Numbered from the stretch's first letter, positions 1-40,616 are shown. The stretch: DNA of 40,616 nt from Actinomycetota bacterium (GCA_018268595.1 JAFDWH010000015.1:1-40616), one strand, 5' to 3'. The notes: generated by a model not told the origin, from the sequence alone. Numbers and translations are program-made.

Positions 1-710
1 ATCGCCTCACCGGCCGCCTCGAACACGGCCAGCGGGTCGTTCTCCGGCACGTCGACGCCGGGGATGTCGTACGCCACACCGCGCGCCGCGTTCGAGGCCA
101 CCGCCGTCGCGACCTCCTTCTTGACAGAGATCGCCCAACCATTGTCCTCCACCACAAACACGACCGGCAACTGCCACACGCCCGCGAGGTTGAGCGACTC
201 GTGGAACGTTCCCTGGTTGGCCGCGCCCTCGCCCAGCACCGCCACCGCCACGCTGTCGCGCCCGAGCCGCTTCGCGGCCAGCGCGGCCCCGCAGGCGGGC
301 GGCATGCTGGCGCCCTCGATCCCGCTGCAACTGAACTTGTGCGCCGGGTCGAACAGGTGCATGTGCCCACCCTTGCCGGCGGACAGACCCGTCGCCTTCC
401 CGAAGATCTCGGCCGTCATCTCGTTGATCGGCACGCCCTTCGCAATCGCGAAGTGATGCGGACGATGCGTGCCGACGACCGTGTCGTCGTCACGCAGGTG
501 CGCGCACACGCCCACAGCGACCGGCTCCTGGCCGGCCGCCAGGTGCATCTCGCCCGGCACCGGACCAGCGCCGATGTCGAACGCGAGGCCCTTCTGGATG
601 TGCGGAGGCAACTTCCCCTCCATATACACATCCACCATCGTCTCCTCGTACTTCCGGATCACGAGCATCGTCTCGTACATCCACAGCAACTGGTCCGGCG
701 TGGGCTTCAT
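1..710 (-). CDS. Thiamine-dependent 2-oxoacid/acetoin dehydrogenase E1 component, alpha subunit (3' end off window)
   Basis: The first 236 residues of a PdhA/AcoA-type subunit are visible; family members are about 320-360 residues, so the C-terminal third lies outside the window. The family decarboxylates a 2-oxoacid, or cleaves acetoin, with thiamine diphosphate and passes the acyl group to a lipoyl E2. The thiamine-binding signature is present as GEG at residues 160-162 followed by EDN ending at N190. GKGGHMH at 112-118 is also typical. The ATG at 710 is preceded by AAGGGAC. It follows the NCS1 permease by 44 nt on the same strand, so it is probably in that transcript. Codons are less G/C-ending (TTG, GGT, GCT, TAT) than in the neighbours. 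The substrate cannot be told without the beta subunit and E2. Confidence 0.88.
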   Translation of the reverse strand, partial: MKPTPDQLLWMYETMLVIRKYEETMVDVYMEGKLPPHIQKGLAFDIGAGPVPGEMHLAAGQEPVAVGVCAHLRDDDTVVGTHRPHHFAIAKGVPINEMTAEIFGKATGLSAGKGGHMHLFDPAHKFSCSGIEGASMPPACGAALAAKRLGRDSVAVAVLGEGAANQGTFHESLNLAGVWQLPVVFVVEDNGWAISVKKEVATAVASNAARGVAYDIPGVDVPENDPLAVFEAAGEA

Positions 711-754
711 GAGGTCCCTTCTGTGCGTTGTGAATCGGATGGACGGGCGGGCCG

Positions 755-2344
755 CTACTCGGACGGCGTGTGCGCCGCCGGCTCGGCGTCGAGCGTCGCG
801 GCGAGCGGAAGCGAGTCGCGCTCGGCGCCGGCCCCGAAGCGGGGCCCGGCGGGGCCGAACACGGCGCGCGGCTCGGGGAACAGCAGAAGCAGCAGCAGGT
901 AGACGACGCCCGTCAGCGCCCCGGCGACGAGGAAGCTGACGTCCACGCCGGAGAACGTGTCGGCGAGCGGGCCGGTGTAGAGCTGCGTCGTCGGGAACAG
1001 CAGCCCGACGCCGGAGCCGACCGCCCACGCGACGATCGCGCGGACGTTGTAGCCGCGGGCGAACCAGTAGCGGCCGCCCCGCTCGCGGCGGTTGAAGACC
1101 TGCAGGTCGTCCGGGTAGTAGACGCCGCGCCGGTAGACGTAGCCGACGAGCATGATCACCGCCCACGGCACGACGAGGATGATCAGCAGCACCAGGAACG
1201 CCGAGATGCTGTCGATCATGTTGAAGACGAAGTTGCCGAGGTAGACGATCGCGATCGTGATCCCGCCGAACAGCGCCGTCGCCTGCGTGCGCGAGAGGCG
1301 CGGGACGAGCGAGGAGAAGTCGAGGCCGGTCCCGTAGATGCCGATCCCGCCCTGCGCGCCGCCGCCGACGACGCCGACGATCAGGATCCCGACGACGTAC
1401 CACGTCGGCGAGACCGCGACGAGGCCGGGCACGTAGGCCGCGCTCGCGTCGGTGAAGAGGCTGGCGCTGTAGGCGCCGAACAGGAACGGCAGGATGAAGC
1501 CGACGAACGCGCCGATGCCGGTCGCGCCGACGACCGACGCCTTGCTGTGCCGGCGCGGCGAGATGTAGCGCGCCCAGTCGCCGACGAACGGGCAGTACGA
1601 CAGGATCGTCGACATCGCGATCACGGCCGCCAGCACCCACGTCGGGAAGAACGACCCGAGCGCGTACGCCTTCGGCGCGCCGCCGTAGCCGGGGTCGAAC
1701 TTGCCCGCCAGCGCGATCGCGCCGAGGATGAAGATCACGCCGACGGTCGGCACCAGCCACTTCTGGAACGCGACGAGGCTCGCGTAGCCGTAGATCGCGA
1801 TCGTCATCACGATCACCGCGATCAGCGCGTAGCCGACGGCGAACGCGAGGTCGCTGTCGGGCAGGCCGAACAGCCGCGCGCCTGCGGCGATCAACGCGTC
1901 GCCGCCGGTCCAGATCGCCAGCGCGCAGAAGCAGACGGCGCCGAGGATGCTCAGCACCGAGCCGATGATGCGGCCGACGACGCCGAAGTGGGCGCCGCTG
2001 CTGACCGGGTTGTTCGTGCCCGTCAGCGGGCCGAAGAGGCCCATCGGGGCGAGGATGATCGAGCCGAGCGTGGTCCCCGCGAGCAGCGCCGTGACCGACG
2101 CCCACCAGCTCAGCCCGAACGCGATCGGCAGCCAGCCGACGACGACGATGCTGAGCGCGAGGTCGCCGCCGAACAGGATCCAGAAGATCCCGCGCGGCCG
2201 GCCGTGGCGCTCGCGCTCGGGGATGTACTCGACGCTGCGCGACTCCACCACGCCGACCGCGTGGTGCGCCGCCTCCTCCTCGCGCGCCCGCTCCTCGGCC
2301 TCAGCCTCGGGCGCGAAGTCGGCGTGGCCGTGCCACAGCCTCAT
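755..2344 (-). CDS. NCS1-family nucleobase/cation symporter (cytosine/uracil/allantoin-type permease)
   Basis: A 529-residue integral membrane protein with about 12 hydrophobic segments after a charged N-terminal tail of roughly 45 residues. The start of the membrane domain carries the PLTGTNNPVSSGAHFG element, and a later SYCPFVGDWARYIS stretch matches the NCS1 family in position and style. Members import cytosine, uracil, allantoin, hydantoins or purines with H+ or Na+. I chose the ATG at 2344 because GAAGGACGG precedes it and the upstream codons do not look like coding sequence. It lies downstream of the DUF1116 gene, separated by a 195-nt leader with two hairpins and a motif shared with the ligase promoter. 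This context suggests import of a nitrogenous substrate for the adjacent enzymes. The exact substrate is unknown. Confidence 0.88.
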   Translation of the reverse strand: MRLWHGHADFAPEAEAEERAREEEAAHHAVGVVESRSVEYIPERERHGRPRGIFWILFGGDLALSIVVVGWLPIAFGLSWWASVTALLAGTTLGSIILAPMGLFGPLTGTNNPVSSGAHFGVVGRIIGSVLSILGAVCFCALAIWTGGDALIAAGARLFGLPDSDLAFAVGYALIAVIVMTIAIYGYASLVAFQKWLVPTVGVIFILGAIALAGKFDPGYGGAPKAYALGSFFPTWVLAAVIAMSTILSYCPFVGDWARYISPRRHSKASVVGATGIGAFVGFILPFLFGAYSASLFTDASAAYVPGLVAVSPTWYVVGILIVGVVGGGAQGGIGIYGTGLDFSSLVPRLSRTQATALFGGITIAIVYLGNFVFNMIDSISAFLVLLIILVVPWAVIMLVGYVYRRGVYYPDDLQVFNRRERGGRYWFARGYNVRAIVAWAVGSGVGLLFPTTQLYTGPLADTFSGVDVSFLVAGALTGVVYLLLLLLFPEPRAVFGPAGPRFGAGAERDSLPLAATLDAEPAAHTPSE

Positions 2345-2422
2345 GACCGCTGCCGTCCTTCGGGAACGGCACGACGACCCGTCGCGGGCCCAGATCTGCA
2401 CATGCGCTCTCCTCCTGGTGTT

Positions 2423-2465
2423 CGGGCCTGATGGCCCGCATCCAGTAAATCCCGCGCCGCGCGGG
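2423..2465 (-). promoter_or_regulatory. Two short hairpins in the leader between the DUF1116 gene and the NCS1 permease
   Basis: CGGGCC-TGAT-GGCCCG (2423-2438) and CCCGCG-CCG-CGCGGG (2451-2465) are perfect inverted repeats in the 195-nt gap before the permease. They could stabilise an mRNA end, attenuate read-through into the permease, or be chance in GC-rich DNA. No T-run follows either. Confidence 0.35.
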
Positions 2466-2472
2466 GGCCACA

Positions 2473-2484
2473 ATCCACGAAAGC
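2473..2484 (-). promoter_or_regulatory. Candidate operator: 12-mer shared with the ligase promoter (copy 1)
   Basis: On the minus strand this reads GCTTTCGTGGAT, followed by TGT-GCCC-like bases. The identical 12-mer occurs at 5324-5335 before the glutamine-synthetase-like gene, with matching flanking bases (TTC-C- before, -GT-GCCC after). It lies 128 nt upstream of the permease ATG at 2344. I infer a binding site for a common regulator; the ArsR-type protein encoded at 5411-5734 is the nearest candidate. Confidence 0.45.
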
Positions 2485-2539
2485 CGCGAACTCCCCGGGC
2501 AGGGTTGCTGCGATCCGTCGAGGCTCCACGCCGCTGCGC

Positions 2540-3790
2540 TCAACCGTCGAGCCGCTCCAGCGCCTGCTCGAAGCAGGCGAGCGGGGCGCGCAGCACGCCG
2601 GCGCCGATCTGCCCGCCGCCCTTGCCGGCCACGCCGATGTCCATCACCGGCGTGATGCCCGTCTCGACGACGCGCGCAACGTCGATGCCGATCGGCGTGC
2701 CGCGGAAGGCGAGCGACGGGATCCGCAGCTGCGGATGCTCGCCGGCGGTGATCTCGTACATCTCGAGGTTCGCCTTGACCATCTGCTCGGGGCTGCCGCC
2801 CTGGTAGTCCTGCAGCGGGAAGGCGGCCGCCTGCGCGAAGCCGCCGAGCCCGACGGTCTCGTTGATGATGCTCTCGCCGCCCATGAACTCGGCGTCCTGC
2901 GGCCCGTGGCCGACGAAGTACTTCGCCTCCACCTGCGGCAGCGGGGCGCGGAACCACTCGTCGCCGGTCCCGCTCGTGCGGATCGCGAACTCCTGGCAGG
3001 AGAACGCCATCGCCGTCACGACCGTCGAGCCCTCGACGCCGCGCGCCGCGTCCGCGGTCGCCTTCGCGTAGGCCATCGACAGGCGCAGGAAGAAGTAGTC
3101 GTTGTCGGCCATGAAGCTCACGCAGCGGCGCGTCTGCTCGGGCAGCTCCTCCGCGACGTCGAGCAGGTGCGGCACCAGCTCGCGCGTGAACAGCAGCGTC
3201 GCGGCGGCGTTGCGGCTGTGCAGCTCGTCGCCCATGTTGAGCGCGCGCCGGATCAGCGGGCGCAGCGGGATCCCGCCCTCGACGCGCCGCAGCGCCGCCT
3301 GCAGCACCGGCGCGGCGACCTCCTGGAGGAACTCGAGGCTCGCGCGCACCTCCTCGTCGTAGACGCCGTAGTTGAGCCGCTTGCGCGACGGCCCCTCGAA
3401 CGAGTTGCAGTAGGCGACGTTGCCGTGCTCGCGGTTCTCGACCACGAACACCGGCATCGAGGCGGTGTAGATCCCGGCCAGCGAGCCGACGCACGCGTGG
3501 TCGTGGCAGGCGCCCAGCTTGATATGGCCGTCGCGCAGCTTCGCGTCCGCGTCGGCCGCGTCGGCGGCGAGCCCCTCGTAGAGCGCGCCGCCGATCACCG
3601 CGCTGCGCTGGCCGCCGGTGTACCGCTCCCACGGCATCGGCGCGCCCGACGTGAGGATCGTCTCCGGCGTCATGCCGGGGACGACCTCGATCGCCGGGCG
3701 GATGTCGACGAGCACCGGCTCGGCGGTGACGAGGCGGTGGAGCGCCTCGGCGTTCGCCTGCTCGCGGCGCGTCTCGGTCGTCGCCCCCAT
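2540..3790 (-). CDS. DUF1116 (AllG/YlbE/YahG-like) family protein, copy 1
   Basis: A 416-residue protein of the family that contains E. coli AllG (YlbE), a component of oxamate carbamoyltransferase in allantoin breakdown. Conserved blocks, judged against the second copy at 21738-22994, are GACHDHACVGSLAGIYT near 93-109, RLNYGVYD near 138, MGDELHSRN at 186-194, DNDYFFLRLSMA near 229-240, and a C-terminal DIGVAGKGGGQIGAG block. His and Cys in GACHDHACVG are plausible functional residues, but that is only inference from conservation. The usual partners AllF (FdrA) and AllH are not seen nearby. The ATG at 3790 lies 3 nt after the stop of the glutamine-synthetase-like gene, so translation is probably coupled. 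The reaction is unknown; carbamoyl or amide chemistry is a guess from the family. Confidence 0.85.
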   Translation of the reverse strand: MGATTETRREQANAEALHRLVTAEPVLVDIRPAIEVVPGMTPETILTSGAPMPWERYTGGQRSAVIGGALYEGLAADAADADAKLRDGHIKLGACHDHACVGSLAGIYTASMPVFVVENREHGNVAYCNSFEGPSRKRLNYGVYDEEVRASLEFLQEVAAPVLQAALRRVEGGIPLRPLIRRALNMGDELHSRNAAATLLFTRELVPHLLDVAEELPEQTRRCVSFMADNDYFFLRLSMAYAKATADAARGVEGSTVVTAMAFSCQEFAIRTSGTGDEWFRAPLPQVEAKYFVGHGPQDAEFMGGESIINETVGLGGFAQAAAFPLQDYQGGSPEQMVKANLEMYEITAGEHPQLRIPSLAFRGTPIGIDVARVVETGITPVMDIGVAGKGGGQIGAGVLRAPLACFEQALERLDG

Positions 3791-3793
3791 CGC

Positions 3794-5263
3794 CTAGAAG
3801 AACTCGAGGTAGCGGTCGTACTCCCAGGCGGAGACGGTGTTGTGGTAGGACCACCACTCCTGCTCCTTGAGCGAGCAGTACGCGTCGCGCAGGTCGGTCC
3901 CGAGCACCTGCTCGGCGAGCGGGTCGGCGGCGAGCGCCTCGACCGCCTCCAGCAGCGTGCGCGGCAGCACCTTCACGCCGAGCTGCTCGAGCTGCGCGTC
4001 GCTCTGCTCGTACATGTTCTCGGCGATCGGGGCGCCCGGGTCGAGCTTGCGGTCGATCCCGTCGAGGCCGGCGGCGATCATGATCGCCGCGCCGAGGTAC
4101 GGGTTGCAGGCGATGTCGACCGCGCGGCACTCGACGCGCCCACCGCCCATCGGGATGCGGAACGCGTGCGTGCGGTTGTTCGCGCCGTACGAGATGTAGA
4201 CCGGCGCCCACGTGAAGCCGGTCATCGAGCCGGACTTGATCAGGCGCTTGTACGAGTTGACCGTCGGCGCGGTCAGCGCGCAGATGGCCGGGGCGTGCGC
4301 GAGCAGGCCGCCGATGAAGTGGTAGGCCAGCTCGGTGACGCCCGCGCCGCGCGGGTCGGCCTTGTCGTCGAACAGGTTCGCGCCGGTCGCGAGGTCGGCG
4401 ATCGACATGTTGAAGTGCCCGCCGCTGCCGGTGCGGTCCGCGTACGGCTTCGGCATGTAGGTCGCCTCGAAGCCGTGCTTGCGCGCGAGCGACTTCGTCA
4501 TCAGCCGCCACAGCGTCGTGCGGTCGGCCATCGTCATCGCGTCGGCGTAGGAGAAGTCGAGCTCGAACTGGCCGTTCGCGTCCTCGTGGTCGAACGAGTG
4601 CACGTCGAAGCCGAGCGCGTCCATGTGGCGCACCAGCTCGTCGATGAAGGGCAGCGACTCGAGCAGGCCCGTGACGTCGTAGGCGGCGCGCGGGAGCACG
4701 TCCTTCGGGTTGGCCGGCACGACGCCGTCGCCCTCGCGTCTGACGAGGAAGAACTCGGTCTCGATCCCGAGGTTGAAGACCATGCCGCGCTCGGCGAGCC
4801 GGTCGACCTGACGCTGCAGCACGTTGCGGCTGTCCATCGGGTACGGCTGCCCGTGCAGGTGGAGGTGGCCCGGCGCCCACGCGACCGTCGGCTCCCACGG
4901 CAGCACGGTGATTGCGTCGAGGTCCGGCCACAGCGACAGCTCGTCGTCGGCCGGCCCCTGGCCGAGCCCGTCGATCGCGGCGCCGGTGAACAGCTCCGAG
5001 CCCTTCATCATGCGCACGAAGTGGCCGACCGGCACGGCCTTCGCCTTCGTCACCCCGTGCACGTCGACGTAGGACGAGAGGCAGTACTCCACGCCGCGGC
5101 GCCGCAGGTCCTGCTGGACCTGCTCCCACTGCGCGAGGTCCGCGCCGGGCTGGCGGCCCGCGGGCGTCGTCAGCGGCACGTGCTCGGCAAGCGCCGCCGC
5201 GCCGTGGTTGGAGCTCTCCGGCGCCAGCGTCGCGCCGCGCCCATCCTCTTGACCCATGTTCAT
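3794..5263 (-). CDS. Glutamine-synthetase-like ligase (GlnT/GmaS type), copy 1
   Basis: A 489-residue protein of the GS catalytic superfamily, which joins ammonia or an amine to the gamma-carboxyl of glutamate using ATP. Family landmarks are all visible: metal-binding E168 and E170 (GIETEFFL), GQFELDF at 231-237, GSGGHFNMS at 279-287, NSYKR at 336-340, R364/R369 in NNRTHAFR, and E378/R380 in VECR. The adenylylation tyrosine motif of housekeeping GlnA is not seen. The N-terminal half (YVDVHGVTKAKAVPVG) resembles type III GlnT and gamma-glutamylmethylamide synthetases more than GlnA. I chose the ATG at 5263 because GAGGT lies 8 nt upstream; an earlier in-frame start at 5329 lacks such support. 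Pairing with DUF1116 suggests an amine or ureide substrate rather than ammonia assimilation. Confidence 0.87.
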   Translation of the reverse strand: MNMGQEDGRGATLAPESSNHGAAALAEHVPLTTPAGRQPGADLAQWEQVQQDLRRRGVEYCLSSYVDVHGVTKAKAVPVGHFVRMMKGSELFTGAAIDGLGQGPADDELSLWPDLDAITVLPWEPTVAWAPGHLHLHGQPYPMDSRNVLQRQVDRLAERGMVFNLGIETEFFLVRREGDGVVPANPKDVLPRAAYDVTGLLESLPFIDELVRHMDALGFDVHSFDHEDANGQFELDFSYADAMTMADRTTLWRLMTKSLARKHGFEATYMPKPYADRTGSGGHFNMSIADLATGANLFDDKADPRGAGVTELAYHFIGGLLAHAPAICALTAPTVNSYKRLIKSGSMTGFTWAPVYISYGANNRTHAFRIPMGGGRVECRAVDIACNPYLGAAIMIAAGLDGIDRKLDPGAPIAENMYEQSDAQLEQLGVKVLPRTLLEAVEALAADPLAEQVLGTDLRDAYCSLKEQEWWSYHNTVSAWEYDRYLEFF

Positions 5264-5323
5264 CTCTCTTGACCTCGCCGACTCGATGGGGCGAGACGCT
5301 AGAGCGGGGTCGAGCGGGCGACC

Positions 5324-5335
5324 ATCCACGAAAGC
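5324..5335 (-). promoter_or_regulatory. Candidate operator: 12-mer shared with the NCS1 leader (copy 2)
   Basis: This is the minus-strand GCTTTCGTGGAT 12-mer, followed by GGTCGCCC, 60 nt upstream of the ligase ATG at 5263. It matches the copy at 2473-2484. Its position in the leader of the ligase-DUF1116 pair suggests a shared transcription-factor site. Confidence 0.45.
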
Positions 5336-5410
5336 GAGGAATCGGTCGCCTCTTCGTCCTGCGGTCCGGCGGGTGCAGGCGACGCGCGGGCGGGGCCGCG
5401 ACGAGTGGCG

Positions 5411-5734
5411 CTACGCCGTCACGAGGCGCTGGAGGAAGCCCGGCAGGACCTCCTCGAGCACGTCCTCGCGCAGGCGGTAGAAGTAGAAGCGCCCTTCCTT
5501 GCGAATCGTCACGAGATCGGCCACGTAGAGGTTCTTCACGTGGTACGAGATCGTCGACTTCGAGACCGGCAGCAGGTCCTCCAGCAACGTGCACGGCGTC
5601 TCGTCGCGCACCGCCATCTGCGCGATGATCTCGAGCCGCATCGGGTCGCCGAGCGCGCGCAGCACTCTCAGCTGCGCGATGCGCTCGGGTGACTCGAACG
5701 CAGCAGGGACGGCGGTCGCGGCGGCGGCGGGCAT
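5411..5734 (-). CDS. ArsR-type winged-helix transcriptional regulator
   Basis: A 107-residue protein with a winged helix-turn-helix. The ALGDPMRLEII helix is near residues 27-37, the recognition helix is around VSKSTISYHVKNL, and the wing (VTIRKEGRFYFYRL) follows. It has a single cysteine (TPCTLLEDL) and lacks the CxC metal site of ArsR/SmtB sensors, so an organic ligand or non-metal signal is likelier. The ATG at 5734 lies 8 nt after a TAGGAT box, which suggests a leaderless transcript; a TTG at 5740 is a possible alternative. It sits 148 nt upstream of the ligase on the same strand and diverges from crotonyl-CoA carboxylase/reductase. It may control either or both. Confidence 0.85.
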   Translation of the reverse strand: MPAAAATAVPAAFESPERIAQLRVLRALGDPMRLEIIAQMAVRDETPCTLLEDLLPVSKSTISYHVKNLYVADLVTIRKEGRFYFYRLREDVLEEVLPGFLQRLVTA

Positions 5735-5742
5735 CCCCAAGC

Positions 5743-5748
5743 ATCCTA
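5743..5748 (-). promoter_or_regulatory. Putative -10 box (TAGGAT) of the ArsR-type gene, leaderless type
   Basis: TAGGAT on the minus strand lies 8 nt before the ATG at 5734. Actinobacterial leaderless genes often show TANNNT 6-8 nt before the start codon. No separate Shine-Dalgarno sequence is needed under this reading. Confidence 0.35.
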
Positions 5749-5825
5749 GCGAGTCGGCCTTCCCCCATTCGGGCGTCGCTGCGGCGCGGCGCGCCCACGC
5801 GCCCGCGGCGCGCTGGTGTCATCCC

Positions 5826-5861
5826 GGCGCAACGCCAACGAACGGCGCAACGCCGACGAAC
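5826..5861 (+). repeat. 18-bp tandem direct repeat before crotonyl-CoA carboxylase/reductase
   Basis: GGCGCAACGCCAACGAAC (5826-5843) is followed directly by a copy differing at one base (5844-5861). It lies between the divergent ArsR-type gene and the ccr-like gene, just before the probable ribosome-binding site GAGGTG at 5863-5868. It may be a regulator binding site or a simple duplication. It would be translated only if the gene began further upstream than I think. Confidence 0.6.
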
Positions 5862-5875
5862 GAGGTGCCCGAGCT

Positions 5876-7120
5876 TTGACGAGATTCGAATCGCAGCTGC
5901 ACGACCTGCCGCCGGTCGGCGAGGTCCCCCCGACGATGCTCGCGCAGGTGGTCCGCCAGGAGCGCTTCGGCGATCCCGGCGAGGCGTTCCGCGTCGAGCA
6001 GGTGCCGACGCCGCGCGTCGGCCCGGACGAGGTGCTCGTCGCCGTGATGGCCGCCGGCATCAACTACAACAACGTGTGGGCCGCGCGCGGCGAGCCGATC
6101 GACGTGATCGCCGTGCGCGAGCGGCAGGGCGACACGACCGGCTTCCACGTCGGCGGCAGCGACGCGTCCGGCGTCGTGTGGGCCGTCGGCTCCGAGGTGA
6201 CGGACGTCGCGGTCGGCGACGAGGTGCTGCTCCACCCCGGCTGGTGGGATCGCGACGACCCGTGGGTGCGCGCCGGGCGCGACCCGATGATCGCGCCGTC
6301 GGCGCGCATCTGGGGCTACGAGACGAACCACGGCGCGTTCGGGCAGTTCACGATCGCGCAGGCGCATCAGTGCCTGCCGAAGCCGCCGCAGCTGACGTGG
6401 GAGGAGGCGGCCGCCGCCACGCTCGTCGGCACGACCGCCTACCGCATGCTGCTCGGCTGGCCGGGCAACGTCGTCGCGGAGGGCGACGTCGTGCTCGTGT
6501 GGGGCGGCAGCGGCGGCGTCGGCTCGCAGGCGATCCAGATCGCCAAGCACGCCGGCGCGATCCCGGTCGCGGTCGTCTCCTCGCCGGAGAAGGGCGCCTT
6601 CTGCGAGTCGCTCGGCGCCGCCGGCTGGATCGACCGCCGCGAGTTCGACCACTGGGGCGTGCCGCCGCACTGGACCGACGGCGAGGGCCAGAAGCGCTGG
6701 ACCGCCGCCGCGCGCGCGTTCGGCAAGCGCATCTGGGAGATCGTCGGCGAGCGGCGCAACCCGGCGATCGTCTTCGAGCATCCCGGCGAGGACACGATCC
6801 CGACGTCGATGTTCGTCTGCGACGCCGGCGGCATGGTCGTGATCTGCGCCGGCACGACCGGCTACACGGCCGTCAGCGACCTGCGCTACCACTGGGTGCG
6901 CCAGAAGCGCCTGCAGGGCTCGCACGGGACGAACGACGAGCAGGCGCGCGGCTGGCGCGAGCTGCTGGCGTCCGGCGCGATCGACGCGACGGTCGGGCAG
7001 GTGCTGCCGTTCGAGCAGATCCCGCTCGCGCACCGCCAGATGGCCGACGGCACGCTGCCGCACGGCAACACCGCGATCCTCGTCGGCGCCTCCGCGCCCG
7101 GCCAGGGCAACCGCGGCTGA
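5876..7120 (+). CDS. ccr: Crotonyl-CoA carboxylase/reductase (ethylmalonyl-CoA pathway)
   Basis: A 414-residue medium-chain reductase of the carboxylating enoyl-CoA reductase family, which converts crotonyl-CoA, CO2 and NADPH to ethylmalonyl-CoA for acetate assimilation or extender-unit supply. Diagnostic stretches are GINYNNVW, GSDASGVVWAVG, IWGYETNHGAFGQF, VLVWGGSGGVGSQAIQIA (nucleotide-binding loop), VFEHPGEDTIPTSMFVC and RQKRLQGSH. The Asn, Glu and His in the first, third and last of these sit where the family's CO2-binding residues are expected. A TTG at 5876 is the best start because GAGGTG precedes it by 7 nt and the protein then begins near the family's conserved DLPPVGEVPP segment; an ATG at 5816 would run through the tandem repeat. 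Ethylmalonyl-CoA mutase and related pathway genes are not in the window. Confidence 0.9.
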   Translation: MTRFESQLHDLPPVGEVPPTMLAQVVRQERFGDPGEAFRVEQVPTPRVGPDEVLVAVMAAGINYNNVWAARGEPIDVIAVRERQGDTTGFHVGGSDASGVVWAVGSEVTDVAVGDEVLLHPGWWDRDDPWVRAGRDPMIAPSARIWGYETNHGAFGQFTIAQAHQCLPKPPQLTWEEAAAATLVGTTAYRMLLGWPGNVVAEGDVVLVWGGSGGVGSQAIQIAKHAGAIPVAVVSSPEKGAFCESLGAAGWIDRREFDHWGVPPHWTDGEGQKRWTAAARAFGKRIWEIVGERRNPAIVFEHPGEDTIPTSMFVCDAGGMVVICAGTTGYTAVSDLRYHWVRQKRLQGSHGTNDEQARGWRELLASGAIDATVGQVLPFEQIPLAHRQMADGTLPHGNTAILVGASAPGQGNRG

Positions 7121-7129
7121 GCAGGGCGC

Positions 7130-7175
7130 CGGCGGCGCGAGCCGCCGCGGCCGCCGGGGGCGCCCGGCGGCCGCG
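7130..7175. terminator. Strong GC hairpins between convergent genes (bidirectional terminator candidate)
   Basis: CGGCGGC-GCGA-GCCGCCG (7130-7147) overlaps a perfect 13-bp stem with a GGCG loop (7146-7158 pairing with 7163-7175). The pair fills most of the 66-nt gap between ccr (plus) and the ABC ATPase gene (minus). No T-run follows on either strand, as is common for candidate terminators in very GC-rich genomes. The two hairpins share bases, so only one can form fully. Confidence 0.55.
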
Positions 7176-7186
7176 CGCGGCGGCGC

Positions 7187-8269
7187 TCAGTCGAGCACGC
7201 GCGCGCTCGCCGCCTCCCAGTCGAGCGAGACCTGCTGCTCGGCCGCGAAGCGCGGCGCGTCGCTGCGGTTCGCGACCGCCGCGGTCACGAGCGTGCCGTC
7301 GCCGAGCCGCACGCGGTAGCGCGTCGTGTCGCCGAGGTAGAGCGCCTGCGCGACGCGGCCCGCGAGCGCCCGCTCGCCGGCCGCCGCGAGCGTCACCTGC
7401 TCCGGGCGCACGAACAGCTCGACGCGCTCGCCGGCGCGCGTCGCCCGCCGCGCCGCGAAGCCGACGAGCCCGCCCGCGACCGTCGCGCGCGGGCTGCCGG
7501 CGTCGCCGGCGACGACCGTCGCCGGGACGACGTTCGTCTCGCCGAGGAACTGCGCGACGAAGCGGTTGGCGGGCGCGGTGTAGACCTCTCGCGGCGTGCC
7601 GAGCTGCTGGACGCGGCCGCCGTCCATGATCGCGACGCGGTCCGACAGCAGCATCGCCTCGTCCTGGTCGTGCGTGACGTAGAGCGTCGTGACGTTGAGC
7701 GTGCGCTGGATCCGCCGCACCTCGAGCTGGAGCTGCTCGCGCAGCTTGCGGTCGAGCGCGCTCATCGGCTCGTCCAACAGCAGCAGCCCCGGGTCGAACA
7801 CGAGCGCGCGCGCGAGCGCGACGCGCTGCTGCTGGCCGCCGCTGAGCTGCGCCGGGCGGCGGTCGGCGTACGCCTCCAGCCCCACGAGCGTCAGCAGCCG
7901 CGTGACCTGCTCTTTTACACGCGCGCGCGAGACGCCGCGCATCCGCAGCGGGAAGCCGACGTTGGCGGCGACCGTCATCTTCGGGAACAGCGCGTAGCTC
8001 TGGAAGACGACGCCGATGTTGCGCCGATGCGGCGGCACGTCGGCGATCGAGCGGTCGTCGACGACGATCGCGCCCGCGCTCGGCGCCACGAACCCGGCGA
8101 TCATCATCAGCGTCGTCGTCTTGCCCGAGCCGCTCGGTCCGAGCAGCGAGACGAACTCGCCTTCGGCGACCTCGAGCGAGACGCCGTCGACGGCGTGGTG
8201 CGTGCCGTGACGATGGGCGAACGTCTTCGTCAGCTCGCGCAGCGCGAGGTAGTCCGGCCGGCCCGGCAT
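7187..8269 (-). CDS. ABC importer ATP-binding protein (PotA/spermidine-putrescine type)
   Basis: A 360-residue nucleotide-binding subunit: Walker A GPSGSGKT at 44-51, Q-loop Q90, signature LSGGQ at 142-146, Walker B ending LLLLDEP at 162-168, switch His200, then a C-terminal TOBE-like regulatory domain from about residue 280. It powers uptake of a small solute, and this subfamily serves polyamines, thiamine, iron or carboxylates. The ATG at 8269 overlaps the stop of the upstream permease as TGATG, so the two are translationally coupled. It is the last gene of a seven-gene minus-strand set; with permeases at 8269 and 13271 and the binding protein at 12131 it makes a complete importer. Confidence 0.92.
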   Translation of the reverse strand: MPGRPDYLALRELTKTFAHRHGTHHAVDGVSLEVAEGEFVSLLGPSGSGKTTTLMMIAGFVAPSAGAIVVDDRSIADVPPHRRNIGVVFQSYALFPKMTVAANVGFPLRMRGVSRARVKEQVTRLLTLVGLEAYADRRPAQLSGGQQQRVALARALVFDPGLLLLDEPMSALDRKLREQLQLEVRRIQRTLNVTTLYVTHDQDEAMLLSDRVAIMDGGRVQQLGTPREVYTAPANRFVAQFLGETNVVPATVVAGDAGSPRATVAGGLVGFAARRATRAGERVELFVRPEQVTLAAAGERALAGRVAQALYLGDTTRYRVRLGDGTLVTAAVANRSDAPRFAAEQQVSLDWEAASARVLD

Positions 8270-9114
8270 CACGCCCTCCCTTCGCGGCGGCCGGCGGCGA
8301 ACATGCTCTCCGCGCCCAGCAGCCGGTCGTAGGCCGCCAGCAGCGCGAGCGTCACCAGCAGCAGCACGACGCCCAGCGCGGAGGCGAAGCCCCACTGCAC
8401 GGTCTCCGTCACATTCATCTGGATCAGCTCGGCGATGAAGACCTCCTTGCGCCCGCCGAGCAACGCCGGCGTCACGTAGAAGCCGATCGAGATCACGAAC
8501 ACGAGCAGCACGCCGCCCGTCACGCCGGGCAGCGTCTGCGGCAGGTAGACGTGCCGGAAGGCGCGGCCGGCCGGCGCGCCGAGGCTGCGCGCCGCGCGCA
8601 GCAGCGACGGGTCGACGTCGCGCATCACGGCGTACAGCGACAGCACCATGAACGGCAGCATCACGTAGACCATCCCGACGACCGCGCCGATGCGGTTGTA
8701 GAGCAACTGCGGCGCGGCGACCCCGACCGCGTCGAGCAGCGAGGCGATCGGCCCCTCGCGGCCGAGGATCACCTGCCACGCGTACGTGCGCACGAGCAGG
8801 CTCGTCCAGAACGGGATCATCACCGCGGCCAGCACGAGCGCGCGCACGCCGCCGCCGCGCGTCGCCGCCGTGTACGCGAGCGGGTAGCCGAGCAGCAGGC
8901 AGATCCCCGTCACCAGCCCCGACACCAGCAGCGTCGTGAGCAGCACGCGCACGTAGACGCCGGACGCGAACAGGTGCCGGTAGTTCTCGAGCCCCGTGGT
9001 CGGGTCGGTGAAGCTCTGCTCGACGGTGCGCGCGAGCGGATAGAACAGCACGACCGCGAGGAACGCCAGCGCGGGCGCCACGAGCAGCGGCGTCGCGAGG
9101 CGACCGCGCGTCAC
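8269..9114 (-). CDS. ABC importer permease (PotB-like)
   Basis: A 281-residue membrane protein with six predicted spans. The cytoplasmic coupling loop (AARSLGAPAGRAFRHVYLPQTLPGV) is the EAA motif that contacts the ATPase. It starts with GTG at 9114, which overlaps the TGA of the acyl-CoA ligase gene (GTGA). Its partner permease is separated from it by three genes, an unusual layout for a PotABCD-type operon. Confidence 0.9.
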   Translation of the reverse strand: MTRGRLATPLLVAPALAFLAVVLFYPLARTVEQSFTDPTTGLENYRHLFASGVYVRVLLTTLLVSGLVTGICLLLGYPLAYTAATRGGGVRALVLAAVMIPFWTSLLVRTYAWQVILGREGPIASLLDAVGVAAPQLLYNRIGAVVGMVYVMLPFMVLSLYAVMRDVDPSLLRAARSLGAPAGRAFRHVYLPQTLPGVTGGVLLVFVISIGFYVTPALLGGRKEVFIAELIQMNVTETVQWGFASALGVVLLLVTLALLAAYDRLLGAESMFAAGRREGRA

Positions 9115-11261
9115 GCCGCCGCCTCCTGCGCCGCCGCCGTCTCGACGAGCGCGTCGACGGCCAGCACGCCGTCGGGCAGCACGAACAGCGGGTTGACGTC
9201 GAGCGCGGCGATCCGCGGATGCGCGACGCCGAGCGCCGCGACCGCCTCGACGGCGGCGGCGAGCGCCGCCGTGTCGAGCGGCGGGGCGCCGCGCGCGCCG
9301 GCGAACACCGCGCTTCCGCGCAGCTCGGCGATCATCTCCGCCGCTTCGCGGGGACGCAGCGGCAGCGGGCGCATCACCGCGTCGTCCAGCAGCTCCGTCC
9401 AGATGCCGCCGAGCCCGAGCACGACGAACGCGCCGAGCTGCGCGTCGCGGTGCAGGCCGACGATCGCCTCGGCGCCGCCCGACGCCTGCCGTTGCACGAG
9501 CACCTGCGCGCGCGGCCCGCCGGCGGCGAGCAGACGCGCCGCGGCGGCGCGCACGCCGTCGTCGTCGCGCAGGCCGACGACGACGCCGCCCTGCTCGGTC
9601 TTGTGCGCCACGTCCGGGTCGCCCGTCTTCAGCACGACCGGATAGCCGCAGCGCCGCGCCGCCTCCACGGCGGCGCCGACGTCGCGCACGCAGGCCGTCT
9701 CGACGACCGGGACCCCGGCGGCCGCGAGCAGCTCGAGCGCCGGCAGCCCGGACGTCGCGCCCGGCCCGAGCGCCGCCGCGGCGGCGTCGCGCGCGGGCGC
9801 CGGCGGCGGGACGAGCGGCTCACGCCGCTCCGCGCGCGAGGCCGTGAAGGCGCTCGCGCACGCGACCGCCGCGAGCGCCTGCTCGACGCCGGACAGCAGC
9901 GGCAGCCGCTGGGCGGCGAGCCGCCGCTGCAGCGCGTCGTCGACGTTCCCGCTGAGCGTCGTCATCAGCGCGACGCCCTTGCCGGTGCGCGTCGCCACGC
10001 GCTCCACCGCCTCGACGACCGCGGCGCTGAAGGAGCGGTCGCCGGTCGCGTGGACCGACGGCGTCTCGGTGCACGCGAGCAGCGTGTCGATCGCCGGGTC
10101 GGCGGCCACCAGCTCGAGCGCGCGCTCGTAGTCGGCGCCGAAGTCGGCGACGCCCCACAGGTCGAGCGGATTGGAGGCGTGGCCCTCGGGCGGCAGCAGC
10201 GCTTCGAGCTGGGCGACCGTCTGCGGCGAGAGCGGCGGCAGCTCCAGGCCGGGCCGCGCCGCGGCCGCGTCGAGGATCAGCTCGCTCTGGCCGCCGGACA
10301 GCGTGACGACGCACACGCCGGGGCCGAACGGCGCCGCACCGCCGAGCGCGACCGCCGTCTCGAGCAACTGCTCGAGCGTGTCGACGCGCACCACGCCGTG
10401 GCGCCGGAAGCGCGCGTCGACGAGGCGGTCGGGCGGAGCGAGCGCGCCCGTGTGCGCGGTCGCCGCCGCACGCGCCGCGTCGCTGCGGCCGACCTTCAGG
10501 ACGACGACCGGCTTGCCGACCTCGCGCGCGCGGTCGCACGCGGCGAAGAAGCGCTCGGGCGAGCGGATCGTCTCGAGGAACGCCAGCACGATGCGCGTCG
10601 CCGGGTCGTCGACGCACCAGGCGAGCAGGTCGGCGCTGTCGGTGACGGCCTCGTTGCCGGACGAGACGATCGCGCTGAACGCGACGCCGCGCGTGTTGTT
10701 CGTCAGTGCGGTCGTGACCGTGCCGCTCTCGGAGATCAGCGCGACCGCGCCGCGCTCCAGCGGCCGCGGGATCGTGTCGAGGTAGCAGGCGCTGCGGTGG
10801 TGCGTGTGGATCGTCCCCTGGCAGTTCGGCCCGATCAGCGCCATGCCGGCGCCGCGCGCGACCTCGCGCAGGCGGCGCTCGAGCGCACGGCCGTGCTCGT
10901 CCGCCTCGCCGAAGCCGCCGGCGACGACGACGGCGGCCGGCACGCCCAGCTCGGCGCACGCCTCGATCGCCGGCACGACGCGCTCGCGGCCGAGCCCGAC
11001 GAGCACCGCGTCGGGCACGGCCGGCAGGTCTGCGAGCGACGGGTAGCTGGCGACGCCGTCGATCTCCTCGTACTTCGGGTTGACCGCCCAGCAGGCGCCG
11101 CCGAAGCCCGCCTTGAGCACGTTCGCGAGCATCGTGTTGCCGACCGAGCCGGGCGCCGGACTGGCGCCGACGACCGCGATCGAGGCGGGGCGCATCAGCC
11201 GGTCGAGCGCCTCCGCCTGCGTGCGCGGCGGCGCCGCCGGCGTCGGCTGCCGCTCAGCCAT
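9111..11261 (-). CDS. ADP-forming acyl-CoA synthetase (acetate-CoA ligase type), fused subunits
   Basis: A 716-residue protein with three parts in order: a CoA-binding Rossmann domain (SIAVVGASPAPGSVGN near the N-terminus, then IGPNCQG), a succinyl-CoA-ligase-like region containing the TAHTGAL segment whose His is the expected phosphohistidine, and a C-terminal ATP-grasp domain (PVVLKTGDPDVAHKTEQGGV; RPLPLRP). The family interconverts an acid + ATP + CoA with acyl-CoA + ADP + phosphate. The ATG at 11261 lies inside the last codons of the enoyl-CoA hydratase gene (8-nt overlap). Context suggests it activates, or recovers ATP from, the acid imported by the surrounding ABC system. FdrA/AllF proteins share parts of this fold, but full length and the ATP-grasp domain favour the synthetase. 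Confidence 0.88.
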   Translation of the reverse strand: MAERQPTPAAPPRTQAEALDRLMRPASIAVVGASPAPGSVGNTMLANVLKAGFGGACWAVNPKYEEIDGVASYPSLADLPAVPDAVLVGLGRERVVPAIEACAELGVPAAVVVAGGFGEADEHGRALERRLREVARGAGMALIGPNCQGTIHTHHRSACYLDTIPRPLERGAVALISESGTVTTALTNNTRGVAFSAIVSSGNEAVTDSADLLAWCVDDPATRIVLAFLETIRSPERFFAACDRAREVGKPVVVLKVGRSDAARAAATAHTGALAPPDRLVDARFRRHGVVRVDTLEQLLETAVALGGAAPFGPGVCVVTLSGGQSELILDAAAARPGLELPPLSPQTVAQLEALLPPEGHASNPLDLWGVADFGADYERALELVAADPAIDTLLACTETPSVHATGDRSFSAAVVEAVERVATRTGKGVALMTTLSGNVDDALQRRLAAQRLPLLSGVEQALAAVACASAFTASRAERREPLVPPPAPARDAAAAALGPGATSGLPALELLAAAGVPVVETACVRDVGAAVEAARRCGYPVVLKTGDPDVAHKTEQGGVVVGLRDDDGVRAAAARLLAAGGPRAQVLVQRQASGGAEAIVGLHRDAQLGAFVVLGLGGIWTELLDDAVMRPLPLRPREAAEMIAELRGSAVFAGARGAPPLDTAALAAAVEAVAALGVAHPRIAALDVNPLFVLPDGVLAVDALVETAAAQEAAA

Positions 11262-12078
11262 TGGCTTCGATCTCCCGGAACTGCTCGTCGCGCCAGTCGA
11301 GCGCCGCACGCAGGCCGCGCTCGCGCTGGATCGCGTAGAACGTTCTCATCTCCTCCGTCTCGGCGCCGTCGAGGATGCCGGTGAGCTTGACGTTGAACGC
11401 CCACGCGTTGTGGACGCCCATGATCTCGAAGGTGCGGTTGATCGCCTCCTTCTGCAGCCGCACCGCGAGCGGCGAGACCTTCGCGATCAGCAGCGCGTGA
11501 TAGCGCGTGCGGCGCTCGAGGTCCTCCGGCTCGCACACCTCGTTGACCATGCCGAGCTGGTAGGCGCGGTCGGCGTCGATCAGCTTGCCCGTGTAGAGCA
11601 GCTCCTTCGCCGCCTTCAGCCCGACGACCCACGGCATGATCAGCAGCGGCGGCCCCGTCGAGAAGCGGACCTCCGGCTCGCCCAGGCGCGTGCCGCGCGC
11701 CGCGATCGTCAGGTCGCACAACATCGCGATCTCGCACGCGCCCGCCAGCGCATAGCCGTGCACCGAGGCGACGAGCGGCTTCGGAAACGACCAGAAGCCG
11801 CGCTGCCACTCCATGTACCACTGCATCAGCTCGACGACCTCGTGCGTCGAGCGCTCGCCCCAGTCCTCGTCCTCGCCGAGGTCGTAGCCGGCGGAGAAGC
11901 AGCGGCCGGCGCCGCGCAGGATCACGACGCGCACGCCGTCGTCCTCGCGCGCGAGGCGCAGGACCTCCGTCACCTCGGCCATCAGCTCGCGCGTGAGCGA
12001 GTTCATCGACGCGGGGCGGTTGAGCGTGATCGTGGCGAGCGGATGCTCGACGTCGTACTCGATGCACTGATACGTCAC
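11254..12078 (-). CDS. Enoyl-CoA hydratase/isomerase (crotonase family)
   Basis: A 274-residue crotonase-fold protein. The oxyanion-hole segment FSAGYDL and the HGYALAGACEIAMLCDL block are present. Both glutamates of true hydratases appear in place (Glu in GACEIA and in LGEPEV), so hydration of an enoyl-CoA is plausible. The start is GTG at 12078, with TGGAGG about 6 nt upstream. It overlaps the start of the acyl-CoA ligase gene and lies between the binding-protein gene and that ligase, so it probably acts on the CoA ester formed from the imported compound. Confidence 0.88.
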   Translation of the reverse strand: MTYQCIEYDVEHPLATITLNRPASMNSLTRELMAEVTEVLRLAREDDGVRVVILRGAGRCFSAGYDLGEDEDWGERSTHEVVELMQWYMEWQRGFWSFPKPLVASVHGYALAGACEIAMLCDLTIAARGTRLGEPEVRFSTGPPLLIMPWVVGLKAAKELLYTGKLIDADRAYQLGMVNEVCEPEDLERRTRYHALLIAKVSPLAVRLQKEAINRTFEIMGVHNAWAFNVKLTGILDGAETEEMRTFYAIQRERGLRAALDWRDEQFREIEANG

Positions 12079-12130
12079 GTACAGCCTCCAGACGGGGTCT
12101 CGGTCTCTCGGGATGGGGCGGCGGGGCGCG

Positions 12131-13234
12131 CTAGGACGTCAGCCAGGCGGTGAAGCGCTCGGTGACGGCGTCGAGGTTTCTCGCCCAGTAGGCGTGGTCG
12201 CGCTCGAACTGGACGGACAGGTTCGCCTCGTCGGTGTTCATCAGCTTGCGCGTCGCCGGGTCGATGTGCGGCAGCGACTTGAGGTTCGTGGGGCCGTAGA
12301 AGGTCAGCTCCGCGAAGCGCGCGAGCGGCTTCGCGCCGGCCATGAAGTCGATCAGCTTCATCGCGTTGACGGCGTTCGGCGCGCCCTTCGGCACGACGTA
12401 GATCGACGGCGTGTAGATCCCCTGGTTCCACGAGATCTCGACGGGCACCTTGTCGACCAGGCGCGACTGGGCGGCGCGGCCGCTCCACATCGAGCCGAGC
12501 ACGGCGTTCTTGTTGGCGATCACCTGCTGGGACTGCGAGCCGCTCTCGAACCAGACGGCGACGTCGTCCTTGATCGCGTCGAGCCGCTTGAGCGCGCGGT
12601 CGAGGTCGAGCGGGTAGAGGTCCTGCGGCGCGACGCCGTCGGCCAGCAGCGCGCCCTCGAGCGCCGGGTAGGGGTTCTTCCACAGCAGCCGCGGGCCGGG
12701 GAAGGCGCCGGTGTCCCACACGTCCGCCCAGCTGCGCGGGCCGCCGCTGCGGAAGACGTCCGAGCGGTACACGATCACGTCGCTGATCGACTCCGCGCAC
12801 ACGCCGTACTGCTTGAACTGCCGCTCCGGCGTCTTGTCGCCCGCCTTGACGACGTCGTAGTCGATCGACTCGAGCCAGCCGTGGTCGACGGCCGTCTGGT
12901 ACTCGCCGGCGGCGATGTCGGTCACGTCCCACTGGAAGTTGCCGGTCGCCTCGAACGCCTTGATCGCCGCCGCGTTGAGGTTGGCCGACTCGACCGTCTC
13001 GACCTTGATGCCGGTCTGCGCCTCGAACGGCGCGAAGTACGCCTTGCGCTGCGCTGCGGTGTAGTCGCCGCCCCAGGTGCCGACGCGCACGACGCCCGGG
13101 CCCTTCGAGCCGCCGCCTGACGAGCCGCCGCCGCCGCAGCCGGCGAGGCCGGTCAGGCCGAGTGCGAGCGCGCCGCCGAGCTGGAGCGTCTCGCGCCGCG
13201 AGACGCGGCGATCGTGTGGCGTGTGATGGGACAT
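12131..13234 (-). CDS. ABC importer solute-binding lipoprotein (PotD-like, Tat signal)
   Basis: A 367-residue extracellular binding protein. The N-terminus carries a twin-arginine signal (VSRRETLQLGG) ending in a lipobox (LTGLAGC), then a Gly/Ser linker before the mature domain (VVRVGTWGGDYTAAQ). It is therefore likely exported folded and lipid-anchored. The fold belongs to the spermidine/putrescine-binding extracellular family, which also binds other small organic ions. The ATG at 13234 has GGAGG 5 nt upstream, better than the GTG at 13240. It lies 36 nt after the permease gene at 13271-14077. Confidence 0.9.
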   Translation of the reverse strand: MSHHTPHDRRVSRRETLQLGGALALGLTGLAGCGGGGSSGGGSKGPGVVRVGTWGGDYTAAQRKAYFAPFEAQTGIKVETVESANLNAAAIKAFEATGNFQWDVTDIAAGEYQTAVDHGWLESIDYDVVKAGDKTPERQFKQYGVCAESISDVIVYRSDVFRSGGPRSWADVWDTGAFPGPRLLWKNPYPALEGALLADGVAPQDLYPLDLDRALKRLDAIKDDVAVWFESGSQSQQVIANKNAVLGSMWSGRAAQSRLVDKVPVEISWNQGIYTPSIYVVPKGAPNAVNAMKLIDFMAGAKPLARFAELTFYGPTNLKSLPHIDPATRKLMNTDEANLSVQFERDHAYWARNLDAVTERFTAWLTS

Positions 13235-13270
13235 CAGCACCTCCGGGGGATTGGCGTTGCGGGCGTGGGG

Positions 13271-14077
13271 TCAGGGGCGGCGGGCGGCGCGTCGCTCGAG
13301 CAGGCCGAGCGCGCCGAACGCGAGCAGGACGGGGGTGAGGAGCAGCGCCGCGACGGCCGGGATCACCGGGTCGAGCGACGTCGTGATGCCGCCCCAGATC
13401 TTCAGCGGCAACGTCATGGCGGACTGGCCGCCGACGAAGACGACCATCACGACCTCGTCCCACGAGACCGCGAAGGCGAAGAAGGCGCCGGTGAGGATCC
13501 CGCTGCGGATCTGCGGCAGCGTGACGTGCGCGAACGCGCGCCACGGGCTCGCGCCGAGGCTGCGCGCAGCGTGCTCGAGCCGCACGTCGGACTCGCGCAG
13601 CACGGTCGTCACGACGACGATCACGAACGGGATGCCGAGCAGCGAGTGGCCGACGGCGACGGCCCAGCGGTTGCCGGTCAGGTGCAGCGGCGCGAACGTC
13701 AGGAACAGGCTGAGCGCGACGATGATGACCGGGAACACGAGCGGCGTCAGCAGCAGCGCGTAGAGCGCCCGCTTGCCGGGGAAGTCGTGCCGCGCGATCG
13801 CATAGGCCGCCGGCACGCCGACGCACGTCGCGATCGCGGCGGCGACGACGCCGACCTGCGCGCTCGTGAGGATCGCCGCGCGCCATGCGGGGCTGCCGAG
13901 CAGCTCGCCGAACAGGTCGAGCGAGTAACCGGGCGGCGGGAACGCGAGCGAGCGCGAGGTGCTGAACGCCATCGGGAAGATCACGAGCAGCGGGACGACG
14001 AGGAACAGCGTTCCGGCGAGCGCCAGCACGAGCGCCGCGGTCCCGACCCAGCCGTCGCCCCGACGCTCGCCGTGCAT
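13271..14077 (-). CDS. ABC importer permease (PotC-like)
   Basis: A 268-residue membrane protein with about six spans and the ATPase-coupling EAA loop (AARSLGASPWRAFAHVTLPQIRSG). It is the second permease of the importer encoded here. The ATG at 14077 lies 5 nt after the stop of the response-regulator gene, so the regulator and importer share a transcript. Confidence 0.9.
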   Translation of the reverse strand: MHGERRGDGWVGTAALVLALAGTLFLVVPLLVIFPMAFSTSRSLAFPPPGYSLDLFGELLGSPAWRAAILTSAQVGVVAAAIATCVGVPAAYAIARHDFPGKRALYALLLTPLVFPVIIVALSLFLTFAPLHLTGNRWAVAVGHSLLGIPFVIVVVTTVLRESDVRLEHAARSLGASPWRAFAHVTLPQIRSGILTGAFFAFAVSWDEVVMVVFVGGQSAMTLPLKIWGGITTSLDPVIPAVAALLLTPVLLAFGALGLLERRAARRP

Positions 14078-14082
14078 CGCGC

Positions 14083-14790
14083 TCAGCGCTCCCCGCCCGT
14101 CGCGGCCGCGGGGAGCGCGAGCGCGGCCGGCGCGTCGGCGAGCAGCGGCGCGACGCCGGCTGCGCGCTCGCCGGCCGCAGCCGGAGCGGCGCCGGCCGGC
14201 GCCTCGAGCAGCCCCACCTCCCACGCCCGCTGCACCGCCTCGGCGCGGTTGCGCGCGTCGAGCTTGCGGTAGAGCGAGCTGGTGTGCTGCTTGACGGTGT
14301 GCGCGGAGAGCTGCAGCCGCGCGGCGATCTGGCGGTTCGTCGCGCCGCGCGCGATCAGGCCGACGACGTCGCGCTCGCGCCGTGAGAGGCGGGCGCGCGA
14401 CGGCGGCGCCTGCGGGCGCTCGCCGGTCGGCCGCCCGCGGCGCACGCGCCACAGCGCGCACGCGATCTGCTCGACGCTCGCCGCCTTCGCGACGACGCCG
14501 GCGGCGCCGGCCGCGCGCGCGGCGCGCGGCGTCGGGCCGGCCTCGCCCGCCATCAGCAGCACCCGCGTGACGGGCGCGGCGCGGCGGATGCGCAGGCAGA
14601 CGTCGACGCCGAAGTCGCCCCCGATGAGCGCGTCGACGAGCGCGACGTGCGGCTCGTAGCGCCGCGCGAGCGCGACCGCCTCGGCGGCGCTGTCGGCCGT
14701 GAGGCAGCGGTCGACCCAGCCGCGCGCGACCAGCACGCTGCGCAGCCCCATGCGGACGACGTCGAGCTCGTCGACGACGAGCAGCCTCAT
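14083..14790 (-). CDS. NarL/LuxR-type response regulator
   Basis: A 235-residue protein with an N-terminal receiver domain (D7, E8, phospho-acceptor D53, K102) and a LuxR-type DNA-binding domain at about 135-190 (LSRRERDVVGLIARGATNRQIA). The usual Ser/Thr switch residue after the fourth strand appears to be Ala (LLMAGEA), so phosphorylation-driven switching may be altered. A 45-residue Ala/Pro-rich tail follows the DNA-binding domain. No sensor kinase is encoded nearby. It leads the importer/acyl-CoA operon and probably controls it. Confidence 0.9.
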   Translation of the reverse strand: MRLLVVDELDVVRMGLRSVLVARGWVDRCLTADSAAEAVALARRYEPHVALVDALIGGDFGVDVCLRIRRAAPVTRVLLMAGEAGPTPRAARAAGAAGVVAKAASVEQIACALWRVRRGRPTGERPQAPPSRARLSRRERDVVGLIARGATNRQIAARLQLSAHTVKQHTSSLYRKLDARNRAEAVQRAWEVGLLEAPAGAAPAAAGERAAGVAPLLADAPAALALPAAATGGER

Positions 14791-14881
14791 CGCGCGGCCG
14801 CCTGGCGGCTGTGGCTGTGGTGACGCATCCTCTCCCGGTCCGGCGTCGCGCCGGGGCGCGCCCGGCGACGACCATCGTTCG

Positions 14882-14911
14882 ATGATTTTGAAAATATCGC
14901 ACCGTTGTCAA
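14882..14911 (-). promoter_or_regulatory. Putative promoter of the response regulator/importer operon
   Basis: On the minus strand TTGACA (14906-14911) is followed after 18 nt by AATCAT (14882-14887), a plausible -35/-10 pair about 85-95 nt before the ATG at 14790. This is one of the few AT-rich patches in the region. It contains the palindrome ATTTTGAAAAT (14885-14895), which overlaps the -10 and may be an operator. Confidence 0.5.
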
Positions 14912-14942
14912 GGCAGGCGTTCGCGCGCCGGCGTGCGACGAC

Positions 14943-15128
14943 GTGCGCGCAGCCGGCGACGGGCCGCCCGCGGGGGCGGACGGCAGCAGGGGCGTCGCCG
15001 GGCTGTCGCCCGCCGAGCGGGGCATCGGCATGGTCTTGGACGAGCCGCTCGGCGCGCTCGACCGCACGCCGCGGCTCGAGCTGGCTTCCGCGGCGCGCCC
15101 GGCGCCGCGGAAGCCGGAGCCGGCGACC

Positions 15129-15130
<2 letters not shown>
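14943..15130 (+). pseudogene. Remnant of an ABC-transporter ATP-binding gene with internal deletion
   Basis: In the plus-strand frame beginning at 14943, a stretch typical of PotA-type ATPases just before the Q-loop (VAGLSPAERGIGMV, ending at 15035) joins directly to the Walker B/D-loop stretch LDEPLGALDR (15036-15065). In the intact ATPase at 7187-8269 these segments are separated by about 76 residues that include the Q-loop and the LSGGQ signature. Walker A is not seen either. It lies in the 338-nt gap between the response-regulator and acetyl-CoA synthetase genes, opposite in strand to both. I read it as a decayed, internally deleted gene fragment rather than a working protein. Confidence 0.6.
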
Positions 15131-17098
<1,968 letters not shown>

Positions 17099-17102
<4 letters not shown>

Positions 17103-18361
17103 TCGAGTCGTGCTCCTCTCGTGTCCGTCGGCCACGCACCGTGCCGGAGGACGTGGCCCATGCGGTCGCGCTTGGCGCGCAGGTAGGCCTCGTTGTGCGG
17201 GTTGGGCAGGTGCTCGATCGGGATCTGGTCGTTCACGCGCAGCCCGTGCCCCTCGAGGCTGTGCAGCTTCTTCGGGTTGTTCGTCAGCAGCCGGATCGAG
17301 CTGAGGCCCAGGTCGGTGAGGATCTGAGCGCCGATCCCGTAGTCGCGCAGGTCGGCCGGCAGGCCGAGCTGGAGGTTCGCGTCGACCGTGTCGAGCCCCT
17401 CCTCCTGCAGCTTGTACGCGCGCAGCTTGTTGAGCAGGCCGATCCCCCGGCCCTCTTGCGAGAGGTAGAGCAGCACCCCGCGCCCCTCCTCCTCGATCGT
17501 CGCGAGCGCCGACTCGAGCTGCTCGCCGCAGTCGCAGCGCAGCGAGTGGAAGACGTCGCCCGTGAGGCACTCCGAATGCACCCGCACCAGCACGTCCTCC
17601 GCCCCGTCGACCTTGCCCTTGACCATCGCGACGTGGTGCTTGTCGTCGACCAGCGAGCGGTAGCCGACGACCTCGAAGTCGCCGAACGTGGTCGGCATGC
17701 GCGTCGCGACGACGCGCTCCACGAGCCGCTCGTGGCGGCGCCGGTAGGCGATCAGGTCGGCGATCGTGATGATCTTCACCCCGTGCCGGCGCGCGTAGGC
17801 GGTGAGGTCGTCGACGCGCGCCATCGTGCCGTCGTCGTTCATCACCTCGCAGATCACGCCGGCCGGGATGCGCCCCGCCAGCCGCGCGAGGTCGACCGAC
17901 GCCTCGGTGTGGCCGGCGCGCTCGAGCACCCCGCCGGGGCGCGCCTTGAGCGGGTTGACGTGGCCGCCCTTGACGATGTCGCGCGCGCCCTTGGCGGGAT
18001 CGACGGCGGTGCGCATCGTGTGCGCGCGGTCGGCCGCCGAGATGCCGGTGGTGACGCCCTCGCGCGCCTCGATCGTGACGGTGAAGGGCGTCTGGTAGGG
18101 CGTCTCGTTCTTGGCCGCCATCAGCTCGAGGTCGAGCTCGTCGCAGCGCTCGGGCGTGAGCGCGAGGCAGATCCAGCCGCGCGCGTGCGTGGCCATGAAG
18201 TTGACGTGCTCGGCCGTGACGCACTCGGCCGCCATCACGAGGTCGCCCTCGTTCTCGCGCGACTCGTCGTCCACGACGATCACCATGCGGCCGGCGGCGA
18301 CGTCCTCGAGCGCCGCCTCGATCGAGGCGAACGGGCGGGGCTGTGCGGCGGCGGCGGGCAT
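17099..18361 (-). CDS. ribBA: Bifunctional 3,4-dihydroxy-2-butanone-4-phosphate synthase / GTP cyclohydrolase II
   Basis: A 420-residue two-domain enzyme giving both first precursors of riboflavin. The N-terminal synthase domain (to about 205) has [12 protein letters not shown] at 31-42 and [14 protein letters not shown] at 150-163. The C-terminal cyclohydrolase domain has the zinc cysteines C265, C276 and C278 and EGRGIG at 303-308. Other rib genes are not adjacent, so this looks like a dedicated copy or an isolated locus. The leader is too short and shows no FMN-riboswitch-like block; instead the promoter carries a 19-bp palindrome shared with the flavin-monooxygenase operon. It overlaps acsA by 4 nt. 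Confidence 0.95.
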
Positions 18362-18377
18362 CGTTCGTTCTAAAGGA

Positions 18378-18420
18378 CTATTGGACTAGCTCTAAGTCCA
18401 TTTTATGCGATCGGTCAAGC
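18378..18420 (-). promoter_or_regulatory. ribBA-acsA promoter with 19-bp palindromic operator
   Basis: The minus strand has TTGACC, then 17 nt, then TTAGAG, or alternatively a TAAAAT box at 18400-18405. The palindrome TGGACTAGCTCTAAGTCCA (18382-18400, 6-bp arms) covers the presumed -10/+1 region. Aligned without gaps to 25858-25900 upstream of the monooxygenase operon, 27 of 43 positions agree, including GCTTG, AAATGG-CT-AG and CCA-TAG. An extra GGACTA half-site lies at 18375-18380. Position over the promoter suggests repression. Confidence 0.6.
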
Positions 18421-18479
18421 GAAGGCGGCGCCGGCGCGCGAAGCCCCCGCCGGCCGTGCCGCGCTCACGCCCCCGCGAG

Positions 18480-18519
18480 TGGACCTAAAGGCCATTTCCG
18501 CGCGCACGGGTGGTAGGGT
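18480..18519 (+). promoter_or_regulatory. gntR-family promoter: TAGGGT -10 (leaderless) and TGG-N9-CCA element
   Basis: TAGGGT (18514-18519) lies 7 nt before the ATG at 18527, the spacing of leaderless actinobacterial promoters. Upstream, TGGACCTAAAGGCCA (18480-18494) is a TGG-N9-CCA imperfect palindrome. The 7-mer CTAAAGG within it (18485-18491) also occurs at 18370-18376 in the ribBA leader. It is a candidate autoregulatory site. Confidence 0.45.
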
Positions 18520-18526
18520 CGGCCGC

Positions 18527-19273
18527 ATGGCCGACGACGGCGGACAGGCGATGGAGGCGGTGCGTCCGCCGGCGAGCTACGAGCTGGTCGTCGAGCAGGT
18601 CCGCCGCGCGATCCAGCTCGGCCGCTTCGGCCCGGGCGAGCGGCTGCCGCCCGAGCGCGAGCTGTCGCAGCAGCTCGGCGTCTCGCGCACGACCGTGCGC
18701 GAGGCGATGCGCGTGCTGCAGGGCGAGGGGCTGATCGAGATCAAGCGCGGCCGCGCCGGCGGCGCCGTCGTGCTCGGCGCGACGCTCTCCCCGCGCGACG
18801 CGCGCCGCCAGCTGCGCGCGCGGCTCGCCGAGCTGGAGGCGGTGATCGACTTCCGCCTCGTCGTCGAGCCGGCCGCCGCGCGGCGCGCCGCCGAGCGGCG
18901 CACGAAGCGCGACATCGCCGACCTGCGCGCGCTCGTGGAGCAGATGAGCGCGCTCGTCGCGCATGCCGGGGACGAGGACGCCGCGCCGCCGTCGCGCTTC
19001 TTCGCGCTCGACACGCGCTTCCACCAGCGGATCGCCGAGGCGGCGCGCAACCCGCTGCTGGCCGCCGCCGTCGAGCAGACCCGCTCCGCCCTCTTCACGC
19101 CCGTCGGCGGCGTGTTCGTCGGGCTGCACCCCGACGCGAACGCGCTGCACGAGGAGATCCTCGCCGCGATCGTGGCGCAGCGCCCCGACGAGGCCGAGCG
19201 CGCGATGGCCGAGCACATCGGCCTCACGCGCCAGGCGCTGCTGCAGCTCGCCGGTCAGACGCGCTCGAAGTAG
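18527..19273 (+). CDS. GntR-family transcriptional regulator, FadR/FCD subfamily
   Basis: A 248-residue regulator: winged helix-turn-helix at about 18-85 (GERLPPERELSQQLGVSRTTVREAMRVLQGEG split by family landmarks), then an all-helical FCD ligand domain at about 105-235. The FCD domain carries the expected acidic/His residues (FALDTRFHQRI, HEEIL, HIGLTR) that often hold a metal and bind an organic acid. The start at 18527 is set by TAGGGT 7 nt upstream; a GTG at 18479 would pass through the operator-like palindrome. It diverges from ribBA-acsA and converges with the ligase gene, overlapping it by 19 nt. It is the best local candidate for the protein that reads the TGG-N13-CCA sites. Confidence 0.9.
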   Translation: MADDGGQAMEAVRPPASYELVVEQVRRAIQLGRFGPGERLPPERELSQQLGVSRTTVREAMRVLQGEGLIEIKRGRAGGAVVLGATLSPRDARRQLRARLAELEAVIDFRLVVEPAAARRAAERRTKRDIADLRALVEQMSALVAHAGDEDAAPPSRFFALDTRFHQRIAEAARNPLLAAAVEQTRSALFTPVGGVFVGLHPDANALHEEILAAIVAQRPDEAERAMAEHIGLTRQALLQLAGQTRSK

Positions 19274-20715
19274 CGCACGAGCTCCCAATCGGTCACCGTC
19301 TCGTGGTCGAAGGCCGCGAGCTCCTGGCGGAAGAAGTTGACGAGGTGCGCGAACGCCTCCTCGCCGAACGCGGCGCGCGCCACCTCGCTGCCGGCGAACA
19401 GGTCGGTCGCCTCGCGCAGCGTCGTCGGCACGCGCAGCTCAGCAGCGCAGCCGGCCGCGTTGCCGCGCTGCTCCGCCGGCAGCGGCAGCGCCTGCTCGAC
19501 GCCCGCCAGCCCGGCCGCCGCGATCGCCGCGATCGCCAGGTACGGGTTCGCGTCCGCGCCGGGGATGCGGTGCTCGAGCCGCAGCGCCGGCCCCTCGCCG
19601 ACGACGCGCAGACCGCAGGTGCGGTTGTCGTGCCCCCAGGCGAGGTTCGTGCCGGCGAACTGGTCGGGCTGGAAGCGCTTGTAGGAGTTGACGTTGGGCG
19701 CGAACAGCACCGCCAGCTCGCGCCCGAACGCCGCCTGGCCGGCGATGAAGCGCCCGAGCAGCTCGCCGGGCGCGCCGCCGGCGTCGGCCTCGAAGCGCGG
19801 CGCCGCGCCGTCGGCGCTCCACAGGCTCGCGTGCACGTGACACGACGAGCCGACCTCGTCGATGGCCGGCTTCGCCATGAAGCTGACCGCGTGGCCGGCG
19901 AGCGCCGCCATCTCCTTGACGCCGTTCTTGTAGAGGACGTGGCGGTCGGCCATCTCGAGCGCATCGGTGTAGCGCAGGTTGACCTCCTGCTGCCCCAGCC
20001 CCCACTCCGCCTTCGAGAACTCGATCTCGATGCCGGCGGCGTCCATCGCGCGGCGCAGGCGGCCCATCAGCCAGTCGTCCTTCGTGGACTGGAGGATGTG
20101 GTAGTCGGCGCGGTAGTAGGACAGCGGCGTCAGCTCCCGGTAGCGGCGCTCCCACGCCGCGCGCGGCTCGTCCGCGAAGACGTAGAACTCCAGCTCGGTC
20201 GCGCACTTGAGCGCCGTCTCGCGCGCCGCCCAGCGCGCCAACTGGCGCTTGAGCAGGTTGCGCGGCGCGACCGCGACCGGCTCGCCGGTCTGCTCGTCGC
20301 AGGGGTCGCACAGCACGACCGCCGTGCGCGGCAGCCACGGCACCGCGCGCAGCGTCGCGAGGTCGGGCACGAGCCGACAGTCGCGGAAGCCGTCGTCCCA
20401 GCCGGTCATCGCGTAGCCCGGCCGCGGCTCCATCTCCATGTCGACGACGAACAGGTAGAGCGAGGCGTGCAGGCCCTCGCCGCCGAGCGCCGTCTTGAGG
20501 AACGTCTGCGGCGTCAGGCGCTTGCCGACGAGCCGGCCCCACAGGTCCGGCGTGACGCACAGGACCGTCTCGAGCGCCCCCTCGGCGACGAGCCGCTCGA
20601 CCTGCTCGAGCGACAAGCGGCCCTCGAGCGGCGGGCCGTCCTGCGGCACCGTCGCCGCCCCGAATGAGCCGGCGACGGCGGCGAGCGCGTCCTGTTCGAT
20701 CTGCGGTGGGTTCAT
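19255..20715 (-). CDS. Glutamine-synthetase-like ligase (PuuA/gamma-glutamylamine synthetase-like), copy 2
   Basis: A 486-residue GS-superfamily enzyme. The catalytic landmarks are present: E174/E176 ([10 protein letters not shown]), GQQEVN at 241-246, HVH at 293-295, NSYKR at 343-347, R365/R370 in DNRTCGLR, and [13 protein letters not shown]. It differs clearly from copy 1, for example [11 protein letters not shown] against RTGSGGHFNMS, so the two probably use different amines. Gamma-glutamylation of an amine released by the upstream operon enzymes is the likely role. The ATG at 20715 overlaps the SDR stop (ATGA). It is the last gene of the seven-gene operon, and its 3' end overlaps the convergent GntR-family gene by 19 nt. 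Confidence 0.88.
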
Positions 20716-21512
20716 GCGTTGTCCTTTCGGCGGACGGTCCCGAGCGTCAGCCCGCCGTCGACGATCAGCGTCTGGCCGGTCACGTAGGCCGCGGCGTCGC
20801 TGAGCAGGAACGCGACCGGTCCGGCGACCTCCTCGGGCGTGCCCATCCGCCAGCCGAGCGGGATGCGCTCCTCGATCGCGGCGCGCCGCGCCGGGTCGGC
20901 GTGCACGTCCGCGTTGATCGGCGTGGCGACGTAGCCGGGCGCGACCGCGTTCACGCGCACGCCGCGCGGCGCGAGGTCGGCCGCGAGCGCGCGCGTGAGC
21001 ATCTGCAACCCGCCCTTCGAGGCGGCGTAGTGCGGCGTCGTCGCCCCCGACGTGCTCAAGACGTGGAACGCCTCGACCGAGGTGACGTGCACGATCGCCG
21101 AGCCCGGCCGCAGCAGCTCCAGCAGGCGCGTCGCGAGCCGGTAGGGGCCGACGAGGTTGACCGCCAGCGTCTGCGCCCACTCCTCCCACGGCACGTCGGG
21201 GAACGACGAGCGCCCGAGCAGCCCGGCCGCGTCGACGATCCCCGCGAGCGGCGCGCCGGCGGCGACGAGCGCGTCCGCGAACGCGTCGACCGAGGCCGGG
21301 TCTCCGAGGTCCAGCGCCGCGGCGCGGGCCCCCTCCCCCAGCTCGGCCGCGACCGCCCCGGCGCGCTCGAGCGAGACGTCCGCCACGACGATCTCCCTCG
21401 CGCCGAGCGCACCGAGGCGGCGGGCGACGGCGGCGCCGAGCGCGCCGCCGCCCCCGACCACGAGCTGCGTGCCGGCCGGCAGGCCCGCGGGCGCGGCGGC
21501 GTCCATGGCCAT
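20712..21512 (-). CDS. Short-chain dehydrogenase/reductase
   Basis: A 266-residue SDR. The cofactor loop is unusual (VVGGGGALG in place of TGxxxGxG). The catalytic Ser (HVTSVEAF) and YxxxK (YAASKGG) are present, followed by [12 protein letters not shown] and a C-terminal [12 protein letters not shown] typical of FabG-like enzymes. It probably oxidises or reduces an alcohol/ketone intermediate with NAD(P)(H). The ATG at 21512 lies 2 nt after the stop of the 71-residue gene; an internal ATG at 21506 is possible. Its stop overlaps the start of the downstream ligase gene. Confidence 0.88.
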
Positions 21513-21514
21513 GT

Positions 21515-21730
21515 TCACCGCCGCGCCTCGCAGTCGTCCGTCGCGCGCGCGAGCTGCTCGCGCGCGACGCGTTGCAGATCCCGCAGGTAGTCGAGGTGCA
21601 GCGCCCACTCGAGGTCCAGCGCGCTCCCCGCCGCGAGGCGCGCGGTGTCCTCGTGCGCGTCGAGCAACTCATAGGCGAGCCGCGTCAGGCACTCGACGCG
21701 GGAGTCCGGATGGGGACGCGCGTGCGCCAT
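21515..21730 (-). CDS. Small protein of unknown function (71 residues) in the catabolic operon
   Basis: The reading frame sits between the DUF1116 and SDR genes with 7-nt and 2-nt spacers, and its start has GAGGA 5 nt upstream, so it is very likely translated. The sequence is charged and helical in style ([34 protein letters not shown]), without signal peptide or membrane segment, and with two cysteines. I do not recognise a family. A role as small partner subunit of a neighbouring enzyme is possible by position only. Confidence 0.65.
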
Positions 21731-21737
21731 CACGTCC

Positions 21738-22994
21738 TCAGCCGGCCGCGAGCCGGTCGCTTGCCTGCACGAAGCACTCGATCGGCGCGCGGATCACGCC
21801 AGCGCCGATCTGGCCGCCGTCGCGTCCGGCGATGCCGATGTCCATCAGCGGCAGGATCCCCGTCTCGAGGACCCGCGCGACGTCGATGCCGGTCGGCGTG
21901 CCGCGGTACTGCAGGAACGGGATCAGGAAGTGCGGGTGCTCGCCGACGGTGATCTCGTACATCTCGAGGTTACGCTCGACCATCACCTCGGGGGAGCCGC
22001 CTTGATAGCGCTGGAGGCAGAACGCCGCCGCCTGCGCGAAGCCGCCGAGGCCGACCGTCTCGGTGATCGGGCTCTCGCCGCCCATCCACGCGATCTCGTC
22101 CTCCGTGTGGCCCTCGAACAGCCGCGCCTGGACGGTCGCGTGCGGGCCGCGCAGCCACGCGTCGCCGAGCCCGCTGACGCGGATCGAGAAGCCGCGGCAG
22201 CTGAACGCCATCGCGGTCACGACGCTCGCGCCCTCGACGCCGCGCGCGGCGTCGGCGGACGCCTTCGCAGCCGCCATCGAGAGGCGCAGGAAGAAGTAGT
22301 CGTTGCCGTCGAGCGCCTGCAGGACCTCCAGCACGCGCTCGTCGCCGCCGGCCGCCATCGCCGTCAGCGCCGGCGTGAGCGCGTGCGTGAACAGCAGCGT
22401 GCCGGCGGTGTTGCGGCTGTGCAGCTCGTCGCCCATCTGCAGCGCGCGGCGCATGATCGGCCGCAGCGGCACGCCGCCGGTGCGGCGGATCGCCTCGTCG
22501 AGCACCGGCGCGACGACGTCGTTGACGTAGCGCAGGCGGTCGCGCACCTCGTCGTCGTAGACGCCGTAGTTGAGCCGCTTCGGCTCGTTTCCCTCGTAGA
22601 AGTTGCAGTAGCCGACGTTGCCGCCGGCGGCGTTCTCGACCACGAAGACCGGCATCGACCACGTGTAGATGCCGGCGAGCGAGCCGACGCAGTCGTGGTC
22701 GTGGCAGGCGCCGACGCGGATCTCGCCGGCGTCGAGCTTGCGGATCGCCTCCTCGCGGTCGGCCGCGAGCCCCTCGAACAGCGCGCCGCCGATGATCGCC
22801 TCGCGCTGGCCGCCGACGTACTCGCTCCAGGGCAGCGGCGCGCCCGAGGTCAGCACGAGGTCGCGCGTCATCCCGGGCAGCACCTCGCCGGCCGGGCGCA
22901 CCTCGCGCAGGACCGGCTCGGCGCTCACGATCCGCCGGAACGCCTCCTGGTTGGCCCGCGTGCGCGGGCTGCCGTCGAGCACCGCGCCGGTCAT
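21738..22994 (-). CDS. DUF1116 (AllG/YlbE/YahG-like) family protein, copy 2
   Basis: A 418-residue paralogue of the protein at 2540-3790, sharing long identical blocks: GACHDH-CVGSLAGIYT-SMPVFVVEN, RLNYGVYD-EVR, MGDELHSRN-A-TLLFT, ETVGLGGFAQAAAF, and GGQIGAGV-RAP at the C-terminus. I estimate well over half of residues agree. As with copy 1, no AllF/FdrA or AllH partner is near, while a glutamine-synthetase-like gene is in the same operon. The ATG at 22994 overlaps the upstream SDR stop (ATGA). The function is unknown; carbamoyl/amide transfer or cleavage is suggested only by E. coli AllG. Confidence 0.85.
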   Translation of the reverse strand: MTGAVLDGSPRTRANQEAFRRIVSAEPVLREVRPAGEVLPGMTRDLVLTSGAPLPWSEYVGGQREAIIGGALFEGLAADREEAIRKLDAGEIRVGACHDHDCVGSLAGIYTWSMPVFVVENAAGGNVGYCNFYEGNEPKRLNYGVYDDEVRDRLRYVNDVVAPVLDEAIRRTGGVPLRPIMRRALQMGDELHSRNTAGTLLFTHALTPALTAMAAGGDERVLEVLQALDGNDYFFLRLSMAAAKASADAARGVEGASVVTAMAFSCRGFSIRVSGLGDAWLRGPHATVQARLFEGHTEDEIAWMGGESPITETVGLGGFAQAAAFCLQRYQGGSPEVMVERNLEMYEITVGEHPHFLIPFLQYRGTPTGIDVARVLETGILPLMDIGIAGRDGGQIGAGVIRAPIECFVQASDRLAAG

Positions 22995-23719
22995 CCGGCC
23001 ACCACCCCGCCGTCGGCGAGGATCGTCTCGCCGGTGATGTAGGAGGCGCGCTCGGAGATCAGGAACTCGACCACCTCGGCCATCTCGTCGACGCCGCCGA
23101 GGCGCCCGAGCGGCACCTGCTTGACGACCTCCTCGTCGCCGCCGGAGACCGCTCTCATCGCCGGGCTCATCGGCACCGCGATGAAGCCGGGCGCGAGCGC
23201 GTTGACGCGGATGCCGCGCGGCGCCAGCTCGGTCGCCTGGTAGCGCGTGAACGCGCACAGCCCGGCCTTGCTCGCGCCGTACAGCGAGGCGCCCTCGAGC
23301 CGGCCGATGAAGCCGGTGACGCTGGCGACGTTGACGATCGCGCCGCCGTCGCTCATGTGCGGCACGGCCAGCGAGCTGACGCGCGCGGCGCCGGCGACGT
23401 TGACCTCCCAGATGAGCGAGGCGTCGGCGTCCTCGAAGCCGGACATCGGCGTGAAGCGCACGATCCCGGCGCAGTTGACGACGGCGGCGATCGTGCCGGC
23501 GCGCGTGCCGGCCTCGACGAAGCCGGCGACGCTCACGCGGTCGGTCACGTCGACCTCGACTGCCTCGACCGAGGGGCCGCTCGGATCGCTCTGCGCGATC
23601 GCGCCGGCGAGGTCGCCGGCGATCACGTGCCAGCCCTCGCGCACGAGGCATGCGTTGATCGCCTGCCCGATGCCGCCGGCGCCGCCGGTCACGAGCGCCA
23701 CTCTGTTGTTGCTGCTCAC
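22991..23719 (-). CDS. Short-chain dehydrogenase/reductase
   Basis: A 242-residue classical SDR: TGGAGGIG at 11-18, NCAG, catalytic Ser in NVASVTGF, YGASKAG, then NALAPGFIAVPM and a YITGETILADGG end. A role as alcohol dehydrogenase or ketoreductase is likely. The start is GTG at 23719, overlapping the hydrolase stop as GTGA; the downstream DUF1116 start overlaps its own stop. Both overlaps indicate coupled expression. Confidence 0.9.
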   Translation of the reverse strand: MSSNNRVALVTGGAGGIGQAINACLVREGWHVIAGDLAGAIAQSDPSGPSVEAVEVDVTDRVSVAGFVEAGTRAGTIAAVVNCAGIVRFTPMSGFEDADASLIWEVNVAGAARVSSLAVPHMSDGGAIVNVASVTGFIGRLEGASLYGASKAGLCAFTRYQATELAPRGIRVNALAPGFIAVPMSPAMRAVSGGDEEVVKQVPLGRLGGVDEMAEVVEFLISERASYITGETILADGGVVAG

Positions 23720-24723
23720 TGCTCCGTCCTCCTGATCGCGTCGAAGCTCCTGCGGAGCGCGGCGCCGGCCAGCTCGACCGCGTCGCGCCCCTCCTCGAAG
23801 ACGGAGGGGAGCTGGAAGAACCCGTGGACCATCCCGGCGTAGGCGCGCTGCTCGACCGCGACGCCGGCGCGCGCGAGCGCCTCCGCGTACAGCTCGCCCT
23901 GGCGGTGCAGGGGATCGCACTGCGCCGTGATGACGAGCGCCGGGCACAGCCCCGCGAGGTCGTCGGCCTCCAGCGGCGAGACGAGCGGGTCGTCCCGCTG
24001 GCCGGGGTCCGCGAGGTAGTTGTCCTGATGCCACTGCAGCTCGTCGCGGTAGAGGAAGTAGCCCTGGTAGTCGCCGTCGAAGCCGACGTCGAGGTCGGTC
24101 GTCGTGACCGGGTAGGCGAGCACCTGCAGCGCCAGCGCCGGCCCGCCGCGGTCGCGCGCGAGCCGCGCGACGGCGGTCGCGAGGTTGCCGCCGGCGCTGT
24201 CGCCCGCGACCGCCACGCGCCGCGGGTCGACGCCCAGCTCGGCGGCGTGCTCGACCGTCCACAGCAGCGCCGCGTAGGCGTCCTCGACCGCGGTCGGGAA
24301 GCGCGCCTCCGGGCCGCGCCGGTACCCGACGCTGACGACGACCGCCGCGGCCGCGTTCGCGAGCGCGCGCGTGACGGCCTCGTGCGACTCGACGCTGCCG
24401 AGCAGCCAGCCGCCGCCGTGCAGGTAGACGACGGCCGGCAGCGTGCCGGCCGCGGGCCGGTAGCTGCGGGCGGGCACCGCGCCCCCCTCGACGGGGATGC
24501 GGTGGTCGCGCACCTCGGCGACGTCCTCGCCCGGCCCGACGGCGGCGAAGTCGGCGTCGAAGTTGCGGCGCGCCTGCTCGACCGGCAGCAGGTGCGCGTT
24601 CGGGCGCTCGGAGGCGAGCGCGCCGCGCAGCAGCTCGGCGGCGGCCGGCGCCAGCTCGTGGCCCTTGGCGGCCAGCACGCGCTCGGCGGCCGCGTCGCGG
24701 TCGCTCGTCTCGGGCGCGCTCAT
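23716..24723 (-). CDS. Alpha/beta-hydrolase fold-3 esterase/lactonase (hormone-sensitive-lipase-like)
   Basis: A 335-residue hydrolase with the oxyanion motif HGGGW at 102-106, nucleophile S176 in GDSAG, D270 and H300 (VHGFF), a complete catalytic triad. Family members cleave esters of short or medium acids, and some hydrolyse lactones or amides. No signal peptide is seen, so it is cytoplasmic. Following a flavin monooxygenase gene by a 4-nt overlap, it may open an ester or lactone formed by Baeyer-Villiger-like oxygenation; that is inference. The ATG is at 24723. Confidence 0.9.
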   Translation of the reverse strand: MSAPETSDRDAAAERVLAAKGHELAPAAAELLRGALASERPNAHLLPVEQARRNFDADFAAVGPGEDVAEVRDHRIPVEGGAVPARSYRPAAGTLPAVVYLHGGGWLLGSVESHEAVTRALANAAAAVVVSVGYRRGPEARFPTAVEDAYAALLWTVEHAAELGVDPRRVAVAGDSAGGNLATAVARLARDRGGPALALQVLAYPVTTTDLDVGFDGDYQGYFLYRDELQWHQDNYLADPGQRDDPLVSPLEADDLAGLCPALVITAQCDPLHRQGELYAEALARAGVAVEQRAYAGMVHGFFQLPSVFEEGRDAVELAGAALRRSFDAIRRTEQ

Positions 24724-25808
24724 GCCGTCACCTCGCTGGCGGCGAAGCGGGGCGCGACCTCTTCCGCGAAGCGGCGCGACCACAGCCGCCGCACGGCGTG
24801 CGGGACGCCCGGCGTGGCGGTGTGGATCAGGAAGTGGTTGAAGCCGGCGTCGACGTACTGCTGCACGCGCTGCGCGACCGTGTCGGGCGAGCCGACCAGC
24901 TGGTAGGTCGCCCACGCGGGGATCGCGGCCGGGTCCGTCTTCGCGCGCATGCCCTCGAACTGGCCCTTCCAGGGCGCGTAGTCGGGCAGCTGCTCCCAGT
25001 TCGTCTCGTCCGGCGTGTAGTGGTCGACCTGCGCCTGCATGTAGCGCGGGATGAACTCCTGCGCCTGCGCGATCGCCTCCGCGTCGGTGTCGGCGACGAT
25101 GCAGTTGATCATGATCGGCTTGAGCACGTCGGTCGTGAGGCCGCGCTCGCGCGCCGCCTCGTCCCACGTGCGCAGCACCTGCGCGTTGGCCTCGAAGTCG
25201 CCGATCGTGGTGCAGATCGGCGGCAGGCCCGCCTCCGCGATCACGCGCGCGCTGCTGGGGCTGCCGATCGCGCCGTAGAAGTGGATGCGGTCGGTCGTGA
25301 CGCCGGCGACGCGCGGGCGCAGCTCGATCTCCTTCTCGACCCGCACCTGGTTGCCGCGGTAGCTGAAGCGCCCGCCGGCGAGCGCGCGCCGCAGCACCTC
25401 CCAGATCTCCGTGAAGCGCTCGCGGCTGGCGCCCATGTCGAGGCCGAACGCGTCGAACTCGTACTTGGCGGTGCCGCGGCCGAGGCCGAGGTGCAGTGGC
25501 TGCTCGGTCAGCAGGCTCAGCATCGCGATCTCGCCGGCGAGCCGCAGCGGCTCGTGCCACGGCGTGACGAGGACGCACGTGCCGAGCGCCAGCTCCGGGA
25601 AGCGCGCGGCCAGGTGGCTCGCGAGCAGCAGCGGGCTGGGCGTCGGGAAGTAGTCGCTGAAGTGGTGCTCGATCAGCCAGACGGTGCGGTAGCCGAGCGA
25701 CGCCTGGCAGTCGACGTCCTCGAGCAGCGTCCGGTACAGGTCCCGGTCGGAGGTGCCGGGGGCGTCCGCGGCAGACGCCACGACGCCGAACGTCACGTTC
25801 CCATTCAC
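24720..25808 (-). CDS. LLM-class flavin-dependent monooxygenase, copy 1
   Basis: A 362-residue luciferase-like (TIM-barrel) oxidoreductase: VWLIEHHFSDY, LGTCVLVTPWHEPLRLAGEIA, LGLGRGTAKYEF and a C-terminal GSPDTVAQRVQQYVDAGFNHFL segment. Such enzymes use reduced FMN supplied by a separate reductase to insert oxygen or cleave C-N, C-S or ring bonds; RutA is a distant relative. It starts with GTG at 25808, with GGAGGGC about 9 nt upstream. It is first in the seven-gene operon and its promoter carries the operator shared with ribBA. The FMN reductase at 39473 could be its partner. Confidence 0.9.
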   Translation of the reverse strand: MNGNVTFGVVASAADAPGTSDRDLYRTLLEDVDCQASLGYRTVWLIEHHFSDYFPTPSPLLLASHLAARFPELALGTCVLVTPWHEPLRLAGEIAMLSLLTEQPLHLGLGRGTAKYEFDAFGLDMGASRERFTEIWEVLRRALAGGRFSYRGNQVRVEKEIELRPRVAGVTTDRIHFYGAIGSPSSARVIAEAGLPPICTTIGDFEANAQVLRTWDEAARERGLTTDVLKPIMINCIVADTDAEAIAQAQEFIPRYMQAQVDHYTPDETNWEQLPDYAPWKGQFEGMRAKTDPAAIPAWATYQLVGSPDTVAQRVQQYVDAGFNHFLIHTATPGVPHAVRRLWSRRFAEEVAPRFAASEVTA

Positions 25809-25857
25809 AGCCTGCGCCCTCCTCGGGTCTCGACCTGCGGCCAACACGACCTTACGT

Positions 25858-25900
25858 CTAATGGTCCACAGCTTAGCCCATTTATCGAGACGAGGCAAGC
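25858..25900 (-). promoter_or_regulatory. Promoter/operator of the monooxygenase-ligase operon
   Basis: On the minus strand TTGCCT (25893-25898), 17 nt, then TAAGCT (25870-25875). The element TGGTCCACAGCTTAGCCCA (25862-25880, plus-strand reading) overlaps the -10 and has the TGG-N13-CCA layout of the ribBA operator. The ungapped 43-nt alignment with 18378-18420 keeps the -35-like GCTTG-C, AAATGG-CT-AG and CCA-TAG. The leader to the GTG is about 55 nt. Confidence 0.6.
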
Positions 25901-25977
25901 GCGGCGCCCGGCACGCTGCTGCGGTCACGGCACGAGGCGCTGCCGCTCCCGCGCACCACGCGGGCAATTCGGGCGAT

Positions 25978-25996
25978 TGGTCTATTCTTGATTCCA
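25978..25996 (+). promoter_or_regulatory. Operator-like TGG-N13-CCA and TATTCT -10 before the amidotransferase
   Basis: TGGTCTATTCTTGATTCCA lies directly before the ATG at 25998 and contains a possible -10, TATTCT (25983-25988), 9 nt from the start. No Shine-Dalgarno sequence is visible, so a leaderless or near-leaderless transcript is likely. The left arm TGGTCT and right CCAAAT match the site at 39405-39423. Confidence 0.45.
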
Positions 25997-25997
25997 A

Positions 25998-26747
25998 ATG
26001 TCCGACGTGCCCGCCGCCCGACCCGCCCGCCTGCCGCGCGTGCTCGTGCTCGAGCACCTGCCGCCCGGCCCGCCGGACGCCTACGAGCTGACGCTCGCGC
26101 GGCTCGGCGTCGAGCGCGTCCACGTGCGCCCGCCCGCGGGCGAGCCGCTGCCGGACTGGCGCGCGTTCGACGGCGTGCTCGCGCTCGGCGGCCCGATGCA
26201 CGCGCGCGACGACGAGGCGCACCCGTGGCTCGCCGCCGAGCGGCGGCTGATCGGCGAGGCCGTGCGCGCCGGCACGCCGTACTGGGGCGTCTGCCTCGGC
26301 GCGCAGTTGCTGGCGGCCGCGCTCGGCGCGCCCGTGCGGCGCGGCGAGGAGCCCGAGGTCGGCGTGCTGCCCGTGACGGTCGACCGCGAGGCGGCCCGGC
26401 GCGACCCCGTCTTCGCGGACGCGCCCGCGCGCTTCCACACGCTCGAATGGCACGCCGACACGTTCGAGCTGCCGGACGGGGCGACGCTGCTCGCCGGCTC
26501 CGCGCGCTACCCGCACCAGGCGTTCGTGTGGCGGCGCGCCTACGGCGTGCAGTTCCACCTCGAGCCGACCGTCGCGCTCGCGCGCCACTGGGCGCACAAG
26601 CCCGGCTACGCGCCGCTCGCGACCGCGCTTTCGCCGGACCGGCTCGAGGCGCTGCTGGCCGAGCTCGAGCGGCACGCGGCCGCCGCGACCGCGCTCGCCG
26701 CCCGCCTGCTGACGCGCTGGACGGGTCTGCTGCGCACCGGCGGCTGA
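25998..26747 (+). CDS. Class-I glutamine amidotransferase domain protein (GuaA-type/glutamyl-amide hydrolase-like)
   Basis: A 249-residue stand-alone triad amidotransferase: nucleophile C99 in GVCLGAQLLA, H187 and E189 in VQFHLEP. Stand-alone members hydrolyse gamma-glutamyl amides (as PuuD does) or serve as amidotransferase subunits. With a glutamylamine-synthetase-like gene in the divergent operon, removal of a gamma-glutamyl group after catabolism is an attractive role, but sequence alone does not prove it. A 30-residue Ala-rich helix ends the protein. The ATG is at 25998. Confidence 0.85.
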   Translation: MSDVPAARPARLPRVLVLEHLPPGPPDAYELTLARLGVERVHVRPPAGEPLPDWRAFDGVLALGGPMHARDDEAHPWLAAERRLIGEAVRAGTPYWGVCLGAQLLAAALGAPVRRGEEPEVGVLPVTVDREAARRDPVFADAPARFHTLEWHADTFELPDGATLLAGSARYPHQAFVWRRAYGVQFHLEPTVALARHWAHKPGYAPLATALSPDRLEALLAELERHAAAATALAARLLTRWTGLLRTGG

Positions 26748-26765
26748 GCCCAGCGCGGCCCCCGC

Positions 26766-26838
26766 GCGTCCGCCGGCCGAACGCGCATCCCCCGTGCGTC
26801 CGCCGGCCGAACGCGCATCCCGCGCGCGTCCGGCCGGG
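26766..26838. repeat. 30-bp tandem repeat, two full copies and a partial third
   Basis: Copies at 26766-26795 and 26796-26825 differ at two bases near the 3' end of the unit; a partial copy starts at 26826 with GCGTCCG. The array fills the gap between the convergent amidotransferase and M20 genes and runs into a hairpin. No spacers separate the units. Confidence 0.8.
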
Positions 26839-26871
26839 CCCCGCGGGGAGCGCACAGGGCCGCGGGGCCCG
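26835..26871. terminator. 12-bp perfect hairpin between convergent genes
   Basis: CGGGCCCCGCGG (26835-26846) pairs with CCGCGGGGCCCG (26860-26871) across a 13-nt loop, with a further GGC/GCC pairing outside a one-base bulge. It lies 27 nt after the M20 stop and 87 nt after the amidotransferase stop. It lacks a T-run on both strands but is well placed as a bidirectional terminator. Confidence 0.6.
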
Positions 26872-26898
26872 AGCCGGACGGCGGCGGTGCGGGGCGCC

Positions 26899-28239
26899 TC
26901 AGGCGATCCCGCACCAGTCCATCGCGAGCGCTGCGAAGGCGCGCGTCGCACAGAGCACCTCGTCGATCTCGACGAACTCGTCGTCAGCATGGGCGACCTT
27001 CAGATCCCCCGGCCCGTAGCTGATCGCCGGCGTGCCGCCGAGCGTCAGCCAGGTCGCGTCGTCGACGGCCGGGAAGCCCTCCACGCGCGCCTCGCCGGCG
27101 AAGCGCGTGCCCGACGCGGCGAGCTGCTGCGCGGCGCACGTGGCGGCGGTGATCTCGTCCGCCGCCGGGCGGTTGGCGGGCCAGTCGATCTTCCACTCGA
27201 GCGTCGGCGGGTGCTCGCGCAGCCACGGGTCGCTCTGCGCGACCGTGCGCACCTGCCGCTCGATCTCGACCTTGACGTCCTCGACGTCGTCGTCGGGCGA
27301 GTACCAGCAGCAGTACTCGAGCGTCATCTGGTCGGGGACGAAGAACGGCACCTGGACGTCCGGCGGGCTGCCGACGACGACGCCCGGCAGCATCGAGAAG
27401 TGCCCGGGCGCGAACAGCTCGTGGCGCTTCGAGAAGCCCCACTCCTGCTCGAGCCGGCGGATCGCCTCGAACAGCAGGAAGCCCTTGTCGATCGCGCTGA
27501 CGCCGATCTCGGCGCCGGCGCCGCCGGCGTGGATCGTCTGCCCGCGCATCGCCGCGTGCGTCGCCTTGCCGGTGACCGACACCGAGAACCACAGCAGCCC
27601 CGGCGAGACCGGCATCACCGTCAGCGGCTTGGCCGACGTCGTCGGCTCCGAGACGACCGCGGCGTCTGCCTTGTAGCCGCGCTTGACGGTCGCGGTCACG
27701 CCGCACTCGTGGTCCATCACCTCCTCGCCGACGACCGCCTCGAGGATCAGGTCGCCCTTCAGCCGCACGCCGCACTCGCGCAGCGCGCGCGCCGCAAACG
27801 CCTGCGCGACGATGCCCGACTTCATGTCGGTCGCCCCGCGGCCCCAGATGCGGCCGCCGTCGACCTTGCCCGAGAACGGGTCGCCGCTCAGCCAGTTGGC
27901 CGCGTCGCCGGGCGGCACGACGTCGACGTGGCCGTTGTAGATCAGCGAGCGGCCGCCGCCCGCGCCGGCGACGACGCCGACGGCGTTCTCGCGGCCGGGC
28001 TCGATCGCGAACAGGTCGACCTTCGCGCCGAGCGCGGCGTACAGGTCGGCCATGAAGTGCGAGACGCGCCCCTCGCCGCCGACGACGTCGTCGTACACCT
28101 GCCCCGGGTAGCGGGGGTTGACGCTCGGGATCTGCACCGCCTTGGAGACGGCGTCGACGATCTCGTCGCGCAGCGCGTCGACCTTGCCGAACACCTCGGC
28201 CATCAGGCCGGTCTGGACGGCGTCCTGTGCGGTCGTCAT
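26899..28239 (-). CDS. M20-family metallohydrolase (ArgE/DapE-like amidohydrolase/peptidase)
   Basis: A 446-residue dinuclear-zinc hydrolase: H104 and D106 in NGHVDVVPPG, bridging D138 in GATDMKSG, catalytic/ligand E172-E173 in GEEV, and a final His in AHADDEF. Family members remove N-acyl or N-carbamoyl groups from amino acids or cleave small peptides. The ATG at 28239 has AAAGGG 6 nt upstream; an ATG at 28254 is less likely. As last gene of a set with an amidase, SDR and monooxygenase, it probably completes release of an amino acid or amine from an amide. Confidence 0.9.
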   Translation of the reverse strand: MTTAQDAVQTGLMAEVFGKVDALRDEIVDAVSKAVQIPSVNPRYPGQVYDDVVGGEGRVSHFMADLYAALGAKVDLFAIEPGRENAVGVVAGAGGGRSLIYNGHVDVVPPGDAANWLSGDPFSGKVDGGRIWGRGATDMKSGIVAQAFAARALRECGVRLKGDLILEAVVGEEVMDHECGVTATVKRGYKADAAVVSEPTTSAKPLTVMPVSPGLLWFSVSVTGKATHAAMRGQTIHAGGAGAEIGVSAIDKGFLLFEAIRRLEQEWGFSKRHELFAPGHFSMLPGVVVGSPPDVQVPFFVPDQMTLEYCCWYSPDDDVEDVKVEIERQVRTVAQSDPWLREHPPTLEWKIDWPANRPAADEITAATCAAQQLAASGTRFAGEARVEGFPAVDDATWLTLGGTPAISYGPGDLKVAHADDEFVEIDEVLCATRAFAALAMDWCGIA

Positions 28240-28285
28240 GTCGTTCCCTTTCATCGCGTGGTTGGGGTCATGCGGGCGTGGCCGC

Positions 28286-29065
28286 TCAGGCCTGGGAGGG
28301 CAGCTCCGGCAGCGTCTGCCCGCCGTCCACGACGAGCGTCTGCCCGGTCACGAAGCCGGCGAGGTCGGAGGCGAGGAACAGGACGGCGCCGCCGATGTCG
28401 GCGGGCGTGCCGAGCCGCCGCAGCGGGATGCAGCGCTCCATGTCGGCGATCGCCGCGGTGCCGAGCCCTTCGAGCCCCTCGGTGCGGATGCTGCCCGGCT
28501 CGACCGCGTTGATCGTGACGTTCGAGGGGGCCAGCTCGAGCGCCGCCGAGCGCATGAAGCCGTTCATGCCGCCCTTCGAGGCGCCGTAGTGCGCGAGGCC
28601 CGGGTAGCCGGTGATCGGGCCGGTGATCGAGGAGACGAGCACGACCCGGCCGGCGCCGCGCGCGCGCAGGTGCGGCAGGCACGCCTTCAGCGCGAGGAAC
28701 GTGCCGGTCAGGTTCGTCTCCAGCACGAGCCGCCAGTCGGCGAGCGTCATGTCGTCGAGCTCGACCTCCGGGTAGATGCCGGCGTTGTGGCACAGCACGT
28801 CGATCCCGCCGAAGCGCTCGGCGACCTGCTCGGCCATCGCGCCCAGCGCGGCCGCGTCGGTCATCTCGGCGGTCAGCGTCAGGCACCCGCCGCCGGCCGC
28901 CTCGATCTCGCCGGCGACCGCCGCCAGGCTCGCCTCGTCGCGCCCGACCGCCGCCACCTGCGCGCCGGCGCCGGCCAGCACCTTCGCGATGCCGCGGCCG
29001 ATGCCGCGGCTCGCGCCGGTGACGATCGCGACCTTGCCGTCCAGCAGTCGCTGCTCGCTCGTCAT
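28286..29065 (-). CDS. Short-chain dehydrogenase/reductase
   Basis: A 259-residue classical SDR with TGASRGIG at 16-23, NAG (CHNAGIYP), Ser in LVSSITG, YGASKGG and a C-terminal FVTGQTLVVDGG. It resembles FabG-like reductases and glucose/sugar-alcohol dehydrogenases; the substrate cannot be read from sequence. The ATG at 29065 overlaps the stop of the small gene upstream (ATGA). The M20 gene follows after 46 nt. Confidence 0.9.
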   Translation of the reverse strand: MTSEQRLLDGKVAIVTGASRGIGRGIAKVLAGAGAQVAAVGRDEASLAAVAGEIEAAGGGCLTLTAEMTDAAALGAMAEQVAERFGGIDVLCHNAGIYPEVELDDMTLADWRLVLETNLTGTFLALKACLPHLRARGAGRVVLVSSITGPITGYPGLAHYGASKGGMNGFMRSAALELAPSNVTINAVEPGSIRTEGLEGLGTAAIADMERCIPLRRLGTPADIGGAVLFLASDLAGFVTGQTLVVDGGQTLPELPSQA

Positions 29066-29388
29066 CGCTCCTGCTCCCACTCGACGTGCGCGGCGATCGC
29101 GCCGGCGTCCTCGTCCCACCAGCCCTTCGTGCGCGCGTAGGCGACCATTCCCTCCAGCTCTTGCGACCAGGCGGCCGGCTGCGGCCCGGCGAGCCGCTCG
29201 AGCGCCGCGAGCGCGACGTGCGCCTGCCCGTCGCCGTCGAGGCGGCCGACCTGCTGCTCGCGCAGCGCGCGGTCGACGAGCTCCGGCGCGCGCGTGCCGC
29301 GCACCGCGACGTGGAAGCGCGTGAAGTCCTGCTCCTGCTCGAGCGACACCGCGGTGCCCGCGTCGTCGGCTGTCACCGTCACCTGCAT
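29062..29388 (-). CDS. Small protein of unknown function (108 residues), amidase-linked
   Basis: The gene fits tightly between the amidase (1-nt spacer) and SDR (4-nt overlap) genes, so it is very probably translated. The N-terminal third is beta-rich in style (VTVTADDAGTAVSLEQ), the rest helical with a Trp-rich end (GWWDEDAGAIAAHVEWEQ). There is no signal peptide, membrane span or cysteine. I do not recognise a family. Small partner subunits are known for some amidases, for example AtzG with AtzE, but I see no clear similarity. Confidence 0.65.
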   Translation of the reverse strand: MQVTVTADDAGTAVSLEQEQDFTRFHVAVRGTRAPELVDRALREQQVGRLDGDGQAHVALAALERLAGPQPAAWSQELEGMVAYARTKGWWDEDAGAIAAHVEWEQER

Positions 29389-29389
29389 C

Positions 29390-30850
29390 TCACTCCTCCG
29401 TCGATCGGGTGTTGGCGGATCGCGCCGCGGCGACGTGCAGCGGCGGGCGGCGGTCGGCCCACGGCAGCGCCTCCTCCAGCTGCGCGGCGAGCGCGATCAG
29501 CGTCTCCTCGCCGGCCATCGGCGCGGCCAGCTGCACGCCGATCGGCAGGCCGCCGGACGTGAGGCCGGCCGGCACGCTGATCGCCGGCGTGCCGGTGACG
29601 TTGAACGGCGCCGGCCACGGGCACGGACCGAGCACGCGCGCGACCCACTCCTCCGGCGCGTCGTCGGCGCCCGGGTCGAGCTGGCCGAGCGGGAAGGCGG
29701 GCACGTTCGTCGTCGGCGTCAGCAGCACGTCCCAGCCGTCGGCGAAGAAGTCGCCGACGCCGCGCGAGATCGCGTTGAAGGTGGCGAGCCCCTCCGCCAG
29801 CTCGACGACACGCATCGCGACGCCGCGCTCGTAGAAGCGGCGGCTGGTCGGCTCGAGCGCGTCGGCGGCCGGCTCCGCCCCTCCAGTCACGCCGACGACG
29901 CCCTGGGCGGTGAAGGCCGACCAGGCGAGCGCCATCGCGTGCACGAACGCCTCCCACGGCAGCGGCGGCGTCGCGCGCTCGACAAGGTGGCCGGCGGCCT
30001 CGAGCGCCGCGGCGACGCGCTCGACCGCCGCGACCAGCTCGGAGTCGACCGGCTGCGGCGACCACGAGTCGACGTGCACGGCGACGCGCAGCGGCCGCCG
30101 CGGGCCGTCGAGCGCGGCGGCGAACGGGCGAACGGGCGGCGCGATCTCCATGTGCTCGCCGGGCGCGCCGCCGGCGACCGCGTCGAGCACGCGCGCGGTG
30201 TCGCGCACCGTGCGGCTCAGCACCAGCTCGGTCGCGTTGCCGTAGACGACCTCCTGGAAGTCCGGCCCGGCGGGGATGCGGCCGCGGCTCGGCTTGAGCC
30301 CGACGAGCCCGGTGAAGGCGGCCGGGATGCGGATCGAGCCGGCGCCGTCGTTCGCGTGCCCGACCGCGAGCGCGCCGGCCGCCACGAGCGCGGCGGTGCC
30401 GCCGCTCGAGCCGCCCGCACTGCGCGCGAGGTCCCACGGGTTGCGCGTCGCGCCGTACAGGGAGCCCTCGGTCGTGACGTTCAGCCCGAACTCGGGCGAG
30501 GTGCTGACGCCGAGCGTCGCGAAGCCGGCCGCGCGGAAGCGGCTCATCAGGATGCTGTCGTGCTCGAACACGAGCCCGTCGCCGAGCAGGCGGCTGCCCG
30601 AGCGCGTCGGCACGCCGGCCGCGTGGCACAGCAGGTCCTTCAGCACGAACGGGACGCCGCCGAACGGGCCGCCGGCGTCGTGCGCGAGCGGCTCCTCCCA
30701 GGGGCCGTCGGCGACCGCGTTCAGCTCGCCGTCGACGAGCGCGATCGCCGCGCGCGCGGCCTCCTGCGCCTCGGCCGCCGACACCTCGCCGCGCCGGATC
30801 AGCTCGGCGAGCGCGGTCGCGTCGTGGGCGGCGTACTCCTCGATCCTCAT
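29390..30850 (-). CDS. Amidase-signature family amidohydrolase
   Basis: A 486-residue amidase with the Ser-cisSer-Lys triad: K71 (VLKDLL), S148 in SAGGSSGG, and nucleophile S172 in GAGSIRIP. Overall layout matches aliphatic amidases and AtzF/GatA relatives, but no GatB or GatC is nearby, so a catabolic role is likely. The ATG at 30850 is 21 nt after the SnoaL-like stop. It should act in the cytoplasm on an amide taken up or produced by the co-transcribed proteins. Confidence 0.92.
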   Translation of the reverse strand: MRIEEYAAHDATALAELIRRGEVSAAEAQEAARAAIALVDGELNAVADGPWEEPLAHDAGGPFGGVPFVLKDLLCHAAGVPTRSGSRLLGDGLVFEHDSILMSRFRAAGFATLGVSTSPEFGLNVTTEGSLYGATRNPWDLARSAGGSSGGTAALVAAGALAVGHANDGAGSIRIPAAFTGLVGLKPSRGRIPAGPDFQEVVYGNATELVLSRTVRDTARVLDAVAGGAPGEHMEIAPPVRPFAAALDGPRRPLRVAVHVDSWSPQPVDSELVAAVERVAAALEAAGHLVERATPPLPWEAFVHAMALAWSAFTAQGVVGVTGGAEPAADALEPTSRRFYERGVAMRVVELAEGLATFNAISRGVGDFFADGWDVLLTPTTNVPAFPLGQLDPGADDAPEEWVARVLGPCPWPAPFNVTGTPAISVPAGLTSGGLPIGVQLAAPMAGEETLIALAAQLEEALPWADRRPPLHVAAARSANTRSTEE

Positions 30851-30871
30851 CGCGTCCTCCCCACGGCGTCC

Positions 30872-31276
30872 TCAGCCGTCCGCCGGCAGGTCGGCCCAGA
30901 TGTCGACCTCCATCAGCCACCCGACCGCGTCGCGGCGGTGGACGATCACGTAGTTGTTGCGCGCCTCGGCCGGCGCGCCGCCGTCCCCGGCGAGGAAGGC
31001 CGACGCCTCGCCGACCTCGACGACGAGGTCCTCGCCGCCGGGCAGCACGTCGCTCGTGCGCAGCTCGGTGCCACGCATTCCGGCCGCGAAGGCCGCCTTC
31101 CAGAAGTCGCGGATCGCCTCGCTTCCGCGCAGCACGCTGCCGTCCGGCGGCAGCATCAGGCCGTCCGCCGTGTACATCGAGACGATCGCCTCGACGTCCT
31201 GGCGCTCGACGGCCTCGACGAGCCGCGCGTGCAGCGCGCTCAGGTCGAGCGAGGCGGCGGTGTCGGGTCTGCTCAT
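30872..31276 (-). CDS. SnoaL-like / NTF2-fold protein
   Basis: A 134-residue protein with the pattern of the DUF4440/SnoaL-like NTF2 superfamily: VEAVERQDVEAIVSMYTADGLMLPPDG near the start (split here by pattern, not as a motif), GSEAIRDFWKAAF, and a C-terminal YVIVHRRDAVGWLMEVDIW strand. The fold hosts cyclases, hydratases and dehydratases, but many members have no known reaction. It sits between the second monooxygenase and the amidase genes, after a 110-nt gap with a large hairpin. Confidence 0.8.
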   Translation of the reverse strand: MSRPDTAASLDLSALHARLVEAVERQDVEAIVSMYTADGLMLPPDGSVLRGSEAIRDFWKAAFAAGMRGTELRTSDVLPGGEDLVVEVGEASAFLAGDGGAPAEARNNYVIVHRRDAVGWLMEVDIWADLPADG

Positions 31277-31321
31277 GGTCGCTTGCTCCTCAGTTGGCTC
31301 GGGGACCGGCGGGGCGGGCGA

Positions 31322-31378
31322 CGGCCGGGGCGGACGTCGCGCGGCGCCCATCCGGCGCGACGCCCCGCCCCTTGGCCG
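31322..31378 (-). terminator. Large imperfect hairpin between monooxygenase 2 and the SnoaL-like gene
   Basis: 31327-31342 pairs with 31355-31371 (7 bp + 8 bp around a small internal loop, 12-nt terminal loop), and CGGCC (31322-31326) pairs with GGCCG (31374-31378) across a TT bulge. It begins 8 nt after the monooxygenase stop. No T-run follows on the minus strand. It may terminate part of the transcription or protect the 3' end of the upstream mRNA, splitting the operon into two expression levels. Confidence 0.5.
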
Positions 31379-31386
31379 CCGAGGCG

Positions 31387-32520
31387 TTAGACCGCCGTCG
31401 CCTCGACGCTCATCTCCTCGCTCTCGCCGATCACCGGGCCGTGCGTGACGACCGTCCCGGGCGACTTGAAGTGCGGGATCACGTACTTGCCGATCGCCTC
31501 GATCTGGCGGATGTGCTCCTCGTGCGTGTCGCCGTCGATGCGGATCACGACCTCGTCGGCGCCCAGCTCCTGGTGGCGCTTGAGCGTCTCGATCCAGTGC
31601 TCCGGGTCGCCGACGAGCACCGGCGGCAGCGTGCGCAGGAAGTCGACGTCCTCGACGCGGTCGCGCAGTTTCGCGATCTGCGCCGTGTAGCCGTAGTCCT
31701 CCTCGTTGCGCGTGCTGAGGTCCGGGTAGTACTCGACGATGATCGCCTTCGCGAAGCGCAGCAGGTTGCGCCGCGCCTTCGCCATCGCCTCCTCGTTCGT
31801 CTCGCAGCAGTAGGCCGTGAAGACCGAGGTGCCGATCGAGTCGACCGCGTAACGGCCGACCGGTCTCGGGTCGGCGGCCCCGCGCTTGTACGCCTGGATC
31901 ACCTCGCCGAGGTACTCCCAGCCGAGGTACAGGTCGGACGTGATGACACCGAGGCCGTTGCGGCCGGCGCGCTCGGCCGAGTCGACGCTCTGCGAGATCT
32001 TGTAGAGCGGCGGGTGCGGCGTCTGCACCGGGTTCGGCGTCAGCGAGCGCCGCGGGATGTTGCCCCAGTATCTGCTGTTGTAGGCGAACGAGTCGTCGGA
32101 CAGCGCCTGCACGATGATCTCGAGCGCCTCCTCGGAGCGGCCGGCCGTCTCCTCCAGCGGCACGTTGAACGCGTCCAGCTGGACGAGCGTGTTGCCGCGC
32201 GCCGTCGTCAGCTCGACGCGGCCGTTGGAGAGGATGTCGATCGCGGCGATCCGCTCGGCGCAGCGGATCGGGTTGTTGATCGACAGGATCAGGCTCATGA
32301 AGCGCAGCCGGATCCGGCTCGTCTTCATCGCGACCGCGGCGTAGAACGACTCGGGGGCCGAGCAGGTCGCGAGGTCGTAGAGGAAGTGGTGCTCGGACGT
32401 GCCCCACACGTCCCAGCCCATCTCCTCCGCGCAGACGGCCTCCTCGATCGACTCCCACCAGCGGCGGTGGTGCGTCTGGCCGTGCAGCGTCTCGTTCTCG
32501 GTCAGCATGACGAAGCGCAC
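31387..32520 (-). CDS. LLM-class flavin-dependent monooxygenase, copy 2
   Basis: A 377-residue luciferase-like oxidoreductase: WGTSEHHFLYD, RLRFMSLILSINNPIRCAERIAAID, DILSNGRVELTTARGN and the C-terminal GADEVVIRI barrel strand. It is clearly diverged from the copy at 24720. It needs reduced FMN from a partner reductase. It starts at GTG 32520 with AAGGAG 6 nt upstream; a downstream ATG at 32508 lacks such a site. It follows the ABC permease gene by 64 nt, so the importer may bring its substrate. Confidence 0.9.
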   Translation of the reverse strand: MRFVMLTENETLHGQTHHRRWWESIEEAVCAEEMGWDVWGTSEHHFLYDLATCSAPESFYAAVAMKTSRIRLRFMSLILSINNPIRCAERIAAIDILSNGRVELTTARGNTLVQLDAFNVPLEETAGRSEEALEIIVQALSDDSFAYNSRYWGNIPRRSLTPNPVQTPHPPLYKISQSVDSAERAGRNGLGVITSDLYLGWEYLGEVIQAYKRGAADPRPVGRYAVDSIGTSVFTAYCCETNEEAMAKARRNLLRFAKAIIVEYYPDLSTRNEEDYGYTAQIAKLRDRVEDVDFLRTLPPVLVGDPEHWIETLKRHQELGADEVVIRIDGDTHEEHIRQIEAIGKYVIPHFKSPGTVVTHGPVIGESEEMSVEATAV

Positions 32521-32584
32521 GATGAACTCCTTGAATTGAGCGATTGATCGGTGTGGGTACGGTTGGGTTGCGGGTGGGCGTGCA

Positions 32585-33577
32585 TCAGCTCCGCCGCCTT
32601 CGCGCCCAGGCGTCGATCGAGACGGCCAGGACGATCAGCGCGCCGGTCACCACGCGCTCGTAGAGCGGGTCGACGCCGAGCAGGTTGAAGCCGTTGCCGA
32701 CGAGCGCCAGAAACAGCACGCCGACGACGGTGCGCCAGATCGCGCCCTCGCCGCCCGCGATCGAGGTGCCGCCGATCACGACGGCCGCGATCGCCGTCAG
32801 CTCCAGCCCGGCGCCGGCGTCGGCGGTCGCGCTCGACACGCGCGAGGCGACGATCACGCCGGCGAGCCCCGCGCCGAGGCCCGACAGCGCGAACGTCGCG
32901 CCGCGCACGACGTTGACGCGGATGCCCGACAGGCGCGCCGCCTCGGCGTTGCCGCCGACGGCGTAGACGTAGCGGCCGAAGGTCGTCCGCGCCAGCACGA
33001 ACCAGGCGACCGTGACGACGATCACGAGCGCGACGCTCGCGCGCGTCAGCCCCGACACGAGCGCGTCCTGCGGGAAGAAGCGGAAGCTGTCGTCCTCGAC
33101 GATCACCTGCGAGCCGCCGGTGACGGCGAGCGCGACGCCGCCGACGATGATCGACATCGCGAGCGTCGCGATGAACGAGTTCATCCGCCCGACCGTCACG
33201 AGCAGGCCGTTGAGGACCCCGACGCCGAGCCCGACGCCGCAGCCGGCGAGGATGCCGAGCAGGGGGCCGGTCTCGTTCGCGACCTTGCACGCCATCACGC
33301 CGGCGAGCGCGAAGATCGCCGCGACCGACAGGTCGAGGCCGCCCGCGACGATCACGAGCGTCGCGCCGCAGGCGATGATGCCGAGGTCGGCCTGCTGGTC
33401 GAGGATGTTCAGCAGGTTCGTCTGCGTCAGGAACGCGCTGCTCGCGATCGACAGCGCGACGAACAGCGCGACGAGGCTGATCAGCACGCCGTAGTCGCGC
33501 AGCGCGTCGAGCGACACGCGCGGCGCGAAGCCGCGCGGCGGCGCCTCGGCCGCGTAGGACCCGTCGTGGGCCGTCAT
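32585..33577 (-). CDS. ABC importer permease, ribose/sugar type (RbsC-like)
   Basis: A 330-residue membrane protein with about 8-10 spans and the family segments VIVAGGLDLSVAAIFALAG, VGRMNSFIATLAM and GGTSIAGGEGAIWRTVVGVL. It forms the channel of a carbohydrate-uptake-2 type importer with the ATPase and binding protein just upstream. The ATG at 33577 overlaps the ATPase stop (ATGA). Confidence 0.93.
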   Translation of the reverse strand: MTAHDGSYAAEAPPRGFAPRVSLDALRDYGVLISLVALFVALSIASSAFLTQTNLLNILDQQADLGIIACGATLVIVAGGLDLSVAAIFALAGVMACKVANETGPLLGILAGCGVGLGVGVLNGLLVTVGRMNSFIATLAMSIIVGGVALAVTGGSQVIVEDDSFRFFPQDALVSGLTRASVALVIVVTVAWFVLARTTFGRYVYAVGGNAEAARLSGIRVNVVRGATFALSGLGAGLAGVIVASRVSSATADAGAGLELTAIAAVVIGGTSIAGGEGAIWRTVVGVLFLALVGNGFNLLGVDPLYERVVTGALIVLAVSIDAWARRRRS

Positions 33578-35109
33578 CTGCTCCTCCCTTCGGCGACCGC
33601 CCCGAAGGCGGCGCTCATCACGTTTCCCTCTGTCGCCTCGCCGTCGGCGAACGCCCCGACGAGCCGTCCCTCGCGCATCACCAGCACGCGGTGGGCGAGG
33701 CCGAGCACCTCCTCCAGCTCGGACGAGATCAGCAGCACCCCCATGCCGGCGGCGGCGAGCGAGACGATCAGCTCGTAGATCGCCTCCTTCGCGCCGACGT
33801 CCACGCCGCGCGTCGGCTCGTCGGCGATCAGCAGGCGCGGCTCGTGCATCAGCGCCTTCGCGAACAGCACCTTCTGCTGGTTGCCGCCCGACAGCGTGAA
33901 GACCGGGGCGCGCTCGCGGCCGGCGCGCAGCCCGACGCGCGCGCCCATCTGGGCCGCGGCGCCGCGCTGGCGGCGCGGCGCGACGACGTGCGCGCGCGAG
34001 AGGCCGTCGAGGTGCGGCAGCGTGATGTTCTCGACGCCCGAGCGCAGCATCACGAGCCCGTCGTGCTTGCGGCTCTCAGGCAGCAGCGAGATGCCGGCCC
34101 GCGCCGCGTGGCGCGGCGAGCGCGGGTCGACGCGGCGCCCGCACACGGAGATCGCGCCGGCGTCGCGATGGTCGGCGCCGTAGATCGCGCGCGCCACCTC
34201 CGAGCGGCCGGAGCCGATCAGGCCCGCCATCCCGACGATCTCGCCGGCGCGCACGTCGAGGTCGACGCCGCGCACGACGCGCCCGCGCACGAGCCCGCGC
34301 ACCGACAGCACGGCCGGCGCGTCGGGCGGCGGCGGCGCCTTCGGCGGGAAGACGGTCGTCAGCGGACGGCCGAGCATCGAGCCGATCAGGCTGTCGCGCG
34401 TCTCGCCGGCGGCCGGCGCGGTGCGCACGTGGCAGCCGTCGCGCAGCACCGTGACGGTGTCGGCGAGCGACAGCACCTCGTCGAGGAAGTGCGAGACGTA
34501 GACGATCGTGACGCCGTCGGCCTGCAGCCGGCGGATGTCGGCGAACAGCTTCTTCGCCTCGTCGGTGGCGAGCCCGGCGGTCGGCTCGTCCATCACGATC
34601 AGCCGCGCGTCGCGCGCGATCGCGCGCATGATCTCCAGCTTCTGCTGGTCGGCGAGCCGCAGCGCGCCGGCCGGCATCGACGGCGGCAGCGCGAAGCCGG
34701 AGCGCTCGACGAGCCGCTCGTAGCGGCGCAGCAGCGCGCGCCGGTCGACGACGCCGAGCGTGCGCGACTCGACGCCGAGGAACACGTTCTCCAGCACCGT
34801 GCGCTGCGGCACGAGCGCCAGCTCCTGGGCGATGATCGTGACGCCGTCGACGAGCGCGTCGTGGGGCGAGCGGTAGCGCACCGCCCGCCCCCCGACGATC
34901 AGCTCGCCGGCATCGTGCTGGATGCCGCCCGCGAGGATCTTGCCGAGCGTCGACTTGCCGGCGCCGTTCTCGCCGACGAGCGCGTGGATCGAGCCGCGCG
35001 CGATCGTCAGGCTGACGTCCGACAGCGCCTGGACGCCGCCGAAGCGCTTGCTGATGCCGCGCAGCTCGACGTACGGTCCGCTCGACGTGGATCCTCGCGG
35101 GGCGCTCAT
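33574..35109 (-). CDS. ABC importer ATP-binding protein, double-domain sugar type (RbsA/MglA-like)
   Basis: A 511-residue protein with two fused nucleotide-binding domains. The N-terminal half has an intact Walker A (GENGAGKST), a degenerate signature (LRLADQQKLEIMRA) and Walker B (LIVMDEPTAGL). The C-terminal half has the degenerate loop GLIGSGRSE typical of this family, a good signature (LSGGNQQKVLFAKAL) and LLIADEPTRGVD. It energises the RbsC-like permease. The ATG at 35109 is 19 nt after the binding-protein stop. Despite the sugar-type architecture, the downstream enzymes suggest a nitrogenous cargo. Confidence 0.93.
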   Translation of the reverse strand: MSAPRGSTSSGPYVELRGISKRFGGVQALSDVSLTIARGSIHALVGENGAGKSTLGKILAGGIQHDAGELIVGGRAVRYRSPHDALVDGVTIIAQELALVPQRTVLENVFLGVESRTLGVVDRRALLRRYERLVERSGFALPPSMPAGALRLADQQKLEIMRAIARDARLIVMDEPTAGLATDEAKKLFADIRRLQADGVTIVYVSHFLDEVLSLADTVTVLRDGCHVRTAPAAGETRDSLIGSMLGRPLTTVFPPKAPPPPDAPAVLSVRGLVRGRVVRGVDLDVRAGEIVGMAGLIGSGRSEVARAIYGADHRDAGAISVCGRRVDPRSPRHAARAGISLLPESRKHDGLVMLRSGVENITLPHLDGLSRAHVVAPRRQRGAAAQMGARVGLRAGRERAPVFTLSGGNQQKVLFAKALMHEPRLLIADEPTRGVDVGAKEAIYELIVSLAAAGMGVLLISSELEEVLGLAHRVLVMREGRLVGAFADGEATEGNVMSAAFGAVAEGRSR

Positions 35110-35128
35110 CGCGTTCGCCTCGCTCCGC

Positions 35129-36181
35129 TCACCACTGCGCCTTCGGCAGCTTCGCCTTCACCTGCGCGAAGTTGCGCTGCGTGACGACGGGCGGGACGCC
35201 GCGCTTCTCGATCGGGCTGATGCCCTGCGGCTTGTCGTTCCCGCGGGCGGCGCCGATCGCGACGCGGGCGGAGTACATGCCCTCGTCGTACGGCAGCGTG
35301 ACGTAGGTGCCGAACCAGCGGCCGGCGGGGATCGCCTTGAACGACTCGCTGCTGGCGCCGCCGCCGAGCAGCTTGACCTTGCCCTCCAACCCGCGCTGCT
35401 TGACGGCCTGCTCGGCGCCGACCGTCATCGGGTCGCTCGCCGACGCGATCACGTCGAGGCCGGGGTGGGCCTGCAAGAGGTCCTGGGTGACTCTGTAGCC
35501 GAGGTTCTTGTCGTAGAACGCCTGCTCGACGGCGTCGAGCTTGATGTCCGAGCTGCCCGCGACGCCCTGCTTGATGACGTCGATGATCGCCTTGTTGTAC
35601 GGGTCGGCGAGCACGCCGGCGAGGAACACGACCTCGCACGGTCTCGTGTCGGCGCAGGCCTGGTCGATCAGGTCGAGGATCCATCTGCCGCGCGTGGCGG
35701 CGGGGTCGAACACGGCGCCGCTCTGGCCCGGGATCTGCGGCTCGGTCGTCGTGTAGTCCTGGCCGACCGGGAAGTCGGTGGTGACGACCTTGATGCCGGC
35801 CTTGATCGCCGACTCCAGACACGGCTTGATCGTCGCGTCGACCGCGAGCACCACGAGCGCCTGGTACTGCTGCGAGGCGATCGCGTCCTGGCACTGCGAG
35901 AACTGCCGCTCGGCCTTCAACTGCGCGTCGAAGACCTTCACGCTCGCGCCGCTTCTGGCCGCCTCGTCCTCGATGCCCTTCGCGGTCGAGGTGTTGTAGG
36001 TGTTGGCGAGCGACTGCGCCAGGAACGCGACGTTGACGTGCTTCTGGCCGCCTCCGCCGGTGCTCCCGCTGCTGCTGCTGCTGCTGCCGTTGTCGCCACA
36101 CGCGACGAGCCCGAGCGCGAGCGCGCTCGCGAGCACGCCGACGACGACGCGCGCGGCGCGCGCCCTGATCCTCCAGACCAT
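35129..36181 (-). CDS. ABC importer solute-binding lipoprotein (RbsB/periplasmic-binding type 1)
   Basis: A 350-residue lipoprotein: Arg-rich start and hydrophobic segment ending in ALGLVACG (lipobox Cys), a Ser/Gly linker, then a two-lobed domain beginning VNVAFLAQSLANTYN, with VLAVDATIKPCLESAIKAGIKVV and GLDVIASASDPMTVGAEQA. It captures the substrate outside the membrane. Two ATGs are possible, 36187 and 36181; GGAGG lies 9 nt before 36181 and only 3 nt before 36187, so I prefer 36181. It is first in the nine-gene set and divergent from the LAL regulator. Confidence 0.9.
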   Translation of the reverse strand: MVWRIRARAARVVVGVLASALALGLVACGDNGSSSSSSGSTGGGGQKHVNVAFLAQSLANTYNTSTAKGIEDEAARSGASVKVFDAQLKAERQFSQCQDAIASQQYQALVVLAVDATIKPCLESAIKAGIKVVTTDFPVGQDYTTTEPQIPGQSGAVFDPAATRGRWILDLIDQACADTRPCEVVFLAGVLADPYNKAIIDVIKQGVAGSSDIKLDAVEQAFYDKNLGYRVTQDLLQAHPGLDVIASASDPMTVGAEQAVKQRGLEGKVKLLGGGASSESFKAIPAGRWFGTYVTLPYDEGMYSARVAIGAARGNDKPQGISPIEKRGVPPVVTQRNFAQVKAKLPKAQW

Positions 36182-36298
36182 CTGCATCTCCCTCCGGTGA
36201 CGGGCTCGGCGGCCGCGTCCGCGACCGCGTCGGCGGCCGCGCGACGGCGCCGAGTCCTGAGCTGGGCGGACCATAGGCCCGCTCGGCAGCCGCGTCGC

Positions 36299-36335
36299 CA
36301 CCAGGGTGCAGTGGTGTTTCTCACCCCAGGGGGGT
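36299..36335. promoter_or_regulatory. Clustered inverted repeats between the ABC operon and the LAL regulator
   Basis: Within the 228-nt divergent spacer lie CACCA-N8-TGGTG (36299-36316), GGTG-TTTCT-CACC (36313-36325) and ACCCC-AGG-GGGGT (36323-36335). They overlap one another and sit about 115 nt from the binding-protein start and 75 nt from the regulator start. They may be operators for the LuxR-type regulator. The rest of the spacer is GC-rich with no clear promoter box. Confidence 0.4.
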
Positions 36336-36409
36336 GGGGAAGCGGGCGCGCGGCGCGCCGCCCCGGTCGGCCTGGATGCGGCTGCAATACTTGGCCGGAG
36401 AGAGGAGAG

Positions 36410-39337
36410 ATGAGCGAGGCCCTTCCCCCCGCACGCTCACCTGTGCCGCCGCTCCCGACGCTCGAGCGAGAGCACGAGCTGGCGCGGATCCACGAGGTGA
36501 TCGAGCTGGCCGCCGCCGGGCGCGGCCAGCTGGTGCTGATCGAGGGGCCGAGCGGGATCGGCAAGTCGCGGCTGCTCGCGGAGGCGCGCAGCGCGGCGCG
36601 CGCGGCCGACCTCGACGTGCTGTTCTCACGCGGCGGCGAGCTGGAGCGCGAGTTCTCGTTCGGCGTCGCGCTGCGACTGCTCGAGTCGCGCGTCGCGCGC
36701 GCGACGCCGCAGGAGCGCGAGCAGCTGCTGCGCGGGCAGGCGTCGCTGGCCGCGCCGCTGCTGCTCGGGCGCGACGGGGACGACGCGCACGCCGCCGCCG
36801 CGAACGAGTTCGTGCTCGTGCACGGCCTCTACTGGTGCGTCGTGAACCTCGCCGAGCGCGAGCCGCTCGCGCTCGTCGTCGACGACGTGCACTGGGCCGA
36901 CGACCTCTCGCTGCGCTTCCTCAACTACCTCGCGCAACGGCTCGAGGACCTGCCGGTCGTGCTGTTCGCGGCGATTCGCTCGGGCGATCCGACGGCCGCC
37001 TCGGACCTCGTCGCGCAGCTGTCGGCGCTGAGCGAGCAGCCGCCGCTGCGCCCGGGCGCGCTGAGCCTCGAGGCGGCGCAGCGCTTCCTCGAGACGACCG
37101 AGCTGCCGGTCGGCAGCCGCGACGCGCTGCTGCGCGCGAGCTGGGAGGCGACCCGCGGCAACCCGTTCCTGCTGCACGAGCTGGCGGCGGCGATCAACGC
37201 CGACCCGTCCGCCTGGCGCAGCGCCGAGCCGGGGCGGATCGCGGCGTTCGCGCCGCAGTCGCTCGGGCGCAGCGTGATGCTGCGGCTCAAGCGGCTCGGC
37301 CCCGAGGCGCTCAAGCTGGCGCGCGCGTGCGCCGTGCTCGGCGACGAGGTGCCACTGTCGTGGGCGGCGGAGATCGCCGGCCTCGACGTGCCGGGGGCGG
37401 CGGACGCGGCCGAGCGGCTGGCGGAGGCCGACATCCTCGCCAGCGTCGACCCGGTCGGCTTCGAGCACCCGATGATCCGCTCCGCCGTCTACGGCGAGGT
37501 GCCGCCGGGGCCGCGACTGCGGCTGCACGCGGCGGCGGCGCGGCTGCTGCACCGCGAGCGCGAGACGGTCGACGAGGTCGCCCACCATCTGCTCGCCGGC
37601 TCGCCGACGCACGACGAGTGGGTGATGGGGGCGCTGCACGCGGGCGCCCGCGCGGCCGCGCGCAAGGGCGCGCCGGCGACGTCGGTGCGCTTCCTGCGCC
37701 GCGCGCTCGAGCTGTGCCCGCCGTCGGAGCGCAGCGGCGCGATGCTGATCGACCTCGGGCTCGTGGAGGCGGCGGCCGGCGAGCGCACGTCGCTGGCGCG
37801 CTTCGAGCAGGCGCTCGCGATGCTCGACGAGCCGGCCGAGCAGGCGCGCGCGCTCTACGCGCTCGGACAGACGCTGTTCCGCTACGGGCGCCACCCGGAG
37901 GCCGCCGAGACGTTTCGCCGCGGGGCCGACCTGTTCGCCGAGCGCGACCGCGAGCGCGCGCTCGAGTTCGAGGCCGCCTTCATGTGCGCCGCGCAGTACG
38001 TCGGCTCGATGCGGCCGGCGGCGTTCGCGCGGCTCGAGGCGATGGTCGAGCAGATCCCGGAGCAGCGGCCGCGCAGCGCCGCCGAGCGCGTGCTGCTGGC
38101 GATCGTGGCGCTGCTGCGCACCGAGGCGGCGCCGCCCGTCAGCCCGCACGTGCAGCTCGCGCGCGAGGCGCTCGGCGGCAGCGCGCTGCTGCGCGAGCAG
38201 ACGTCCGAGAGCATGGCGGCGAACCTCGCGATCATCGCGCTGCTGTGGTGCGGGCACGCGGAGGAGGCGCTTGCGGCGGTCGAGCAGGTGCTGAGCGACG
38301 CGCGCGCCCGCGGAGCGGTGCTCGCGTTCGCCGAGGCGTCGCTCGTGCGCGCGATGGTGATGCACAGCCTCGGGCGCATCCCCGACGCGATGGCCGACGC
38401 GCAGGCGGCGATCGAGGGCACCGAGCGCGGCTGGCGCTCGACCGGCCCGGCACCGTGGGCGCTGCTCGCCGACTGCCTGATCGAGCGCGGCGACCTGGCG
38501 GGCGCGGAGGAGGCGCTGCGGGCGGTCGAGCCGGCGCTCGAGGGGACGGCCACGCGCGTGCTGAACGCGTGGTTCCACTGGGCGCGCGGCCGGCTGCATG
38601 CGGTCCGCGGCGCGTGGGAGCCGGCGCTCGAGGACTTCCGTGCGACCGGCGAGGTGCTGCTCGCCTACCAGGTGCTCAACCCGCTGGTGACGCCGTGGCG
38701 CTCGCAGACCGGCTTGGCGCTGCACGCGCTCGGCCGCCATGACGAGGCGCTGGCGGAGATCGACGCGGAGCTGACGCTGGCGCGCCGCTTCGGCCTGCCG
38801 GTGCGCTTCGGCGTGGCGCTGCGAGCGCGCGGCATCGTGGTCGACGGCCCCGCCGGGCTGGCGACGCTGCGACAGGCGGTCGACACGCTCGAGGACGCGG
38901 GCGCGCCGCTCGAGCTGGCGCGCGCGCTCGTCGACTTCGGCGGCGCGATCCGCCGCAGCGGTCAGCGCGTGCGCGCGCGCGAGATCCTGCGCCGCGCGCA
39001 GCACCTCGCGCATCAGTGCGGCGCGACCGCGCTGCAAGAGCGCGCGCACGACGAGCTGCTGGCGAGCGGCGCGCGGCCCCGCCGCGCGAGCACGAGCGGC
39101 GTCGAGGCGCTCACGCCAGCCGAGCGGCGCATCGCCGAGCTGGCGGCGGAGGGCCTCTCGAACCGCGGCATCGCCGAAACGCTGTTCCTGACGAAGAACA
39201 CCGTCGAGTGGCACCTGCGCAACGTCTACCGCAAGCTCGGCGTGCGCTCGCGTGAGCGCCTCGGCGAGCTGATGCACGCCGAGGCCGAGCCGCCTGACGC
39301 GCTCCCCAGTCCGGCAGCGCTCGCGCACGGACGCTGA
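36410..39337 (+). CDS. LAL-type (MalT-like) ATP-binding LuxR-family transcriptional regulator
   Basis: A 975-residue STAND-type regulator: N-terminal AAA/NTPase module with Walker A GPSGIGKS at 46-53 and Walker B LALVVDD at 153-159, then a long helical, TPR-like sensor region rich in Ala/Leu/Glu repeats (about 380-890), and a C-terminal LuxR helix-turn-helix from about 901 (LTPAERRIAELAAEGLSNRG). Such proteins switch on catabolic or secondary-metabolism operons upon ligand and ATP binding. The ATG at 36410 follows GAGAGGAGAG. It is divergent from the ribose-type ABC/monooxygenase operon, its most likely target. Confidence 0.92.
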   Translation: MSEALPPARSPVPPLPTLEREHELARIHEVIELAAAGRGQLVLIEGPSGIGKSRLLAEARSAARAADLDVLFSRGGELEREFSFGVALRLLESRVARATPQEREQLLRGQASLAAPLLLGRDGDDAHAAAANEFVLVHGLYWCVVNLAEREPLALVVDDVHWADDLSLRFLNYLAQRLEDLPVVLFAAIRSGDPTAASDLVAQLSALSEQPPLRPGALSLEAAQRFLETTELPVGSRDALLRASWEATRGNPFLLHELAAAINADPSAWRSAEPGRIAAFAPQSLGRSVMLRLKRLGPEALKLARACAVLGDEVPLSWAAEIAGLDVPGAADAAERLAEADILASVDPVGFEHPMIRSAVYGEVPPGPRLRLHAAAARLLHRERETVDEVAHHLLAGSPTHDEWVMGALHAGARAAARKGAPATSVRFLRRALELCPPSERSGAMLIDLGLVEAAAGERTSLARFEQALAMLDEPAEQARALYALGQTLFRYGRHPEAAETFRRGADLFAERDRERALEFEAAFMCAAQYVGSMRPAAFARLEAMVEQIPEQRPRSAAERVLLAIVALLRTEAAPPVSPHVQLAREALGGSALLREQTSESMAANLAIIALLWCGHAEEALAAVEQVLSDARARGAVLAFAEASLVRAMVMHSLGRIPDAMADAQAAIEGTERGWRSTGPAPWALLADCLIERGDLAGAEEALRAVEPALEGTATRVLNAWFHWARGRLHAVRGAWEPALEDFRATGEVLLAYQVLNPLVTPWRSQTGLALHALGRHDEALAEIDAELTLARRFGLPVRFGVALRARGIVVDGPAGLATLRQAVDTLEDAGAPLELARALVDFGGAIRRSGQRVRAREILRRAQHLAHQCGATALQERAHDELLASGARPRRASTSGVEALTPAERRIAELAAEGLSNRGIAETLFLTKNTVEWHLRNVYRKLGVRSRERLGELMHAEAEPPDALPSPAALAHGR

Positions 39338-39385
39338 CCTGCCGGCCGGCGCGCTGCGCGTCGCCCCGCGCCGTCTCCCCAGCGG

Positions 39386-39423
39386 TTGACGCCAATGGAT
39401 ATAATGGTCTTTCAATCGGACCA
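39386..39423 (+). promoter_or_regulatory. FMN reductase promoter with TGG-N13-CCA palindrome
   Basis: TTGACG (39386-39391) and a perfect TATAAT (39400-39405) are present, though only 8 nt apart, so they are not a standard pair. TGGTCTTTCAATCGGACCA (39405-39423, 5-bp arms, 9-nt spacer) follows directly. The order TTGAC, AT-rich ATATAATGG, then palindrome resembles 18378-18420 with a 1-nt shift, and the left arm matches the site before the amidotransferase. Confidence 0.5.
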
Positions 39424-39472
39424 AATATCGCGGAGCGTCGGACGCGGACCGGCGAGACAGCGGAGGTGGAGG

Positions 39473-40060
39473 ATGAAGGTCGTCGGCATAGGAGGCTCCA
39501 CGAGAGCCGGCTCGAGCACCGAGCTGCTGCTGCGCGCGATCCTCTCCTCGACCGAGGCGCTCGGCGCGGAGACCGCCCTCGTGACGGGCGAGGAGCTGCT
39601 GCTGCCGCCGTACGAGCCGGGCGCGCGCCTGCCGGACCACGGGCTGCGGCTCGTCGAGCTGGCGCGCGAGGCCGACGCCGTCGTGATCGGCTCGCCGGGA
39701 TACCACGGCGGCATCTCCGGCCTCGTCAAGAACGCGCTGGACTACCTCGAGGAGCTGCGCGAGGACGACGTCCCGTACCTGGCCGAGCGGCCCGTGGGGC
39801 TCGCCGTCACGGCCTACGGCTGGCAGGCGGCGGTCACGACGCTCACCGCGCTGCGCCAGATCGCGCACGCGCTGCGCGGCTGGCCGACACCGCTCGGGAT
39901 CGCCGTCAACGTGGCGGCGACGCCGCTCGGCGGCCAGGGGCCGCCCGCCGACGCCGGCCTGCAGGGGCGGATCGAGCAGATGGCGCGCGAGCTGGTCGGC
40001 TTCGACCGCCCGCACCGCGTCGCGCCGGCGCTCCACGCGGGCGGACGGCTGGCCTCGTAG
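39473..40060 (+). CDS. NADPH-dependent FMN reductase (SsuE/flavodoxin-like)
   Basis: A 195-residue flavodoxin-fold reductase: phosphate-binding [11 protein letters not shown] at 5-15, [19 protein letters not shown] for isoalloxazine contact, and a conserved [10 protein letters not shown] segment. It would reduce FMN with NAD(P)H and hand it to two-component monooxygenases; two LLM-class genes lie upstream in the window. The ATG at 39473 has GGAGGTGGAGG just before it. Its operator-like palindrome links it to ribBA and the monooxygenase operon. Confidence 0.9.
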
Positions 40061-40114
40061 CGTCGCGCGCGAGCAAGCGTTTTTGCCCAGAACGCACGGG
40101 CGCTGCCGCCCGGC

Positions 40115-40120
40115 TACCCT
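40115..40120 (+). promoter_or_regulatory. Putative leaderless -10 box (TACCCT) of the ferredoxin reductase gene
   Basis: TACCCT lies 7 nt before the ATG at 40128, matching the leaderless TANNNT arrangement. No good Shine-Dalgarno sequence precedes the ATG. Confidence 0.4.
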
Positions 40121-40127
40121 GCGGGCC

Positions 40128-40616
40128 ATGTCCCCTTCTCTTCGTGTCGCCGTCGTCGGGTCCGGTCCGGCGGGCTTTTACGCCGCTGAGCAGTTGTTGT
40201 CCGTTGGAGGTCTCGATGTGTCGGTGGACATGTTCGAGCGGTTGGCGACGCCGTGGGGGTTGGTGCGCGCGGGTGTGGCGCCAGATCATCCGAAGATCAA
40301 GGCGGTCACCCGCCGTTACGAGAAGACGGCCGCGAACGAGGGCTTCCGCTTCTTCGGGAACGTCGAGGTCGGACGGGAGCTGCCGGTCGAGGAGCTCAAG
40401 GCGCATTACCACGCGGTGATCTACGCGTTCGGTGCCTCCGGCGATCGGCGGCTGGGGATCCCGGGCGAGGAGCTGGCCGGCTCGCACTCCGCGACCGAGT
40501 TCGTCGCCTGGTACAACGGCCACCCCGACTTCGCCGATCACGCGTTCGACCTGAGCGCGAGGACGGCGGTCGTGGTCGGCAACGGCAACGTCGCCTTGGA
40601 CGTCGCGCGGATGCTG
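40128..40616 (+). CDS. Ferredoxin/adrenodoxin-NADP reductase, FprA type (3' end off window)
   Basis: The first 163 residues are visible of a family usually about 450 residues long. The FAD-binding [11 protein letters not shown] is near the N-terminus, then [23 protein letters not shown], diagnostic of FprA/adrenodoxin reductases, and the NADP-binding [16 protein letters not shown] at the window edge. The enzyme moves electrons between NADP(H) and ferredoxin. The first 60 or so codons use T- and A-ending triplets (TCT, CTT, TTT, GGA) more than the rest of the window. It may be unrelated to the upstream catabolic genes, although it could serve oxygenase electron supply. Confidence 0.92.

Follow-up and report, generated by a model that had tools for sequence, protein, structure and literature searches.

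Which regulator, if any, ties the synthesis of a flavin precursor to a catabolic monooxygenase operon is the question raised by a 40,616-nt stretch of DNA from an Actinomycetota bacterium (GCA_018268595.1, JAFDWH010000015.1:1-40616; hereafter the window). The initial annotation had proposed that a 43-nt promoter/operator block is shared by ribBA-acsA and the monooxygenase operon, that a GntR-type protein might bind it, and that flavin supply would thereby be matched to monooxygenase demand. The genes concerned are the following:

15129..17069, minus strand: acsA, acetate-CoA ligase; ribBA ends about 30 nt upstream
17099..18361, minus strand: ribBA, second copy, with intact motifs of both DHBP synthase and GTP cyclohydrolase II
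18479..19273, plus strand: GntR-family regulator, FCD subfamily (PF00392, PF07729); start may be 18527 or 18551
19255..20667, minus strand: glutamine-synthetase-like ligase, gamma-glutamylation type by similarity, below family cut-offs; 5' end not fixed
20712..21512, minus strand: second short-chain dehydrogenase
21738..23000, minus strand: AllG-like protein (PF06545); 5' end not fixed
22991..23725, minus strand: short-chain dehydrogenase; 5' end not fixed
23716..24609, minus strand: alpha/beta hydrolase (Abhydrolase_3); 5' end not fixed
24720..25808, minus strand: luciferase-like (LLM) monooxygenase (PF00296), first gene of the operon
39473..40060, plus strand: NADPH-dependent FMN reductase (PF03358, E 6e-26)

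The gntR gene converges with the monooxygenase operon and diverges from ribBA-acsA. The AllG-like protein has a paralogue at 2540–3790, the two being 66% identical as proteins and 75% identical over 1226 nt of DNA; each lies near a glutamine-synthetase-like gene, and these two ligases are 29% identical.

The operator and its promoters

Read on the minus strand from 18420 (GCTTGACCGATCGCATAAAATGGACTTAGAGCTAGTCCAATAG) and from 25900 (GCTTGCCTCGTCTCGATAAATGGGCTAAGCTGTGGACCATTAG), the two promoter stretches agree without gaps at 27 of 43 bases and both contain TGG-N13-CCA, as had been stated initially. Such identity by itself is common and not rare in this GC-rich window (73.5% G+C), where exactly 27/43 is scored by 68,442 of 8.2e8 window pairs. 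Among window 43-mers with at most 24 G+C, 18378–18420 and 25858–25900 form the best non-coding pair, and all pairs above 27/43 in this set come from the coding DNA of the AllG paralogues. A 23-bp palindrome accounts for 15 of the 27 matches and the -35 region for most others; the main common features are the -35 hexamer (TTGACC and TTGCCT), the palindrome and a subsequent TAG. The pair is beyond chance because a matrix from foreign phyla and a genome-wide consensus both single out these sites.

An LLM orthologue at E ≤ 1e-50 was not found in 145 other genomes of the same family, and distant orthologues were therefore compared. The LLM monooxygenase query over 84,980 species genomes yielded 37 loci, mostly alphaproteobacterial, together with one from Gemmatimonadota, one from Streptosporangiaceae and three weak actinobacterial matches. 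In six loci (L065, L066, L067, L073, L076, and L077), the monooxygenase is clustered with a GntR orthologue of 46–50% identity and with hydrolase, dehydrogenase, ligase or AllG genes. Palindromes such as TTGGTCTAACTTCTAGACCATTG are located upstream of the monooxygenase or AllG genes in these GntR-bearing loci of alphaproteobacteria and Gemmatimonadota, and the consensus of the foreign operators, AATGGTCTA-N5-TAGACCATT (TGGTCTA-N5-TAGACCA), exhibits the same TGG-N13-CCA frame as the window sites. Comparison of promoters between these distant orthologues places the palindrome upstream of the LLM gene in 6/6 loci where a GntR orthologue lies alongside (leave-one-out scores 18–23), as opposed to LLM upstream scores of at most 14.2 in the 28 loci without GntR (Mann-Whitney p 8e-5). 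Sites outside the training set were found upstream of gntR (L065, L076, and L077) and of the GS ligase gene (L067).

Two side observations concern the alphaproteobacterial loci. Another conserved promoter, CATTGACAG...GATGGCCCGAGTCTC, lies upstream of the monooxygenase in L068–L072, L074, and L075, where a GntR neighbour was not detected. At L065:15245-15267, an operator (19.9) precedes an operon that encodes a branched-chain-type ABC transporter and an aminotransferase and that probably also belongs to the alphaproteobacterial GntR regulon.

A matrix of seven foreign sites from other phyla, which includes no window site but whose members were first chosen by visual inspection with knowledge of the window motif, such that the selection was not blind, gave scores over the window of 19.2 at 25860, 16.6 at 39403, 14.9 at 18380, and 10.2 at 25976, followed by 5.4 for the next site. 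The best score in 60 simulated windows was 10.4. At 56% GC, 0.002, 0.018, and 0.064 sites per window are expected for 25860, 39403, and 18380, respectively; the site at 25976 is just suggestive, since about 1.3 such sites are expected per window. The sites and their predicted -35 elements are:

18380..18402, minus strand: operator 1, AATGGACTTAGAGCTAGTCCAAT, between the divergent ribBA and gntR genes, overlapping the predicted ribBA -10; score 14.9, rank 3
18413..18418, minus strand: predicted -35 TTGACC of ribBA-acsA, 16 bp before operator 1
25860..25882, minus strand: operator 2, AATGGGCTAAGCTGTGGACCATT, in the monooxygenase operon promoter; score 19.2, rank 1
25893..25898, minus strand: predicted -35 TTGCCT of the monooxygenase operon, with TAAGCT 17 nt on as -10
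39403..39425, plus strand: operator 3, AATGGTCTTTCAATCGGACCAAA, preceding the FMN reductase gene; score 16.6, rank 2
39386..39391, plus strand: predicted -35 TTGACG of the FMN reductase gene
25976..25998, plus strand: weak operator-like site, ATTGGTCTATTCTTGATTCCAAA, flanked by the monooxygenase operon and an amidotransferase gene; score 10.2, borderline

The top three sites of the foreign matrix are thus the putative operators of three promoters, which supports the common regulation proposed earlier. Both sites initially described are real, while a third member, the FMN reductase gene at 39473–40060, had been missed. A further palindrome-like site near gntR (AAATGGCCTTTAGGTCCACT; 18479–18500, minus strand) was dropped, as its TGG-N9-CCA spacing does not fit.

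In the window promoters, the operator begins 16–17 bp past the start of the -35 hexamer. Hexamers with at least 5/6 TTGACA bases start 15–18 bp before the operator at 8 of 15 sites versus 1/120 in other registers, a count of -35-like hexamers that none of 2000 shuffles equals. As this register is shared across sites, the promoter-operator layout is conserved across phyla. The suggested -35 match (TTGACC/TTGCCT) is consequently upheld, its register being kept in other phyla. Of the proposed 43-nt block, the promoter with its operator stands, but the functional unit is the 23-bp palindrome over the -10 region.

The pattern WWTGGNCYN7RGNCCAWW, written with the three window sites already seen, matches exactly three sites in the 3.57-Mb genome, all of them in the window and within 21 kb, and its reversed control gave 0 matches in this genome. 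Five matches in total were obtained in 60 relatives, corresponding to a background of about 0.08 per genome. A genomic match to a looser pattern (C26:91887) was rejected as near background, the reversed control also having given one. As sequence predictions, the operators and their confinement to three promoters of coherent function are firm.

Flavin genes probably served by the operator

Behind the promoters that carry the operator lie genes for a member of a flavin-dependent enzyme family, for the enzyme with which flavin synthesis begins and for an FMN-reducing enzyme. The nearest solved relatives of the LLM monooxygenase are bacterial luciferase alpha chains; no equivalog cut-off was reached, and its cofactor would be FMN rather than F420. 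In the likely pathway, a ketone-like or heterocyclic compound would be oxygenated, with hydrolysis and alcohol oxidation as the subsequent steps, and release of acetate from the pathway would explain acsA. The window also holds a second luciferase-like monooxygenase unit (31387–36301, minus strand) that diverges from a large LuxR-type ATPase regulator (36478–39337, plus strand) and includes a sugar-type ABC transporter (Peripla_BP_4, ABC_tran, BPD_transp_2). A GntR-type operator was not found before this unit (31387–39337).

The ribBA gene of the window is an extra copy. The other copy, 76% identical, is located on contig C10 in a ribD-ribE-ribBA-ribH arrangement and is the housekeeping one. 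The operator was not found at this housekeeping rib operon. No Rfam match was obtained in the window or in the surroundings of the housekeeping rib operon, so an FMN riboswitch was not found upstream of the rib genes. The initial view of ribBA as a regulated flavin-precursor gene therefore holds insofar as ribBA shares the operator, but it applies to the extra copy and not to the housekeeping gene. In relatives, at least 8 of 24 extra ribBA-like genes have an LLM gene within 15 kb, versus 0 of 57 best (housekeeping-like) copies among the matches listed (Fisher p 2e-5), these counts being lower bounds since the contigs are broken. In L117, L118, and L134 of the same family, an FMN reductase gene lies directly beside a ribBA-like gene, with luciferase-like monooxygenases near this pair in L117 and L118; these clusters appear to be dedicated flavin-supply modules. 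The association of ribBA, LLM and FMN reductase genes thus exists elsewhere as gene clusters, while in this genome its members are spread across 21 kb and linked by the operator. In the orthologous clusters from other phyla, no match to ribBA or FMN reductase was obtained near the operators; as putative targets, both have so far been seen in this genome only.

The operator could be real for the catabolic operon and for autoregulation of gntR, with any effect on ribBA being a by-product of the divergent region that serves no flavin-supply purpose. Such a reading fits the site at 18380 lying between gntR and ribBA, and operators being found upstream of gntR in L065, L076, and L077. It is nevertheless unlikely, given that the distance from this site to the ribBA start is 18 nt but that to the likely gntR starts about 125–150 nt, and that it sits in the -35 register for ribBA, as in other phyla. 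In addition, the FMN reductase gene has an operator of its own 13–21 kb away, and the additional ribBA copies of relatives are found clustered with LLM genes. The earlier flavin-supply idea survives, its strongest support being the FMN reductase as a putative third member.

The GntR/FCD regulator

The GntR protein of 18479 combines an N-terminal winged helix (PF00392, E 6e-20) with a C-terminal FCD domain (PF07729, E 1.1e-24), and its helix-turn-helix is conserved in the orthologues. Its closest solved relatives include NanR, PdhR and the Corynebacterium-type GntR protein 2di3, which is LldR (PMC4494728). Like these local regulators of the GntR FadR/FCD type, it has the PF00392 and PF07729 domains, is encoded beside its probable catabolic targets, and would act through TGGT-type half-sites in an operator over the promoter. 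It differs from them in that the putative targets here include flavin synthesis and an FMN reductase, and in that GT and AC are 11 nt apart instead of 2–3 nt. The canonical operator of the FadR subfamily has GT and AC 2–3 nt apart, with NanR and BioR as exceptions (PMC4494728), and the 2–3 nt spacing is therefore typical and not strictly defining. The 11-nt gap points to either unusual binding by the regulator or the involvement of another protein.

The latter would be the case if a different regulator, for example one encoded elsewhere, bound the sites and the neighbouring GntR were coincidental. Besides the departure from the FadR-subfamily canon (PMC4494728), the Streptosporangiaceae locus L097 agrees with this, having a moderate site (14.2) with GntR not detected nearby, though its flanks are short. 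We regard it as improbable, marginally more so than the by-product reading, because operator presence follows the GntR orthologue across loci, as the earlier naming of GntR as candidate would suggest, and because the half-site TGGTMTA resembles the TGGTAT repeats of NanR and NagQ (PMC4494728), NanR being among the closest solved relatives. The operators are thus likely bound by the GntR of 18479. Among distant actinobacterial GntR relatives, neither operator nor LLM was found near L137 and L138, whereas in L139 and L140 a site is present upstream of gntR or close to it, with differing neighbours. Finally, a chance likeness of two AT-rich promoters in a GC-rich genome, due to common -35 and -10 elements and an AT-rich spacer, would account for the 27/43 identity, which alone is frequent across the window, but is already disfavoured and very improbable considering the conservation of the palindrome across phyla and the restriction to exactly three genomic sites at genes of related function against the low background.

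Proposed regulation and its relation to known systems

The reading we favor, with a probability of roughly 0.8, is that a local GntR repressor co-switches the FMN-dependent monooxygenase operon, ribBA-acsA and the FMN reductase gene. An operator for the GntR/FCD regulator would be placed within each promoter, where the palindrome covers the -10 region and the probable start site, such that a bound dimer would block RNA polymerase; this position argues for repression by occlusion. A catabolite, probably the monooxygenase substrate or a pathway intermediate, would release GntR and turn on the three units, and the monooxygenase would be made along with extra flavin and a reductase supplying FMNH2. 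Given its location in the ribBA-gntR divergent region, the site at 18380 may also serve gntR, which is probably autoregulated. The sequence itself shows the shared operators, their confinement to three promoters of the genome, their conservation alongside GntR in other phyla and, at the level of families, what the genes encode. GntR binding, repression and the inducer are what we infer, as is the physiological purpose, for which matching flavin supply to the monooxygenase is plausible.

SsuD/SsuE is a two-component FMN-dependent monooxygenase system. As in this system, a luciferase-like monooxygenase (PF00296) and an NADPH-FMN reductase (PF03358) are found here, under a shared operator from whose sequence common control is inferred; unlike in SsuD/SsuE, the reductase gene forms a separate unit 13.6 kb off, and the putative regulon also takes in a gene of flavin synthesis. 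The rib genes of the lux-rib operon of Photobacterium serve riboflavin synthesis. This operon, in which luciferase-family genes are expressed with rib genes (PMC5489566, PMC10763503), is the nearest known case tying a luciferase-family enzyme to riboflavin genes. It is one contiguous operon devoted to light emission, whereas the units here (15129–18361, 19255–25808, and 39473–40060) are separate, share an operator and include a catabolic operon in an unrelated bacterium. In the literature searched, a link between ribBA, a GntR protein and a luciferase-like monooxygenase was not found.

In a broader reading, which we hold at even odds, a catabolic GntR repressor with an unusual, wide-spaced palindrome recruited a duplicated ribBA and an FMN reductase gene into the regulon of a horizontally acquired monooxygenase operon. 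The pathway's substrate would then induce synthesis, reduction and use of the cofactor as a unit, and this would be a general way for this bacterial family to equip its LLM monooxygenases. Monooxygenases that use free flavin compete for a scarce cofactor with all its other users in the cell, and the making of flavin is usually viewed as housekeeping. If true, a regulon that responds to substrate and supplements the monooxygenase with a reductase and a dedicated enzyme for the first step of flavin synthesis would be a simple form of supply-demand matching. It would predict why many genomes have an extra ribBA beside luciferase-like monooxygenases, and would offer a practical hint for expressing these enzymes.
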